Shown one piece after another: positions 1 through 64,000 of a stretch of 64,000 nucleotides of DNA. A model generated the notes under the pieces. That model was not told where the DNA came from. It did not search any database and saw only the letters and a list, made by a program, of their open reading frames with translations. The stretch is from Bacteroidota bacterium (GTDB taxonomy: Bacteria; Bacteroidota; Bacteroidia; Chitinophagales; Saprospiraceae): the NCBI GenBank assembly GCA_029567325.1, contig JAKQLF010000181.1, forward strand, positions 1 through 64,000. The letters run 5' to 3'. The stretch's first letter is position 1. Each line of letters starts with the position of its first letter. The position numbers were made by a program, and so were the translations under genes.

Positions 1-716
1 CAAATTGGGATGGTAAATTAGTTTCTACAAATGTTGATAATATTGACTTGAGATATGAAATATATACTGAGACAGGTGGATTATATTCTATCAGTCCGTT
101 CTATAAAAGATTCAATAACCCTATCGAATTAGTGAGAATTCCAGAACAACAAACTAGTACAGAATATCAAACAAGAAACGTGGGTGATGGTCAACTTTTT
201 GGTATTGAATTGGAAGTGCGTACTCTTTTGGGTAAATTGGCTCCCGCTTTGAATAATCTTGAAGTAAGCGGTAATCTCACGTTGGTAAATTCTAGAATTG
301 ACATGACTGACGTCGAATTCAATGCACGTAAAGGATATGAAAGAACTGGAGAAACTATTGGAAAAACAAGACAGATGGCTGGCCAATCTCCTTACATCGT
401 CAATGGTGGTCTTTCATACAGAAGTGTAGAATCAGACTTTAATGTTGGTCTTTTCTATAATGTAAAAGGACCAACTCTTTTCATTGTAGGTGCTGGATTA
501 TTTCCTGACATTGTTTCTCAACCTTTCCACAGTTTGAATTTTAGCTTCCAGAAAAAATTGGGTAAAGAAAAAAGAGCATCTGTTGATTTCAAAGTTTCAA
601 ACATTTTGAATAGCGCCACTAGAGAATATTACAAGTCTTATAAATCAACCAACCAAACGTTCTCAATATTTAAACCAGGTGTTGCATTTAGCGTTGACTT
701 CTCTTACAGCATTTAA
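1..716 (+). CDS. TonB-dependent receptor, C-terminal part (partial)
   Basis: The reading frame is open to the left edge (first full codon at base 3) and ends with TAA, so only the last ~238 residues of an outer-membrane receptor are present. The translation has alternating amphipathic beta strands with long polar loops, and ends in a strand rich in aromatic and hydrophobic residues (SFSVDFSYSI-like end), as in 22-strand TonB-dependent barrels that import siderophores, cobalamin or glycans with energy from TonB-ExbBD. The plug domain and any substrate clue lie outside the window. A SusC assignment is not supported because no SusD follows; a stand-alone receptor is more likely. A terminator follows at once. 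Confidence 0.8.
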   Translation, partial: NWDGKLVSTNVDNIDLRYEIYTETGGLYSISPFYKRFNNPIELVRIPEQQTSTEYQTRNVGDGQLFGIELEVRTLLGKLAPALNNLEVSGNLTLVNSRIDMTDVEFNARKGYERTGETIGKTRQMAGQSPYIVNGGLSYRSVESDFNVGLFYNVKGPTLFIVGAGLFPDIVSQPFHSLNFSFQKKLGKEKRASVDFKVSNILNSATREYYKSYKSTNQTFSIFKPGVAFSVDFSYSI

Positions 717-780
717 TTTCTGGAAATAGAATTTGATATAGAAGGTGGTTTGCCACTTTAGATAAAATAAATTAAAATAT

Positions 781-821
781 AAACTCGGGTAATAGGTTAA
801 CTGTTATCCGAGTTTTTTTTT
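781..821 (+). terminator. Rho-independent terminator after the receptor gene
   Basis: A 15-bp stem (781-795 with 801-815, two G-T wobbles) closes a GTTAA loop and runs into nine T (813-821). It sits 65 bases after the receptor stop codon and is the strongest intrinsic terminator in this part of the window. Confidence 0.85.
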
Positions 822-1020
822 GAAGGTGTATGCTATAAGGAAATCGTTTATATGATTCATAGTGTGAGGTTTACCACCCTTTTATTTTTTCTCATTTTGT
901 AACTATTCAGTTTTCCAAAAATGCTTTTGTTTCAATACCTGTTTTAAGCTATTACAAACATGGGAGAAGCGAAAAGTATTAAGCCAATATTTGGGAACTC
1001 AAATAAAGATTGACAATTTG
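822..1020. other. Intergenic, no gene seen
   Basis: AT-rich spacer between the receptor terminator and the 3' end of the membrane acyltransferase gene, which points the other way. I see no ORF, RNA gene or clear repeat. Confidence 0.5.
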
Positions 1021-2220
1021 CTATAAATAACTCAACCACCATTTTTCCTTGTGGGCAGTTTTGTATTGGTCATACTTTTTACAAAGTGGATACAAGGCCA
1101 TGATTACTATAATCCATATTGGATAAACAAATGGTAAACTCACTCCTTCGCCACTGAGTACAAATAAGAATGGTAAATTTATAGCCGATGCTATTGCTTC
1201 TGCGAATGTGTGTCCATTTATGAAAAAAAGTATACCTGCTAAGCCATGAACCACAAACCAATGGATGATATAGTAAAAAAATGCCGTTCTACCAAAGATG
1301 CGCATAATGTCGGTAAACCTATTTTTAATGGGCTCAATCAATGCTAATAAAATTAAAGCTGGACCTATAAATAGACACATATACAACAGCGATGGTGGAT
1401 ATTTAAAAACATTGATGAATGAAAATACAGTAAATAAACCGCTTTGTTGTTCTGCCCAAGGCACAGGATCACCATAAATATTGATCATCCTCAAAACCAG
1501 GAAAAATGCCAAAATTCCTCCGCCCATATATAACAATATTTTCCTTCTTTTTGCTGGCTCTACTTCAGGTTTAAATAAGATACCCAAACAATAGCCCATC
1601 AACATCAAGCCTAGCCAAGGCAAAAATGGATAGATAATCAGCAAACCATGGGTCTGATCAAATCCATAAAACTTCAAGTGGCCATGGTGTAAAATTTCCC
1701 ACCAAAAACCAGGATTGAAATCAGCACTTTTTTCGGTAAAATCAAGCGCGTTATGGCCTAAAACTATCAACAAGCCCAAAGCCAAAATCACGTTGAAAGG
1801 CAACCTCGTTAATAAAGCCATGCAGACCATACTGATGCCAATGGTCCAGATTACCTGCAATATGAGTAAATTCCACGGTAGAAAAGTAATGCCGACACTT
1901 ACAATTAAAAATTCGGCCACGATCAGCCAAAGTCCACGCTTGACCAGAAATGAACTCAATTCATTTGGCGTTTTTCTCAAGGATTGTAGGTAGATTGAAG
2001 TACCTGATAAGAAAACAAATACAGGTGCGCAAAAATGCGTAATCCACCTCGTCATAAATAATCCCGGTGAAGTGGTAGCTAGGTTGAGCGGATCGTCGGT
2101 GTTTGCATAAATGTGGAAATTGTCCCGGATGTGGTCAATGGCCATGATGACCATAACAATGCCCCTCAAGACATCGATAGAATCAATTCTCTTTTTAATA
2201 CTCAATGGAACATTGGTCAT
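1021..2220 (-). CDS. HGSNAT-like membrane acyltransferase (DUF1624/heparan-alpha-glucosaminide acetyltransferase catalytic family)
   Basis: A 399-aa protein with about ten hydrophobic segments. Its N-terminus, RIDSIDVLRGIVMVIMAIDH (residues 11-30), is the hallmark of the HGSNAT_cat/DUF1624 family: a basic patch, 'DVLRG', and an Asp-His pair (29-30) at the end of the first helix. Family members are inner-membrane proteins thought to move acyl groups onto sugars; the bacterial substrates are mostly unknown. The length is normal for the bacterial family. It is a single gene, 299 bp from its upstream neighbour, so probably has its own promoter. The function as acyltransferase is by family only. 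Confidence 0.8.
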   Translation of the reverse strand: MTNVPLSIKKRIDSIDVLRGIVMVIMAIDHIRDNFHIYANTDDPLNLATTSPGLFMTRWITHFCAPVFVFLSGTSIYLQSLRKTPNELSSFLVKRGLWLIVAEFLIVSVGITFLPWNLLILQVIWTIGISMVCMALLTRLPFNVILALGLLIVLGHNALDFTEKSADFNPGFWWEILHHGHLKFYGFDQTHGLLIIYPFLPWLGLMLMGYCLGILFKPEVEPAKRRKILLYMGGGILAFFLVLRMINIYGDPVPWAEQQSGLFTVFSFINVFKYPPSLLYMCLFIGPALILLALIEPIKNRFTDIMRIFGRTAFFYYIIHWFVVHGLAGILFFINGHTFAEAIASAINLPFLFVLSGEGVSLPFVYPIWIIVIMALYPLCKKYDQYKTAHKEKWWLSYL

Positions 2221-2363
2221 TCTGGTGTCAATTTGATTGGAAAAGTAGGAAGATTTTTTGAAGGTTTTTATCTAAGCCGCCAATTAAATTTCACTGGAAA
2301 TATTTGTTTTTGGAGTAGTTTCCTTTTTTAATAAAAAGTCAGAAAATTTCACAATTGCATATT

Positions 2364-2384
2364 AAGTCCAAAACATTTGGACTT
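2364..2384. promoter_or_regulatory. Perfect 9-bp inverted repeat, 3-base loop
   Basis: AAGTCCAAA and TTTGGACTT pair perfectly around ACA. It lies between the end of the SMP-30-like gene and the start of the acyltransferase gene, both on the minus strand. There is no T-run, so it may be an operator or a weak terminator. The rest of 2221-2519 shows nothing else. Confidence 0.35.
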
Positions 2385-2519
2385 GGCGGTTGATTGAATA
2401 AATGTTTGTCCAATTATTAATGTGTGAATGATCTTGTTTAATAGGGAATGTTTAAATTTTATAGTGCAGATTTTAAGGATTTCATGCGCTCCTGCAAAAA
2501 TCTTCACAGTACAAGTATG

Positions 2520-3476
2520 CTAATCAATCTTAACCTTTAAAAGCGCAGTTTTTACAAGATCACCTGGCCTCCTTACCGTATTTTCACCCCAATTGTAATT
2601 ATCAAATTGACTATTGGCAAGATAATAAGCATGGCCTTTGTACATACCTACTGTCGTCGGAATATTGTTTCTGGCGTGACCAATGGTTAAGTCTTTTCCG
2701 TGTAGAATTTCTGCACCATTTTCTGATAAGGCAAATTCTACTAAACCTTGTTTTTCCTTTTCTTTACCGCCATAATTGTAAACCACCAACAACTTGTTTT
2801 TATAATATTTCAGTCCATCAATCCCTTTACCAATGGTTGCGTCGTGTATGGGATTCAAAATTTTCTTGGTTGCGATATCCACGATCCGAATCCCAAATGT
2901 TGTTGAACTCAAATACAATTTCGATTGATCATCTGAGATACAAATGCCGTTTGGTCCCTTAATCTGCACATCTTCCAAAAAGACGCTGATCTCACCAGTT
3001 TTATGATCCAATCGGTAAATACGGGAAAAATCACTGTCAGTCATATATACATTCCAATTTTCATCCACCGTGAGGTCATTGAAGGTAGCTTTTGTACTAT
3101 CAGGTAGTTTAAACACATGTTCGATGTTATTTGTGGCCAAGTCAATTTGTAAAACCATTGGCTTTTTCGCTCTTTCAAACCTCCCACAAACAAACAAGTG
3201 ATTTTTCACGATCATCATACCTGTTCCAAAAGTAAAACCTTCTTGGCCAGAGCTGATGACGTCAATACAGTTTTTACCATTTATGTCACACCTGTAAATC
3301 TTGTCCAATCGGATGCTGCTCATATAGATGTGCCCTGTATTTTGGTCTATGGCAATTCCTTCAGGCATACTTCCCATATCAGTATCCATAAATATTTCCT
3401 CAACCTTTTGGGCTTGTGAATTCCCCACTATTAACAGCAATAGAAAGAAAATAATAGACAACGATTTATTGGCCAT
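2520..3476 (-). CDS. SMP-30/gluconolactonase-like exported beta-propeller protein
   Basis: A 318-aa protein with a clear Sec signal peptide (hydrophobic core FFLLLLIVGNSQA, cleavage near residue 22). The mature part is a run of propeller blades with the wording of the SMP-30/SGL and LVIVD-type families: 'MPEGIAIDQNTGHIYMSS', 'FNDLTVDENWNVYMTDS' (residues near 130-145), 'GPNGICISDDQSKLYLSS'. Such proteins are periplasmic lactonases or ligand-binding propellers. The Glu, Asn and Asp metal positions cannot be fixed with certainty by eye. It is 47 bp downstream of the dienelactone hydrolase gene on the same strand, so the two are probably co-transcribed; both are ester- or lactone-hydrolase folds. 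Confidence 0.7.
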   Translation of the reverse strand: MANKSLSIIFFLLLLIVGNSQAQKVEEIFMDTDMGSMPEGIAIDQNTGHIYMSSIRLDKIYRCDINGKNCIDVISSGQEGFTFGTGMMIVKNHLFVCGRFERAKKPMVLQIDLATNNIEHVFKLPDSTKATFNDLTVDENWNVYMTDSDFSRIYRLDHKTGEISVFLEDVQIKGPNGICISDDQSKLYLSSTTFGIRIVDIATKKILNPIHDATIGKGIDGLKYYKNKLLVVYNYGGKEKEKQGLVEFALSENGAEILHGKDLTIGHARNNIPTTVGMYKGHAYYLANSQFDNYNWGENTVRRPGDLVKTALLKVKID

Positions 3477-3523
3477 GCTTTAACAATTTAAGAATATCAA
3501 GAAGAAGATGAGTGTGGACTTGC

Positions 3524-4402
3524 CTACTTAAGGTTTTTGGTAAAAAATGCAATGGTTCTTTGCCAAGCCAATGCCGCTGCATCTTTGTCAAATCGTGGTG
3601 TAGAATCGTTGTGGAAGCCATGATTTGCATTTTCGTAGATATAGGCTTCATAAGTTTTGTTATTCTCTTTCAAAGCTGCTTCGTATGCTGGCCATCCTTC
3701 ATTTACCCTGGTATCCAATGCTCCATAATGTATTAAAAGAGGCGCTTTGATTTGCGGAACATCAGCAGCTGTTGGCTGACCACCATAAAATGGAACCGCC
3801 GCTTTGAGATCAGGAACTCTTACTGCCATCATATTGGAGATCCATCCACCAAAACAAAATCCTACTACACCTACATTGCCATCACATTCAGGATGCACTT
3901 TGAGGTATTCAAAAGCAGCAATAAAATCTTCCAACATTTCATCCCTAGTGCGTTTGCTTTGCATGGTGCGCCCTTCATCATCTGTTCCGGGGTAACCTCC
4001 AAGTGGTGTTAATGCATCTGGACCAAGCGCGATGAATCCTTCTAATCCAGCTCTTCTGGTTACGTCTTCAATGTATGGATTGAGACCTCTATTTTCGTGG
4101 ACAACCACGATGCCGGGCAGCTTTTTGGTATTTCCTGCAGGTCTGGAAAGTAGTCCTTTGATGGTGCCACCACCTTTTGGTGAAGCATATTCTATATACT
4201 CAGATTTTAACCTCGGATCCTGTGGTTGCACTTGAAGGGTTGAAAAATACTTCGGCATCAAATATTCCATCAAAGCATTCACAGTAAGTCCTCCAACAGC
4301 ATAGACAGACAACTGTTCCATGAAGTTTCGGCGATCAATTCTATTGTGGGCATAATGATCATACAAGTCAAAAATTTCCTGATCGAGTTGTGGTTTATCC
4401 AT
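3524..4402 (-). CDS. Dienelactone hydrolase family protein with N-terminal Tat-like segment
   Basis: A 292-aa alpha/beta hydrolase. The nucleophile elbow is GFCFGG with Cys183, the acid is Asp230 (HYGALDTRV) and the base His261 (NANHGFHN); Cys rather than Ser as nucleophile is the mark of the dienelactone hydrolase family. The motif [19 protein letters not shown] (residues ~99-117) is also typical. About 70 residues precede the catalytic domain, with a twin-arginine-like [20 protein letters not shown] stretch (24-43), which suggests export or membrane tethering. The substrate (a lactone or carboxylic ester) is unknown. First gene of a probable two-gene unit with the SMP-30-like gene. Confidence 0.85.
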
Positions 4403-4549
4403 CTTTTCTATTTTTATTGAATTTCTTGAATACTCAAACGGAGCATCCGCTGGTATGATAACAAATATAACAAGTCTAATATTTTTCTAAAGAAACTTGT
4501 CAACTAAATTCAATCTATAAGCAATACAACTCCAAAGTTTAGGAAAAAC

Positions 4550-6670
4550 TTAACTATTACCAATCAAAGCCACAAATTCCTCCTCGGTAAGTATCTGAAT
4601 ACTTCCGATGGCCTGAGCTTTGGTCAGTTTTGATCCTGCGCTTTCGCCCACCACCAAAATATCCAGATTTTTGCTCACACCAGAAATATTTTTTGCACCA
4701 TGAGCTTCTGCCAATTCTTCAGCTTGTTTTCTGCCCATAGTTGTCAATGTTCCGGTAAAAAGAATCGTTTTACCAGCCAAAGCACCCTCCATATTGACCT
4801 CTTTGGGTTTGTCTTCCGCGCTTTGGGTGAGGTTGACACCATAAGACTCCATACGTTGTAGCAATTCGATATTGGCAGGCTCAGAAAAATACAAACTTGC
4901 ATTCTCCGCTACCACAGGGCCAATGTCCTTGATTTTGGTGTAATCCTCCACTGTCCAATTTTGCAGGTCCAATACGTGATTGATTTGTTCGGCGATCAAC
5001 TTGGAGGCTTTTTTCCCAAGGTGATGAATGCTCAATGCATGCAACAATCTGCTGATTGGATTTTGTTTGGCTTTGTTGATCGAAGCTTGCAATTTATCAG
5101 CCGACTTCTTACCAAAGCCCTCTAATTTTGCAATGGCTTCATAATCCAAATTGTAGATATCTGCAAAATCTTTGAGCCAACCCAAGGCATAAAAACGTTC
5201 CACAATGCTTCGTCCAAAGCCATCGATGTCCATGGCTTCTTTGCTGACGTGGAAAATCATTCTTTGTAAAGTTTGTGCTCCGCAAACACAATTGGGGCAA
5301 CGCCAAGCAGCTTCGCCATCAATGCGTTCCAAAGGAATGGGCACATCGGTATCATTGATTGGACATACGACTGGGAAGACAATCTCTTTTTCTGATCCGT
5401 CCCTCAACTCTTCCATCGTTTTTACAATATATGGAATGACGTCTCCAGAACGCTCTACCAATACTGTGTCTCCCAATCTCAAATCTTTCGAACTGATAAA
5501 ATCTGCATTATGCAGAGAGATGGAAGAAACGGTGACACCTGCCAATTGTACGGGTTCTATTTTGGCAACTGGTGTAATGGATCCTATTTTTCCTACTTGA
5601 TATTCAACACTCAATAACTTGGAAGTTGCTTGTTTTGCTTTGAATTTATAAGCAATGGCCCAACGTGGATGGTGCGAAGTACTGCCGCAAATATCTTGAA
5701 TGGCGTAATCATCCACTTTGACAACCATGCCGTCTATTTCATATTTGAATGTATCGCGTTTGGCTTCCCATTCGGCACAAAAAGCAATGACTTCTTCAAT
5801 ATTGGTGCACAATTTTTTCTCTGCCAATGGAATTTTAAATCCCAATTCGCCCAAAGCGTTGATGCTTTTGAAATGGGATTGCAGTTTGCGAGTCACATCG
5901 TTTCCAGCAGCGTCCTCAGCATATCCAAATTGGAAAATGAAAGCTTCTATGCCTCGATCTCTGGTTTCGTATGGGTTTTTGGTCCTCAATCCACCAGTTG
6001 CAGCATTGCGAGGATTGGCAAATAAAACCAAACCTTCTTGCTCGCGGTATGCATTGACCTCTTTAAATTTATCTTTAGAAATCAAAGCTTCGCCGCGTAA
6101 TTCTACTCTTGTGAATCCATATTGAGAAAAATTGGCCCGCAATGGCACACTTTGTAATGTCTTCATATTGGCGCTGATTTCTTCGCCTTGACTTCCATCC
6201 CCACGTGTGGCCGCTCTTAACAAAACATCATTTTCGTAAACTAGGGCAATACTTCCACCATCAAATTTTGGTTCGACGGCATATTGGATGATGCTTTCTT
6301 CTCTGTCTATGAGTTTCTTTATTTGTTTGTCAAATTCGAGGAGGTCTTCGGCGTTGTATGAATTCTCAAGGGACAACATGGGCACAATGTGGGCCACCGT
6401 TTTGAATTCACTGACAATGTCTTGTGCGACTCTTTGGGTTGGTGAGTCTGGTGTGATCAGTTGTGGATGATCGTGTTCTAATTTTTGCAATTTTTTGAAA
6501 ACCACATCGTATTCAAAATCGGAGATGACGGGATTGTTCTCTACATAATATTTCCATTCATGATACCTGAGAATATCCCTCAATGCTTCTAGATCATTGA
6601 CAGAGGGCTCTTGATCTATAAAGTTTTTGGTTTTTTCAAACAATGATTTTTGCTGCGAATGGTCAAACAT
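4550..6670 (-). CDS. ligA: NAD-dependent DNA ligase LigA
   Basis: A 706-aa protein of normal length that seals nicks in replication and repair using NAD+. Domain order: Ia region (1-70) with the YYVENNPVISDFEYD motif, adenylation domain with the catalytic lysine in KFDGG (Lys135) and RGDG (156-159), OB fold (~330-420), a zinc finger (436-463), helix-hairpin-helix repeats (~470-600) and a C-terminal BRCT domain (~629-706). The zinc finger is odd: the first pair reads CPIN, so the second cysteine of the usual CxxC is Asn439, while the second half is CPNCVC (458, 461, 463) with one extra cysteine. The start ATG is supported by the family's N-terminus. Single gene, divergent from the fasciclin gene. 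Confidence 0.97.
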   Translation of the reverse strand: MFDHSQQKSLFEKTKNFIDQEPSVNDLEALRDILRYHEWKYYVENNPVISDFEYDVVFKKLQKLEHDHPQLITPDSPTQRVAQDIVSEFKTVAHIVPMLSLENSYNAEDLLEFDKQIKKLIDREESIIQYAVEPKFDGGSIALVYENDVLLRAATRGDGSQGEEISANMKTLQSVPLRANFSQYGFTRVELRGEALISKDKFKEVNAYREQEGLVLFANPRNAATGGLRTKNPYETRDRGIEAFIFQFGYAEDAAGNDVTRKLQSHFKSINALGELGFKIPLAEKKLCTNIEEVIAFCAEWEAKRDTFKYEIDGMVVKVDDYAIQDICGSTSHHPRWAIAYKFKAKQATSKLLSVEYQVGKIGSITPVAKIEPVQLAGVTVSSISLHNADFISSKDLRLGDTVLVERSGDVIPYIVKTMEELRDGSEKEIVFPVVCPINDTDVPIPLERIDGEAAWRCPNCVCGAQTLQRMIFHVSKEAMDIDGFGRSIVERFYALGWLKDFADIYNLDYEAIAKLEGFGKKSADKLQASINKAKQNPISRLLHALSIHHLGKKASKLIAEQINHVLDLQNWTVEDYTKIKDIGPVVAENASLYFSEPANIELLQRMESYGVNLTQSAEDKPKEVNMEGALAGKTILFTGTLTTMGRKQAEELAEAHGAKNISGVSKNLDILVVGESAGSKLTKAQAIGSIQILTEEEFVALIGNS

Positions 6671-6790
6671 ATTTTATAATTTCTGATGAACTTGAGACAA
6701 AACTGAGAAATTCTTTCATTTTTTCTAAGGGTAATTGCATAAATTGTTCGTAAACCAACTTTGATTGATCAATCTATAGTCCAACTATTA

Positions 6791-6798
6791 TAATTTTG
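6791..6798 (+). promoter_or_regulatory. Candidate Bacteroidota -7 box for the fasciclin gene
   Basis: TAATTTTG fits the TAnnTTTG consensus. A TTG at 6765-6767 is 23 bases upstream and could be the -33 element. It would leave a leader of about 150 bases before the start codon at 6958. Confidence 0.4.
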
Positions 6799-6957
6799 TA
6801 ATTATCGCAAAGATGAATCCTTTATGTAGTCACATTTGTTTAGATTTGGTAAATGTTTTGTATACCAACCGGAAAATGGTTTGTACAAATCCATTTACGT
6901 TTGATATTACCCTATTTTGTACGATATTTTTCAAACAAATTACCTAAAATAATTTCA

Positions 6958-8919
6958 ATGAAATTAAGATTTACTTTTGCCTGCTTTTTTCTATTGTTTT
7001 TAAATTCCATACAAGCACAAAGCAATTTGTATGATCTGATCAAGGCATCACCAGACCACAATATTTTTGGACTATTGGTGGATGCGAGTGGTTATGACGA
7101 AAATCTCAAGGGAAGTGATACTTTGACCATTTATGCTCCTACAGATCAAGCATTTGCAGGACTTAGCACTGCGCAATTGATCGGTCTTTTGAGCAATCCT
7201 ACTGAGCCTGTTGATAGATTGATCAAGAGACATGCGGTTACTGGTATTTTTGAAAGCGCTGATTTGACAGATGGCCAAACGTTGGTTGCTGTTTCTGGCG
7301 AAAACCTTTTGATCACTAATTCTGGTGCTGGGTATTTTGTCAACGGCGTTGAAGTAGTCAGCGCAGATATTCCTGCGACAAATGGTGTTCTCAATGTTGT
7401 GGAATCTTTGATTGACATAATTAAAACAGGAAATACGGTTGCAGATATCATCATTAATTCACCGGATCATACCACTTTGGCGTTGGCTTTAACCGCAAGC
7501 GGGGCTGATGCTCAATTGCGTGAAGCAGGTCCATTCACCGTTTTTGCACCAACTGATGCTGCTTTTCAAAAATTGGATCCTTTATTGGTACAAACTTTAT
7601 TGGCGGATCCAACGGGTCAATTGGCCACAGTATTGTTATACCATGTGAGTATTGGGACTTACACTTCAACTTCCCTTGTTAATGGTCAACAATTGATCAT
7701 GGCTAATGGACAAAGAGCCACCATCACTAAAGACGATGAAGGTGTAAAAATCAACGGCATTTTGATCACAGTGGCAGATATCATTGCTGACAATGGTGTT
7801 GTCCATGTCATCAATTCTGTCATCCTCCCTGATTTGGAAGCAAGCAATACAGTAGTGGACAAGATTGCCCAATCTGAAGACCATACCATTTTGTTTGGGG
7901 CATTGGCCGCAACAGGTTTGGATAGCACATTGAGAGGCGCAGGGCCATTTACTGTTTTTGCACCTACAAATGCAGCTTTTGAAAGTCTTCCTCAAGGTTT
8001 GATGGAAGAGATATTACTTTCTGATGGAGCGACTAATTTGTTGCTCAATCATGTCATCGAAGGCAGTGCTTTGAGCACCAATCTTTTTGACGGCAGCTCT
8101 GTAATTGGATTAGGTGGTTCTAGTTATGAAATATTCATAGATGGCAGTAATATTTATGTTGGCAATGCTTTGATTACGGTCAAAGATATTGTGGCTGACA
8201 ATGGAGTTGTTCACGTCATAGACGCCGTTTTGATGGATGAAATGGGCAATACTGTTTATGATGTTATTTTGAAATCACCAGACCACAGAATTTTGCAAGG
8301 TTTGTTGAATTTAGCCCAATTAAAAGAAGATTTGACTAATGAGGAAAATGAGTTTACCATTTTCGCACCCACAGATGCCGCCTTTACAAACATTCCGGAG
8401 GAGGTGCTGGAGCAAATTTTGGAAGCTGGTGGTGATTTGATTTTGGAAATTTTGGGTAGACACGCTCTTGCGAGTGTAGAGCCATCTTCTGGACTTTTCA
8501 ACGGCAAAGTATTGACTACGATCAGCGAGGAGCAAATACAAATCAAAACGGAGGGATCAGATATTTTTGTGAACAACGGAAAAATAATCGCAGCAGATGT
8601 TGAAGCAACCAACGGCTTGGTGCATGTTGTGGATGCAGTCTTATTACCTGTCGAAATTGTTGGTTTAAAAGTTTTGGATGCAAGTGCAGGGAAAATATTT
8701 CCAAATCCTGCAGTTCAAATGTTGCAATATGATTTTGGAAATTCTTTCAATGATAAAGTAAATCTTCAGGTTTTTGATACGAAGGGCATCGAAGTTTTGA
8801 GACTCAATGATAGAAATTCTGTTGGTTCAATTGATTTGAATGGATTGTCTACCGGTATATATATCCTTAAATTAACCGATGATAAAAGTCAAGGAAGCAA
8901 GGTCTTCCTGGTAAAATAA
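6958..8919 (+). CDS. Secreted protein with four fasciclin (FAS1) domains and a type IX sorting domain
   Basis: A 653-aa protein when started at ATG 6958, which puts a standard signal peptide (KLRFTFACFFLLFLNSIQAQ) at the N-terminus; an in-frame ATG at 6853 would add 35 residues that hide it, so I reject that start. Four FAS1 domains follow, at about residues 23-152, 155-285, 287-415 and 420-560, each with the FAPT(D/N)AAF box and a closing 'NGVVHVI(D/N)' strand. The C-terminus (~575-653, KIFPNPAVQ ... LNGLSTGIYILKL) is a type A Por/T9SS sorting domain, so the protein should be exported through the outer membrane and anchored or released at the surface. FAS1 domains mediate adhesion; that role is inferred. 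Confidence 0.92.
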   Translation: MKLRFTFACFFLLFLNSIQAQSNLYDLIKASPDHNIFGLLVDASGYDENLKGSDTLTIYAPTDQAFAGLSTAQLIGLLSNPTEPVDRLIKRHAVTGIFESADLTDGQTLVAVSGENLLITNSGAGYFVNGVEVVSADIPATNGVLNVVESLIDIIKTGNTVADIIINSPDHTTLALALTASGADAQLREAGPFTVFAPTDAAFQKLDPLLVQTLLADPTGQLATVLLYHVSIGTYTSTSLVNGQQLIMANGQRATITKDDEGVKINGILITVADIIADNGVVHVINSVILPDLEASNTVVDKIAQSEDHTILFGALAATGLDSTLRGAGPFTVFAPTNAAFESLPQGLMEEILLSDGATNLLLNHVIEGSALSTNLFDGSSVIGLGGSSYEIFIDGSNIYVGNALITVKDIVADNGVVHVIDAVLMDEMGNTVYDVILKSPDHRILQGLLNLAQLKEDLTNEENEFTIFAPTDAAFTNIPEEVLEQILEAGGDLILEILGRHALASVEPSSGLFNGKVLTTISEEQIQIKTEGSDIFVNNGKIIAADVEATNGLVHVVDAVLLPVEIVGLKVLDASAGKIFPNPAVQMLQYDFGNSFNDKVNLQVFDTKGIEVLRLNDRNSVGSIDLNGLSTGIYILKLTDDKSQGSKVFLVK

Positions 8920-8968
8920 TTTTAAATGATTGTTAAGGGTTGATTTTACCTTTACAGTATTTAAATTA

Positions 8969-9019
8969 AAAAAGAGCTTTAATTTGCATCGAGTTTGGTG
9001 TTTAATTAAAGCTCTTTTT
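8969..9019. terminator. Bidirectional-looking terminator hairpin
   Basis: A perfect 16-bp stem, 8969-8984 with 9004-9019, with a 19-base loop; A-run on the left and T-run on the right. It should end the fasciclin transcript. Its right arm stops only four bases before the start codon proposed for the next gene. Confidence 0.75.
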
Positions 9020-9023
9020 AATT

Positions 9024-9785
9024 TTGAAAATATCTACAGGTCAATTTTCTATTGTTATCATCTCAAAAAATGAAGCCAAAGTTATTGGGGAGACATTGCG
9101 CGCGTGCAAGGAATTGACTGATGACATTTTACTTGTAGATTCATTTAGTACAGATGAAACCGTAGCAATTGCAAAATCTTATGGAGCTCGGGTAATCAGT
9201 AAGAAATGGTTGGGTTACAGTGCAACCAAAAATTTTGGCAATCAACAAGCAAAATACGATTGGATTTTATCACTAGATGCAGATGAAGTTTTGGATGCCA
9301 ATGTCATTGAAGCACTCCAACAAATTACTTTACAAAAGGGGCATGTGTATTACTTCAACAGACTCAATTATTATTGTGGTATTCCTGTGAAGCACAGTGG
9401 TTGGTTTCCCCAATGGATACCTCGAATCTTTCATCGGGAAGAGCACCAATGGGACAATAGTTTGGTTCATGAAAAATTGCTTAATCTTCCTAAAAGCAAC
9501 GCCATAAAACTACCTGGTTTGATGCATCATTATTCTTATTTTACAGAAGATCAACATCTGGAAAAACTAGATAAATATGCCAAATACCGAGCTGAGGAAT
9601 GGATTGAGCGGGGCAAAAAACCAAATTTATTAAAAAGAGTATTTGGACCAGGAGTGCGGTTTTTTAGAAATTACATTTGGATGCGGGGCTTTTTGGATGG
9701 GCATGTTGGTTATAAAATTGCCAAGAATGAAGCTAAAATGGTCGCCTCCCAATTTATTTGGTACGATAAATTGACAGCTAAATAA
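9024..9785 (+). CDS. Glycosyltransferase family 2 (LPS core/WaaE-like)
   Basis: A 253-aa GT-A enzyme. The Rossmann start FSIVIISKNEAKVI (8-21) leads to VDSFSTDETVAIAKSYGA and the metal-binding DxD in LSLDADEVLD (Asp85, Asp87). It fits the small cytoplasmic GT2 enzymes that add a sugar to lipopolysaccharide core or other surface glycans. The start is a TTG: an in-frame stop lies at 9003-9005, and the fold begins at residue 8, so no ATG is available. This puts the start four bases after a terminator hairpin, which implies a promoter inside or very near the hairpin or some read-through. The DUF481 gene follows 51 bp later. Confidence 0.88.
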   Translation: MKISTGQFSIVIISKNEAKVIGETLRACKELTDDILLVDSFSTDETVAIAKSYGARVISKKWLGYSATKNFGNQQAKYDWILSLDADEVLDANVIEALQQITLQKGHVYYFNRLNYYCGIPVKHSGWFPQWIPRIFHREEHQWDNSLVHEKLLNLPKSNAIKLPGLMHHYSYFTEDQHLEKLDKYAKYRAEEWIERGKKPNLLKRVFGPGVRFFRNYIWMRGFLDGHVGYKIAKNEAKMVASQFIWYDKLTAK

Positions 9786-9836
9786 ATTAAAATTTTATTT
9801 TCGCCCTTCCTAATTACCTAATTAATCACGAAACCA

Positions 9837-10601
9837 ATGGCCGTAAAACGCTGCAAGCTTTTAATTTGTCTGGTGATTGCTATGTCCTCAATCAATCATT
9901 TATCAGGTCAAATCATTAATATCGAACAAAAAAGAATCATCACCGATACGGTTGGTTTTGCTGGTGATATCGGCTTATCTGTAAATGCCTCTCGCTATAG
10001 TGAATCATTTTTTGCTTTCAATTCCAATGGTCATATCCAGTTTAAATCACATCGACATTTGATTCTTGCTTTCATCAATTATTCTTTGGTCAATGTTTCT
10101 GGAAAGGAGTTCAACAGGAATGGTTTTTCACATTTGCGCTACAACTATGAAGTGAATGATTTATTGCGTCTGGAAGCATTCACTCAGTTACAATTGAATG
10201 CACTTTTGAACATCAAAAACCGCAATCTCAATGGCTTTGGCATCAGGTTAAAGCTTTCTCAATATGAAAATGCAAAGTTTTACTTTGGGCTTGCCTATAT
10301 GTATGAAAGAGAAGCACTTGAGCAGGAAAAAAATCTCAACATTGACAATAGGATGAGTTCTTATTTCACTTTTACCTTAACCCCACAAGACAATGTGAAA
10401 CTGTCGAATACATCTTATGTCCAGCCATTATTCAATAATTTTAGTGATTTCAGGTTTAGCAATGATCTGGTATTGTCTTTTCAAATCACTAAAAATTTGA
10501 GTTTTGTTACCAATTTTCATTTTTTATATGATGCTAAGCCTCCTGTTGGTATACCAACCAATAACTATGAAGTGACCAATGGCTTGTCTTTTGCGTTTTG
10601 A
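9837..10601 (+). CDS. DUF481-type outer-membrane beta-barrel protein
   Basis: A 254-aa protein with a signal peptide (KLLICLVIAMSSINHLSG, cleavage near residue 25) and a repeating pattern of two-residue periodic beta strands typical of small outer-membrane barrels. The order of strands (a middle section NFSHLRYNYEVNDLLRLEAFTQLQLNALLNI-like in character, then paired strands to the Phe C-terminus) resembles DUF481/YdiY proteins, though it was recognised by eye only. The last residue is Phe, the usual end for a BAM-assembled barrel. It may share a transcript with the glycosyltransferase gene 51 bp upstream. Function unknown. Confidence 0.65.
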   Translation: MAVKRCKLLICLVIAMSSINHLSGQIINIEQKRIITDTVGFAGDIGLSVNASRYSESFFAFNSNGHIQFKSHRHLILAFINYSLVNVSGKEFNRNGFSHLRYNYEVNDLLRLEAFTQLQLNALLNIKNRNLNGFGIRLKLSQYENAKFYFGLAYMYEREALEQEKNLNIDNRMSSYFTFTLTPQDNVKLSNTSYVQPLFNNFSDFRFSNDLVLSFQITKNLSFVTNFHFLYDAKPPVGIPTNNYEVTNGLSFAF

Positions 10602-10631
10602 GACATTTGTGTACTTGTACCATGATGTTAT

Positions 10632-11182
10632 ACATTTCGTACCTGACGGCACTTAGGGATAGTTTTTTTTGGGTGTTACCAATATTTGGTCCCTAACGGG
10701 ACTGTGGGGTTGATTTTTGATCCATCACGAATCTTTAATATTCAGTCTTGTTCTTGAAAGTTTGGTTACGCTCCTATTTTATATCTTCTACCTATTAGAA
10801 GAAGGGGTACACATTTCGTACCTGACGGCACTTAGGGATTCGTTTTTTTTTGGGTTACCAATATTTGGTCCCTGACGGGACTGTGGGGTTGATTTTTGAT
10901 CCATCACGAATCTTTAATATTCAGTCTTGTTCTTGAAAGTTTGGTTATGCTCCTATTTTGTATCATATGCCTGGTTGGGGTAGGGGAGAACATTTCGTAC
11001 CTGACGGCACTTAGGGATACGTTTTTTTTTGGGTTACCAATATTTGGTCCCTGACGGGACTGTGGGGTTGATATTGGATTCTCACGAAACCTTATTAACT
11101 ATTCTTGAAAGTTTGGAAAATCCTGTATTATAACTTCTACCAAGATGATACTGCGGACAAACATATCGTACCTGACGGCACT
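10632..11182 (+). repeat. REP-like island, left part: 179-bp tandem repeats
   Basis: Three near-identical units with an exact 179-bp period begin near 10632, 10811 and 10990, and a fourth degenerate one near 11161. Each unit holds two short palindromes 50 bases apart: CGTACCTGACGGCAC (10638, 10817, 10996, 11167) and GGTCCCTRACGGGAC (10688, 10867, 11046). Both fold as a 5-bp stem with a TRAC loop. The rest of the unit (a T-tract, then a GTTGATTTTTGATCCATCACG-like stretch and a CTTGAAAGTTTGG stretch) is conserved too, so these are duplicated cassettes rather than isolated palindromes. Similar cassettes follow the transposase. Confidence 0.85.
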
Positions 11183-11200
11183 TAGGGATATGTTTTTTTA

Positions 11201-11429
11201 CTTCTTACCAATATGTGGTACCTAGCGGGACTATCGGGTTGATTCTTTAGGAACCACCCATAAGAAGTTTGTTGTGCCATCAGGAACACTTTAAGGTTCC
11301 TTTTAAAGACAATATATTGATTAAAAAAAAGTATGGAAGATTTCGTGCCGATAGGTACGATATCTTGGTACAAGCAAAATATAAAAACATGTCATCGTGC
11401 CGCTAGGTACGACCTCTAGGTTTGACAAT
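11201..11429. repeat. Long direct repeat flanking the transposase, left copy
   Basis: About 229 bp that recur, with roughly 85-90% likeness by eye, at 12234-12468. The block contains a variant palindrome (GGTACCTAGCGGGAC, 11216) and two palindromes in the opposite orientation to the array on the left: CGTGCCGATAGGTACGA (11344) and CGTGCCGCTAGGTACGA (11396). Confidence 0.8.
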
Positions 11430-11501
11430 TTTCGATCATTGGGCAAATATTTTTTTTGAAATTAAAAATACTATTTACCTTGCAATTGAAAATTATGAAA
11501 A

Positions 11502-11960
11502 ATGGCAAATACCTACACCCAAATTCACATTCATGCTGTATTCGCAGTAAGAAATAGGGAATGTTTGATTAAAAAAGAATGGAAAGTTGAACTGTACAAA
11601 TACATGACAGCAATCATTCAAAACAACAACCACAAAGTTTTAGTGATAAATGGAGTGGAAGATCATGTCCATATTTTGTTTGGAATGCGCCCCACACAAG
11701 CATTATCTGAATTAATGCAAATGATCAAAGGTGACTCATCGAAATGGATAAATCAGAATAAATTAACGACATTTAAATTCTAATGGCAAGAAGGCTTTGG
11801 TGCTTTCTCATATAGTAAGTCTCATATCGGAAATGTGGTTAATTATATAAATAATCAAGAGCAACATCACAAAAAGAAATCTTTTCATGAGGAATACATG
11901 GAAATGTTGAAAAAGTATGAGGTTGATTTTGATCCTAATTATATCTTCAAACCTATTTGA
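11502..11960 (+). pseudogene. IS200-like Y1 transposase (REP-associated type), interrupted by an in-frame stop
   Basis: The frame encodes MANTYTQIHIHAVFAVRNRE..., a Y1_Tnp/IS200-family single-strand transposase. The HUH metal motif is visible as EDHVHILF (near residue 52-59). A TAA at 11781-11783 stops translation after 93 residues, but the same frame then continues without any frameshift (WQEGFGAFSYSKSHIGNVV...) to TGA at 11958-11960, giving 152 codons of normal family sequence. The second half carries the candidate catalytic tyrosines, so the 93-aa product would lack them. A single substitution (for example GAA to TAA) explains it. The palindromic repeats around it make it a RAYT-like element, now probably inactive in cis. 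Confidence 0.88.
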
Positions 11961-11966
11961 GGCTGG

Positions 11967-12233
11967 AGTTAAACATTGCGTACCTGACGGCACTTAGAGA
12001 GTTACCAATGTTTGGTCCCTAACGGGACTGAAGGGTTGATTTTTGATCCATCACCAATCAATAATAATCAGATTTATTCTAGAAAGTTTGGTTATGATCA
12101 TGTATTATATCTTCTACCTGGTTGACACTGGGGTTAAACATTACGTACCTGACAGCACTTAATGATATGTTTTTTTTTGTTGTACCAATATCTGGTCCCT
12201 GACGGGACTGATGGGTTGATTTTTGGTCCTCAC
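11967..12233 (+). repeat. REP-like island, right part: two degenerate cassettes
   Basis: Two diverged copies of the left cassette. The first has CGTACCTGACGGCAC at 11979 and GGTCCCTAACGGGAC at 12014; it lost the T-tract between them. The second has CGTACCTGACAGCAC at 12144 and GGTCCCTGACGGGAC at 12194. The shared flanking text (GTTGATTTTTG, GAAAGTTTGGTTATG, TATCTTCTACC) shows common origin with the 179-bp units. Confidence 0.8.
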
Positions 12234-12468
12234 CTTCTTACCAATATGTGGTCCCTAACGGGACCATCGGGTGGATTCTTTAGGAATCACCCATAAGAAG
12301 TTTGTAGTGCCATCCGAAATACTCTTTAGGGATAGTCCTTTTAAGTACAATATTATGATTAAAACCAAAGTTATGTGAGATTTCGTGCCATTAGGTACGA
12401 TATCTTGGTATAAACAAATATAAGAATAGTTCTTCGTGCCGTTAGGTACGACCTCTTGGTTTGACAAT
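12234..12468. repeat. Long direct repeat flanking the transposase, right copy
   Basis: The partner of 11201-11429. It has GGTCCCTAACGGGACC at 12250 and two inverted palindromes, CGTGCCATTAGGTACGA (12384) and CGTGCCGTTAGGTACGA (12435). Small indels separate the two copies. Confidence 0.8.
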
Positions 12469-12533
12469 GACCTTTAAAGAGCGGTAACTAGTTATAAAGA
12501 ACAGATTTACAACCAACCAATCCAAACCATAAG

Positions 12534-13070
12534 TTACTTCTTTTTCTTTTTCCAAAAAGCCAATTTCTTCAAAGTTTCTCTAGCCTTGCCTTTTCTTTGC
12601 CAAACAACATAACGCAGACTGACACCAGAACCGCTGAAAAATCTTGGACCTTCTACATTTTGGCCCAAAACAAAGCCGGGCATATAATCATAAGAAACAT
12701 TGATGCGACCAATGGTAAATTCGCCACCAAAGGTAAAACCAAGACCACCATTCACATGCTCAACATAGCCTTCACTATTGTTGACGCCTTGACGTAAAAT
12801 ACCGCCTGCACCCATGGAAACATTCATCCGTTTTCCCAAAAAACCATAGTGTCTTTTCACCATCAAAGAAGTTTGCTTAGTCGTTGTAAACAAAGCATCT
12901 TGGTGTTCAAGTTGCAAAGTGTAATTTCCATGAAATCTCTGAGCAATGGAAATGCCCAAATCATCCCCAAATCGCATACCAATCGCGGTATTGTATTTTT
13001 GGCCAGTGACGGTGGCTGACGACAAAAGGGATAAACACAGCAATACGAGGGAGCCGATAGACTTGTTCAA
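12534..13070 (-). CDS. Small outer-membrane beta-barrel protein, function unknown
   Basis: A 178-aa protein with a signal peptide ending at TVTGQ (about residue 24) followed by short alternating beta strands (AIGMRFGDDLGISIAQRF, YTLQLEHQDALF, GLGFTFGGEFTIGRINVSYDYMPGF), the look of a small eight-strand barrel. The end is unusual: after the last barrel-like strand (GVSLRYVVWQ) comes a strongly basic tail, KKLAFWKKKKK, that would lie in the periplasm or contact lipopolysaccharide or peptidoglycan. It stands alone, next to the repeat island. I recognise no named family beyond the general barrel pattern. Confidence 0.7.
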   Translation of the reverse strand: MNKSIGSLVLLCLSLLSSATVTGQKYNTAIGMRFGDDLGISIAQRFHGNYTLQLEHQDALFTTTKQTSLMVKRHYGFLGKRMNVSMGAGGILRQGVNNSEGYVEHVNGGLGFTFGGEFTIGRINVSYDYMPGFVLGQNVEGPRFFSGSGVSLRYVVWQRKGKARETLKKLAFWKKKKK

Positions 13071-13190
13071 ATTAGTTAGATTTGTTGTACTAACGTTGAC
13101 GTTGTTATAATTAGTATAGTTACTATTTCAAGGAATCTTTACAGTTTGCTTAACGATTTTAGAAACCCAAATACTTGAAATTAGCCCAAT

Positions 13191-15113
13191 TTAATTGGAA
13201 ACATATTTAAATGGATTGACTGGAAAGCCTTCCTCATTATAGACCTGCACTTCACCTGGATTATTTGCCCATAGGTATCTGATAGATTTAAATGGCTTGG
13301 TATATTCTAATAAAATAGCAGACTTTGATTGCAGTATTCCAGGTATTTTGATCAATTTGCCTTCCAACGTTTCTATGACAAAACCGTTGATTTTTTTATC
13401 ATTCCCCTTAACAGTCAATCCCTTTTCTGAAGTTCTGAATGTCAACAACGTTCCAAAAGAATTGGTAAAAACTTTTTCCAATGGTGGACCATCAAAAATC
13501 AAAGATTCATTATAAACCAATCTTTTCAAACTTGCTGCCATCCTCAAAGCAACCGTTTGTTTATTTCGCGGATGGATATCATCGGCTTCTCCAATATCAA
13601 TGGCAGAAACCATAGCAGTATTTGGCAATTTCAATGCGGCAGTTTGAGCCTGTCTCAAATTGGCCCAATCACTTTCAACCGGATTTTCATCTTGAGCCAT
13701 GAAGTTGGCCAATTGTACGAAAACAAAAGGCAACTGATTATCATTCCATGCAGTTCTGTAAGATCGGATCATGTTTTGAAACAATGTTTCATAGGTTTTT
13801 GCTTGCCAAGTATCAGACTCACCTTGATAATAAAGATAGGCTGCAATCGGATAATGTGTCAGCGGATGTACCATGCCATTGTAACGGTTGGTAGGGAAAG
13901 CGTTTGCGTCATAAGTTTTTGACAATGTCGGTAAGTTTACTGAACCTTCAGCGATCGACCAGTTGCCAGCCAAGGTCATGGTATCCATACTTTCACAAAC
14001 CAAAAACATATCACTTGCCAAACCATGAAATCCACCTCCACCACCAGTATCTTTTACTCTTACAGTGATTTCATTGATTCCCTCAGTAAGGTGGTCTGAA
14101 AAAAAGTCGTAAAGCCTTGTTTCGCTATATCCTTGAGTACTGCCTACCAAAATGCCATTGACAAAACTCAGATCATCATCATCAATCTTTGCCAAACCCA
14201 ATTTGCATGGCTTGTCCTCAGGCACAGTTTTGAGCTCTATTTTTTTTGACAACCAGAAAAAACCATCCTTATCTGGAAATCCTTGTGTTTCCCAAAGACC
14301 TGGAGCGTTGATTTTTTTCCAGTCTGATTTATCAAATTCTGGCTCGGACCATCCCTGGAAAAGGCCCACATCCGAAAGTTCTAATTGCTCTGCGTAGTCC
14401 AATTTGGCTTGTCTGAAAGAGCTTTCACCATTGTGAGTATCCTTGAAAGTTTGAATCATTTTTTCAAAACTTTGCTGATTTGCAAATGCTTCTTCTGGCA
14501 TCCAACCCATGATGTTGGTGCCACCCCATGCATTGTCTATCAACCCAATCGGAACTTCGTATTCTTGATGTAATAATCTCGCCGTAAGAAAACCAATGGC
14601 AGAAAAATCAGCCGTTGTTCTTTCATTGGCAATTGCCCAGCCTGCACCTTCCAAAGACAAAGTTTTGCGGTCGGTTATTTCTTGCTCTACCGTAAACATT
14701 CTGATGTTTGGGAAATTGGTATTTTTCAATTCAGCCTCAGCATTATTTATGTTTCTGAGGGGCCATTCCATATTTGATTGGCCACCACATACAAAAACAT
14801 CACCCATTAAAATGTCTTCAATGAATATGGTATTACTTCCTTTGATGGTTAATTTATGAGGACCACCAGCAGGCATTGCTGGAAAAGTAGTCTTCCACCT
14901 GCCGTTTTCAACCAGGCATATTTCGGTAAGGTCATTAAATGTCACGGTCACTTCCGTTTCATAGATGGCTTCTCCCCAAACTACAATTGGCTTATCGCGT
15001 TGTAAAACCATGTGGTCAGCAAACAAAGCTGGTAAAACAACTCGCGCATTCAAATCAAGTCCTAAGAAAATTACAATCAGTAAACAAGAAAATTTCAACG
15101 TGTATTGGCTCAT
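13191..15113 (-). CDS. Sialate O-acetylesterase (SGNH, exported)
   Basis: A 640-aa secreted esterase that removes O-acetyl groups from sialic acids or other acetylated sugars. A signal peptide (residues 1-23) is followed by a beta domain (RVVLPALFADHMVLQRDKP...), then the SGNH block GGQSNMEWPL with Ser113, the loop YYQGESD (428-434), and the Asp-His pair in DDIHPRN (Asp511, His514). A jelly-roll, lectin-like domain (about 255-375) is inserted in the catalytic fold, as in many Bacteroidota SASA proteins. Length is normal for the family. It is not next to sialic acid genes, so O-acetylated plant or algal polysaccharide is an equal possibility. Confidence 0.92.
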   Translation of the reverse strand: MSQYTLKFSCLLIVIFLGLDLNARVVLPALFADHMVLQRDKPIVVWGEAIYETEVTVTFNDLTEICLVENGRWKTTFPAMPAGGPHKLTIKGSNTIFIEDILMGDVFVCGGQSNMEWPLRNINNAEAELKNTNFPNIRMFTVEQEITDRKTLSLEGAGWAIANERTTADFSAIGFLTARLLHQEYEVPIGLIDNAWGGTNIMGWMPEEAFANQQSFEKMIQTFKDTHNGESSFRQAKLDYAEQLELSDVGLFQGWSEPEFDKSDWKKINAPGLWETQGFPDKDGFFWLSKKIELKTVPEDKPCKLGLAKIDDDDLSFVNGILVGSTQGYSETRLYDFFSDHLTEGINEITVRVKDTGGGGGFHGLASDMFLVCESMDTMTLAGNWSIAEGSVNLPTLSKTYDANAFPTNRYNGMVHPLTHYPIAAYLYYQGESDTWQAKTYETLFQNMIRSYRTAWNDNQLPFVFVQLANFMAQDENPVESDWANLRQAQTAALKLPNTAMVSAIDIGEADDIHPRNKQTVALRMAASLKRLVYNESLIFDGPPLEKVFTNSFGTLLTFRTSEKGLTVKGNDKKINGFVIETLEGKLIKIPGILQSKSAILLEYTKPFKSIRYLWANNPGEVQVYNEEGFPVNPFKYVSN

Positions 15114-15253
15114 AACAAAAATGCTCTTTTGAAAAATACAAATGTATCATTTTACCTCGGATATTGGTTTTCAATTATAATTTGAAAAACTAGTTGGCCC
15201 TCTTTTCTCAAAATATCCTTTCTTTGCCTTCAACTATTTTGGAATAACTATCC

Positions 15254-16879
15254 ATGATTCGAAAACTGATTTATTGGTTTACAGGGTTTCTGATTTTACT
15301 TATATGTGCGTTTTGTGCGTTTAAATACTTCATGAAACCTCCTGCTCATACAGATTGTCTGCCTGCAAAAGGTAAAACGGCAACTGTATTTCTCATCGAT
15401 GGTTTAGAAAATGAGCGATTTCGCAAGCTGGTTTCGCAAGGGAAATTACCTTTTATTCAATCAATGATCAATGGTGGAGTCTATGTAGAAAATGGCATAT
15501 CATCCTTTCCCACCATGACGGGTTTTGGATACTTTCCGCTGATTACTGGGGTGGACGCTGTCAATAGTGGAATTTTGGGCCTGCGTTGGTTTGACCGAAA
15601 CAGGACGATGGGAAATTTACGCAACTACGTCGGCAGGACCAATGTGTGGATGAATAAAGACATTGACAGCACCATGCAAAATGCTTTTGAGTTGAGCAGA
15701 GATACATTTACTGCGAGTATCAATTCTTTTATGAATAAAGGAGTCAAAGAAGCAGTGATTACGGGTTGGTATCACTCGGGAGCCAAGTTTGAAGGCATGT
15801 CAGTATTTCCTTATTTGCGAAATATTCCATTCATCGGTCACGAAATTGCCATGAACCATTTTGAACATGAGGAAAATGCCATGAAAATTGCCATTGACCA
15901 ATTGCAGTGTAATCCCAAGTTTCATTTCATCACCCTTCCTTCACCCGATGCGACCAATCACGTTCATGGTTTTACTGATCAATACGAAGAACTTTTGGTC
16001 TACATCGATGCTTTGATGGCTACCTATTGGGAAGAAGTAAAACGCCTCGGCCAAGCTGATCAGAGGCTGTTGGTGTTGGCAAGCGATCATGGTGTTGAGG
16101 CTGTAACCAAAAACCTAGATCTCAGAGAAAATTTCCAACAAATTGGTTTGAATATGGAACGTGGCAATGCGGTCAATATCAAATCAATTGAACTCAACGA
16201 GCCAATTTCCAATCTAGAAAACTTGGATGCTTATTTCGTTATCAACGGTAATCTCTCTGCCTATATTTATTTCAAAGGAAAGGAACAATGGAAAAAACCA
16301 CTAAGTGCAGCAGAAATAGAACAATACATAATCCAGGGAAATCGCAAAATCAACATTGCTCAATACGTTGCAAATCAAGAAGGCATCAATTGGGTTGCTT
16401 ATAACAAAGGGCCTCAGGAGGTAATTATTTACAATGATTCTGGTTATGCACAAGTGACGATACAAGATTCATTTTTGAAATATGAGGTGATTACCAGTGA
16501 TGTTTTTGAATACAGGGATTCATCAATCATTGGCAAGTGGATGACAAAAAGTGAATGGTTGGAAAAAACCCATAAAGCCAATTATCCTTATGCTGTGCCA
16601 AGATTGTATGATTTGCTCAAAGCAAAAGGGATGGGAGATTTGGTCCTTACCTCTAGGCCAGGTTATGATTTGGGAAAAGCTTACGAAAAGGTAGTTGGAA
16701 ATTACAAGGGCGGACATGGAGCATTGCGCAGACAATTACTGGTGGTTCCATTTATTTTTTACTCTCAAAATTTGTCCCAACAAAATTATAAATCTGCTTT
16801 ATCTGAAGATGTCGGCGCAACTATTTTGAAATGGATGAATTTTACGGACGATAAAAGAGCAGGGAAAATTCTTTTTTAG
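15254..16879 (+). CDS. Type I phosphodiesterase/nucleotide pyrophosphatase family protein
   Basis: A 541-aa protein of the alkaline phosphatase superfamily with one N-terminal membrane segment (residues 5-25), probably anchored and facing the periplasm. The metal and catalytic positions of the PDE/NPP family are in place: FLIDGLEN (Asp49), SSFPTMTGFG with the nucleophile Thr87, SPDATNHVHG (Asp232, His236 or His238) and LASDHGV (Asp278, His279). It should hydrolyse a phosphodiester or phosphate ester; the substrate is not evident. No operon partner: the next gene, an MFS pump, begins 117 bp later on the same strand. Confidence 0.88.
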   Translation: MIRKLIYWFTGFLILLICAFCAFKYFMKPPAHTDCLPAKGKTATVFLIDGLENERFRKLVSQGKLPFIQSMINGGVYVENGISSFPTMTGFGYFPLITGVDAVNSGILGLRWFDRNRTMGNLRNYVGRTNVWMNKDIDSTMQNAFELSRDTFTASINSFMNKGVKEAVITGWYHSGAKFEGMSVFPYLRNIPFIGHEIAMNHFEHEENAMKIAIDQLQCNPKFHFITLPSPDATNHVHGFTDQYEELLVYIDALMATYWEEVKRLGQADQRLLVLASDHGVEAVTKNLDLRENFQQIGLNMERGNAVNIKSIELNEPISNLENLDAYFVINGNLSAYIYFKGKEQWKKPLSAAEIEQYIIQGNRKINIAQYVANQEGINWVAYNKGPQEVIIYNDSGYAQVTIQDSFLKYEVITSDVFEYRDSSIIGKWMTKSEWLEKTHKANYPYAVPRLYDLLKAKGMGDLVLTSRPGYDLGKAYEKVVGNYKGGHGALRRQLLVVPFIFYSQNLSQQNYKSALSEDVGATILKWMNFTDDKRAGKILF

Positions 16880-16996
16880 GGAAAGCTGACGTGCATCTGT
16901 AAAAACCTTTAAAATTAAAATAGCAAATGCTGTCTTACCTCCATTGGATATTGAAGCATTGGCTATCTTTGATTGTAAAACTTACAATTATCCATT

Positions 16997-18232
16997 ATGA
17001 AATCGCGTGGTCCTATATTTTTTATATTTATAACATTGGTGATCGATATAATGGGTTTTGGGCTGATCATTCCAGTATTACCTGGCTTGATTACCAATCT
17101 CACTGGTAAACCAGTGGCAGAAGCAAGCAGTACTGCCTCTTTTTTGACTTTGGCCTACGCAGGAATGCAATTTTTGTGCGCACCTCTGATTGGTAATCTG
17201 AGCGATAGATTTGGAAGAAGGCCGGTGCTCCTGGCTTCCATCGCAGCATTCATCATTGATTACGTAATTCTTGGCTTGGCTACAAGCTTAGGTTGGCTTT
17301 TTCTAGGAAGATTGATAGCTGGGTTTACAGGCGCCAGCATTACCACGGCAATGGCATACATTGCTGACGTCAGTTCCCCTGAGGACAGGGCGAAAAATTT
17401 TGGAATCACGGGCGCTGCATTTGGAGTTGGTTTTATTCTTGGTCCTGCTTTGGGCGGTCTTTTAGGTGGAATTGGTTTGAAAGTTCCTTTTTATGCCGCG
17501 GCAATTCTTTGTTCGATTAATTTCATCTTGGGTTATTTTATGTTGCCGGAATCATTGAGTCCTGAAAATAGAAGACCGTTTTCCTGGAAACGAGCAAATC
17601 CATTGGGAGCTTTGTTGCAATTTAAAAAATACCCAAAATTGCACCGTTTGTTTTTGGTCTTATTTCTGATAGCAATCGGTTCGCATGCTGTACAAAGCAA
17701 TTGGTCATTTTTTACGATAGAAAAATTTCAATGGAGTGAAAAAATGATTGGCTTGTCTTTGGCGATGGCTGGTCTCATGGTAGGAATCGTTCAGGGTGTT
17801 TTGATCAGATGGATCAACCCTTTACTGGGCAATGAAAAAAGCCTTTACTTAGGGTTGCTCATTTATGGATTGTCAATGGTTCTGTTTGCTTTCGCATTCA
17901 AAGGGTGGCATATGTTTGTTATTCTCATTCCTTACTGCCTAGAAGGAATTGCTGGTCCTGCAGCCCAAGCCATGATCACTGGGGAAGTTTTGCCCAACCA
18001 ACAGGGAGAAGTGCAAGGGCTCAATACTTCTTTGATCAGTCTCACCTCGATCATTGGTCCATTGATGATGAATAATTTATTTTATATTACAACGAAATCA
18101 GACACACCATTTTATTTTCCAGGTTCCCCTTTTATGTTGGGTGCTGTACTTTTTTTGATAGGCGCTCTGATCAGTTATCTGGGTTTTAAAAAACAACAAA
18201 GACCAAAATCCGTTACATTAGAAAAAATTTAA
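16997..18232 (+). CDS. MFS drug/proton antiporter, TetA/Bcr-like (DHA1 type)
   Basis: A 411-aa transporter with 12 predicted membrane segments. The loop 2-3 motif A is exact ([14 protein letters not shown], ~67-80), and motif C of antiporters appears in helix 5 ([16 protein letters not shown], ~137-152), which points to an exporter rather than a sugar importer. Family members such as TetA(B) and Bcr export tetracycline or other small molecules; the resistance range cannot be read from sequence. The next gene begins only five bases after the stop, so the two are co-transcribed. Confidence 0.9.
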
Positions 18233-18237
18233 GCATT

Positions 18238-19065
18238 TTGAAAATAAGGTCACTTTCCAATATTTTGTACTTTCCATTATTCATTATTGGAATCCTCATC
18301 CTTTATTTTGGATACGGCAATAACAATGGACTCATGGTTTGGATTTTTGTTCCGGTCATCCTCATCGTTGCCATTTATGTAGGTCATGCCCAAATTGATT
18401 ACTGGTGGTTGAAGAAAAACCCTGCTCCATTGGACGAACCTATCATCAAGTGGTTGGATAAATTTGGATATTATTACCTATCATTGAAAACAGATCAACA
18501 ACAAGAGTATAGAAACAGGCTCAGTAATTACCTCTTTGCACGAGAATTTATGGTGGTGGCAAATAAAGAACAAAAACCTGTGCCAGAAGACATCAAAGCC
18601 ATCATCGCCAGCCAAGCAATCAACCTAACATTTGGCTTGGAGGATTATCTGCTCGATGATTACGATCGAATATTTATCTATGTCCATGCCTTCCCAACTC
18701 CTCTATTTAAATTTTTGCACCGCGTCGAAACTGAACATACAGATAAGGTCATCATCCTCACTATGGATCAATCTGTGCATGGGGTGGTCGAACCCAAAAA
18801 ATATTACAACATTGCCCTGCATGCATATGCGGATGCCTTTACACACGTGCACCCAGATAAAGATTATCCAACAGTGAATCATCTTGGATGGGAAGTGCCA
18901 GAAATGATTTTTGAAATGACGAAGCAAGATATTTGTCAGATTTGTGGTTTTGAAAATTTGGACATTTTAGTTGTGCATATCGTAGCCTTTTTTACCAATA
19001 AGTCTTTTTATTTATCACAATTACCACACGAAGGTGCTGCTCTTTCCAAGGTTTTTAATCAATAA
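18238..19065 (+). CDS. MtfA-like (M90 peptidase family) protein lacking the HExxH motif
   Basis: A 275-aa protein with two N-terminal membrane segments (residues 10-25 and 33-50). Residues 68-150 follow the MtfA zinc-peptidase family closely (a FGYYYLSL start, then IIASQAINLTFGLEDYLLDDYDRIFIY). In MtfA the next block is 'N(V/I)ALHEFAHQLD'. Here the block reads NIALHAYADAF (191-201): the first His is kept (His195) but Glu is Ala196 and the second His is Asp199. So the zinc-peptidase chemistry is probably lost and this may be a binding or regulatory relative. The start is a TTG, five bases after the pump gene; kynureninase follows three bases after the stop. Confidence 0.6.
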   Translation: MKIRSLSNILYFPLFIIGILILYFGYGNNNGLMVWIFVPVILIVAIYVGHAQIDYWWLKKNPAPLDEPIIKWLDKFGYYYLSLKTDQQQEYRNRLSNYLFAREFMVVANKEQKPVPEDIKAIIASQAINLTFGLEDYLLDDYDRIFIYVHAFPTPLFKFLHRVETEHTDKVIILTMDQSVHGVVEPKKYYNIALHAYADAFTHVHPDKDYPTVNHLGWEVPEMIFEMTKQDICQICGFENLDILVVHIVAFFTNKSFYLSQLPHEGAALSKVFNQ

Positions 19066-19068
19066 AAA

Positions 19069-20328
19069 ATGCAAGATTTTAAACTGACTTTCCAAAAAGA
19101 AGACGGCATTGACCCATTGAAGAGCTTTAGAGAGGCATTTAATTTTCCCAAAGATGCGAATGGTAAAGACATCATTTACTTATGTGGAAACTCTCTCGGT
19201 TTACAACCCAAACAAGCAAAAGAAGACATCGATTTTGAAATGGCTAGGTGGGCTACTTTAGCGGTGGAAGGGCATTTTGACGGCCCTACCAACTGGATTG
19301 ATTATCATTATGCACTAAAGGAACCTATGGCGGCCATTGTGGGAGCCATGCCAGATGAAGTTACCATCATGAATACCTTGACGGTGAATCTTCACCTCAT
19401 GATGACAGCTTTTTACCACCCTTCAGCCACCAAATATAAAATTCTCATAGATCATTCGGCATTCCCTTCTGACCGATATGCAGTCGATAGTTTTCTACAA
19501 TCAAAAGGAATCAAAGATGGTTTGTTGATTCTAGAAGCTGATAAAGGAGCACTAGTTTCCAATGAAAGCATCCAAAATACTTTTGCGAAACACGGGCATG
19601 AAATTGCAATGGTCATTCTTGGTGGAGTCAATTATTTTTCTGGGCAATTTTATGACTTGGCTTTTATGAGAGCAATAACATTGGAACATCAATGTATACT
19701 AGGTTTGGACCTAGCCCATGCCGTAGGAAATGTGCCTGTCAATCTTCATAATAATGGAATTGATTTTGCAGTTTGGTGCACCTATAAATACCTCAATGGT
19801 GGTCCGGGAAGTTTAGCAGGAATGTTCCTGCATGAGCAACATTTTGACAATGCAGCATTGACTCCTTTGCGAGGTTGGTGGGGTCAAGACCGCAAAGAAA
19901 GATTTTTGATGGAGGAAACATTCAAACCAATGAAAGGAGCAGAAGCATACCAAATCAGTAATCAGCCCATTTTTTCTTTGGTGCCGTTGAATGCTTCATT
20001 GAACCTCCATTCAATTGCAGGAATAGAAGCATTAAGGCAAAAGAGTATAGCCCTCACTTCCTATTTGGAGTCTCTAATATTGGCATTGAATGATGACCGA
20101 ATTTCTATCATTACTCCCCAGGCAGTGGATCGAAGAGGCGCACAACTTTCCATCAGGATAAAAGGTGGAAACAGAACGATTTTTGATCAACTCAGGTCAA
20201 AAGGTGTACTGGGTGATTGGCGAAACCCAGATGTGATCAGGCTCAGCCCAGCACCTATTTACAATAACTTTGAAGACGTCTACCAAGCAGTGCAAGCCTT
20301 GGGTGAAGTATTGCAAGAATTAAATTGA
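19069..20328 (+). CDS. kynU: Kynureninase
   Basis: A 419-aa PLP enzyme that cleaves kynurenine to anthranilate and alanine (or 3-hydroxykynurenine to 3-hydroxyanthranilate), in tryptophan breakdown. The family landmarks are all present: YLCGNSLGLQPK (37-48), the substrate-loop VEGHFDGPTNWIDYH, phosphate-binding NTLTVNLHLMM, DLAHAVGN with the Asp that contacts the PLP ring nitrogen (Asp214), and the Schiff-base lysine in CTYKYLNGGPG (Lys240). The length is normal. It is the last gene of a tight three-gene run (MFS pump, MtfA-like, kynU), but no other kynurenine-pathway gene is in the window. Confidence 0.96.
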   Translation: MQDFKLTFQKEDGIDPLKSFREAFNFPKDANGKDIIYLCGNSLGLQPKQAKEDIDFEMARWATLAVEGHFDGPTNWIDYHYALKEPMAAIVGAMPDEVTIMNTLTVNLHLMMTAFYHPSATKYKILIDHSAFPSDRYAVDSFLQSKGIKDGLLILEADKGALVSNESIQNTFAKHGHEIAMVILGGVNYFSGQFYDLAFMRAITLEHQCILGLDLAHAVGNVPVNLHNNGIDFAVWCTYKYLNGGPGSLAGMFLHEQHFDNAALTPLRGWWGQDRKERFLMEETFKPMKGAEAYQISNQPIFSLVPLNASLNLHSIAGIEALRQKSIALTSYLESLILALNDDRISIITPQAVDRRGAQLSIRIKGGNRTIFDQLRSKGVLGDWRNPDVIRLSPAPIYNNFEDVYQAVQALGEVLQELN

Positions 20329-20372
20329 ATTTAATGATTTGGATATAATTTTGAATATTCCTCTAGATGAGA

Positions 20373-20408
20373 GACGAAAGATGAAAGACGAAAGATGAAA
20401 GACGAGAG
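20373..20408. repeat. Short tandem repeat, 14-bp unit
   Basis: The unit GACGAAAGATGAAA occurs at 20373 and 20387 and a partial copy starts at 20401. It is intergenic and has an inner 7-bp rhythm (GACGAAA/GATGAAA). Together with several other micro-repeats it belongs to the low-complexity words common in Bacteroidota spacers. The rest of 20329-20693 shows no gene. Confidence 0.8.
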
Positions 20409-20693
20409 TTCAATTTATAGTTCCACTGTAAAACCGTTTGGAAAAATACTTTCATTTTTTTCTAGTAAGTTTTAATCCCAAACTTTGAAATAATACTTGC
20501 CTTTTTACTTTAATCCTTTTTCTTTTGAACTATTGTGAATTAACAGTTCATTTTAATTCTGGGGATAAAATTGATTTGGATTTATGATTTTACGGAAAGA
20601 TTAAGATTTATTTAATTCCAATTGCCATCTCTTTCCCTTCCTTATTGTCTCCTTATAAGTTAGTTTTGTAGTTTCTACAGACAAAAGGAAAAT

Positions 20694-22481
20694 TTGAAGC
20701 ATTTACTTTACATCAACAAATATTTATACCGATATAGAGGGAGACTCCTTTTGGGATTCATATTCGTAAGTTTATCCAATTATTTTGGCATTTTGATTCC
20801 CCAAAGAATAGGCAAAGCTCTTGATTTTGTTCGGGAACAGTTGGTAGCCAATTCTGAATCTGGTACTACCAATCTAAGTGAAGAGTTGAGTGCAGCCTTA
20901 TTGCAATTTGTCATAATCGTCATTGGTTTTGTGCTGTTGAAAGGACTTTTCATGTATTTTATGCGCCAGACCATCATTGTAGTATCTAGATTGATCGAAT
21001 ATGATTTGCGCAAAGACATGTACGAGCACTTGCAAACATTAGACACTTCATTTTATAAAAGGAATAAAACGGGTGATTTGATGGCTCGCATCTCAGAAGA
21101 TGTTTCAAAAGTGCGCAATTACCTAGGGCCAGGAATATTATATGGCGTAAACCTAATTTCACTCTTTGCCTTGACAATTTTTGCAATGATCAGGGTGAGC
21201 CCAGAACTTACCTTTTATACCTTGTTGCCTTTGCCATTTTTATCTTTGTCCATCTATTATGTGAGTGATAAAATCAATAGTAAATCCACAATTATTCAAC
21301 AGCAGTTGTCAAAGTTGACGGTGATTGCTCAAGAGGCTTATTCTGGAATCAGAGTTTTGAAAAGTTACGGTAAAGAGGCACAGTTTGTCGGGCATTTTGA
21401 AGATGAAAGTGAAGACTTTCGCAAAAAATCCCTAGACCTAGCCATTTTCAATGCATTTTTCTTTCCATTGATGATTTTGTTGATCAACATCAGTACTTTG
21501 TTGGTGCTCATCATCAGTGGTCATTTGGTTGCTGATGGTACTGTTTCTGCTGGTAATATCCTCGAATTTATCATTTATGTCAATATGCTTACGTGGCCGG
21601 TCACTTCGATCGGATGGATTGCAAGTGTAGTTCAGGAGGCTGCCGCATCACAAGCTCGAATAAATGCGATCATGGAAGAAAAAACCGTGTTGGTTGATGG
21701 TACAATCAGTGGACAAGAAATAAAGGGTGATTTAGTATTTGACAAAGTGACCTTTATTTATCCTGAAACTGGAGTCAAGGCAATGGATGGTGTGTCTTTC
21801 AGAATAAAGGCCGGGCAAAAAATAGCCATTATTGGTAAAACCGCTTCTGGAAAGAGCACCATTGGTGAGCTCATTCTCAGGATGTATGACATCAATGAAG
21901 GGGCCATTACCCTCGACGGAATTCCTTTGAAACAATATAAAATGAGCCACATCAGGGAAAACATTGCCTACGTTCCTCAAGATGTTTTTCTCTTTTCTGA
22001 TTCAGTGCAAGCAAATATTGGTTTTGGTACCAGTGGAGTGAGTGAAGAGGAAGCTAAGAAATTTGCTGGTTATGCAGCTGTGGATGAGGATATTCAAAAA
22101 CTTCCGGAAGGTTATCAGGCTTTGGTTGGAGAAAGAGGAGTGACTCTATCTGGCGGTCAAAAACAAAGAGTGAGTATTGCCCGAGCCCTCATCAAAAATC
22201 CGGATATGGTCATCTTGGATGACTGCTTATCTGCTGTCGATGTGGAGACAGAGCACCAAATTTTGCAATATTTAAACAATGCACTGGCAGGTAAAACTGC
22301 AATCATCATCACCCATCGAGTACACAGTTTACAAGACTTTGATCAAATCATTGTCTTGGATGAAGGTAAAATTGCTGAGATGGGTACACATGATCAACTT
22401 GCCAATACTGGAGGCTTTTATGCCCAGCAATTGGAGAATTCCAGAAATGCTACTGAATATTCTGTGCAAGTAGAAAAATAG
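20694..22481 (+). CDS. ABC exporter half-transporter (membrane + ATPase, MsbA/MdlB type)
   Basis: A 595-aa fused exporter. Six membrane helices occupy about residues 15-310; the ATPase follows with Walker A GKTASGKST (about 381-389), the ABC signature LSGGQKQ (about 485-491), Walker B MVILDD and the H-loop ITHR. Such proteins work as homo- or heterodimers and export lipids, peptides or drugs; there is no partner gene beside it, so a homodimer is likely. The start is TTG at 20694 with a good AAAAGGAAAA ribosome-binding stretch just upstream, one of the few clear ones in this window. Confidence 0.93.
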   Translation: MKHLLYINKYLYRYRGRLLLGFIFVSLSNYFGILIPQRIGKALDFVREQLVANSESGTTNLSEELSAALLQFVIIVIGFVLLKGLFMYFMRQTIIVVSRLIEYDLRKDMYEHLQTLDTSFYKRNKTGDLMARISEDVSKVRNYLGPGILYGVNLISLFALTIFAMIRVSPELTFYTLLPLPFLSLSIYYVSDKINSKSTIIQQQLSKLTVIAQEAYSGIRVLKSYGKEAQFVGHFEDESEDFRKKSLDLAIFNAFFFPLMILLINISTLLVLIISGHLVADGTVSAGNILEFIIYVNMLTWPVTSIGWIASVVQEAAASQARINAIMEEKTVLVDGTISGQEIKGDLVFDKVTFIYPETGVKAMDGVSFRIKAGQKIAIIGKTASGKSTIGELILRMYDINEGAITLDGIPLKQYKMSHIRENIAYVPQDVFLFSDSVQANIGFGTSGVSEEEAKKFAGYAAVDEDIQKLPEGYQALVGERGVTLSGGQKQRVSIARALIKNPDMVILDDCLSAVDVETEHQILQYLNNALAGKTAIIITHRVHSLQDFDQIIVLDEGKIAEMGTHDQLANTGGFYAQQLENSRNATEYSVQVEK

Positions 22482-22531
22482 TATTGTGTTGGCAATCGTC
22501 GCCACAACAGACTGGTACTGGTATTTCCCAA

Positions 22532-23311
22532 CTATACGATAATCACTTCCACACCCGCGTCGATCAACCTTTTTTTGTCTTCAGGAGAAATATTGCTGTC
22601 TGTAATGACTTTGTCTATATTGCTTAAGTCACAAATAAAAGCCAAACTCCTTTTGACAAACTTACTGGAGTCGGCCAATACAATCACTTCTCTCGATATT
22701 TGGATCATAATCTCATTGAGTCGGGCTTCCTCCATATTTGGAGTGTAAATACCCTGTTTGGTATCAAAACCATCTACACCCAAGAAAACCTTATCTACAT
22801 TGAAGTTGAGTAGATTTTTTTCTGCTAAAGGACCTACCAAAGACAAAGAATTCTTTCGCAAGTAACCACCTGGAATGATCAGATTGATATTTGGATTTGA
22901 GCTTAGTAAATTGGTGATGTTTAATGCATTGGTGATGACGGTGAGGTCTTGTAAATCTGGCAGATATCTTACTAACTCAGCTGTTGTTGAGCCAGAATCA
23001 ATAATAATAGTGTCGGATTCTGAAACATATTGGGCTGCGCGATTTCCAATTTTATTCTTTTCCTTAAAGTTTATTTTGCTTTTGTCACCCAGTCTCTGGT
23101 CTACCGCGACATTGTTTTCCAATTTTAAGGCACCACCTCTTACTCTTATGAGTACCTTTTTTTGCTCCAATTGGTCCAAGTCATTTCTGATGGTAACCTC
23201 GCTTACATCAAATTTTTGACTCAATTCAGGAACATGCAATTCTCCCTTTTCTGAGAGTAATTCCAAAATTTCTTTTCTTCTTCCTACAGTGGTATCGCTT
23301 TTTTTAGCCAT
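22532..23311 (-). CDS. DeoR-family transcriptional regulator (AgaR/GlpR-like) of the catabolic island
   Basis: A 259-aa regulator when started at the ATG 23311 (MAKKSDTTVGRRKEI...). An upstream in-frame start would add 48 residues of no DeoR character, so it is rejected. The N-terminal winged helix (about 10-65) carries the family signature VPELSQKFDVSEVTIRNDL, and the DeoRC effector domain (75-250) has the DSGSTTAEL phosphosugar-binding loop. DeoR proteins sense sugar phosphates such as tagatose or fructose phosphates. It is divergent from the agaS operon, and AgaR-like operator sequences lie at four promoters in the next 33 kb, so it is the obvious candidate controller of that island. Confidence 0.92.
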   Translation of the reverse strand: MAKKSDTTVGRRKEILELLSEKGELHVPELSQKFDVSEVTIRNDLDQLEQKKVLIRVRGGALKLENNVAVDQRLGDKSKINFKEKNKIGNRAAQYVSESDTIIIDSGSTTAELVRYLPDLQDLTVITNALNITNLLSSNPNINLIIPGGYLRKNSLSLVGPLAEKNLLNFNVDKVFLGVDGFDTKQGIYTPNMEEARLNEIMIQISREVIVLADSSKFVKRSLAFICDLSNIDKVITDSNISPEDKKRLIDAGVEVIIV

Positions 23312-23424
23312 ATGGTAATGTTGATGTTGTTGTAAGTATTTTCTAATAAATGTGGCTACGCTGACAAAGTTCAAATGATTACTCTTTTGGCCATTATTTA
23401 TTGTGTCACAGGTTCTCAAAACGA

Positions 23425-23474
23425 TGGTCAACAAATAGATCAGGATGTTTTTCAATGACCTGATCTAATGACCA
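23425..23474. promoter_or_regulatory. Nested hairpin in the leader of the regulator gene
   Basis: An outer TGGTCA/TGACCA pair (23425-23430 with 23469-23474) encloses a perfect 9-bp inner pair TAGATCAGG/CCTGATCTA (23436-23444 with 23459-23467). It lies 114-163 bases upstream of the regulator start and downstream of its likely promoter, so it would be in the 5' leader. It could be a binding site or a leader structure. Confidence 0.4.
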
Positions 23475-23600
23475 CTCTTATTATTGTTTTGGAACTTTGC
23501 GAAACAAGATTAAAGCCAATTTCAACGCCTTTGCAAGTTCCTTTTTCCCAAATCATTCCTTAGAAAAGTGTTCTCAAAAGTAAAATACAAAGACATGCGG

Positions 23601-23608
23601 CAAAGATA
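23601..23608 (-). promoter_or_regulatory. Candidate -7 box for the regulator gene
   Basis: On the minus strand it reads TATCTTTG, a full match to TAnnTTTG. It is 290 bases upstream of the start codon, which would give a long leader that includes the nested hairpin. Confidence 0.4.
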
Positions 23609-23694
23609 TTACAATTACATAGATAAGGAAACAATACTTAGTACATAATGAAAGTTTAACCATGCTTTTACTTATTATAAAATTAAACTAAAAT

Positions 23695-23718
23695 CAAAAA
23701 GAAATAAAACGAAAGATA
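23695..23718 (+). promoter_or_regulatory. AgaR-like operator, site 1 (agaS operon)
   Basis: The sequence contains GAAATAAAACGAAAGATA (23701-23718). Against the reverse complement of the E. coli AgaR consensus as I remember it (core RAAAYRAAAYGAAAKKYW, with MMAARN before it), 23 of 24 positions agree. It ends 28 bases before the -7 box of the agaS operon. Confidence 0.65.
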
Positions 23719-23746
23719 AAATTCCTAAAAATAACTTACTAAACCT

Positions 23747-23754
23747 TATCTTTG
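23747..23754 (+). promoter_or_regulatory. -7 box of the agaS operon
   Basis: TATCTTTG, a full match to TAnnTTTG, 107 bases upstream of agaS. No clear TTG -33 box is seen, as expected for a regulated promoter. Confidence 0.55.
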
Positions 23755-23861
23755 TATTGATTATTAATTTATTTTTGACAAGAAATAATGAAACTAAAAG
23801 TAAAAAATGAGTTTCATTTTCGGATTGACACATTATTACTCAATTGTTTATACGGTAATTT

Positions 23862-25025
23862 ATGAAGTATCTAGGGGTTGAAAGTGAACAATTACATAAG
23901 TTGGGGGGGTATCATACAGCTGTTGAAATTGCGCAACAACCAGAAATTTGGAAAAAAATATGGGAAATGGTTCAAACAACCAGTCCAGACATTGTCCAAT
24001 ATTTGGATGAAGCTTTAAAACACTCAAAAAGAATCATTCTTACAGGTGCGGGGACAAGCGCATTTATTGGAATTACACTCAAAAGCCTTTTTCAAACAAA
24101 GTTTGGTTTGATTACTGAGGCGATTCCTACCACTGATTTGGTGACTCATCCTGATCATTATTTTTTAAGAAACACGCCGACACTTTTGATCTCTTTTGCC
24201 CGGTCTGGCAATAGTCCAGAGAGTGCAGCTGCGGTAGTGCTTGCCAATGAGTGTTGCGATCATGTCTACCATCTCATCATTACTTGCAATATTCATGGAG
24301 CATTGGCCAAAGTTTCTTCTACCCAACCCATGAAGGTTATTTTTCTGCCAGAAGAATCCAATGACCAAAGCTTAGCCATGACGAGCAGTTATACAAGTAT
24401 GTTGTTGACTGGTCTTTTGATAGCCAGAATCCACGAACTTCCTGCCTTGGCAGATAAATTGAGCAATTTGTGTGTTTGTGCTCAAGATTTTTTAGATCAC
24501 AACTGTCACCAGTTGGAAGAAATTGCAAAACTTGATTTTAAAAGGATTGTCTTTTTGGGATCAGGGCCATTTTTTGGAGCCGCAACCGAATCTAGTCTTA
24601 AAATTCAAGAACTGACAGATGGTGAGGTTATTTCAAAATTTGAAACGTATTTGGGATTTAGGCACGGCCCAAAATCAGTCATTGATAGCAAAACCATCAT
24701 CGTTTATTTTCTTTCATCGCAAAATGAACATGCACTCAAATACGAATTGGATCTGATCAATTCCATGAAGATGGGCACGCGGCCGCTTTTGGAAATTGGC
24801 ATCTCAGAAAGTAGTAAGGATAGCCTCAGCATTTTCCAAAGTTATTCTTTTGCTTCTGAAAAATTGGTAGCCGATGATTATTTAATGGCCATTGCTTATG
24901 TATTATTTGCCCAAGTTTTGGGGTTTTATAAATCCATAGAATTACAGTTGAAACCAGATAGCCCATCTGTCAATAATGACATTGCCCGGGTGGTGGAAGG
25001 GGTTCATATTTATACCTTAATTTAG
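23862..25025 (+). CDS. agaS: AgaS-type SIS-domain amino-sugar-phosphate deaminase/isomerase
   Basis: A 387-aa protein with two sugar isomerase (SIS) domains, about 40-190 and 215-360. It carries TGAGTSAF (61-68), SFARSGNSPES (111-121), FLGSGPFFGAATES and FRHGPKSVI, which are diagnostic for AgaS/AgaS-like isomerases rather than GlmS. AgaS converts galactosamine-6-phosphate to tagatose-6-phosphate with release of ammonia. The following PfkB kinase and class II aldolase give exactly the next two steps, so the assignment fits context. First gene of the operon, under operator site 1. Confidence 0.9.
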   Translation: MKYLGVESEQLHKLGGYHTAVEIAQQPEIWKKIWEMVQTTSPDIVQYLDEALKHSKRIILTGAGTSAFIGITLKSLFQTKFGLITEAIPTTDLVTHPDHYFLRNTPTLLISFARSGNSPESAAAVVLANECCDHVYHLIITCNIHGALAKVSSTQPMKVIFLPEESNDQSLAMTSSYTSMLLTGLLIARIHELPALADKLSNLCVCAQDFLDHNCHQLEEIAKLDFKRIVFLGSGPFFGAATESSLKIQELTDGEVISKFETYLGFRHGPKSVIDSKTIIVYFLSSQNEHALKYELDLINSMKMGTRPLLEIGISESSKDSLSIFQSYSFASEKLVADDYLMAIAYVLFAQVLGFYKSIELQLKPDSPSVNNDIARVVEGVHIYTLI

Positions 25026-25063
25026 GGTGGTCAATCAATTAAGAAATCATAAACTAAAGCTTT

Positions 25064-26029
25064 ATGTTCAAAGAATTTGATGTTGTCGTTGTCGGAGAAT
25101 TGAATGTGGATATCATCATGGATCAGATAGAAGGTCTTCCAGCAATTGGCAAAGAAATAATTGCAGAAAAGATGAATTTCACCCTTGGCAGTAGCACCGC
25201 TATTTTTGCCAATAACATTGCTACTTTGGGTGCGAGAGTATGTTTTGTTGGGAAATTGGGACTCGATTCATTTGGTTATTTTATAAAAGAAACTCTTGAT
25301 AAAAAGGGGATCGATACCTCACAAATTGTCATGTCTTCAGAACTCAAAACTGGCGCTACCATTGTTTTGAATTTTGATGAAGATAGGGCAAATGTCACTT
25401 TTCCTGGTGCCATGAATGACCTTTCTTTATCTGATATAAAGGATGAATGTTTAGCAAAGGCCCGACACATACACATCAGCTCTATTTTTCTGCAAAAATC
25501 ATTACTTCCAGGACTTTCTAAACTGCTTGCCAAAGCAAAAGCCTTGGGATTGACTACCTCTATTGATCCTCAGTGGGATCCTCAGGAAAGATGGGATATT
25601 GATATGGATTTGTTGATGTCCTTGATTGATGTTTTTTTGCCAAATGCTGCGGAGTTGATCAATCTGACCCACGCCAAAGATCTAGGCGAAGCATTAGATA
25701 AAATCAAAAAATATGATCAAACGACCATAGTGATCAAAAATGGCCATGAAGGAGCTTTGCTTTGGGATGGTAAAATATTGATCCACCAACCAGTTTTTTC
25801 AAATCAAAATGTAATCGATGCGATAGGTGCTGGAGATAGTTTCGATGCTGGATATATCAAAAAATTTCTAGAGGGTTGTTCGGCGAAGGAATGTCTGGAA
25901 TATGGATCGCTGATGGGAGCCATCAACACCACAGGTTATGGAGGAACTTCTTCTTTCTCAAGCTTAGAAAAAGTCAATCAAATTGCTCAATCAGTATTTA
26001 ATTATTCAGACTATGTTACTGAAGGATAA
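25064..26029 (+). CDS. PfkB-family sugar (phosphate) kinase, probable tagatose-6-phosphate kinase
   Basis: A 321-aa ribokinase-fold kinase. It begins with VVVVGELNVDIIM, has the Gly-rich LGSSTAIFANNIATLGA (near 45-61) and the anion-hole/catalytic box IGAGDSFDAGY, with Asp258 as base. PfkB enzymes phosphorylate fructose-1-P, tagatose-6-P, KDG and others. Because it lies between AgaS and a class II aldolase, the likely reaction is tagatose-6-phosphate to tagatose-1,6-bisphosphate. Its 3' end overlaps the aldolase start by 17 bases, so the two are translationally coupled. Confidence 0.88.
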   Translation: MFKEFDVVVVGELNVDIIMDQIEGLPAIGKEIIAEKMNFTLGSSTAIFANNIATLGARVCFVGKLGLDSFGYFIKETLDKKGIDTSQIVMSSELKTGATIVLNFDEDRANVTFPGAMNDLSLSDIKDECLAKARHIHISSIFLQKSLLPGLSKLLAKAKALGLTTSIDPQWDPQERWDIDMDLLMSLIDVFLPNAAELINLTHAKDLGEALDKIKKYDQTTIVIKNGHEGALLWDGKILIHQPVFSNQNVIDAIGAGDSFDAGYIKKFLEGCSAKECLEYGSLMGAINTTGYGGTSSFSSLEKVNQIAQSVFNYSDYVTEG

Positions 26030-26834
26030 ACTTGCACAATTCAATCAAAGTGGTCATGCAATTCTGGCAGCCAATTTTTACAATTTTGAGACGCTCACAG
26101 GCATATTGAATGCCGTTGGAGAAACCTCTCAAGACATTATTTTACAGGTGTCAGAAGGTACTATTCAATATTTGGGTTTGGAGATGACGGTGGACATGGT
26201 CAGAGCCGCCCTCAAACAACACGAGATCAACGGATGGTTGCATTTGGACCATGGCAGTTCACTTGCAATTGTTCAAAAGTGTTTGGATGCAGGATTTGAT
26301 TCTGTGATGATAGATGCCAGTGAAAAACAATTGGAGGAAAATATAAACCTTACCAGGCAAGTTGTCAAGGTGGCAGAGGCTTATAAAGCAAATGTGGAAG
26401 CCGAACTTGGTTACATTGCCAAATTGGGCCAAAATCAAAGTGGGAATATCTACACTCAACCAGAAGAAGCAAAAAATTTTGCGGAAGCAACGGGCATCAA
26501 CGCACTGGCAGTTGCAGTAGGAACTGCCCATGGTTTTTACAAAGATCCGCCCCATTTGCAACTTGATTTGATATCAAGGATTCATGAAATCACACCTGCT
26601 GCTTTGGTATTGCATGGTGCTTCTGGTGTTCCAGCTGACCAATTGAAAGTAGCCATAAAAAGGGGCATTTCCAAAATCAATGTGGCCACAGATTCGAAAA
26701 ATGCATTCATGCAATCCTTGAAAGTCACCTTAAATAAAACTGATGAAATAGACCTCAGGTTGGTTTTCCCAAAGGCAACTCAGGCAGTGACTGATCTGAT
26801 AGCCCAAAAGTTGACCATTATATCGAGCGCTTAA
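26013..26834 (+). CDS. Class II (zinc) bisphosphate aldolase, probable tagatose-1,6-bisphosphate aldolase (KbaY/GatY-like)
   Basis: A 273-aa aldolase when started at ATG 26013 (MLLKDKLAQF...); a TTG at 25983 would add ten residues and is not needed. It shows AANFYNFETL (19-28), the zinc and catalytic block GWLHLDHGSS (Asp79, His80), VEAELGYIAKLGQ (Glu131), VGTAHGFY (His173), LHGASGV (His201) and the phosphate-binding INVATDS. These are the class II FBA/TBP aldolase motifs; the length is close to KbaY. It would split tagatose-1,6-bisphosphate to glyceraldehyde-3-phosphate and DHAP. Fructose bisphosphate is an alternative substrate. Confidence 0.88.
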   Translation: MLLKDKLAQFNQSGHAILAANFYNFETLTGILNAVGETSQDIILQVSEGTIQYLGLEMTVDMVRAALKQHEINGWLHLDHGSSLAIVQKCLDAGFDSVMIDASEKQLEENINLTRQVVKVAEAYKANVEAELGYIAKLGQNQSGNIYTQPEEAKNFAEATGINALAVAVGTAHGFYKDPPHLQLDLISRIHEITPAALVLHGASGVPADQLKVAIKRGISKINVATDSKNAFMQSLKVTLNKTDEIDLRLVFPKATQAVTDLIAQKLTIISSA

Positions 26835-26851
26835 TTTTCAATAAATTCACT

Positions 26852-29800
26852 ATGCGTAAACTCATCCTCATATTATTGACCAACCTGTTAGCGCATCCAA
26901 TTGCGTTTACCCAAAAACCAGCAAAAATAAAAGAAGAAGTTCGTCATCTCAAGACATATCCTTTTAGTGACCCAAACCCTATCCCAGTATTGACCACACA
27001 CGATCGAGTCATTTATCCTTATCATGACTTTCATGGATTTAGCTTTGATAGCGAAATGCAACCGTGGAAAATCGTCAAAATGGAAAATGATTTTATTGAA
27101 GTATATGTTTTGCCAGAAGTGGGAGGCAAAGTTTGGGGAGCCATAGAAAAATCAACTGGCAAAGAATTTATTTATCGCAATGAAGTGATGAAATTTAGAA
27201 ACATTGCGATGCGTGGACCATGGACATCTGGAGGAATTGAATTCAATTTTGGCATCATTGGCCACAGCCCAGCCACTGCGACACCAGTCGATTACTTTAT
27301 AAAAACTAATTTAGATGGAAGTGTTTCTTGTTTTGTGGGCAATATTGATTTGCCTTCTAGAACAAAGTGGACAGTAGAAATAAGACTGCCCAAAGACAAA
27401 GCTTACTTTGAAACCAACGTAGTGTGGCAGAACCCCACCGATCTACCACAATCTCACTACAATTTTATGACAGGCGCCGCCGTCGTTTCCAAAGACTTGG
27501 AATTTATTTATCCAGGCGATCAAAAATTGGAGCACGAAGGAAAGGTACATCCCTGGCCGATCAATGAAATGGGTGTAGATATGTCCAAGTATGCCAATGA
27601 CACTTTTGGAAGTCATAATTCATACCACATGGTTGGGGAATATGAACCTTTTATAGGCGGCTATTTTAAAGAATCTAAATTTGGGTTTGGGCATTGGGCG
27701 AGATATGAAGACATGCCGGGCAGAAAATTATGGTTGTGGTCTACAGCCAGAGATGGTGCCATTTGGGAAGATTTGTTGACAGACACCGACGGTCAATACA
27801 TGGAGTTCCAAGCAGGACGAAGTTTCACCCAAAATTCCTACAATGCATTCAAAAATCCAATCAAGGAAATGAGTTTTAATGGTCATGTGATTGATCAATG
27901 GGATGAATTTTGGTTTCCGGTAAAAGGGATTGGAGGTTATAAAAAAGTTTCACGGAAAGGTGCTTTAAATGTAGAAAGAACGCCAACGGGAATTGATATA
28001 GGATTCAACTCATTTGTTTTTGGCAATGCTACTCTTTTAGTAAAATCGCAAGGCAAGACCATTTTTACAAAGGCATTCAAAGCTACTCCTATGTCAGTCT
28101 TCCAGACAAGTTGCGCATTGGAAGCGAGTGATACAAGTTATGAAGTGATGATTCAAAACATGGATTTGCACTATGAGGCAATGCCCACCAATAAGCTCAA
28201 AAGGAATTTTGTGCGCAGTAGTCCCGTAGTTAAAAACGCATCGTATTACTTTTCGGAGGGAGAGGAAATGAAAACTGACCGTAAATACGAAGAGGCCAAA
28301 TCTCTTTTTCAATTGTGCTTGGCTAATGACGCCACCTATCCCGATGCTTTGGTGGGATTGTCAGAAATATTTTACAGACAACAGTTTTTGGATTCTGCAA
28401 TGATTTATGCTCAGAAGGCATTGGAACTAAATACCTATCATCCTGCAGCCAATTATTTCGCAGGATTGATTTATAAAGCAAACAAAGATGAGATAAACGC
28501 GCTTGAATCTTTTGGATTGGCAGCAAGATCTATGGAATACAGGTCTGTAGCCTATGCACAAATGGCAGAAATAAAAGCCACTCAAAACGATTGGAAAGAG
28601 GCAGTTTTTTATGCCAATAAGTCCTTGGAATTCAATCAACACCAGTTGAGTGCTTTAAAAATCCTGAGTGTTAATGCAAGAAAATCAAACAAACTTTTGA
28701 GTGCAAAGAAACTTTGGGAAAAAATCCAAACCATTGATGCTTTAGACGATTTCAGCAGATTCGAACAATATTTGGTCAGTCCAACCAACATTAATAAAAC
28801 CGCCTTTACAAAAAACATTCAAAACGAATTTCCATACCAAACCTATTTGGAATTGGCTTCAGAATATTTGAAATTGGGCCTAAAAGAGGATGCCTTAAAG
28901 GTCTTGGAGTTGAGTCCTCAACATGATCTTGTTGCTATTTGGAAAGCGTATTTAAACGAATCCACAAATGCATTAGATCAAATCAAAAATGAAAAACCTT
29001 ATTTTATTTTTCCGTTTAGAGCCGAAGACGTCGAGGTTTTGAAATGGGCAGTCAAGCACAATGATCATTGGACTTTCAAATATTATTTGGGCTTGGTTTA
29101 TTGGCATCTGGGCAGAAAACAAGATGCAAAAGATTTATTTCTTCATTGTGGAGAAACTCCAAATTTTGCACCATTTTATACTAGTAGAGCATATTTGCAG
29201 CAGGGCGAAAAAATTGAACTCGTAGAAAAAGATTTCCAAAAGGCGCTGGCCATTAGTCCACAAGAATGGAGGAATTGGGATAAGTTGATCCATCACTTTG
29301 CATCGCAAGATAATAATGAAGCTGCATTGAAATTATCGAGTGAAGCCATTCAGAAATTTGATGAAAACTTTATGCTTCGCATTCAACATGCAGGCCTGCT
29401 ACTCGATAATGGACAATATGATGCATGTTTGAATGTTCTGTCCAATACCAAAGTTTTGCCTTTTGAAGGATCCATCCAAGGAAAACAAATTTACGAAGTC
29501 GCACATTTGTATAAGGCAGTAGAAGCCATAGAAAAAGCGCAATATGAAAAAGCAATTTCCGAAATAGAACAATCAAAAGCGTGGCCAGAAAATTTGGGAT
29601 CTGGGCGACCCTACGTTCCAGACGAACGCATACAGGATTATCTTACAGCGTTTTGTTTGGAAAAAATTGGTCAGAAAAATAATGCCTATCAAGCGATTAA
29701 ACATATCGTGGAATTAGAACAAAAATGGACGCTCATTAATCCTGTCAATGAATTAATTTCCCTTATGGCATTTCAAAAATTGAATGATGATTCTGGATTA

Positions 29801-29962
29801 AAGAATAAATTAAATTCAATTATGACAAATCCCAATTACACTGATGATGATATTGGCCAATGGGTCATTGCCAAATACAACAAGGATACATTGGCAGTGA
29901 CACATTTGGAATCTCGATTGAAATCACAACGATATATCTCACTATTGAATACCATATTCTAA
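26852..29962 (+). CDS. Exported DUF5107 protein with TPR repeats
   Basis: A 1036-aa protein with a signal peptide (LILILLTNLLAHPIAFTQ). Residues about 35-400 form a DUF5107 domain, a galactose-mutarotase-like supersandwich often found with glycan-use genes: VLPEVGGKVWGAIEKSTGKEFIYRN-type wording, WTSGGIEFNFGIIGHSPATATPVDY in character. From ~470 to ~1000 are TPR-like helical pairs (YEEAKSLFQLCLANDATYPDALVGLSEIFY pattern). It may bind or process the oligosaccharide in the periplasm. It is 17 bp after the aldolase gene and 21 bp before the FG-GAP lipoprotein gene, in the same operon. The enzymatic activity is unknown. Confidence 0.85.
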   Translation: MRKLILILLTNLLAHPIAFTQKPAKIKEEVRHLKTYPFSDPNPIPVLTTHDRVIYPYHDFHGFSFDSEMQPWKIVKMENDFIEVYVLPEVGGKVWGAIEKSTGKEFIYRNEVMKFRNIAMRGPWTSGGIEFNFGIIGHSPATATPVDYFIKTNLDGSVSCFVGNIDLPSRTKWTVEIRLPKDKAYFETNVVWQNPTDLPQSHYNFMTGAAVVSKDLEFIYPGDQKLEHEGKVHPWPINEMGVDMSKYANDTFGSHNSYHMVGEYEPFIGGYFKESKFGFGHWARYEDMPGRKLWLWSTARDGAIWEDLLTDTDGQYMEFQAGRSFTQNSYNAFKNPIKEMSFNGHVIDQWDEFWFPVKGIGGYKKVSRKGALNVERTPTGIDIGFNSFVFGNATLLVKSQGKTIFTKAFKATPMSVFQTSCALEASDTSYEVMIQNMDLHYEAMPTNKLKRNFVRSSPVVKNASYYFSEGEEMKTDRKYEEAKSLFQLCLANDATYPDALVGLSEIFYRQQFLDSAMIYAQKALELNTYHPAANYFAGLIYKANKDEINALESFGLAARSMEYRSVAYAQMAEIKATQNDWKEAVFYANKSLEFNQHQLSALKILSVNARKSNKLLSAKKLWEKIQTIDALDDFSRFEQYLVSPTNINKTAFTKNIQNEFPYQTYLELASEYLKLGLKEDALKVLELSPQHDLVAIWKAYLNESTNALDQIKNEKPYFIFPFRAEDVEVLKWAVKHNDHWTFKYYLGLVYWHLGRKQDAKDLFLHCGETPNFAPFYTSRAYLQQGEKIELVEKDFQKALAISPQEWRNWDKLIHHFASQDNNEAALKLSSEAIQKFDENFMLRIQHAGLLLDNGQYDACLNVLSNTKVLPFEGSIQGKQIYEVAHLYKAVEAIEKAQYEKAISEIEQSKAWPENLGSGRPYVPDERIQDYLTAFCLEKIGQKNNAYQAIKHIVELEQKWTLINPVNELISLMAFQKLNDDSGLKNKLNSIMTNPNYTDDDIGQWVIAKYNKDTLAVTHLESRLKSQRYISLLNTIF

Positions 29963-29983
29963 ATAACTGGATAAATTGATAGA

Positions 29984-32900
29984 ATGATTATTTATCTGCG
30001 AAATATCACGTGTATCATTTTATTTTTTATTTCCTGTAAAGAAGAAAAAAAATTATTTGATCTGATATCTGGCGATGAATCTGGAATTGAATTTGAAAAC
30101 ACGATCAACGAGTTTGATTCGATCAATATATTCAACAATATTTATGTTTATAATGGCGGAGGAGTGGCCATTGGTGATGTAAATAATGATGGATTACAAG
30201 ACCTCTTTTTTACGGGAAATCAGGTGGACAATAAGTTGTATTTAAATAAAGGAAATCTACAGTTTCAAGACATTACCTTACTTGCAAAAGTCAATAAAGA
30301 CAAAGGGCAATGGAGCATGAGTGCAAATTTTGTCGATATCAACAACGACGGTAAAATGGATATCTACGTCTGTAATGCAATGTATCCGGATACAATCAGA
30401 AGGAAAAACCTATTGTACATCAATGAAGGCAATAACGATAAAGGCATTCCTACATTTTCTGAGCAGGCACAATCATATGGCCTTGATCATGCTTCACATT
30501 CCAATAACATCCAATTTTTTGATTATGATCAGGATGGAGATTTGGATCTTTACATTGCAGTAAATAGCAGCATCCGCAATTTGGAAAATCAATTTATTCT
30601 TCATTCTCGGAAGCTGGTACAAGCCAATACGGATCATCTTTTGGAAAATATTTGGGATGAAAAATTGCAACACGGAAGATTTATGGATGTGTCCCAAGAT
30701 AAAGGAATAGTTTGGGAAGGATACAGCAACAGTTGTTTGATTACAGACATCAATGGAGACACCAAACCAGACATTTACGTGGGGAATGATTTTCTTAGTA
30801 ATGATATCTGGTATGTCAATCAAGCAAAAGATTCATCTTTTTTCTTTGAAAATAGGGTGAAGGAAATCTTCAAACATCAATCCTATTCGGCTATGGGTGC
30901 TGACATGGCAGATGTAAATAATGACGGATGGATGGACTTCATCACGACAGAAATGTTGCCTTATGATAACAGGAGGAAAAAGACCATGCTCAATGCCAAT
31001 AATTATACCTACTACATCAACACAGAAAAATTTAATTATGGCTATCAATACATACGCAATACCTTACAGATAAACCAAGGCTTGGACCCTTCGGGCCATC
31101 AAATGATTTTTAGCGACTTGGGCATCATGGCTGGGGTTTATCAGACAGATTGGAGCTGGGCACCTCTTTTTGCTGATTTTGACAACGATGGCCACAAGGA
31201 TTTATTCATAAGTACAGGATTTTTGCGCGATATAAACGATCATGATTGGGGTTCTTACAGATCTTCCATTGTAGCCCTTTCCAAATCTCAAGAAGCAATG
31301 ATCAAATCAATACCGCAAGTAAAAATTCCAAATTTTGCTTATAAAAATAAAGGGCAATTGCAATTTGATGATGTATCAAAAGCATGGGGTTTGCATCAAA
31401 ATTCTTTTTCAAATGGTAGTGCATATGGAGACTTGGATAATGATGGAGACTTGGATTTGGTAGTTAATAACATCAATGACAGAGCTTTTTTATATCAGAA
31501 TAATACCATTGGAAATGGAAATAAATCGAGTCATCATTTCATCAGAATTGCTCTGCAAGGCCATGATCAAAATAGGTCAGCCTATGGATCAAATGTCACT
31601 ATTTACTACGATCAGTTTAAAAAGCAAACTGCTCAATTATTAAGTTCAAGAGGTTATTTATCACAATCAGAATCCATGCTGCATTTTGGATTGGGTAATT
31701 GTGCTAAAATTGACTCGGCGGTAATTTTGTGGGCCAATGGCCAAAAAACGGTTGTGTATGACTTAATAATAGATCAAGCGAATTTGATTAAATATGAGGA
31801 TGAAAATAAAAGGTCTGGATTACCTGGGCGAACTAATATCACAGCATTATTTGAGCCCATAAATAGTGAAGCAATAGGGTTGAATTATAAACATGATGCT
31901 GTTGACTTTAGTGATTTCAATATTCAAAGAACATTGCCACATAAACTATCGCAATATAGCCCGGCACTATCAGTTGGTGATTTGAATGGAGATGGTTTGG
32001 ATGATGTATTTATTTGTAATAGCACACAACCAGATGTCATTTATTATCAACAAAAGAATGGAAAGTTTGAGCAAAAATGGATGCCAAATGATGCAAGTAA
32101 AAAATCAAATAAGCATGCCGGAGTCGTTATTTTTGACGCAGATGGAGATGGGGATAATGATATTTATACAACGGTTGGCGGTTATAATTCCCAAACCGAA
32201 TTGGATGAAATGTGGGTGAATAAAGGCAAAGGAAAATTTGAATTATCGAAAGAAGCATTACCCATTCCAAAATCAAACACTTCCACCATCAAAGCTGCCG
32301 ATTACGATCAAGATGGAGATTTAGACTTGTTTATTGGGAGTCGTGTTTTACTCGGTCAATATCCAAAAGCGGATAAAAGTTACATCCTCAGAAATGATAC
32401 AAAGGAAAAAGACAAAATCATATTTACAGACGTGACCGCTCAAGTTTATCCATCTATGGATTCCATTGGTATGGTTAGTGATGCGTTGTGGAGCGACTTC
32501 AACAATGATCATTTTCCAGATTTGGTAATTGCCTGTGAGTGGAAACCTTTGACTTTTTTGAAGAATACGGGAAACGGTTTTGAAAATGTAACTGAAGCCA
32601 CTGGAATTCATGATAAAGTTGGTTGGTGGAATAGCCTGAGTGCTGCTGATTTTGATCAAGATGGTGATGTGGATTATGTAGCGGGCAACTTAGGAACCAA
32701 TACTTTTTTCCAAGGAAATCAAGCTCAACCAATGACGATCTATGCCAATGATTTTGATAAAAATGGGAAATATGATTGTTTTATTTCCATGTTTATGTAT
32801 GATGCTGGAGGTCAAAAACGAGATTATCTTTTCAACACAAGAGATGATATCATCGGTCAATGGCCAGGTTTGCATAAACGTTATAATTCCTATGCGGAAT

Positions 32901-33544
32901 TTGGAAATACCACAACGGAAAAAATATTTACTAACCAAGATTTACAGGGAGCCATCATCATGCAAGCGAATTGGATGTACACCAGTTTTATAGAAAATCT
33001 GGGAAATGGAAAGTTTGCCATAAAAGCTTTACCTATGCAAACACAAATTGCCCCAGTCTTTGCCACATTACCATTTGATGTGGATGATAATGGTCTTGTG
33101 GACATCATTTTGGTGGGGAATGATTATGGCATGGAAATTTTGCAAGGCCATGCCGATGCATTCAACGGATTGGTTTTAAAGAATTTTGGAAAGAATGACT
33201 TTAGACCAATGGGCATTCAGGAGAGTGGATTTTATGTGCCACATGATGCCAAGGCATTGTCTTATTTAATTTTGAATGATGAAAAAGCCATGATTTTGGC
33301 AACGCAAAATAAAGATTCTCTCAGGGTTTTTTCTCCGACCAATGTCACAGGTGAGTGGATAAAATGTTTGCCGGCTGAATGTCGTGCAGATATTTATTTT
33401 AATTCAGGTAAAATAGAACGCAGAGAATTATCTTGGGGACAATCTTTTTTATCGCAACATGCTCGAAGTTTACAAAAATTGCCAAGTATGGATAAAATTA
33501 TTTTTTACAATTCCACAGGAAAGGTAACCAGGACTATTGAGTAA
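29984..33544 (+). CDS. FG-GAP/VCBS-repeat lipoprotein with UnbV domain (CRTAC1-like)
   Basis: An 1186-aa protein with a lipoprotein signal (lipobox ending FFISC, Cys18). It has about fourteen calcium-loop repeats of the form D-x-[ND]-x-DG-x-x-D, for example DVNNDGLQDLFF, DYDQDGDLDLYI, DFDNDGHKDLFI and, in the second half, DLNGDGLDDVFI and DFDQDGDVDYVA: two integrin-like propellers. Between them, about residues 535-602, lies an ASPIC/UnbV domain (SRGYLSQSESMLHFGLG). Such proteins are common in Bacteroidota and Planctomycetes glycan loci; they probably bind glycans at the surface. Directly downstream of the DUF5107 gene. Confidence 0.9.
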   Translation: MIIYLRNITCIILFFISCKEEKKLFDLISGDESGIEFENTINEFDSINIFNNIYVYNGGGVAIGDVNNDGLQDLFFTGNQVDNKLYLNKGNLQFQDITLLAKVNKDKGQWSMSANFVDINNDGKMDIYVCNAMYPDTIRRKNLLYINEGNNDKGIPTFSEQAQSYGLDHASHSNNIQFFDYDQDGDLDLYIAVNSSIRNLENQFILHSRKLVQANTDHLLENIWDEKLQHGRFMDVSQDKGIVWEGYSNSCLITDINGDTKPDIYVGNDFLSNDIWYVNQAKDSSFFFENRVKEIFKHQSYSAMGADMADVNNDGWMDFITTEMLPYDNRRKKTMLNANNYTYYINTEKFNYGYQYIRNTLQINQGLDPSGHQMIFSDLGIMAGVYQTDWSWAPLFADFDNDGHKDLFISTGFLRDINDHDWGSYRSSIVALSKSQEAMIKSIPQVKIPNFAYKNKGQLQFDDVSKAWGLHQNSFSNGSAYGDLDNDGDLDLVVNNINDRAFLYQNNTIGNGNKSSHHFIRIALQGHDQNRSAYGSNVTIYYDQFKKQTAQLLSSRGYLSQSESMLHFGLGNCAKIDSAVILWANGQKTVVYDLIIDQANLIKYEDENKRSGLPGRTNITALFEPINSEAIGLNYKHDAVDFSDFNIQRTLPHKLSQYSPALSVGDLNGDGLDDVFICNSTQPDVIYYQQKNGKFEQKWMPNDASKKSNKHAGVVIFDADGDGDNDIYTTVGGYNSQTELDEMWVNKGKGKFELSKEALPIPKSNTSTIKAADYDQDGDLDLFIGSRVLLGQYPKADKSYILRNDTKEKDKIIFTDVTAQVYPSMDSIGMVSDALWSDFNNDHFPDLVIACEWKPLTFLKNTGNGFENVTEATGIHDKVGWWNSLSAADFDQDGDVDYVAGNLGTNTFFQGNQAQPMTIYANDFDKNGKYDCFISMFMYDAGGQKRDYLFNTRDDIIGQWPGLHKRYNSYAEFGNTTTEKIFTNQDLQGAIIMQANWMYTSFIENLGNGKFAIKALPMQTQIAPVFATLPFDVDDNGLVDIILVGNDYGMEILQGHADAFNGLVLKNFGKNDFRPMGIQESGFYVPHDAKALSYLILNDEKAMILATQNKDSLRVFSPTNVTGEWIKCLPAECRADIYFNSGKIERRELSWGQSFLSQHARSLQKLPSMDKIIFYNSTGKVTRTIE

Positions 33545-33600
33545 TTGTGCTTATTCCAGAAGGTAATTTTGGAATATATTTACTAATTAAAAAATTGAAA

Positions 33601-34596
33601 ATGAAATCGTCACGCAGAAAATTTTTGGCTCATTCCATGGCCTTGACCTTACCGATGATCGCTCCCTTTTCGCCGGAAGATAACGGTTTAATTCAAGCAG
33701 ATTTATTAGCTGAATTAAAACAAGGTATGTCAAATAATCGAATTGATAAAGACGCTTTCAAAATCAGTTTGTTTACCAAACATGTGCAGTGGTTGGACTT
33801 TACATCATTGGCAAAATTATTGAAAGAAACTGGATTCGACGGAGTTGATTTACCCGTAAGAAAAGGGGGCCATATTTTACCTGAAAACGTCGAACGAGAC
33901 TTACCACTTGCAATGGCCGCAATGAAAAAGGAGGGTTTGGATATTCATTTTATTTCCACAGACATCCAAGATGCAGATGACCCACTCACAGAAAGGGTTT
34001 TAAAAACCGCTTCAAGTTTGGGCATCAAACATTATAGAATGCATTATTATTACTACGATCAAACCCTCAGCATAGACCAAAATTTGAAAGTATTTGAGCA
34101 AAAAATGAAGAAATTGGCTGCTCTCAATAAACGTTATAAAATCATTGGAGAATATCAAAATCATTCTCAAGACCAATCCACTTTTTTTGACAAAACCTAC
34201 TTTGGCGCCACTTTATGGGATTTGTATTTAGTCCTCCGAAAAATAAATTCTCCATGGCTTTGTTCACAATTTGACATTGGTCATGCTACGGTAGAAAGTT
34301 ATCGTTCTTGGGTTGTGGGTTTGGAATTGTTGGCACCGTTCATGTCCTCCCTGCATGTCAAGGATTTTTCATATCAAAAACAAGAAAAAGGCTGGGAAGT
34401 CAAAATGGAACAAATGGGAGATGGAATGGTGAATTATCCACTATTATTTGAAATTTTAAAAAAGAAAAAAATACAAGTGCCCATCACTTTCTATTATGGT
34501 TATGACATCGGAGATGCTGCAATAGGACCCGATATTATCTCTATTAAAAACGGATTGGAGTCATTTAAAAAAATGTTGAAGGTTTGGACCTCGTAA
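33601..34596 (+). CDS. Sugar phosphate isomerase/epimerase family protein (xylose-isomerase-like TIM barrel), Tat-exported
   Basis: A 331-aa protein when started at ATG 33601, which begins with a Tat signal (SSRRKFLAHSMALTLPM). The in-frame start at 33547 would add 18 residues before it and is rejected. The rest is an AP_endonuc_2/xylose isomerase-like barrel: FDGVDLPVRKGGHI (near 77-91), HYRMHYYYYDQ, CSQFDIGHA and SSLHVKDFS carry the typical metal-binding His, Asp and Glu positions. These enzymes epimerise or isomerise sugars, or act on keto-sugars in the periplasm. Last gene of the operon, 56 bp after the FG-GAP gene. Confidence 0.82.
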   Translation: MKSSRRKFLAHSMALTLPMIAPFSPEDNGLIQADLLAELKQGMSNNRIDKDAFKISLFTKHVQWLDFTSLAKLLKETGFDGVDLPVRKGGHILPENVERDLPLAMAAMKKEGLDIHFISTDIQDADDPLTERVLKTASSLGIKHYRMHYYYYDQTLSIDQNLKVFEQKMKKLAALNKRYKIIGEYQNHSQDQSTFFDKTYFGATLWDLYLVLRKINSPWLCSQFDIGHATVESYRSWVVGLELLAPFMSSLHVKDFSYQKQEKGWEVKMEQMGDGMVNYPLLFEILKKKKIQVPITFYYGYDIGDAAIGPDIISIKNGLESFKKMLKVWTS

Positions 34597-34618
34597 TGAT
34601 GAAATTAATTCAAAGTAT

Positions 34619-34677
34619 TTTGCGCAAATAGCTTCAGTTTAATTATTTCATCATCATTGGATCAATTCATTTGCGCA
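34619..34677. promoter_or_regulatory. Two TTTGCGCA palindromic boxes upstream of the MFS gene
   Basis: TTTGCGCAAA (34619-34628) is a 10-bp palindrome; the half TTTGCGCA recurs at 34670-34677, with the GCGCAAAT and ATTTGCGC arms 40 bases apart. Possible operator in the 249-bp gap before the MFS gene. No other gene is seen in the gap. Confidence 0.3.
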
Positions 34678-34845
34678 TCAAATTTTATGGACGTTAATTT
34701 CTCAAACTAAATTTCTTTAACAGAGAAGTTCAATTATTTTTACTCAAGTGAAATAAATTCAAATCAAAATAAATTCGAAAAAAAATAAATGGGAGATCTC
34801 ATTAGAGCCATTCTTTCAAAAAATAATTAAACCACATTTGTCAAT

Positions 34846-36078
34846 ATGAATGAAAGCAAAAAATCAGTATCCGCCCATTTAATGTCCATTCCAGTCATGG
34901 TAGCCGCTTTGGGTTATTTGGTGGATATGTACGATTTGTTTTTATTTTCTATCGTCAGGGTGCCCAGTTTGCAATCATTAAATCTTTCTCCAGAGGAAAT
35001 TCTTGAAGACGGCCTATTGTTGCTCAATCTACAAATGGCGGGCATGTTGGTAGGTGGCATTGTGTGGGGAATCCTTGGAGATAAAAGAGGCAGATTGTCG
35101 GTTTTGTTTGGGTCTATCATCATTTATTCATTGGCAAATATTGGCAATGGAATGGTCCATTCGGTTACTGCATATGCCATTCTTCGCTTCATAGCAGGAT
35201 TTGGTTTGGCGGGAGAATTAGGCGCTGGCATTACTTTGGTCACTGAAATACTTCCGAAAAATATACGGGGATATGGCACAACTTTGGTTGCAACACTAGG
35301 AGTAATAGGTGCACTCTTAGCCTATGTCGTTGCGCAATATTTTGATTGGCGTACGTCCTATTTTATTGGAGGCGGTTTGGGCTTGTTGCTCTTGGTGATG
35401 AGATTCAGCGTTTTTGAATCAGACATTTTTTTGAAACTCAAGGAACAACACCATCATCAAAGGGGCAATATCATGATGTTGTTTAATAATAAAGAAAGGT
35501 TGATCAAATACATCACGAGTATTTTGATCGGAATGCCTATTTGGTTTGTGGTGGGTATTTTGATTACCTTCTCCCCAGAACTGGGTAAAGCCATGGAAAT
35601 AGCAGAACCCATCAATGCAGGAAAAGCAGTCTTGTTTGCATTTGGAGCACAAGTGTTGGGTAACATTGTCAGTGGCATGCTGAGTCAATATTTCAAAAAC
35701 CGGAGGAAGGTCATTTTCTTATTCATGGCCTTGTCATTTGTTTTTGTTTTGATTTACCTTTTGGTTCCTATCAAAACAGCCGCTATGTTGTATGTTATTT
35801 GCGCATGTCTGGGCTTTTGCAGCGGTTATTGGACTTTATTTATTACCGTAGCAGCTGAACTTTTTGGTTCCAACATCAGGGCGACAGTAGCAACCACCGT
35901 TCCAAATTTTGTACGAGCAACGGTTATCCCATTGACTGCTTTGTTTGTGTTACTCAAGTCAAATCTGGATTCACTTTCAAGTGCATTATTTGTTGGTATC
36001 TTTACTTATGCCATTGGTATGATTGCGCTTTATTATTTGGAGGAGACTTTTACGAAAGACATCAATTACCTGGAATAA
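34846..36078 (+). CDS. MFS transporter, probable sugar or organic-acid importer
   Basis: A 410-aa, 12-helix transporter. Motif A reads GILGDKRGRLSVL (77-89), and the helix 4-5 region RFIAGFGLAGELGAGITLVTE with LPKNIRGYGTTL resembles the metabolite:H+ symporter and sugar porter branches rather than drug pumps. It follows the agaS operon with 249 bp between, so may have its own promoter. It probably imports the sugar released in the periplasm. The substrate is inferred only from location. Confidence 0.85.
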   Translation: MNESKKSVSAHLMSIPVMVAALGYLVDMYDLFLFSIVRVPSLQSLNLSPEEILEDGLLLLNLQMAGMLVGGIVWGILGDKRGRLSVLFGSIIIYSLANIGNGMVHSVTAYAILRFIAGFGLAGELGAGITLVTEILPKNIRGYGTTLVATLGVIGALLAYVVAQYFDWRTSYFIGGGLGLLLLVMRFSVFESDIFLKLKEQHHHQRGNIMMLFNNKERLIKYITSILIGMPIWFVVGILITFSPELGKAMEIAEPINAGKAVLFAFGAQVLGNIVSGMLSQYFKNRRKVIFLFMALSFVFVLIYLLVPIKTAAMLYVICACLGFCSGYWTLFITVAAELFGSNIRATVATTVPNFVRATVIPLTALFVLLKSNLDSLSSALFVGIFTYAIGMIALYYLEETFTKDINYLE

Positions 36079-36175
36079 TGGTAAAAGGCTATGGGCCTCA
36101 ACCCTGAGGTTAGTACTCATCTAAAAATAGTATATGTGTTATTAACAAAAATTAGTGCAAGAAACTAGATTTCTT

Positions 36176-36221
36176 CTACTTTTTTGCCTTGATACAAAAA
36201 AGTAGCAAAAAAAATCAAGGC
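36176..36221. repeat. Overlapping, mutually exclusive inverted repeats
   Basis: Arm pair 1: CTACTTTTTTG (36176-36186) with CAAAAAAGTAG (36195-36205), perfect 11 bp. Arm pair 2: GCCTTGAT (36186-36193) with ATCAAGGC (36214-36221), perfect 8 bp. The loop of the first contains the arm of the second, so only one can form. Similar T-rich elements occur in other Bacteroidota spacers; function unknown. Confidence 0.6.
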
Positions 36222-36480
36222 TGAATTTTTTTCTTAACGCTCCCTTACTTTAAAAATACTATGCAAAAAAACTCACTTTTGGCTTTTCTTCATTGTTTTT
36301 TGCTGCACCTGCACCGATTCATTGATATGAGGTTACTTATAGTTAGAACAGTTTTTTGCACTTAACGTATTTTTAAAGTTCGGTAGCTAAAAAAAATAAG
36401 GCCGATTCAAAACTGATCGAGGAGCTCAGGAAACAAGCACGATGAATAGTGTCCTCGAGTCTCTTGTTAAAAATTGCGAA

Positions 36481-36896
36481 ATTGCCCCGCAGTGAATTGT
36501 TGGCGCAGCCAATTGTGTCCGCATGACATTGAACTCTATTGAACTCCCATTGAAATGATTGAACTCCATTGAACTCCCATTGCGCTGCAGGCATTGAATT
36601 CACATTGCGTCCGCATGACATTGCCCCACACGGAATTGCTGTCGCAGCCATTTGCGTCCGAAAGACATTGAACACTGCTTCGAGCCACAAGCTTCGGGTT
36701 TCGAGCCATGTGTGAGTTTTGCCCCACACGGAATTGCCCATTGCGCCGCAGGCATTGAATTCCCATTGCGTCCGAAGGACATTGCCCCGCAGGGAATTGA
36801 TGGCGCAGCCAATTGCGCCCGAAGGACATTGAACTCTATTGAACTCCCATTGAAATGATTGAACTCCATTGAACTCCCATTGCACTGCAGGCATTG
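36481..36896. repeat. Mosaic repeat field with a 116-bp direct repeat 300 bp apart
   Basis: Bases 36481-36596 recur at 36781-36896 with about ten differences; the first half recurs a third time, diverged, at about 36620-36673. The words are CATTGAACTC, ATTGCGTCCGAAGGACATTG and GCATTGAATTC-like strings, richer in GC than the surroundings. Long open frames occur on the minus strand in all three phases here, but they only echo the repeat (QWEFN, NSLRGN, MPAAQ over and over), so I do not call genes. The field ends 33 bases from the stop codon of the next gene. Confidence 0.8.
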
Positions 36897-36928
36897 CTCC
36901 CCTTTCAAAAGCAGGGAGGAATTGAATA

Positions 36929-38755
36929 TCATTTAACCAAAGTAAAATTACCTTTTGACACTTCTTTCACACCATTGCTGAATGTGAACTCGACCAAATA
37001 AGTATACACACCTGTTTCTGCCGGGTGCCCGTTGAAGTAACCATCCCAAGAAAATTCTTGTGTTGAGCGATAGACGTTGTTGCCAAATCTGTCATAGATC
37101 AGCAACAAAGAGATTTCAGATTCTGCTCCTTGGTCCAAAAGGATGGAAAATAAGTTGTTATCATCTTTAGATTGCAGGGAAATAATGTTGGGTGTGTAAG
37201 CTTTTGTCACACGTCGATTGACCATTACACTCTTCTCATCTGAGGCTTCGCAACCAAATTCATTGATTGCGACCAAACTAAAGGTAGTTTCTTCACTAGG
37301 ATTTGCCGATGTTTCCGGGCACGTTGGACAAGATACAAAATTAGCTGGTTGCCACTCCAAACTTTCAATTGCATCGGTAGTGATGATAGAAAGTAAGAGG
37401 GTATCGCCAAGATTGATGGTGGTATCGGGACCTATATCGACACGGAATTCAGGAGGTGAAATGATTGCAAAATCCATTGAGTCGGCACAACCATGTACAT
37501 CCTTAGCAATAATGGTATAATTTCCTGGAGGGAAGTTTGTGCCATTCACTACATCAAACTGGGCATTCATTACTTCATATTTGAATGGCGGGAAATTTCC
37601 GCTCGTCATCACTTCCAATTTACCATCTTCACCAAAACATTTTGGTTGTACAATCATTGGAGAAATGGCAATGGCAGGATTTCCCAAAACAAATAGATGT
37701 TGTTCGATGATGGAGTCACATCCGTTTATATTTGAATTGAATAAAGTATCCAAATAAGTGCCTGAAGCGGTCAAGGTATTATTTCCAAACATCAATGAAT
37801 TACCAAAGCAAATCGTGTCATATTTTTGAATGATTTGTTGTAAGACCTGTACGCTGACCACATCCGAAGTAATGAAACATTTGGTATTGGAAAAATTCAA
37901 GCTGTCATTGGAGACTATATAGCGATAGTAATGATTGCCTACATTTAATTGATCCACAGAGAAACTTTTTTCATCGCTCAGGTATTCCGACCAATTGATA
38001 CTATCTGTTGAATATTGCCACTTGATGGCCCAATTTACTGGTATATCTGCGGAAATAGTGATGGCAGAATCAGTAGGGCAAGTGTATTTATTGTCAAAGT
38101 CTGAGGAGGAGATGCGGTTGCCTGGCACACATGGCCTGAAGGAAATATTATCTATGGCCAAATCATTGCCTGCACCTCCGGGAGCATTGTTTCTTATTGA
38201 TAAGGTGACACTTGTCTGATTTAGACCAGTTGTAAAAGAAAGGCCATATTTTTCCCAGTGCTCTGATCTTGGTACATTACCTGTTGAATAAACTTCCAAT
38301 GAATCAAGATAAAAAGTGAGATTTGGATCAATGTGGTCTGTGACATCTCTGGCAATGAGATTGACTACTTCAACAGAGAATTCATATAAAGTATTGGGGC
38401 AAAGACCAGTAACCAATTGTTCATAAAAAACGCTTGGTTCGTACGACGCATTGAAAAGCAAAAAATATCCCAAGCTATCTCCACCCGCATCAATCACATT
38501 GATCCACGTTTGCGGAGGAAAGAGATCTTCTACATTTTGTGTAATGGTGTATTGACCATCATTTGGCAAGTATGGCAGGTATTGATATCCAGGAGCAATC
38601 ATTGGATCATTTTCTAAAGTCAGCGTATTGCCACGACCCAGAGAACCATTCAGAAAAATATTTTCTCCTAAGTTCCCAGTGCACAATGAATCTATTTGGG
38701 CCGTGAGCCCATTCATATTCAGAAGTAACATGAAAAACAAAATGCATGGACGCAT
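36929..38755 (-). CDS. Surface protein with gliding-motility-type (CHU_C) T9SS sorting domain
   Basis: A 608-aa secreted protein. After the signal peptide (LFFMLLLNMNGLTAQ) comes a carbohydrate-binding-like beta sandwich (about 20-215; ends AIDNISFRPC), an Ig-like region with a pair of cysteines, a SprB-type repeat (about 355-430: PKCFGEDGKLEVMTSG ... GCADSMDF), and the C-terminal CHU_C domain (AYTPNIISL ... YDRFGNNVYRSTQEFSWDGYFNG ... GVYTYLVEF), the type B signal of the type IX secretion system. It should be exported to the cell surface and may bind glycans. Single gene beside the repeat field. Confidence 0.9.
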   Translation of the reverse strand: MRPCILFFMLLLNMNGLTAQIDSLCTGNLGENIFLNGSLGRGNTLTLENDPMIAPGYQYLPYLPNDGQYTITQNVEDLFPPQTWINVIDAGGDSLGYFLLFNASYEPSVFYEQLVTGLCPNTLYEFSVEVVNLIARDVTDHIDPNLTFYLDSLEVYSTGNVPRSEHWEKYGLSFTTGLNQTSVTLSIRNNAPGGAGNDLAIDNISFRPCVPGNRISSSDFDNKYTCPTDSAITISADIPVNWAIKWQYSTDSINWSEYLSDEKSFSVDQLNVGNHYYRYIVSNDSLNFSNTKCFITSDVVSVQVLQQIIQKYDTICFGNSLMFGNNTLTASGTYLDTLFNSNINGCDSIIEQHLFVLGNPAIAISPMIVQPKCFGEDGKLEVMTSGNFPPFKYEVMNAQFDVVNGTNFPPGNYTIIAKDVHGCADSMDFAIISPPEFRVDIGPDTTINLGDTLLLSIITTDAIESLEWQPANFVSCPTCPETSANPSEETTFSLVAINEFGCEASDEKSVMVNRRVTKAYTPNIISLQSKDDNNLFSILLDQGAESEISLLLIYDRFGNNVYRSTQEFSWDGYFNGHPAETGVYTYLVEFTFSNGVKEVSKGNFTLVK

Positions 38756-38880
38756 ATTTAAGATTTTTGGAGACTACAAAAATAAATAATTGTCATAATT
38801 TATTTGGTATAATCTTTCGCGCCTTCCCACACACCTCCTGCCTTGATCAAAAGGAGATATTTGATTTTAATTTTAAAGGT

Positions 38881-40119
38881 TTAATTTCCCAAGATTTTCA
38901 CGGCCACATATGCCATCAAACCAGTGCTGTGGATCAAGGCGTCTTCATCAATTTTAAAATCGGGAGTATGCAGACCAGATTGTATGCCTTTGTCAACATT
39001 ACCTACGCCCAATAAATAAAAGCAGGCATCTGCATTCTGTGAGTAATAGGCAAAATCTTCAGCAGCCATCCACATGTCTTGTTCCAAAACCTGATCGGTG
39101 CCCAGGTAGGATTGTGCAATTTCCATTACTCTTCCAGTCAAGTCTTCTGCGTTGAATAAACAAGGATATCCTCTGGTAATTTTCACCTCGCAAGTTCCGC
39201 CCATACTCTCCGCAATAGACTTGGCCATGAATTCAATTTTATCCAAAGAGAAGGTTCTCCACGATTCATTCATAGCTCTAAAAGTACCCTCCATATACAC
39301 CTCGTCTGGTATGACATTGATGGCGCCATTAGCGATAACTTTACCAAATGATAACACACTTGGTTCCGTAGGATCCACCATGCGACTCACGACTTGTTGT
39401 AGGCTTACAATGATGTGTGAAGCAATCAAAACGGGATCTATGAGCATATGAGGTTGGGCACCATGACCTCCCTTTCCTTTCACAGTCATGAGGATTTCGT
39501 CCATAGATGCCATAAACTTACCTTTTCTAGTGGCGATTTTACCGCATGGCAGGGATGGCATTACATGTTGACCGATGACAAATTCGGGTTTTGGGTTGTC
39601 GAGGACTCCTTCATTGATCATGATGCTTGCACCGCCGGGTAATTTTTCTTCACCTGGTTGGAAAATAAATTTGATGGTTCCACCAAAGTCTGCTTTTATG
39701 GATTGCAAAATTTCGATGACACCCAATAATGAAGCGGTATGGGCATCGTGGCCACAAGCGTGCATGACACCTTCACTTTCGGATTTATAAGGTAAATCGT
39801 TTGTTTCGACAATTGGTAATGCATCAATATCAGCTCTTAGGGCAATGATGCGATCGGAGGGTTTATCCCCAGATAATATTGCAACAATCCCAGTATTGGC
39901 CATGGCTTGCCATGAAACGCCCATTTCATTGAGACGGGCTTTGATGTAAGCAGAAGTTTGAAATTCTTGAAAGGACAATTCTGGATGCTGGTGTAAATGT
40001 CTGCGGTTTTGGATTACGTGGGTCCAAATTTCTTTGGATTTTGCTTTGATTTTTTCTTGAAGCACTTTTTCAATTTTTTCTTGATTGATAAAGTTACAAA
40101 CAAAAATATGATCAATCAA
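38881..40119 (-). CDS. M20-family amidohydrolase (IAA-amino-acid/hippurate hydrolase-like)
   Basis: A 412-aa metal-dependent amidohydrolase. Motifs: HPELSFQEF (45-53), ALRADIDALPI (93-103), the metal block MHACGHDAHTA (Cys122, His124), FQPGEEKLPGG (Glu pair), and the dimerisation domain around MVDPTEPSVLSFGKV. M20D enzymes remove acyl groups from N-acyl amino compounds; here, last in an operon with NagB-like and sugar genes, it may deacylate an N-acyl amino sugar. The start ATG is not certain: MIDHIFVCNFINQEKI may be too long by ~12 residues. It is 64 bp after the NagB-like gene. Confidence 0.9.
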   Translation of the reverse strand: MIDHIFVCNFINQEKIEKVLQEKIKAKSKEIWTHVIQNRRHLHQHPELSFQEFQTSAYIKARLNEMGVSWQAMANTGIVAILSGDKPSDRIIALRADIDALPIVETNDLPYKSESEGVMHACGHDAHTASLLGVIEILQSIKADFGGTIKFIFQPGEEKLPGGASIMINEGVLDNPKPEFVIGQHVMPSLPCGKIATRKGKFMASMDEILMTVKGKGGHGAQPHMLIDPVLIASHIIVSLQQVVSRMVDPTEPSVLSFGKVIANGAINVIPDEVYMEGTFRAMNESWRTFSLDKIEFMAKSIAESMGGTCEVKITRGYPCLFNAEDLTGRVMEIAQSYLGTDQVLEQDMWMAAEDFAYYSQNADACFYLLGVGNVDKGIQSGLHTPDFKIDEDALIHSTGLMAYVAVKILGN

Positions 40120-40183
40120 ATGATGAGCAGGTTCTCACCCGCTCATCTATAAAGAAATCCTTGTTTGTTCTACTTTTTGCCAA

Positions 40184-40942
40184 TCAATAATTGGGGATTA
40201 AACTAGACGATTCCCCATCCAAAAATAAATGACAATCGCGGTGCAACCTCAACATGGTAGAAGGATATTGGGGGTCAATGGCTTGGAAAATAGTATTGTA
40301 AACCGGTTCTGCCTTTCTGAAATCTGGTATGGATGCCACAATGGCCGTTGACTTGAGCATGTGTTTGATGGACATACTCACCGCATGAGTTGGTACTGCA
40401 TCCAAGTCTGGAAACCAACCTTCTTTGACTTGCTGCGTTCTGCAAGCTTCGTCTAGTTGTACTTTTATAAATGGAACATCGGTTTCAAAATTTGCAGGTG
40501 GGTCGTTGAATGCCAAATGCCCATTTTCGCCGATACCGATCAAAGCTAAATCTATAGGATATTTTGCAATCTCCTGATTGAGATAGTCCAGTTCTGCGTC
40601 GACATCTTCATTACCATTGATTAAGTGGGTTTTTTTGAGAGGTGGTACAAAATCCAGAAATCGTTCTGTCAAAAATTTTCGGAAACTTGCCTTGTGATCT
40701 GCTGAAATACCAATGTATTCATCCAAATGAAACATCACCACTTTTGACCAATCAATTTCCTGATCCGCAATCAATACCTTGAGTGTTTCATATTGGGCAG
40801 TGCCAGTAGCCATGATGATATTGGCTTGTCCTTTTTTCATGATGGCTTTTTTGATATAATCAGCAGCACATTTTCCAGCATTTGCACCCAATGATGTTTT
40901 TACACCACAGTTATACACCTGCAGAGATAGTTTTGTAATCAT
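40184..40942 (-). CDS. Glucosamine-6-phosphate deaminase-like protein (NagB family)
   Basis: A 252-aa protein of the NagB/6-phosphogluconolactonase fold. It has NIIMATGTAQYETL, FHLDEYIGIS with the base Asp74, IGIGENGHLAFNDPP with His142, and the C-terminal TMLRLHRDCHLFLD. NagB turns glucosamine-6-phosphate into fructose-6-phosphate and ammonia. One position differs from E. coli NagB: the Asp of 'NDGH' is Asn140 here (ENGH), a variant seen in NagB-like proteins, so the substrate may differ. It starts 11 bp after the Nramp-like gene. Confidence 0.85.
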   Translation of the reverse strand: MITKLSLQVYNCGVKTSLGANAGKCAADYIKKAIMKKGQANIIMATGTAQYETLKVLIADQEIDWSKVVMFHLDEYIGISADHKASFRKFLTERFLDFVPPLKKTHLINGNEDVDAELDYLNQEIAKYPIDLALIGIGENGHLAFNDPPANFETDVPFIKVQLDEACRTQQVKEGWFPDLDAVPTHAVSMSIKHMLKSTAIVASIPDFRKAEPVYNTIFQAIDPQYPSTMLRLHRDCHLFLDGESSSLIPNY

Positions 40943-40953
40943 AAAAATTTATT

Positions 40954-42192
40954 TTATAGTTTAAGAAGTTCTACGATGGCAAACCAAGTAGTCACAAAAG
41001 AAAAAAGTATCACCGCCCACAATCCTATTTTTAGCTTCATACTGGCAGCATATTCTTTCATTTTGGATCTATTGGAGATCATGATGGCTGCAGGAATGGC
41101 TACAGCAGGTAAAATGCATGCTTGAAAAGCCTGAGAAAAAATCATCAACGCGGGAGGTCTTTGTGTAAGGAAAACAGAACCAAAGGCAAACAAAAATCCA
41201 ATTAAAATCAATATTCTAAAGAGCGGTGATTTGAGGTCTCTGGGCTTTCCAGTATAATCAGAGATCAACCAAGGCGCAATTAGAACTATTGGGAAAATGG
41301 TTGATAGACCAGCACTGGCAACTCCAATTATAAAAACAAAAGCAGCTACTTTGCCACCTAGAGGTTCGAAAAGATGAACCATATCGATTGTGTTACTAAT
41401 AGAAATACCTTTTGGATGTAAGGTTCCCGCGGCCACAGCCATGATCATGGCACTCAGGAAAAGCATCATCGAAGCCGAAACAAAAGAATCCTTTTTTTCA
41501 AGGGGAATGTCATTTTTGGTCCATCCTTTTTCTAATACAACTGTACTTCTCACGATGAATACAGCTGCCGAACAAGTGGTTCCAGCAATCGCTGCAATAA
41601 GTCCAAAACTTCCCGGTTGGAAATCCAAGTTGGGAATCATGCCTGAAAAAATTTCTTTTAAATCAGGTTTCAATAAGATGAAAACAACAAAAAAACTGAA
41701 TGCCATCAAGATCACGAATACAGTCAATACTTTTTCGAATTGCTTGTATTTACCCTTCCAGATTAAATAGTACATGGCACAAGAAAGTACAAAGATGATA
41801 CCGCCTCTGCTGAAGGTAGACCCCGTGGCCATTCTGAGACCTTCCTGAACTAAATCAGCTACAATGCCCATGACTCCTATGATGGCCAATAATTCTCCAA
41901 TGACGATGGCAATTAATATATACAATGCCAAAATCCAACCAAATTTAAATTCAGTTTTTACTGCTTGCAGCGCAGTTTTTCCAGTCACTAAAGCCATTCT
42001 ACCATAAGTAACCATGAGGATATAAGTAAAAATACAAGAAAGGATGAGCGCCCAGAATAAAGACATGCCGTGGTTGGCTCCAGTTTGTGCCATGGTGGTC
42101 ACCGATCCTGTACCGATATTGTACCCAATCAGAAATAAACCAGGACCTACAGCTGCAAGGCCGATAGCAAATTTTTTGTTTAAAGAACTCAT
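40954..42192 (-). CDS. Nramp-superfamily transporter without the canonical metal-binding motifs
   Basis: A 412-aa membrane protein with 11 likely helices. The opening AVGPGLFLIGYNIGTGS (14-30) is the Nramp TM1 position, but the metal-binding DPGN is replaced by a GTGS-type stretch, and the TM6 MPH motif is not found (IAGTTCSAAVFIVRSTVVL instead). So transport of Mn2+/Fe2+ is unlikely. It lies in an operon with an ADP-ribosylglycohydrolase-like lipoprotein, a NagB-like enzyme and an amidohydrolase, so import of an organic or amine substrate is a reasonable inference. Annotation as a divalent metal transporter would be by homology only. Confidence 0.75.
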   Translation of the reverse strand: MSSLNKKFAIGLAAVGPGLFLIGYNIGTGSVTTMAQTGANHGMSLFWALILSCIFTYILMVTYGRMALVTGKTALQAVKTEFKFGWILALYILIAIVIGELLAIIGVMGIVADLVQEGLRMATGSTFSRGGIIFVLSCAMYYLIWKGKYKQFEKVLTVFVILMAFSFFVVFILLKPDLKEIFSGMIPNLDFQPGSFGLIAAIAGTTCSAAVFIVRSTVVLEKGWTKNDIPLEKKDSFVSASMMLFLSAMIMAVAAGTLHPKGISISNTIDMVHLFEPLGGKVAAFVFIIGVASAGLSTIFPIVLIAPWLISDYTGKPRDLKSPLFRILILIGFLFAFGSVFLTQRPPALMIFSQAFQACILPAVAIPAAIMISNRSKMKEYAASMKLKIGLWAVILFSFVTTWFAIVELLKL

Positions 42193-42239
42193 ATTAATTT
42201 TTTTAAGACAAATCCATATAGTGAAGAAAATTTATCTGA

Positions 42240-43574
42240 TTATTCTATTTTTGATTTAGGAATCAACCATACATTTTTGGTTGTGTCCAATTTTCCTTTC
42301 ATCATTTGTACCACAACCTTATCTACGATTTTAAGTCCTTTGTCAGCCATTTGATCAAAAGTATCAATGCCGTTATTTGGAAATCCTATCCGCGTGCGGT
42401 GGATATTGTACCTATTGGAAAACTTCATTCCAAATGCTTCTTCAATTTTCTTTTTACCCATCATAAAACCTAAAAGTCCGCCCCATGTAGCAGTTGGATT
42501 ATCAGAATCCCAACCGCATAATGATCCAATCTTTATGGTTTCTTTGATTTCACCTTCACCATAAAACAGACTGACAAGACTTGCACCGAAATTAATTCCT
42601 GCAGCGATGCAACCATAGCAAATACTATCCTTTTTGGACCATTCATATCCATCCTCATTGCGAATCTGATATTTTTGGTGCAAAGAATCTCTGGCTGCCT
42701 CCCATGGTATTTTTTGTTGATAAAGGCTCTTGATGTATTGGTACATTTTAGCAGGATATTGGGTGGGCGCCAATTGCTTTGAAGCCTGCTCTGCCATCCA
42801 GACCGTTTGTTCTTTGAGATTTGTGAAGGTGCTATCAAAGGATGCCAGCGCATGCATTGTCACGTAAAACTCAGCAATATCAATCGCATTCCCATCAGCA
42901 CTTATTCTGATTGGCAAATGACTCAGTTTGAGCGCAATTTCAGGATGTAAAGGTGCGTACAATCCAAAAATTTCAGTGGTCAGTTGAGCGTCAATCATTT
43001 CATAAAAGTTATTGAAAGCCGCTTGACCGGTTTGAGGAGGCAATATTCCTTTCTGCATTAAATCAAAAGCTGTTTGGTTGGAAACCCACAGAAAATTTTC
43101 CTCTTCTTTTTTGATATGAGTTAGCCAGCCATTTTTGATTTGTTCTGGGCTCAAAACCACATCTTCACTTTTGGTCATTAATTCCTGATAGATGTATTCT
43201 ATATCGGTATCGTCATCGGAACCCCAAATACTATCTTGTCCTAGCAGCACAAAATCGATTACTTTTTGATCCTTAGTACCTCCCCAAATGCTTGGAATAT
43301 CAGCTTTTCCCCAGTCTGCTCTTGTATAAAAGCCTCCACCTAGCCCATTTTTCATAGAGTATCCTATTTTGTCCATTTCTGTGGTGAGACCCGTCCAGTT
43401 TGCAATAGATTCTGCAAGCCAAAAACCTTCTAATTTATCTGAGTAGACCGAGCGATCAATTTGGTAATAATGTTCATCTTCTTGATCCGAAATATTAGAC
43501 TTTTTATTCGAAGTCGAATTGCAAGTAATAAAGAAAATCAACAAAATGAAAAGTGATGGGAAATACAGTTTCAA
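42240..43574 (-). CDS. ADP-ribosylglycohydrolase-family lipoprotein
   Basis: A 444-aa protein with a lipoprotein signal (FFITCNS, Cys18). The ADP-ribosylglycohydrolase fold is marked by the metal motif SDDDTDIEYIY (119-129) and a second motif near the C-terminus, CGWDSDNPTATWGGLLG (around 351-366), where Asp-Ser-Asp is the second metal site. The classic GD near the N-terminus is not kept. The family removes ADP-ribose from proteins or hydrolyses other N- or O-glycosides; a lipid-anchored member in a glycan locus is more likely a glycosidase. First gene of the minus-strand operon; promoter shared with the BNR gene. Confidence 0.85.
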   Translation of the reverse strand: MKLYFPSLFILLIFFITCNSTSNKKSNISDQEDEHYYQIDRSVYSDKLEGFWLAESIANWTGLTTEMDKIGYSMKNGLGGGFYTRADWGKADIPSIWGGTKDQKVIDFVLLGQDSIWGSDDDTDIEYIYQELMTKSEDVVLSPEQIKNGWLTHIKKEEENFLWVSNQTAFDLMQKGILPPQTGQAAFNNFYEMIDAQLTTEIFGLYAPLHPEIALKLSHLPIRISADGNAIDIAEFYVTMHALASFDSTFTNLKEQTVWMAEQASKQLAPTQYPAKMYQYIKSLYQQKIPWEAARDSLHQKYQIRNEDGYEWSKKDSICYGCIAAGINFGASLVSLFYGEGEIKETIKIGSLCGWDSDNPTATWGGLLGFMMGKKKIEEAFGMKFSNRYNIHRTRIGFPNNGIDTFDQMADKGLKIVDKVVVQMMKGKLDTTKNVWLIPKSKIE

Positions 43575-43658
43575 AATCCTACGATTGTGTGATTAATGGA
43601 AAATGGCTTTTTAAAACATAAAGTTAATAATTGTATACTTTTTTTTAAGATTACTAAA

Positions 43659-43666
43659 CAAATATA
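43659..43666 (-). promoter_or_regulatory. -7 box for the minus-strand operon
   Basis: On the minus strand it reads TATATTTG, a full match to TAnnTTTG, 85 bases upstream of the ADP-ribosylglycohydrolase gene. It touches operator site 2, so one bound regulator could affect both divergent promoters. Confidence 0.5.
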
Positions 43667-43687
43667 AAAGAAAGGAAACGAAAGAGA
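43664..43687 (+). promoter_or_regulatory. AgaR-like operator, site 2 (divergent promoter)
   Basis: Contains GAAAGGAAACGAAAGAGA (43670-43687); 20 of 24 positions agree with the AgaR-type consensus recalled for site 1. It sits between the divergent minus operon and the BNR operon. Confidence 0.55.
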
Positions 43688-43720
43688 AAATAATTTCAAT
43701 AAATTCTTATTATTTAATTT

Positions 43721-43728
43721 TATCTTTT
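43721..43728 (+). promoter_or_regulatory. -7-like box of the BNR/lyase operon
   Basis: TATCTTTT, one base off TAnnTTTG, 33 bases after operator site 2 and 64 bases before the first possible start codon. Confidence 0.4.
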
Positions 43729-43792
43729 AATACCTTTTAGTATTTTGCTCCCCGAATATCAAGATCAATAAAAAAAGTAACAATTTAGGTGT

Positions 43793-46243
43793 TTGCTTTC
43801 GAATCAAAAATTAAAGACATTTCTTATTAGTTACAAAAAAATTAAGGCTTTGAACAGGATAATTTTCGCGGGTTTTGTGCTTTTATTGTTGCAATGCGCT
43901 CCTCAAACTGAACCAAGTGTCATTTCAACAGCATCCAACTGGTCTTTGATTGGTCCGGGAGGTGGTGGTTCTACTTTTATCCCGACATACGCATATCACG
44001 ATGTAAATCAAATATTCATCAAGTGTGACATGACGGGCAATTATCTCACTTTTGATGGAGGTAAGAGCTTCGAAATCAAAAATGTGGTGGGAGATGCTCA
44101 AAGTTTTGCTTTTGATCCCAATGATTCGCTCACTATATATATGGGGGGAGCTTATTTAAATCAATCCCGGGATGGGGGTAAAAACTGGAAGGTTTTGTTT
44201 CCAAAGGCGTCAGAAATCAAATCGACCAAGTATACTGGTGATCATGCAGAATATTTGATAGAACCCCTCGATACCACCAAATGGGATTTGTTTAAACCAG
44301 ACATAAAATCTATCAAAGTGGATCCGCTGGATACAAAAGCTATCTATTTTGCTAAAGGTTCTTTTTTCTGTTTCTCCTTGGATGGTGGTGAAAATTGGAC
44401 TTCTCAATCGGTTGATACTGGTATTGAAAGCATTTATACCAATAGCCATCAATTAAAGGATTTGGTGTACATTTTCACACCAGAGTCTTTACACATTTTC
44501 AACAAACGCGACCACACATTTTCCAAAAAGCCCTACCCATCGGCCATGACTCCTTCTTATTCTTTTACAGCAGGTGAGTTGAAAAATTCGGAAGAAGTGG
44601 TTTTTTATGCCATCTACAATAAAGAAAATAAACCCAATTTTTTTGAAGTTTTACATAGTGAGATTTGGTCGTCAAGCGATTTGGGCATAACCTGGCAAAA
44701 TAACCAAGATGTCACGATCACAAACAAGACCTTTGGAGAGCTCCCAAGTTTCATGAAATTGGCTTGTGCTGAATATGACGCCGCCAATGTCTATGTAGTT
44801 TGTAATCAGTATAAATTTCGGGAAGCAAATAAAGAAGTAATCTGGTACGGAGCGTTTAAATCCGAAAACGGTGGTCAGTCATGGTCTTGGGTTTGGAAAG
44901 CTGGTGGTGGATCTGGCCAATATGGTGTGCAAGATGCGCAGGATGCGTCCAATCTCTCCGATGCTTGGGTGAAAAAAGAGTTTGGTGGTGAATTCATTCA
45001 ACTGATTGATGTAGGAGTTGCGCCATATAATGGAGATCATGCCATCGTCACAGATTGGTATCGGTCAATGAAAACAACAGATGGTGGAAAAAATTGGAAT
45101 GCCATCTACAGCAGTGTTCAGGGAGAATCGTACAAAAGCTCAGGCCTCGATGTGACAACTACATATGGCGTACACTTCGATCCTTTTGACAAAAATCACA
45201 TCGCTGTCAGTTATACGGATATTGGATACCATCATTCTTTTGATGGGGGTATGACATGGAATCGGTCCGTAAAAGGTGTGCCTGCTGAATGGGTCAATAC
45301 TTGTTATTGGTTGGAATTTGATCCAGAAATAAAAGGTCGTGTTTGGTCAGCTTGGTCTGGAATGCATGATTTTCCCAGAGGCAAAATGACCAGAAATCCA
45401 AGATGGAAACGGTCTGATGGGGCAAAGGGCGGAATATGTGTTTCTGATGATGGGGGTTTGACTTGGCGCCCAGTTGTAAATGGCATGGGCTCAGATGCGC
45501 CGGCAACGTCCATCGTATTGGATCCAAAATCTCCAACAGAAAATCGCACTTTGTATGCGGCTGTTTATAACAAAGGTGTATTCAAATCTGTAGATGGGGG
45601 TAAAAATTGGGAATTAAGAAACAAGGGACTTCAGGAAAATACCTGCGCTTTTGAATTGAGTTTGGCAACCAATGGTGATTTATACTTGGTCATAAGCCCA
45701 GTGCCTCAACACCTCAATGAAAAACCTGGACCAGAAATTTTATCAGGTGCTGTATACAAATCAACAGATGGCGGAGAAAAATGGATAGAATTGGTCATTC
45801 ACCAAGATATGTTTTTTCCAAATGGCATTGCCATCGACCCAGAAAACCCCAACATAGTTTACTTGGCGGCTTGGTCAGACATCGCACATTCAGACTTGGT
45901 TGGCGCAAAAATAGCCAATGAAACAACCGGTAATAAAGAAATAAAAACACCTGGTGGTGTCTGGAAATCTGAAGATGGAGGCTCCACTTGGAAACCCATT
46001 TTTGACCAAAAACAATACGTATATGATGTCACCATCGATCCACACCACAAAGGGAGATTGTATTGCAACACTTTCAATCAAAAAGCATATGGGAGTTTGG
46101 ATAGCGGCAAAACATGGAAGGCAATCAAAGCTTATGATTTTCACTGGGGGCACCGCGTGGTTATTGACGAAAATGATCCTGAAAAAGTATACCTCACCAC
46201 TTTTGGTTCCAGTATCTGGCACGGAAGCCCAGTTTTTGAATAA
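43793..46243 (+). CDS. BNR/Asp-box repeat lipoprotein (sialidase/GH74/VPS10-like propeller), paralog 1
   Basis: Up to 816 aa. No ATG is available; TTG at 43793 or, more economically, TTG at 43850 precedes the lipoprotein signal AGFVLLLLQC. The mature protein has about ten Asp-boxes S-x-D-x-G-x-x-W (SRDGGKNWK, SLDGGENWT, TTDGGKNWN, SFDGGMTWN, SDDGGLTWR, SVDGGKNWE, SEDGGSTWK and others), spread over the whole length: two seven-blade propellers as in GH74 and VPS10-like proteins. Activity is not readable from Asp-boxes alone; an exo-acting glycosidase or glycan-binding role is inferred. First gene of the operon with the lyase. Confidence 0.85.
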   Translation: MLSNQKLKTFLISYKKIKALNRIIFAGFVLLLLQCAPQTEPSVISTASNWSLIGPGGGGSTFIPTYAYHDVNQIFIKCDMTGNYLTFDGGKSFEIKNVVGDAQSFAFDPNDSLTIYMGGAYLNQSRDGGKNWKVLFPKASEIKSTKYTGDHAEYLIEPLDTTKWDLFKPDIKSIKVDPLDTKAIYFAKGSFFCFSLDGGENWTSQSVDTGIESIYTNSHQLKDLVYIFTPESLHIFNKRDHTFSKKPYPSAMTPSYSFTAGELKNSEEVVFYAIYNKENKPNFFEVLHSEIWSSSDLGITWQNNQDVTITNKTFGELPSFMKLACAEYDAANVYVVCNQYKFREANKEVIWYGAFKSENGGQSWSWVWKAGGGSGQYGVQDAQDASNLSDAWVKKEFGGEFIQLIDVGVAPYNGDHAIVTDWYRSMKTTDGGKNWNAIYSSVQGESYKSSGLDVTTTYGVHFDPFDKNHIAVSYTDIGYHHSFDGGMTWNRSVKGVPAEWVNTCYWLEFDPEIKGRVWSAWSGMHDFPRGKMTRNPRWKRSDGAKGGICVSDDGGLTWRPVVNGMGSDAPATSIVLDPKSPTENRTLYAAVYNKGVFKSVDGGKNWELRNKGLQENTCAFELSLATNGDLYLVISPVPQHLNEKPGPEILSGAVYKSTDGGEKWIELVIHQDMFFPNGIAIDPENPNIVYLAAWSDIAHSDLVGAKIANETTGNKEIKTPGGVWKSEDGGSTWKPIFDQKQYVYDVTIDPHHKGRLYCNTFNQKAYGSLDSGKTWKAIKAYDFHWGHRVVIDENDPEKVYLTTFGSSIWHGSPVFE

Positions 46244-46262
46244 CACTTAAAATACCATAAAA

Positions 46263-48548
46263 TTGATTTCAAATAATCCAACATTCAAGCAATTTCAGAC
46301 GAAGCTCATAGATTGTTTACATCATCAATTGGGCTTTGTCTCTAGCATTTATTTACACAAAGGTTTTCCTGTTTTAACATGGGTAGCTATTTTACTTTTT
46401 CCAGCTCAATGTTTGAGTGCTCAAAAGGCGCCAGGAAACAATAGGTTTGATCCCATTGAAATACGCAAAGACCATCCAAGAATTTGGGTTGATGCAGATA
46501 AACTCACGCAGTTGAAGCAAAAATTCAAGGGGAAAAATGCGGATCAAATTCAAGAAATTGCAGGACCTTCTGTCATTGGATTGGCTTTAACTTATTTGGT
46601 TTCAGGTGATGCAACTTACGGCCAAAAAGCCATAGATAAAGTCATAGGGACAAGGGTTGATTCTGGTTCTGTTTTTTATGATTTAGATACCAAAGAGGGC
46701 CGAAGTAAAACGAGCTCCATTCAGGCCAATCTGGCAGATATTGCCATTTGTTATGACTGGTGTTTTCCATTGTTGAAAAAGGAGGAAAAGGAATCCCTTA
46801 CGGAGGAAATGTTGGCAGATATGAAGAAAAGAATCAGTTTCAAAAGGTCGTGGAGGTCTTTTCACAATTCTATGTATGCAAGTGCATGGCCTGTTACCGC
46901 AGCAACTCTTGCCCTTTATCATGAAGATCCCTACGCAAAGTCTTCTTGGGAATTTTTGAAACCAGAGTTAGAAGATGCCATGAGAACATTTGACAATGTC
47001 TTCCCTGATGGTGAATGGGCAGAAGGCTTTGATTACAACCGACATTCTACCTACCATGCCCTCAGGATTTTTCTTGCTATAAAATCTGCCACAGGTTTTG
47101 ATGTTATAAGTGATTCGCCGCACATGAAAAATACGGGCCAATATATTTTGTACAGTTTTAAACCCAATGGCCTTGCTTTGCCTAGCGATGACAATGATTG
47201 GCCATACATTGGAGACTGGGAACACGTTGCCTTGCTCATGTTGAATGAAACTTTTAAGGACGGTTTTAACCAATATTTTATCAACCATTGTCCTTTTGAA
47301 AGATTCAAACTTGAGCCAGATAAAAAATATGCAAATGCGCTTTGGTATAACCCTGCTATTCCCGAAAAACCATTGAGTAAATTGCCATTGAATAGGTTGT
47401 TTCAAGGCAAAGGGCTCTTGATCGGACGTAGCGCTTGGGACTGGGACGAAGCCGACAAAAAATCTAAAGCTACTTGGTTTACCTTCCATTGTGGCGATTA
47501 CCTGGGCGATCACGTGCACAATGACATCAACAATTTGGAAATTTACCATCAAGGATCATTGGCCATTGATGCCGGTAGATATGATGATGATTGGACAGCA
47601 GTAATTGAAAATCCAGATGCAATCACCAAATCACAATTTTTTAATTATTACCGCAGATCCATTGCGCACAATACTGTTTTGGTCTATGATCCCAATGAAG
47701 AGATGTCACAACAAATCATCAATGATGGAGGACAAAAGGATTTATTGAGGCCAAATGGCAAGTTTAGTCCCAGGAATGTGCCAGAAGATTATGACCAGGG
47801 AAATTTTCCTTCTGATGATGGCATCGGTACTTGCGATTGGGTAAATAGGGGGGACCGTTGGGAAACTGGGAATATCCTCGCTTATCAATCCACCCCTGAG
47901 TTTACGTACATCAGTGGAGATGGCGCTAAAGCTTACCACGAAAATAAGGTCGATCAGTTTGTAAGGCAAGTGGTTTTTGTACAACCCGATGTGTTCATCG
48001 TATTTGATAAAGTGGTTTCTGACGATGCTTCATTCAAGAAAACATGGTTGTTACATGCCATTGAGGAACCCAAAATCAATAAAAACAACATTCAGATTGA
48101 ACACCAACAGGGCCGATTAACCAATTTTACCTTATTGCCCAAATCGGCTTCCACACAAATCATTGGCGGGATTGGAAACGAATGTATGGTCGATTCGGTC
48201 TCTTTTAAATTCGGATTGAATTCACATTATGACCCAACAGCTTTGCACTATGGCGAAGAAGCTGGTGCATGGCGTGTAGAGTTGAGTCCCCAAAAAGCAT
48301 CTAAAGAAGACTTTTTTCTCAATGTTATGCATGTTTCTGGTAAAAAGGACAAAGCAAACCTGAAGGTGGAATTGGTTAACGAAGATTCGGATTATGTCAC
48401 GGTAAAGTTGACAACAAAAGGCAAAAATATTTTCGTCACCTTGTCAAAATCGAATGGTCCTGGTACGCTGGAATTCAAAAAGGGGAATAAAAGCATTTTT
48501 AAATCAACCTTAAAGCATGAGGTCATTTTGGAAGAGGGAAAGTTTTGA
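46263..48548 (+). CDS. Heparinase II/III-family polysaccharide lyase
   Basis: Up to 761 aa. The start is not certain: TTG at 46263 gives a long leader; TTG at 46329 would be closer to the signal segment VLTWVAILLFPAQCLSAQ. An alpha/alpha toroid (about 60-400: RKDHPRIWVDADKLTQLKQKF, DIAICYDWCFPLL, YASAWPVTAATLALYHEDP) is followed by the heparinase II/III C-terminal domain with GDYLGDHVHNDINNLEIY (about 416-433) and SIAHNTVLVYDP. Such enzymes cut uronic-acid-containing glycans (heparin, alginate, chondroitin-like) by beta-elimination. It is 19 bp after the BNR gene. Confidence 0.9.
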   Translation: MISNNPTFKQFQTKLIDCLHHQLGFVSSIYLHKGFPVLTWVAILLFPAQCLSAQKAPGNNRFDPIEIRKDHPRIWVDADKLTQLKQKFKGKNADQIQEIAGPSVIGLALTYLVSGDATYGQKAIDKVIGTRVDSGSVFYDLDTKEGRSKTSSIQANLADIAICYDWCFPLLKKEEKESLTEEMLADMKKRISFKRSWRSFHNSMYASAWPVTAATLALYHEDPYAKSSWEFLKPELEDAMRTFDNVFPDGEWAEGFDYNRHSTYHALRIFLAIKSATGFDVISDSPHMKNTGQYILYSFKPNGLALPSDDNDWPYIGDWEHVALLMLNETFKDGFNQYFINHCPFERFKLEPDKKYANALWYNPAIPEKPLSKLPLNRLFQGKGLLIGRSAWDWDEADKKSKATWFTFHCGDYLGDHVHNDINNLEIYHQGSLAIDAGRYDDDWTAVIENPDAITKSQFFNYYRRSIAHNTVLVYDPNEEMSQQIINDGGQKDLLRPNGKFSPRNVPEDYDQGNFPSDDGIGTCDWVNRGDRWETGNILAYQSTPEFTYISGDGAKAYHENKVDQFVRQVVFVQPDVFIVFDKVVSDDASFKKTWLLHAIEEPKINKNNIQIEHQQGRLTNFTLLPKSASTQIIGGIGNECMVDSVSFKFGLNSHYDPTALHYGEEAGAWRVELSPQKASKEDFFLNVMHVSGKKDKANLKVELVNEDSDYVTVKLTTKGKNIFVTLSKSNGPGTLEFKKGNKSIFKSTLKHEVILEEGKF

Positions 48549-48622
48549 TTCTTCAATCTAAAAATAATAGCCAAGTTGCTGAATTCAAATAAAAGATCAT
48601 TCCAAGTCTAAAAATCATCAAA

Positions 48623-50101
48623 ATGAAAAACGCACTTTTTATCACTTTCTTATTTTTGAACTTAGTATTGACTGCTCAACAAGTAAATAATCGTATTCGC
48701 GTAAAGCCAAAAGAAATTCATGATGTGCTCACCAATCCAGGAATTGGATTTACCACTTTTCAAAGATTCAACGGAGATACCCTCAATCCAGGGCCATGGT
48801 GGACAGAAGGCTATCTTATTGATTATCAAACCTTTGACGGAAATCTTAAAAATGAAGGATATCCACAAACATCGATCTCTTACTTCAGAGTGAATTGGAA
48901 ATTTATGGAACCTGAGCAGGGAAAATATAATTGGGAAATGATCGACAAAGCCCTCAAAACCGCAGCTGAGCGCAACCAAACTTTGATGTTGAGAATTTCT
49001 CCATTTGAAGAAGGTGATAAAGATGTCCCACATTGGTATCGTAAAATGGTTGGCCCGGAAAAAACCGAAGCTACAGAGAAGTGGAGGGTTGATCCTGAAG
49101 ATGCCAGATATTTACAATATTTTGGAGGAATGATCAAGGCATTGGGAGATCGGTATGACGGTCACCCTGGACTAGAAGCTGTAGATATTTCCATCACTGG
49201 TTTTTGGGGAGAGGGTGATGGTTTTCATCTGTTGAGTAATGCCACACGCATTGGTTTATTGAATTGTTATTTAGACCATTTCAAGAAGACGGGTCTGATT
49301 TATCAACCCCTCAACGGTGATGCTCCTGAACCAGGTCTATTGGTCAAAGGTACAAAGATCGCAGCCAGTTGGCCTGATGGTAGTAATAATGGAACAGGTG
49401 ATGATATGCGTCCAGTAGGATATCGTTGTGATTGTTTGGGCGACCTCAGCACGGTGATGTGGGAAGAAAAGCAGTGGAGTCATATGGGCGATATTTATCC
49501 GAGGGATATAGTGAAAAGTGGTATGTATGAAGCTTGGAAAAAGTCCCATCTCTCTTTTGAAATTTGCTACACCTTCCAATATTGGCTCGACTCGCTCAAA
49601 TATACGGATAAGGAAATTGATTTCATTTTTGGCGAAGCACTCAAATGGCACATCAGTTCATTCAATGCCAAAAGTTCTGCGGTGCCTGAGGTTTGGAAAT
49701 CAAAGGTTGACCAATGGCTCAATAAAATGGGTTATAGATATGTTGTTCGCAGGTTTGAATATCCATCAACTGTGAAAAGAAATGGTAAACTAGATTTTAC
49801 TTCATTATGGGAAAATGTAGGAGTTGCTCCTATTTACAAACCTTATCGCTTTGCCTTAAGATTGAAAAACAAACAACATGAGCAAGTTTTAGTCACTTCT
49901 GCCAACCTATTGACGTGGCTTCCTGGTGATATTGTGCACGAAGAATCTGTCTATTTACCATTGAATATGCCCGCTGGTAAATACCAGTTGGATATTGCTT
50001 TGATAGACCCAGTTTACCTTACGCCAAAAGTGAAAATTGCGATTGATGGTAAACAAGAAGATGATTGGTATAAAATGGGAGAGATAGTCGTCGCACCCTG
50101 A
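48623..50101 (+). CDS. DUF4832 protein with GH-like TIM barrel
   Basis: A 492-aa secreted protein (signal peptide to about residue 19, LFLNLVLTAQQ). Residues 30-340 look like a glycoside hydrolase barrel: NPGIGFTTFQRF, YFRVNWKFMEPEQGKYNWEMIDKAL in character (GH42-like), VDISITGFWGEGDGFHLL with a candidate acid Glu, and FEICYTFQYW. The C-terminal 110 residues form a DUF4832 beta domain (DFTSLWENVGVAPIYKPY). DUF4832 proteins occur in glycan-use loci but few have known activity. Third gene of the operon, 74 bp after the lyase gene. Confidence 0.85.
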   Translation: MKNALFITFLFLNLVLTAQQVNNRIRVKPKEIHDVLTNPGIGFTTFQRFNGDTLNPGPWWTEGYLIDYQTFDGNLKNEGYPQTSISYFRVNWKFMEPEQGKYNWEMIDKALKTAAERNQTLMLRISPFEEGDKDVPHWYRKMVGPEKTEATEKWRVDPEDARYLQYFGGMIKALGDRYDGHPGLEAVDISITGFWGEGDGFHLLSNATRIGLLNCYLDHFKKTGLIYQPLNGDAPEPGLLVKGTKIAASWPDGSNNGTGDDMRPVGYRCDCLGDLSTVMWEEKQWSHMGDIYPRDIVKSGMYEAWKKSHLSFEICYTFQYWLDSLKYTDKEIDFIFGEALKWHISSFNAKSSAVPEVWKSKVDQWLNKMGYRYVVRRFEYPSTVKRNGKLDFTSLWENVGVAPIYKPYRFALRLKNKQHEQVLVTSANLLTWLPGDIVHEESVYLPLNMPAGKYQLDIALIDPVYLTPKVKIAIDGKQEDDWYKMGEIVVAP

Positions 50102-50244
50102 TTGCTTTGAGCTCTTCCGTGGATGCACCTTTTTAGATAACAAGGAATGGACCTCATCACAAGCGAATATTGCGATAAAATACACGGTCTTGTGGTTTAA
50201 AGGAATATTTTTTCATTTTCATTATGAGATTATGAATAAGTAAC

Positions 50245-50252
50245 TATCTTTA
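50245..50252 (+). promoter_or_regulatory. -7-like box of the amidohydrolase operon
   Basis: TATCTTTA, one base off TAnnTTTG, about 96 bases upstream of the start codon; it abuts operator site 3, which would then cover the transcription start. Confidence 0.4.
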
Positions 50253-50275
50253 CAAAAGAAAGGTAATGAAAGTAA
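50252..50275 (+). promoter_or_regulatory. AgaR-like operator, site 3 (amidohydrolase/BNR operon)
   Basis: Contains GAAAGGTAATGAAAGTAA (50258-50275); 21 of 24 positions agree with the AgaR-type consensus recalled for site 1. Confidence 0.5.
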
Positions 50276-50347
50276 AATAACTTATTATTTAGTTTCAAAA
50301 TCCTTTTTTATATTATTTTTTACAATTCTCAAAGAATTTCTTCTTCA

Positions 50348-51430
50348 ATGTTTAAGAATTATCCAAGTGTAAATTTATTGTTTGTCATGTCTGTTATCCT
50401 CACTTCTTCGTGTACGGAGCGATTTTATAAGGTTGATGATTTTCATAAATTGACCAAATTTGATACACATGTTCACTTGAGTGGAAGTAATACGGGAATA
50501 GCAGATCAAGCTATTGCAGACAATTTCAAACTCGTATCTATCAGTGTCGATTTAGATGAAAAACCAGACATCGTACAACAATTTAATTATGCCACATTTC
50601 AGAAAAACAAGTTTCCTGAACATGTTTATACCATTTCTTCCTTTACTCTAGAAAACTGGAATTCCCCAACTTGGGAGGATGAGGTGATTGCCAAACTAAA
50701 GGAAGATTTTGAAAGAGGAGCTTTGGGCATCAAGATTTGGAAAAACATTGGCATGACTTATAAAGATGCCGATGGGGCATTCATCATGATTGATCGTCCT
50801 AGGTTTGACAAAGTGATCAACTTCGTAAAACAACAGGGTAAAATGGTCATAGGTCATTTGGGTGAACCAAGAAACTGTTGGTTACCTCTTGATTCGATGA
50901 CTGTCAGTAGTGACAAGGCTTATTTCAAAGATCATCCACAATTTCACATGTATCTCCATCCGGAATATCCTTCTTATGAAGAGCAATTGGCTGCAAGAGA
51001 TCGCTTTTTAGACAGACATCCAGGTTTGCAATTTGTCGGAGCACACTTGGCTAGTATAGAGTGGAGCGTGGACGAACTGGCAAAACGGTTGGACAAATAT
51101 CCTAATATGGCCGTTGATATGGCCGAACGAATTTGTCATTGGCAATACCAATCCCTTACGGATAGAGAAAAAGTGAGAAATTTTATCATCAAATATCAAG
51201 ATCAATTGATTTATGGCACTGACTTATACATCTCAGATTTTGCTGACAATTCAAACGTAAAAAATCATGCTCATAAACTCTGGACAGAAGATTGGAAATA
51301 TTTTGTAACGGATGAAACCATGACTGCCCCACAAGTGAATGGTTCTTTCAAAGGTTTAAAATTACCAAAAGAAGTTGTTGATAAAATTTATTACCATAAT
51401 GCCGTAAAGTGGTTCAATATCAAAAATTAA
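50348..51430 (+). CDS. Amidohydrolase-family lipoprotein (metal-dependent TIM barrel)
   Basis: A 360-aa protein with a lipoprotein signal (VILTSSC, Cys22). The barrel begins with the metal motif FDTHVHLSG (His-x-His, about 38-46), then GIKIWKNIGM with a candidate lysine, MVIGHLGEPRN, FVGAHLAS and the Asp of LIYGTDLYISDF. It resembles the amidohydrolase 2 group (decarboxylase/lactonase-like). In the periplasm it might open a sugar lactone or act on an amide of the amino sugar; the exact reaction is unknown. Stop and next start codon are adjacent (TAAATG), so tight coupling with the BNR gene. Confidence 0.85.
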   Translation: MFKNYPSVNLLFVMSVILTSSCTERFYKVDDFHKLTKFDTHVHLSGSNTGIADQAIADNFKLVSISVDLDEKPDIVQQFNYATFQKNKFPEHVYTISSFTLENWNSPTWEDEVIAKLKEDFERGALGIKIWKNIGMTYKDADGAFIMIDRPRFDKVINFVKQQGKMVIGHLGEPRNCWLPLDSMTVSSDKAYFKDHPQFHMYLHPEYPSYEEQLAARDRFLDRHPGLQFVGAHLASIEWSVDELAKRLDKYPNMAVDMAERICHWQYQSLTDREKVRNFIIKYQDQLIYGTDLYISDFADNSNVKNHAHKLWTEDWKYFVTDETMTAPQVNGSFKGLKLPKEVVDKIYYHNAVKWFNIKN

Positions 51431-53866
51431 ATGGAGAAGAAAAACCAACGCCTTGAAAAGACAACGATCGTGTCAAAAACAATCATGGGCTTTTTGTTGC
51501 TTTTCATAATTGCCTGCAATTCAGCATCTGAAAAAGCTGTAAAACCTAGTATTAAAAATGAAAATACCGAAATAGATAATTGGGAGTTTATGGGTATTGG
51601 TGGGGGTGGCGCCATGTTTCATCAATGTGTGAGTCCCCATAACCCTTTGAGAGTATTGGTCGCTTGCGATATGGGAGGTTCTTTTATTACCCATAATGGC
51701 GGTATCTCTTGGCGCCAGTTCAATTTACCTTCAAAATCCGATTTTTTTGCTTTTGATCCGCTGGATTCTTTGGTCATGTATGCCAAATCTGTGGGTCTTT
51801 ATAAGAGTTCCAATAAAGGGGATTCTTGGGAATTGGTATATCCAAATTTGGAAAATGTCGATAAAATGATTGCTGTTGGTGATCATGCCGCTGACCAGTT
51901 GGTGTTGAAAGATAGCATGGACCATGTAGTATTGGCCATGGCCATCGATCCAAAGAATTCAAAAGTTTTGAATATTGCTGTCCGCATTAAGGAAGATAGT
52001 ACCGTATTAATGCAATCAACCAATGCGGGTCATTCATGGACAAAAGTAAATGACATTCCAAATGACATCATTAAATTGTACGTGGACCCTTTCTCTCCCG
52101 TTGATAATCGTAAATATTTAATAGGGTGCAAGTCTGGCATTGCAACATTGACTGGTAATCAGCTCATAAAAAACAAGCTTCCCCAAGACATTCAGAGCAT
52201 CAATGATTACACTTTTGGTTATGATAAAATTCTAAAAAAATATTGGATTTATGCGATAACTGGAACCTCCTATTTCAATTCAAATCAAGAAAAAGCGGCC
52301 ATACTATACACACAAGATGATGGACAACATTGGCAAGATTGTTCTGGTGGGATTACCCAAATGGTAACTGATAAAAAGAATCAAACAGAGTGGAGAGCTA
52401 TTGCAACCAGTGAATACAATCCCCATGTAATTTACGTATCATATGCCAATCTCGTGATCCAGGACACAACTTGCATTGGGGTGGCAAAAAGTGAAGATTA
52501 TGGTAAAACGTGGAAATTGGTCTGGAAGGACATATTTACTAAACAGGGGAGTAAATCTTCATCAAATATGGGCCCGGATTGGCTCAATGACCGGTATGGT
52601 CCGTATTGGGGCGAAAATCCATTTTCCATTGGAGTTTCACCTGTAAATGTTGATGTGTGTTTTACAGGAGATTTTGGACGTACTTTAAAGACAGAAGATG
52701 GAGGCGATTCTTGGCAACAAGTGAATTCTACCCAGACAAAAAATGGTTGGACCTCCACAGGCCTGGAAGTGTCCAATAGTTACCAAATTGCTTTTGACCC
52801 ATTTGATAGCAATCATCTATTCATTCCGAGTACGGATATTGGACTTTTGGAAAGTACGGATAGAGGAAAATCATGGCTGAGCGCTACTCAAGATAATGGC
52901 GTTCCCGAACATTGGATAAATACAACATACTGGATGGAATTTGATCCTGCTGTGAAAGGTAAGGTATGGGCTGTAAATGCTGCAAATCATGATTTACCAA
53001 GACCCAAGATGTTTAGAAAAGACGGAATAAATCATTATGAAGGTGGTGTGATGGTTTCTGAAGATGGTGGTAAAAATTGGACGCCTGTAAGTAAAGACAT
53101 TGGTGAAGCGGCCGTCACTCATTTATTGTTGGATACCACAAGCAATATAAATGCTAGAATATTATATGTGTGCGCTTTTGGCAAAGGAGTTTATAAATCT
53201 GAGGATGGTGGCAAATCGTGGAAGCAAAAGAATAAAGGCATCAATTTGGCAGAACCTTTTGCATGGCGTCTTACCAGAAGGCCTCAAGATGGTAGCTTGT
53301 TTTTGGTTGTGAGCCGACGCAGTGAAGATGGTTCTATTGGCAATGCTTATGATGGCGCTCTTTATGTGTCTCGTGATGGTGCGGAATCATGGACTAAACT
53401 GAATTTGCCAAAGGGAACTAACGGCCCTACCACCTTGGTAATAGATGAAACTGACCCTAAACAGTTATTACTTTCTGCATGGGGAATGAAAAGTAATAAA
53501 AAGCACGTGGGTGACATAGGGGGTGGAATCTTTTTATCTAAAGATGAAGGTGCTTCTTGGCAAAATGTTTTGGACTCAGATCAGCATATATCATCCATAA
53601 CATATGATCAAAGGTCAAAAACTTATTTTGCAACGGGTTTTGGAGCAGGTGCTTATACTTCTGTTGATGGTGGAAAAAATTGGTCCAGAATACCCGGATT
53701 TAATTTTAAATGGAGTCATAGGGTAGAGCCAGACCTTCTTGAAGCTGGAAAGATTTATATCAATACTTTTGGTGGCGGGGTATGGCATGGAAATATTTCT
53801 GGCGATCCTTCTTCTATTGAAGATTTGGAGCAAAAGACAAGACAAAAACTATATAAAACAAAATAG
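51431..53866 (+). CDS. BNR/Asp-box repeat lipoprotein, paralog 2
   Basis: An 811-aa protein with a lipoprotein signal (FLLLFIIACNS, Cys29). About a dozen Asp-boxes or degenerate ones run along it (THNGGISW, SSNKGDSW, TQDDGQHW, TEDGGDSW, STDRGKSW, SEDGGKNW, SVDGGKNW). Its order of blocks, such as VNTTYWMEFDP-like 'TYW(L/M)EFDP' and the closing HRV-x-x-x-x-x-ITFG-x-x-W(H)G, matches paralog 1 at 43793, so the two come from a duplication and later divergence. Probably a surface or periplasmic glycan-active or glycan-binding propeller. The EamA gene starts two bases after the stop. Confidence 0.87.
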   Translation: MEKKNQRLEKTTIVSKTIMGFLLLFIIACNSASEKAVKPSIKNENTEIDNWEFMGIGGGGAMFHQCVSPHNPLRVLVACDMGGSFITHNGGISWRQFNLPSKSDFFAFDPLDSLVMYAKSVGLYKSSNKGDSWELVYPNLENVDKMIAVGDHAADQLVLKDSMDHVVLAMAIDPKNSKVLNIAVRIKEDSTVLMQSTNAGHSWTKVNDIPNDIIKLYVDPFSPVDNRKYLIGCKSGIATLTGNQLIKNKLPQDIQSINDYTFGYDKILKKYWIYAITGTSYFNSNQEKAAILYTQDDGQHWQDCSGGITQMVTDKKNQTEWRAIATSEYNPHVIYVSYANLVIQDTTCIGVAKSEDYGKTWKLVWKDIFTKQGSKSSSNMGPDWLNDRYGPYWGENPFSIGVSPVNVDVCFTGDFGRTLKTEDGGDSWQQVNSTQTKNGWTSTGLEVSNSYQIAFDPFDSNHLFIPSTDIGLLESTDRGKSWLSATQDNGVPEHWINTTYWMEFDPAVKGKVWAVNAANHDLPRPKMFRKDGINHYEGGVMVSEDGGKNWTPVSKDIGEAAVTHLLLDTTSNINARILYVCAFGKGVYKSEDGGKSWKQKNKGINLAEPFAWRLTRRPQDGSLFLVVSRRSEDGSIGNAYDGALYVSRDGAESWTKLNLPKGTNGPTTLVIDETDPKQLLLSAWGMKSNKKHVGDIGGGIFLSKDEGASWQNVLDSDQHISSITYDQRSKTYFATGFGAGAYTSVDGGKNWSRIPGFNFKWSHRVEPDLLEAGKIYINTFGGGVWHGNISGDPSSIEDLEQKTRQKLYKTK

Positions 53867-53868
53867 GG

Positions 53869-54756
53869 ATGGAGAGTAAAAACGCCTGGGTTTATTATGC
53901 TTTATTAGTGGTACTATTTTGTGGCGTTTGGGGTGCCTTTATTGATTTACCAGAAAAAAATGGCTTCCCGGCTACTTTAGGTTATGTAGTTTGGGCATTT
54001 ACCATGATACCAGCGGCAATGATTGCGTTGTCAAAAAAGAAATGGAAATTTCAAAAAGATAAATCCACCATTATTTATGGTTTAATATGTGGTTTATTGG
54101 GTGCAGCTGGTCAACTTATTTTATTCATAGCATTGCGTTACGCGCCAGCATATTTAATTTTTCCATTGATCTCGTTGACTCCCTTGGTTCCAGTAGTTTT
54201 GGCTGTTTTATTTTTGAAAGAAAAATGCTCTTGGCTGGGTTGGACGGGTATAGTACTTTCTTTGGTGGCTGGATATTTTTTAAGCTATTCTGATGGCGGA
54301 GGCGTGGGGGCAAGCGGTTCTCTTTGGTTGATTTTATCCATCTTGGTGATGCTTACCTGGGGAATTCAAAGTTATGTTTTGAAAGTCGCCAATCAAGAGT
54401 CTGATGCAGAAAGTATATTCTTTTACATGACCGTTGGCGCCCTAGCTTTAGTTCCATTCGCTCTTTTATTGACTGATTTTTCTGCACCAATCAATTGGGG
54501 TATGGACGGGGCTTTCCTGGCTGCATGTGTGCAAATCCTCAATGCATTTGGAGCATTATTTATTGTGTATTCATTCAGATACGGTAAGGCCATTTTTGTT
54601 GCACCCATTTCTACAGCTATGCCGCCCGTTGTTACCATCATCATATCATTGATCTTACATCAAACTATTCCGCACTTTATCATTCTCATAGGTATGATTT
54701 TAGCTATTATTTCAGCGATAATGATGGTGGTCGATGAATCCAAAAATTCAAATTAA
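53869..54756 (+). CDS. EamA-family (DMT) transporter
   Basis: A 295-aa protein with ten membrane segments arranged as two EamA halves (about 1-140 and 150-290); the second half ends in helix IILIGMILAIISAIMMVV. DMT transporters move metabolites such as amino acids, sugars or sugar phosphates, as importers or exporters. In this operon, between a BNR lipoprotein and an esterase gene, it may carry the released sugar across the inner membrane. Substrate unknown. Gap to the next gene is 27 bp. Confidence 0.87.
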   Translation: MESKNAWVYYALLVVLFCGVWGAFIDLPEKNGFPATLGYVVWAFTMIPAAMIALSKKKWKFQKDKSTIIYGLICGLLGAAGQLILFIALRYAPAYLIFPLISLTPLVPVVLAVLFLKEKCSWLGWTGIVLSLVAGYFLSYSDGGGVGASGSLWLILSILVMLTWGIQSYVLKVANQESDAESIFFYMTVGALALVPFALLLTDFSAPINWGMDGAFLAACVQILNAFGALFIVYSFRYGKAIFVAPISTAMPPVVTIIISLILHQTIPHFIILIGMILAIISAIMMVVDESKNSN

Positions 54757-54783
54757 TCACATTAAATTCTAAAATTGATCACA

Positions 54784-55890
54784 ATGAAAATTTACAGTCA
54801 GATTTTATTTTTTTGTATGCTCACTACGGCTCTTTGTGCGCAAAAAGCCAAAACCGAAGCAGTCAAATATGTCGATTGTAGTCAGTTTTCGGTCATTGGA
54901 AAATACCACCAGGAAGATAACTACAATCGTTTACCAGCCAAGTTTGAAAAAATCGTTAGGAAAGAAGTATGGGATTTAAGTTTGAATACTGCTGGGGTTT
55001 CCGTAAGATTCAGAACAAATGCCACTCGAATTTCCATCAAATGGACTTTACTTACCAACGAAAAATTTCCTCATATGGCTTGGACCGGTATTGCAGGACT
55101 TGATTTATATACCTACAAAAATGGCCAATGGAATTTTATAGAAACAGCTCGCCCCAAAGACAAAACCAGTGAATACCTGATTTTTGAAAATAAAAATCCA
55201 GAATACAGAGAATATCTTTTAAATCTACCCCTTTATGACGGGGTAGAATCTGTTTTCCTTGGAGTCAATGAAAGCGCCGAAGTAACCAAACCAAAGGAAA
55301 ATTATCTTTTGAATAAAAAGCCCATCGTACATTATGGTTCCAGCATTACACAAGGAGGATGTGCCAGCAGACCGGGAATGGCATACACCAATATTTTAGC
55401 CAGGTGGTTGGATAGAAGTGTATATAATTTGGGTTTTAGTGGCGAAGGTACATTTGAGGAAAGTGTGGGACAAGCCATCTGCGAAATGGATGTGGCCATG
55501 GTTATCATTGATTGCAATCCCAATTCCGACACGTCTATCATCTGTCAAAGAGCCATTGATTTGGTAAGACAGGTGCGCAAATGCAAGCCAACAACACCTA
55601 TTTTACTGTTGGAAAACTACATCTATCCAGATGATGCCATTTTTCCCGAAAACACCCCTGTTTTCAGAGACAGCAAGAATAAATTACAACACCGCAAATG
55701 GCAGAAACTGAGTGCGGCGTATGACGTGTTGAAAAAGGAGAAAATCAAAAACTTATACTATCAAAAGGGTGATCATTTGATAGGCGATGATTTTGAAGGC
55801 ACTGTCGATGATTCCCACCCTACCGATTTAGGAATGTTCAGAATGGCCAAAGTACTTCACCCAGTGATCAATAAGATACTTGCAAAATAG
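54784..55890 (+). CDS. GxDLY-domain SGNH (GDSL_3) esterase
   Basis: A 368-aa secreted esterase from ATG 54784 (a TTG three codons earlier is not needed); signal peptide ends at ALCAQ (20). The N-terminal beta domain carries the GxDLY motif (GLDLYTYKNGQ, 105-115). The SGNH domain has HYGSSITQGG (nucleophile Ser186 or Ser187), NLGFSGEG (Asn and Gly of the oxyanion hole), IIDCNPN and VDDSHPTD (Asp342 or 343, His345). The family removes acetyl or other acyl groups from polysaccharides. It implies that the target glycan of the island is esterified. Last gene of the operon, with a terminator 103 bases after it. Confidence 0.9.
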   Translation: MKIYSQILFFCMLTTALCAQKAKTEAVKYVDCSQFSVIGKYHQEDNYNRLPAKFEKIVRKEVWDLSLNTAGVSVRFRTNATRISIKWTLLTNEKFPHMAWTGIAGLDLYTYKNGQWNFIETARPKDKTSEYLIFENKNPEYREYLLNLPLYDGVESVFLGVNESAEVTKPKENYLLNKKPIVHYGSSITQGGCASRPGMAYTNILARWLDRSVYNLGFSGEGTFEESVGQAICEMDVAMVIIDCNPNSDTSIICQRAIDLVRQVRKCKPTTPILLLENYIYPDDAIFPENTPVFRDSKNKLQHRKWQKLSAAYDVLKKEKIKNLYYQKGDHLIGDDFEGTVDDSHPTDLGMFRMAKVLHPVINKILAK

Positions 55891-55992
55891 CTCGAAGAGG
55901 GGAATTTGTAGTCAAACATAGGCTGAAGTTTATCTATGTTATTTTGATTTCTGCCAGTATTTGTAGGAAAATTTGCATTTGAGCATACAAAT

Positions 55993-56034
55993 AAAAAGGT
56001 TTTGAAAGCTATAGTGGCTTTTAAGACCTTTTTT
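55993..56034 (+). terminator. Rho-independent terminator of the esterase operon
   Basis: A 17-bp stem (55993-56009 with 56017-56033, two wobbles), seven-base loop, T-run to 56034. Confidence 0.85.
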
Positions 56035-56261
56035 GCGTAAGCATGTTTCGGTACCACTTCAGTGAATTTTCCTAATATTTCTTCGATTTATCAGGTTTAA
56101 GTTTCCTTTTTTACACTTTCTTACCTCAAGTACAAAAATTTAATTTTTAAATAATATACTGATAATCAATTGTTAATGTCATTTTATTCTTCTACAGTAG
56201 CATTTTTTTTAAAAAAAGTACTAAAAAGTTATGTTAATACTATTAAAAAAGAATATTTTTA

Positions 56262-56285
56262 TAAAAAATAACGAAACGAAAGATA
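56262..56285 (+). promoter_or_regulatory. AgaR-like operator, site 4 (susCD)
   Basis: Contains GAAACGAAAGATA (56273-56285); 21 of 24 positions agree with the AgaR-type consensus recalled for site 1. It ends 35 bases before the -7-like box of susC. Confidence 0.6.
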
Positions 56286-56320
56286 TAATTGTTAATTTAA
56301 CTTTCAAATACTCACAATAA

Positions 56321-56328
56321 TATCTTTT
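56321..56328 (+). promoter_or_regulatory. -7-like box of susCD
   Basis: TATCTTTT, one base off TAnnTTTG, 67 bases upstream of the susC start codon. Same operator-to-box spacing as at the agaS and BNR/lyase promoters (28-35 bases). Confidence 0.45.
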
Positions 56329-56395
56329 TAAACGTTTCTTTTATAATTATGGCATAAATGACGTTAATCTCATAAATATTAATAAATACAGCGAT

Positions 56396-59300
56396 ATGAT
56401 AGGAAGTATTACTTATTTGCTCAAGAAAGCGCCAAATTGTTTAAACATCTTTTTTGTATTGGTTTTTATTTTCAATGATCAACCCATCAGAGCAGATTCC
56501 AAATTTGCAGATTTGAAAGTGACATTTGAGGAAGCTAAAATTATCACTGGAAAGGTTTTAGACGCCAATAATGAGCCGTTGATTGGTGCCACCGTTTTGG
56601 AAAAAGGGACGAGTAATGGTGTGGTGACAGACATCGATGGGAAGTTCAGCATTTCGGTTGACAATAATTCATCAGCTCTGATGATTTCCTATGTGGGATA
56701 TGTAAGCCAAGAGGTTGATATCTCATCATCCAATACAGTAGAGGTAGTCATGCTCAGTGATGCTACAACGCTCAACGAAGTAACAGTGATTGGTTATGGC
56801 TCAGTAAGAAAATCAGATTTATCGGGTTCTGTAAGTTCTGTCAAAGGCACTGACTTAAGAGAATTGCCAACACAAAGAGTAGACCAAGCGCTCCAAGGTA
56901 GAGCTGCTGGGGTGTCAGTACAAAATACTGATGGTTCGCCCGGTGGAAGTACCATCATCAGAATCAGAGGAGGCAACTCAGTGAATGGTGGAAATAATGC
57001 TTTGGTGGTTGTCGATGGTCTTCAAGGGGTCGATATTAGCACCATCAATCCAAATGATATTGAAGCTGTGGAGGTACTCAAAGATGCTTCTGCTACTGCC
57101 ATTTATGGCGCTCGTGGTGCCAATGGGGTAATCATTGTTATGACCAAAAGAGGCAGTGCTGCCAAACCCGTGATATCTTATAATTTTAGTGGTGGCTCAC
57201 AGACATTGGCCAAGAAGTTGGATTTGTTGAGTCCTGCTGATTTTGCTCGGAAAGCCAATGCATTTGCAGCAACACAAAATGGTACACCTGCTGCGCCAAT
57301 AGTGCCTATTATACCATTTACAGAAAGTCAAATATCTGCACTTGCAAATGGAGGTGGCACCGATTGGCAAGATGAACTATATAGATCTGGGAGTTTGTAT
57401 AATCACCAATTATCCATCACAGGTGGTAACAATCAGGCTAGGTATTATGTATCTGGTGGTATGGTCGATCAACAGGGAATTGTGATCAATTCTCAGTACA
57501 AAAGGTATAATTTGAGGAGTAATCTTGACTTAAAAGTTAATGATTGGCTTAGTGGGGGATTTAACCTCAATGTGATCAAAGCAAAAGGCAATGTCCCACC
57601 CGTTGGTGAAGGAACCAGGTTTGGCGACATTTTGGGTCAAGTCATCAATACGGTGGCCAGATTTGACCCGGTAACTCCTGTGTATAACGAAGCGGGGGGA
57701 TATAATTTTAGAGCTTTAAGAGGTGGTCCCGATGGAAGTAAAATATACGCAGATCCGGATGTTTGGAATCCTGTAGCTACGGCTTTAGAAACTAAATCAG
57801 AAAGAAATTCTATCATCAATGAAGTAAGCACATTTTTGGATTTCAAAATATTGGAAGGCCTTACTTTCCGGGTTACGGGTTCTGCTGCCGTCAATAATTC
57901 AGACAATTTAAATTATTACAGCTCCAAAACACAACCTGGTAGAGGAGCTCCGGGAACTGGAAATTTATCAGAAGACAAATATCAGTTTTATCAAAACTCC
58001 AATATCCTTACTTACAATACTACCATCAGATCAAACCATAAAGTGAGCCTTACTGGAGTTGCAGAACAACAACTCAATCTGGGTAAAGGCAGTTTTATTT
58101 CAGCAAATGGTTTTTTCAATGATTTGACAGGTATCAATGATTTTGGTGGTGCGTCAAACATTGGCGATAAATCAAATTATGATACCAAAACAGTTCTTAA
58201 TTCATTTTTGGGCAGGGTAAATTACGCTTATGCTGATAAATATTTATTGACCGTAAGCGCTAGAGCAGATGGTTCTTCTGTATTTGGGGCAAACAATAAG
58301 TGGGGTTATTTCCCTTCAGCAGCAGTGGCTTGGCGGATTACAGAAGAAGGATTTCTGAAGGATTCAAAAACCATCTCCAATCTTAAATTGAGGGCCAGTT
58401 GGGGTAAAACAGGAAATCAGGCCATTCAACCATATCAAACACTTGGTACTGTTGGGTCTGGATTCAATTATGCTTATAATGGAGATGGCAGCTTTAACAT
58501 CGGTTATGCCTTGGCTCGTCCGGGCAATCCTGACCTCAAATGGGAAACAACTGCACAATCCAATCTGGGTGTGGATTTAGGTTTCTTCAACGAAAGACTT
58601 ACCGCTGCGGTTGATTTTTACCGCAAGGTTACCAGTGATCTCCTACTCAATGCGACTGTTGAGGCCTATACAGGTTTTACAAGCAAATTGGCAAACGTAG
58701 GTTCTATCCAAAATGAAGGCATGGAATTATCTATTGGTGCTACACCAATTGCGGGTGGATCTTTTACGTGGAATACCAACATCGTCACATCATTCAATCG
58801 CAGTAAAGTTTTGGAATTGTCTGACGGTGCATCTTTTATAGACATTCGTACCAATACAGGTGGAGGTTACAATATCTGGAGAGGAGGTAACAATTCTCTC
58901 AAACAACTACGAGTTGGAGAACCAGTCAATCAAATGATAGGATATGAAGTTTTGGGAACTTGGGGTACAGATGAAGCAGAAGAAGCCAGAAAATATGGAC
59001 AAGCTCCAGGCTCAATAAAATTTAAAGATGTAGACGGCGATGGACGTATTACCAGAGGTGCTGATGGTCAACAGGTCATCGGAAATTCCGATCCCAACGT
59101 AATCTTTGGATGGAATAACTCGCTGACATATAAGGGTTTTGGACTCAATTTCCTTTTGCAGGGCAGTTATGGGAATGAGATTTTCAACGCCGTGCGCATC
59201 AGATTGGATTCTCCAGCATATGGCACAGGAGCAAATCTCAACAATGCTTGGACTCCAGACAATCAAAATACCAACGTCCCGGGATTTTACTATACTTCTC

Positions 59301-59638
59301 AAGAAATCAATATGATGCAACTGGGGCCAAGTAGAACCGCAGACGCGACAGGCGGTGCAGATAATAGATGGAGTAATTATGTTGAAGATGGCTCATACGT
59401 GCGATTAAAAAACATCACACTTTCTTACAACTTACCAAGCTCTTTGTTGAGTAAAATAAAAGTACCAAAGCTTTCTGTGAATGTAAGTGGAGCCAACCTT
59501 TTGACATTTACAAATTATACTGGCTATGATCCAGAAGTGAGTTCATTCAACTTGCGTTCTGCTGGAGGTGATGGCATTGATTTGAGTAATTATCCATCTT
59601 CCAAAACGATCATGTTTGGGCTCAATGTTTCATTTTAA
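56396..59638 (+). CDS. SusC/RagA-family TonB-linked outer-membrane transporter
   Basis: A 1080-aa glycan importer. A signal segment (FFVLVFIFNDQPIRA, ends near 35) is followed by a carboxypeptidase-like regulatory domain (about 50-130; ITGKVLDANNEPLIGATVLEK), the plug domain (LNEVTVIGYGSVRKSDLSGS, then LQGRAAGVSVQN, GARGANGVIIV) and a large barrel ending SKTIMFGLNVSF, with C-terminal Phe. It imports oligosaccharides with TonB energy, capped by the SusD-like lipoprotein encoded next. Under operator site 4. No anti-sigma or hybrid sensor gene is beside it; control probably comes from the DeoR regulator. Confidence 0.95.
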   Translation: MIGSITYLLKKAPNCLNIFFVLVFIFNDQPIRADSKFADLKVTFEEAKIITGKVLDANNEPLIGATVLEKGTSNGVVTDIDGKFSISVDNNSSALMISYVGYVSQEVDISSSNTVEVVMLSDATTLNEVTVIGYGSVRKSDLSGSVSSVKGTDLRELPTQRVDQALQGRAAGVSVQNTDGSPGGSTIIRIRGGNSVNGGNNALVVVDGLQGVDISTINPNDIEAVEVLKDASATAIYGARGANGVIIVMTKRGSAAKPVISYNFSGGSQTLAKKLDLLSPADFARKANAFAATQNGTPAAPIVPIIPFTESQISALANGGGTDWQDELYRSGSLYNHQLSITGGNNQARYYVSGGMVDQQGIVINSQYKRYNLRSNLDLKVNDWLSGGFNLNVIKAKGNVPPVGEGTRFGDILGQVINTVARFDPVTPVYNEAGGYNFRALRGGPDGSKIYADPDVWNPVATALETKSERNSIINEVSTFLDFKILEGLTFRVTGSAAVNNSDNLNYYSSKTQPGRGAPGTGNLSEDKYQFYQNSNILTYNTTIRSNHKVSLTGVAEQQLNLGKGSFISANGFFNDLTGINDFGGASNIGDKSNYDTKTVLNSFLGRVNYAYADKYLLTVSARADGSSVFGANNKWGYFPSAAVAWRITEEGFLKDSKTISNLKLRASWGKTGNQAIQPYQTLGTVGSGFNYAYNGDGSFNIGYALARPGNPDLKWETTAQSNLGVDLGFFNERLTAAVDFYRKVTSDLLLNATVEAYTGFTSKLANVGSIQNEGMELSIGATPIAGGSFTWNTNIVTSFNRSKVLELSDGASFIDIRTNTGGGYNIWRGGNNSLKQLRVGEPVNQMIGYEVLGTWGTDEAEEARKYGQAPGSIKFKDVDGDGRITRGADGQQVIGNSDPNVIFGWNNSLTYKGFGLNFLLQGSYGNEIFNAVRIRLDSPAYGTGANLNNAWTPDNQNTNVPGFYYTSQEINMMQLGPSRTADATGGADNRWSNYVEDGSYVRLKNITLSYNLPSSLLSKIKVPKLSVNVSGANLLTFTNYTGYDPEVSSFNLRSAGGDGIDLSNYPSSKTIMFGLNVSF

Positions 59639-59666
59639 TTTAAATACAAATCAAAAATAAATTGTG

Positions 59667-61139
59667 ATGATAAAATCTATTCATACAACATTAAAATTAT
59701 CATTGACTTGTTTGATCTTGTTTACCTGGTTTCCTTCATGTCAGGATTTGACAGAGGAGCCCCTGGGTCTTTCTACCCCAGAGTCATTTTATAATACTAC
59801 TGCACAATGTGAAGCCGCTTTTGCAGCTTCGATGAATGCATTATTTTCTACTTGGGGTGGTTATCAAAACCCACTGGGCTTGCCAGATGGTCAGCAATAT
59901 GGATCGAGTTTGGATTACGAGCCCAACTCATTCAATGATTTCTGGTCTTGGCATTTCAAAGCTATTACCAATATCAATGCGGTCATCAAAGCAGTGAAAT
60001 CCAATAGCCTAGCTGGAAATCCTACAAGTGTCATCAATGATATTGAAGGTCAAGCAAAGTTTCTACGTGCATTCAATTACTTTTATTTGGTACGGTATTA
60101 TGGCAAAATTCCTTACATTGATGAGGAAACACCAGACTTAATCAGCAACCCATTGACACCTGAATCCAGGCTAGAAATTGCCTCGGTTTATGATAAAATA
60201 GAAGCAGATTTGACATTTGCTGCCGCTAATTTGAATGACTATAACCCATCTACCCACGGTAAGCCCAATAGATGGATAGCCAAAGCTTTATTGGCGAAAG
60301 TTTATCTTACGAGAGCTACAGCACCTTTAAATCAGAAGGATAATTATGCAAAGGCCAGAGACCTTGCAGATGATGTCATCAAAAATGGACCTTACGATTT
60401 ACTTCCAAATGTCGAGGATATTTTCAAAACGGCAAACAGAGGAAATAGTGAAATTTTATTCGCATTTCAGTCTTCTTACGCTGCAGAAACTGGTTCTGAA
60501 TACATGCCAGGAAATGTTTGGGCACCTTCAGAAATGGATGGTTGGAGCGGTGGTGGTGTGATTCCTACATGGCTCGATAATTTTCCGGAGCAACCAAGGC
60601 GCGCAAGTTATGTTTTGGAAAATTGGACGGCTGATATTTATGACCCTTCTGCCCCAATTATAAATTGGAGCGAGTCTTCGGATGGAACTCCTTATACTGG
60701 CAAATATAATATGCCCAATCTTACCTTTGACGAACAAGTTGGAGGTGGCCCTTCTGGTATTGAAATTCCCATCCTTCGATTGGCAGATGTTTATTTGATG
60801 TATGCTGAAGCGGCGAATATGGCAGGAAGTGGCCCTACCCAACTAGCCGTAGATAGAATAAATGTCATCATTGAGCGTGCAAACGGTGGTCCAGGGGGTC
60901 CGGGAACTGAAGCTCTGGCTACGCTTTCTATGTCACAAGCTGATTTTGATAAGAAAGTAATTGACGAAAGAAACTTTGAATTGTGTTTTGAAGGTGACCG
61001 ATATTTTGATGTTTTGCGGAAAAGATTATTGCAAGAAGTAAATCTGCCAGACAATGCGCAAGGTTATGATGAGAATGATTATTTTCTTCCAATTCCCCCT
61101 TTCGATGCAGAAAAAATTGGACAAAACCCTGGCTATTAA
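59667..61139 (+). CDS. SusD/RagB-family glycan-binding lipoprotein
   Basis: A 490-aa protein from ATG 59667 (a GTG just before is not needed). Lipoprotein signal with Cys25 (FTWFPSCQDL). The mature part starts with the SusD N-terminal wording DLTEEPLGLSTPESFYNTTAQCEAAF and has TPR-like helices (GQAKFLRAFNYFYLVRYYGKIPYI, ~130-155) and the RagB C-terminus (IPILRLADVYLMYAEAAN, FDKKVIDERNFELCFEGDRYFDVLR, and FLPIPPFDAEK). It lies on SusC as a lid and selects the oligosaccharide. 28 bp after susC; terminator at 61210-61237. Confidence 0.96.
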   Translation: MIKSIHTTLKLSLTCLILFTWFPSCQDLTEEPLGLSTPESFYNTTAQCEAAFAASMNALFSTWGGYQNPLGLPDGQQYGSSLDYEPNSFNDFWSWHFKAITNINAVIKAVKSNSLAGNPTSVINDIEGQAKFLRAFNYFYLVRYYGKIPYIDEETPDLISNPLTPESRLEIASVYDKIEADLTFAAANLNDYNPSTHGKPNRWIAKALLAKVYLTRATAPLNQKDNYAKARDLADDVIKNGPYDLLPNVEDIFKTANRGNSEILFAFQSSYAAETGSEYMPGNVWAPSEMDGWSGGGVIPTWLDNFPEQPRRASYVLENWTADIYDPSAPIINWSESSDGTPYTGKYNMPNLTFDEQVGGGPSGIEIPILRLADVYLMYAEAANMAGSGPTQLAVDRINVIIERANGGPGGPGTEALATLSMSQADFDKKVIDERNFELCFEGDRYFDVLRKRLLQEVNLPDNAQGYDENDYFLPIPPFDAEKIGQNPGY

Positions 61140-61209
61140 TGCATTAGATAGTAAAATTGTTTATGTGATTTGAATAGTTTTATAAGAAAGTTCTTAAGCT
61201 TTGACATTT

Positions 61210-61237
61210 AAAAGGGGTCGCTTTGTCGACCTCTTTT
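61210..61237 (+). terminator. Terminator of susCD
   Basis: An 11-bp stem (61210-61220 with 61227-61237, one G-T wobble) with a six-base loop and four T at the end. Confidence 0.7.
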
Positions 61238-61244
61238 ATGTTTA

Positions 61245-61301
61245 TTGAAAAAAGCAGCAGACAAATTGCAAGCCTCCATCAATAAAGCAAAAGCTAATGA
61301 G
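61245..61301 (+). pseudogene. Possible fragment of a ligA-like gene (HhH segment)
   Basis: The short frame reads KKAADKLQASINKAKAN, which matches LigA of this same window at KKSADKLQASINKAKQN (residues 521-537) in 15 of 17 positions, while about half of the codons differ in the third base. No start codon, no flanking ligase sequence, and a stop at 61323. It looks like a remnant of an old, diverged ligase copy, but the segment is short. Confidence 0.4.
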
Positions 61302-61305
61302 TTTT

Positions 61306-61330
61306 CAGTGATCAGTGATCAGTGATCAGT
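61306..61330. repeat. Short tandem repeat, 7-bp unit
   Basis: CAGTGAT/AGTGATC words repeated three times and more. No gene. The rest of 61140-61586 is AT-rich spacer plus a CT-rich tract. Confidence 0.75.
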
Positions 61331-61508
61331 TTTTACATCGAGCCATGAGCTTAGGACACATCTTTTAATTTATAATATGAGTGGAATTTTTTAAAGCTTC
61401 AGTCCGCTTTACGTAACCGTCAATACAAATATTATATAACATTAAAATTATTTAAGTTTAAGTTTTCAACGTCTAATGGAATATGGAATAAAAGTTGTCA
61501 ACCAAAAT

Positions 61509-61597
61509 CATGAAACTTCACGATTTCCGATCTCCGGTCTCCGATTTCCTATCTCCCATCTTCGGTCTCCGGTCCTCCGCTCTCCGTCATTTCACCG
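61509..61597. repeat. CT-rich low-complexity tract at the end of the kinase gene
   Basis: Words such as GATTTCCGATCTCCGGTCTCC, TCTCCCATC and TCCGCTCTCC are shuffled along about 90 bases. It touches the stop of the kinase gene at 61587. An open frame here (61476-61661, plus) just echoes the repeat. Confidence 0.7.
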
Positions 61598-62621
61598 TCC
61601 AGGTCGTCAATCCATAATCCACAAATTGAAATTTCATTACCTTTCCACCATATTTTTCTAAAGCCTTGATGACACTGTATCGGGAATCACCAGGACAGTA
61701 AAATAACATAAAACCACCTCCACCAGCACCACTGATTTTTCCACCAGAAGCGCCTGCATCTTTTGCTGATTTGTAAATTTCTTCGATGAGGTCATTGGAA
61801 ATATTCTGGGCCATTTTCCTTTTTTGTTCGAAACCATAATCCAGGATCAGGCCTAAGTTATCGAGCTCGCCTTTGAGTAGGGCTTCCTTCATCATGACAG
61901 CTTGCTCCTTGAGGTGGTGCATGGCATCAATACTGCCTTTGTCTTTGGCTTCTACATTTTTTACTTGTTCTTTGATGATGGCCGCCGATTCTCGGCTTGT
62001 GGAAGTATAGAAAAGTACGATGTTGTTTTCCAACTCATGAAGATAACTGCGTTTGATGCGCAGAGGATTTACGATTGTTTTCTCATCGTGGTAAAATTCC
62101 ATGTAATTCACACCTCCAAAAGTTGCCGCATACTGGTCCTGTTTTCCACCCGCATAACCCAAATCTTTACGTTCGATGTCATAGGCATATTTGGCAATGT
62201 CGTACTCACCGAGAGGCAATTTGAGCATTTCCACAAAGGCACCAATGACTGCGACAACCAACGTGGATGAAGTACCCAATCCAGATCCCGCTGGTGCATC
62301 CACACAAGTGGTAATTTTCAAACCATCCACCTCAAAAGGATAATCTTTTTTAATTCTATTGTACACGCCCTTCAAAAGGTTCAATTGATCTGTGATGGGA
62401 GCCAAGCCATTTGCAATCGGATAAGTTTCTTGCACATCATAATCTGCTGCATAAAAACTGACCATTCCACTGTTATTTACTTCAAGACTGGCGTGCGCAA
62501 ATAGAGAAATTGTGGCATTTAGAATTGATCCACCATACAGATCGCTGTAAGGGCTTACATCTGTACCTCCACCTGCCAAACCTATCCTGAGGGGTGCTTT
62601 GCTTCTATAAACTTTATTCAT
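61587..62621 (-). CDS. GHMP-family sugar kinase (heptose-7-phosphate kinase, HddA-like)
   Basis: A 344-aa kinase. N-terminal APLRIGLAGGGTDVSPY (9-25) is the mark of the HddA/fucokinase branch; motif 2 is DAPAGSGLGTSSTLVVA (108-124), and motif 3 near the C-terminus is GGKISGAGGGGFMLFYC. HddA phosphorylates D-glycero-alpha-D-manno-heptose-7-phosphate for GDP-heptose in surface polysaccharide; other members use L-fucose or other sugars. It shares an 8-base overlap with the glycosyltransferase gene (ATGAATAA), so the two are coupled and belong to surface-glycan synthesis rather than to the catabolic island. Confidence 0.9.
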   Translation of the reverse strand: MNKVYRSKAPLRIGLAGGGTDVSPYSDLYGGSILNATISLFAHASLEVNNSGMVSFYAADYDVQETYPIANGLAPITDQLNLLKGVYNRIKKDYPFEVDGLKITTCVDAPAGSGLGTSSTLVVAVIGAFVEMLKLPLGEYDIAKYAYDIERKDLGYAGGKQDQYAATFGGVNYMEFYHDEKTIVNPLRIKRSYLHELENNIVLFYTSTSRESAAIIKEQVKNVEAKDKGSIDAMHHLKEQAVMMKEALLKGELDNLGLILDYGFEQKRKMAQNISNDLIEEIYKSAKDAGASGGKISGAGGGGFMLFYCPGDSRYSVIKALEKYGGKVMKFQFVDYGLTTWTVK

Positions 62622-63735
62622 CAGCGATATTTTTTAAAGCACTCGTCATTGTTGACCAGGCATATTTGGCTTTCTCTACCAAAATTAATCTTTCAAAGGT
62701 ATCTAAATCAAATTTTTGCATCTCATCCATTGCGTTGGCAATTGCCGCTGGTTCTGGTTCACAAACTAGGCCAATGCCCTGCGGAACCATATCGGGCAAA
62801 GCGCCAACATTGGTGACGATCATCGGACATTCAAAATGATAGGCCAATGGAGTTACCCCACTTTGCGTCGCATTTTTATAAGGTTGAATGACTGAATCGC
62901 AGGCAGAAAAGTATAAACCAACTTCTTCATCTTTGATGAAATGCGTATGTTCGATAATGGAATTGCGATGAGCGGATTTCGATATTTGTTCCTTGATCTC
63001 GTCTTCGCCAGCATAATATTCGCCTGCTACAAGGATGATGGCATTTTTTTGCTCCGGTAAAAAAGTATCCAATGCTTCAATCAATAGATCCAAGCCTTTG
63101 TACTTTCTGATGAAACCAAAGAATAAAAAAATATAGACATCAGACGGAAGTCCCAAATGTTTTCTGGCATCTTGTTTGGGCAATCTGGGCCCAAAGTTAT
63201 CATACAACGGGTGCGAAACGAACTTTGCTGGCTTTTGCGTAAAGGTCTTTAGATCCTCCATAACCTTGTGGCTCATCGTGACACAACCGTCTACACTTCC
63301 TAAAAAGTATTTGGTGAATGGCGTATCTCCTGGCCTTTTCTCATGAGGTATGATGTTGTCCGTGATGGCTACAACCTTAGTATTTGATCTTTTCTTGACG
63401 ATGCGCAAAATCGTACCCAAACATGGCCCCATAAAGGGCAACCAAAATCTCACCACTACCAATTTGGGTTTTTCTGCTGCTATTTCTTTCCCGACTTTCC
63501 ACCAATTCAAAGGATTGACGCTGTTGATCCTTACTTTGATATTTAAATCCTCAGGTTTAGGACTAGCAGAATACTGAGTCTTTCCAGGAAATAAAATTGA
63601 TGGATACTGTAATGAGAAAGTGTAAATCACAACCTCGTGACCTTCCTCCATAAATTGTCTGGCAAGGCGTTCGTCAAAGGTGGCAAGACCGCCTCTCAAA
63701 GGATGGGCAGGCCCAATGATGATGATTTTATCCAA
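62614..63735 (-). CDS. Glycosyltransferase family 4-like (GT-B)
   Basis: A 373-aa retaining GT-B enzyme. It opens with IIGPAHPLRGGLATFDERLARQF (4-26), the donor-side domain has FLFFGFIRKYKGLDLLIEAL (about 208-227), and the C-terminal part carries the nucleotide-sugar loop SACDSVIQPYKNATQSGVTPLAYHFECPMIVT (E-x7-E region variant). It should add a sugar to a lipid-linked or surface glycan. First gene of the two-gene operon with the GHMP kinase. Confidence 0.9.
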   Translation of the reverse strand: MDKIIIIGPAHPLRGGLATFDERLARQFMEEGHEVVIYTFSLQYPSILFPGKTQYSASPKPEDLNIKVRINSVNPLNWWKVGKEIAAEKPKLVVVRFWLPFMGPCLGTILRIVKKRSNTKVVAITDNIIPHEKRPGDTPFTKYFLGSVDGCVTMSHKVMEDLKTFTQKPAKFVSHPLYDNFGPRLPKQDARKHLGLPSDVYIFLFFGFIRKYKGLDLLIEALDTFLPEQKNAIILVAGEYYAGEDEIKEQISKSAHRNSIIEHTHFIKDEEVGLYFSACDSVIQPYKNATQSGVTPLAYHFECPMIVTNVGALPDMVPQGIGLVCEPEPAAIANAMDEMQKFDLDTFERLILVEKAKYAWSTMTSALKNIADE

Positions 63736-63852
63736 GATTATTAAAATTCAAATGTTTGCTTACCGGTGTATTCAAAGGCAAAGATGACAAAAATTTGTTA
63801 TATGTTGTAAATGACATGGGTAAATTGCTGATCTGCGAAACTGCTGAATTGA

Positions 63853-63894
63853 GTTCATAAAGTAGAAAGTTCATAAAGTGGAAAGTTCATTAAG
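63853..63894. repeat. Short tandem repeat, 16-bp unit
   Basis: GTTCATAAAGTRGAAA occurs at 63853 and 63869 and partly at 63885. The remaining 63736-64000 shows no gene; more short words (GCTGATAGCTGA) stand at the right edge. Confidence 0.75.
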
Positions 63895-64000
63895 ATGGAT
63901 TTGCTGAATTGTTGAACTTCGAACCATGGTTTATTTGTTTATGCGTTTAATCGTTTATAAATTAAAATTACAATTCTCTAAATAGCTGATAGCTGACCAC

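Follow-up and report, generated by a model that had tools for sequence, protein, structure and literature searches.

The window, that is, the whole stretch of 64,000 nucleotides of a Saprospiraceae contig analysed here, carries on its minus strand a gene with an ATG start (40954..42192) that encodes a Nramp-related transporter of 412 residues, identified from PF01566 and its predicted fold and belonging to a group that we refer to as the GTGS clade. The gene belongs to a minus-strand run of four, separated by gaps of 47, 11 and 64 nt. The run opens with an ADP-ribosylglycohydrolase-like protein (42240..43574; PF03747) that has a lipobox-like N-terminus, and the transporter is followed by a NagB-like deaminase/isomerase of 252 residues (40184..40942; PF01182) and an M20 amidohydrolase that is not NagA-like (38881..40119; PF01546, with TIGR01891 above its cut-off), neither of which has a signal peptide that could be seen. 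These neighbours are those named in an earlier interpretation of this DNA that used the letters alone (the sequence-only reading). The NagB-like protein falls short of the cut-offs set for the curated nagB models. The window's own run contains no exported NagA beside the transporter, and the M20 enzyme is a candidate for a deacylase that replaces the NagA-like enzyme found in relatives. About 14 kb from the transporter gene lies a galactosamine-type catabolic module (22532..26834), assigned from profile scores and comprising an AgaR-like repressor on the minus strand and an AgaS-family isomerase, a PfkB kinase and a class II aldolase on the plus strand; the repressor reaches 282 with the AgaR model (cut-off 260), and the isomerase scores 362 bits for the AgaS family, under the cut-off of 529. 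This module, together with a SusC/SusD pair at 56396-61139, gives the region a galactosamine-type flavour. On the opposite strand, heparinase II/III-like (46263-48548) and DUF4832 (48623-50101) proteins adjoin the operon and suggest a glycan containing both uronate and hexosamine. At 36373-36932, overlapping minus-strand ORFs made of short repeated words (QWEFN, NGVQ) resemble a repeat array more than a gene.

PF01566 (Nramp) matches the transporter with 200.4 bits (cut-off 29.8; E 5.8e-59) over profile positions 1-356 of 357, so that the protein consists of a full-length domain without any extra one. An AlphaFold2 model built on an alignment of 69 sequences (mean pLDDT 85.3, pTM 0.86) gave the Nramp/LeuT fold, and its top matches in a fold comparison are Nramp-family structures, including DraNramp (Z 44.4 over 380 residues, rmsd 2.7) and EleNRMT (Z 42.6-43.0). 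YcsG (9a52) was matched via its fold (Z 41.1) and missed in PDB sequence searches, which returned nothing nearer than EleNRMT. Because the best matches all belong to the family and those outside it are far lower (KimA, Z 30.8; AdiC, Z 29.3), the fold is secure as a prediction, and the structure prediction that the sequence-only reading had proposed as a check bears out the Nramp scaffold.

In an alignment with E. coli MntH and relatives, the window protein has GTGS in TM1 (residues 27-30; 42103..42114, minus strand), where metal Nramps have DPGN, and SAA in TM6 (residues 208-210; 41563..41571, minus strand), where they have MPH. TM1 of the window protein reads IGYNIGTGSVTT and TM6 reads AGTTCSAAVFI; from MntH to the window protein, D34 corresponds to G27, P35 to T28, G36 to G29 and N37 to S30 in TM1, and M209 to S208, P210 to A209 and H211 to A210 in TM6. 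The canonical DPGN is equally missing from the relatives: GTGS is present in 87 of 87 aligned family members (L021 and L022, which also have GTGS, lie outside this alignment), and the metal ligands Asp, Asn, Met and His are all absent from each of the 87. The column of the MntH Met is occupied by S in 71, G in 10 and A in 6, and that of the His by A in 75, V in 11 and P in 1. Both motif losses described in the sequence-only reading thus extend to the aligned family. GTGS is presumably under selection, since it is invariant in all 87, and the idea of an eroded metal Nramp was ruled out by the constancy of the replacement motif.

In a quick maximum-likelihood tree of 64 rows, the 36 GTGS rows grouped in a single clade with SH-aLRT 100, to the exclusion of canonical Nramps, the NRMT-like rows and a group with GPGT in TM1; the phylogeny that had been suggested for this subgroup therefore resolves it as a separate clade. 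The tree program printed a long-branch warning, for which reason the order of branching among these groups is left unclaimed. Within the GTGS clade, supported subclades comprise 19 rows (that of the window), 10 rows and 6 rows, plus one loose row. Membership in NRMT was ruled out by the position in the tree and by the motifs, and membership in the GPGT 'orphan' group by the lack of GPGT in TM1, VPYN in TM6 and Y in TM3. In the alignment of family members, all 81 proteins of subclades one and two have Glu at position 100 in TM3 (Glu100 in the window protein; 41893..41895, minus strand), all 6 of the third subclade have Gln, and the outside rows have Asn (14/14 in the GPGT group, 3/3 NRMT-like). 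Position 25 in TM1 is Asn in the first two subclades and Thr in the third, position 208 in TM6 holds Ser in the first, Gly in the second and Ala in the third, and Arg215 is constant in all 87 aligned members.

Relatives of the transporter are widespread, with at least 576 encoding stretches in GTDB genomes, counted by tblastn match (E up to 1e-3) irrespective of the GTGS motif. The best 80 of these, hereafter the near relatives, share at least 60% identity and come chiefly from Bacteroidota, with others from Chlorobiota, KSB1, Calditrichota, Planctomycetota, Alphaproteobacteria and Neomarinimicrobiota bins; a sample of 395 genomes of the phylum holds 22 relatives of the gene with E < 1e-60. 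The host genome itself (97% complete) has one further PF01566 gene, which is of the GPGT type, so that the search revealed no canonical DPGN Nramp there.

The gene neighbourhoods of these relatives link the transporter to amino-sugar enzymes. With genes called by ORF length alone, a NagA-like deacetylase stands immediately upstream in 60 and a NagB-like protein immediately downstream in 52 of the best 80 of at least 576 relatives. NagA or NagB is found within the surrounding stretch in 68 of these 80 loci, which are mutually related so that the counts represent non-independent events, and in 10 of 20 divergent loci (neither being seen in the other 10), versus none of 20 control loci around other PF01566 proteins of the same phylum. 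The neighbourhood survey that had been advised for the GTGS subgroup has in this way revealed a linkage to NagA/NagB. Among the 12 near loci with neither gene, five have nearly 10 kb on each side and the remaining seven end short on at least one side. A representative NagA scores above the curated nagA cut-off (248 versus 226 bits). As to the controls, 12 of the 19 proteins identified belong to the GPGT group, and one locus (L139) yielded no PF01566 protein; two others (L147 and L149, from genomes G057 and G269) encode canonical DPGN Nramps of about 625 aa with a long additional stretch.

The operons further include a pair of Gfo/Idh oxidoreductases whose N-termini are Tat-like; a LacI regulator is present in 21 loci and a 3-keto-disaccharide hydrolase of the DUF1080 type in 16. 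When 124 neighbours of 22 near relatives were sorted by family, Gfo/Idh led with 26, ahead of amidohydrolase (21) and Glucosamine_iso (19). The 25 families listed for these neighbours, out of 129, include no sugar kinase, and the usual 6-phosphate route of NagA and NagB is therefore not visibly closed there. Proteins with a GH109 domain (the alpha-N-acetylgalactosaminidase family) are encoded in L034, adjoining the transporter, in L057, adjoining NagB, and in L118. The last locus, from Petrimonas, also has a Tat-type protein of 438 aa (8628-9941 of that locus), without a Pfam match at 1e-5, directly before the transporter, where NagA usually stands. Loci of the second subclade carry GH20, PF07555 NAGidase, GH88 and NagB. 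In the third subclade, alginate-lyase motifs occur in three of six loci (L044, L047 and L049), each together with a PfkB kinase closest to KDG-kinase models, so that the label 'alginate-type' refers to at least 3/6 loci; the family scan of this subclade also returned SDR, KDPG aldolase and a chondroitinase-B-type lyase, and MFS proteins are present as well (3 of 63 neighbours in set A2 match MFS_1).

A survey that took NagB, and not the transporter, as its starting point searched the same 395 genomes and gave 35 hits, spread over 32 of them. Within ten genes of NagB, the closest transporter was the GTGS protein at 11 of these loci, a NagP-like MFS permease at 11 and an SSS sodium:solute symporter (SGLT-type) at 6; the rest had another MFS protein (2), a TRAP permease (1) or no transporter (4), the reference sequences of each class coming from within that survey. 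Two of the 11 MFS proteins were scanned. Both matched NagP_SO3503 (E 1.8e-116 and 1.1e-112) below the strict cut-off of that model, and both pass the cut-off of gluP (glucose/galactose transporter). For example, L163 and L164 have the MFS gene between NagA and NagB and two Gfo genes past NagA, with the order of transcription reversed relative to the GTGS operons. With 35 NagB in 395 genomes and stretches of 20 kb, about 0.0004 NagB per transporter would be expected by chance, versus NagB beside 11 of 21 transporters examined from the phylum sample (20 loci and the window). The GTGS protein hence occupies the permease slot of NagA/NagB operons, and, as a comparative argument, this swap with sugar-transporter families is the strongest evidence bearing on its probable function.

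The type of transporter also matches the predicted location of NagA. Signal peptides were called by hydrophobicity and by eye; of 84 NagA hits in the loci, 56 were tabulated with a hydrophobicity script and the other 28 read by eye. A predicted export signal, in the form of a hydrophobic segment on an N-terminal extension, is present in 61 of the 62 readable NagA beside a GTGS protein, compared with 0 of 16 beside NagP (8), SSS (7) or another MFS (1). The 66 NagA on the GTGS side divide into 44 tabulated and 17 read by eye with a signal, one without and four unreadable fragments; in L106, the NagA beside the GTGS transporter (305 aa) is without a signal. On the other side, NagA of L168 and L177 were flagged as exported by the hydrophobicity rule, flags which we take as false because the hydrophobic segment is the first core strand; those of L164 and L171 are long untrimmed ORFs overlapping the upstream MFS gene, and that of L163 was over-trimmed by the script, its untrimmed ORF being too short for any signal. 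Where NagA has no transporter nearby, it bears a signal in L160 and lacks one in L170; L160 (G158:C40) encodes an exported NagA and NagB with no adjacent transporter, and the GTGS gene of that genome lies on another contig. The signal-bearing NagA beside GTGS proteins fall into two lineages, Sec-type and Tat-type. Those of L034, L116 and L121 have Tat-type N-termini beside GTGS and belong to a NagA lineage that elsewhere is NagP-linked and signal-free. The simplest reading of this pattern is that NagP and SSS transporters import an N-acetyl sugar that is deacetylated inside the cell, whereas the GTGS protein would import the product of periplasmic deacetylation. A converse case appears in excerpts of Price et al. 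2022 (PMC9007349), where NagX is proposed to acetylate periplasmic glucosamine for import by NagP.

The NagB-like proteins differ from E. coli NagB at several positions. Across 90 aligned sequences, D72, H143 and K208 of E. coli NagB are kept, and in all 90 D141 is replaced by N and E148 by D, with Q in the R172 column, whose placement may be off by one or two residues as lengths differ there. R172 is the residue that we take to bind phosphate in E. coli NagB. These alterations imply that the substrate may differ from glucosamine-6-phosphate and could possibly be an unphosphorylated sugar.

Several known systems resemble the GTGS clade in part. NRMT shares with it PF01566, the absence of canonical DPGN and MPH, and the fold (EleNRMT, PDB 7QIA; Z 42.6, 390 residues, rmsd 2.8, 22% identity); however, EleNRMT and the NRMT-like rows retain an acidic TM1 site (NDAGG) and have APW in TM6, whereas the GTGS proteins have GTGS and S/G/A at these places, form a separate clade and lie in sugar loci rather than being connected with magnesium. 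The Slc11 'orphan outgroup' of Cellier is likewise of PF01566 without the metal motif. From the Y/N substitutions given in part of PMC10606218, we infer that it corresponds to our GPGT...VPYN group with Tyr in TM3, which differs from the GTGS clade in its TM1, TM3 and TM6 motifs, in its position in the tree and in the lack of NagA/NagB in the 20 controls. Also Nramp-related are MntG/YcsG and the G-motif groups that Ray et al. 2026 describe, compared here from the text and figure legends of PMC12873925; MntG shares with the GTGS protein its place in a catabolic operon. B. subtilis YcsG/MntG, however, is a reported Mn importer that raises cellular Mn and is encoded in a 5-oxoproline operon (excerpts of PMC10448178); A. 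baumannii MumT, encoded in a urea operon, is likewise reported to import Mn and raise its cellular level (excerpts of PMC5050338). NagP, the N-acetylglucosamine MFS permease, likewise stands between NagA and NagB in related operons, but its fold family is unrelated to Nramp, its NagA partners are free of export signals and the order of transcription is reversed in L163 and L164. The SSS family has a LeuT-type fold. Its members, nearest transporters in 6 of the 35 NagB loci, differ in family (best match TIGR00813, under cut-off) and in their signal-free NagA partners.

Together, the linkage to NagA/NagB, the slot shared with NagP-type MFS and SSS transporters and the loss of all metal ligands make an organic substrate, namely an amino sugar, the best fit. 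We consider it likely that the GTGS protein is an inner-membrane importer of amino sugars (hexosamine-type, free or N-acylated, with galactosamine/GalNAc and glucosamine/GlcNAc as candidates) on an Nramp/LeuT scaffold that would not move metal, a proposal whose substrate class and direction we infer from gene context. The separate clade, the pairing of transporter type with NagA export, the GH109-type proteins, the glycosidases of the second subclade and the window's AgaR/AgaS module also speak for it. Counting against it are the Mn roles reported for MntG and MumT, the lack of an exported NagA beside the window's own transporter, the loci in which neither NagA nor NagB is seen (12 of 80 near, 10 of 20 divergent), the exceptions L160 and L106, the MFS proteins of the third subclade and the missing sugar kinase among the neighbour families listed. 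The organic substrate put forward in the sequence-only reading is well supported by this comparative evidence. In near relatives, exported Gfo/Idh enzymes (some of GH109), a DUF1080-type hydrolase and the exported NagA-like deacetylase would release an amino sugar into the periplasm; the GTGS transporter would then take it over the inner membrane for deamination by the cytoplasmic NagB-like enzyme, in what seems the most plausible order of steps. In the case of the window, since the M20 enzyme has no visible signal, the N-acylated sugar itself may be imported.

The protein might still be a divalent-metal importer with a changed site that provides the metalloenzymes of the sugar pathway with Mn2+ or Mg2+, a role proposed for MumT and MntG. 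The main reason for keeping this reading is that these two Nramp-related proteins, reported as Mn importers, have Mn phenotypes and lie in catabolic operons, and EleNRMT is described as moving Mg2+ and Mn2+ without DPGN/MPH in part of PMC12873925. Yet none of the 87 aligned GTGS proteins retains a side-chain ligand at the TM1/TM6 site, and the clade stands apart from NRMT and shares its operon slot with sugar transporters. Rfam gave no match at the gathering score in positions 30000-54000 of the window or in seven related loci, so that no known metal riboswitch, including the magnesium one, is present there; some NRMTs also have none. Nor does any metal-homeostasis family figure among the first 25 neighbour families listed in each of three neighbour scans, and a constant proximity to metal genes, which the sequence-only reading had named as contrary to its proposal, was accordingly not seen among them. 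Metal import by the GTGS protein therefore appears unlikely to us.

The cargo could also be another organic intermediate, such as a 3-keto sugar, a uronate or a short oligosaccharide, and in line with this are the DUF1080 protein (named 3-keto-disaccharide hydrolase) and the Gfo/Idh enzymes of the operon, GH88 in the second subclade and the alginate-type genes of the third, which occur in at least 3 of its 6 loci. However, the most constant neighbours in the main subclade are NagA and NagB, with NagA exported, which favours an amino sugar; we regard these other cargoes as unlikely. It is very improbable that the protein is a sensor or accessory component of the operon instead of a transporter. 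Such a role has a precedent in plant EIN2, a signalling protein of the Nramp family (abstract of PMC12290401), but the GTGS protein is a complete transporter domain with nothing added, it takes the slot of known transporters, and in 72 of the 80 near loci the same directional run encodes no second protein with at least six predicted TM segments that could serve as the transporter.

On the amino-sugar reading, an acidic residue 100 would suit an amino sugar, as a neutral one would a uronate. There is also a broader proposal, which we put forward tentatively and consider somewhat doubtful as a whole: a Nramp clade would transport sugars, with GTGS and Glu100 forming a site for a positively charged free hexosamine that comes from the exported periplasmic NagA and is used without a 6-kinase; replacement of Glu100 by Gln and of Asn25 by Thr would have retuned the scaffold to uronates in the alginate-type loci; and non-metal transport might be ancestral to metal transport by Nramps. 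The last point draws on the description, in part of PMC12873925, of metal-motif-free Nramp-related proteins as paraphyletic to canonical Nramps, so that non-metal transport could be the older state. The term 'recruited' in the sequence-only reading accordingly fares well as to the pairing of a Nramp scaffold with an organic substrate, and the direction of change that it implies may be reversed.

Nramp-related groups without the metal motif are already published and mostly uncharacterized. Outgroups lacking the metal site are described in excerpts of Shin et al. 2014 (PMC4072509) and of Cellier 2022 and 2023 (PMC9606685, PMC10606218), and Ray, Berry and Gaudet 2026 state, in a portion of PMC12873925, that groups besides NRMT-like and G-motif 3 are entirely uncharacterized. 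Our searches of open-licence papers found no sugar substrate or role for any Nramp-type protein. The one Nramp match in the polysaccharide literature searched is a figure label, 'Nramp, metal-ion transporter', in the alginolytic systems of Alteromonas sp. 76-1 (PMC6431674). The family is treated as one of metal transporters, and the window protein, the one scored, is labelled accordingly by NF037982 ('Nramp family divalent metal transporter'; 67 versus a cut-off of 50); other members of the clade would probably receive the same label. If GTGS proteins do move amino sugars, this label would be wrong for the whole clade, one transport step of bacterial glycan breakdown would be accounted for, and concrete proteins would be at hand for studying how a LeuT-fold site shifts from an organic solute to a metal ion. 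In one relative, from Pseudozobellia thermophila (L068), the GTGS transporter stands in tandem with a second Nramp-related protein that has FGPGSLT near its N-terminus.
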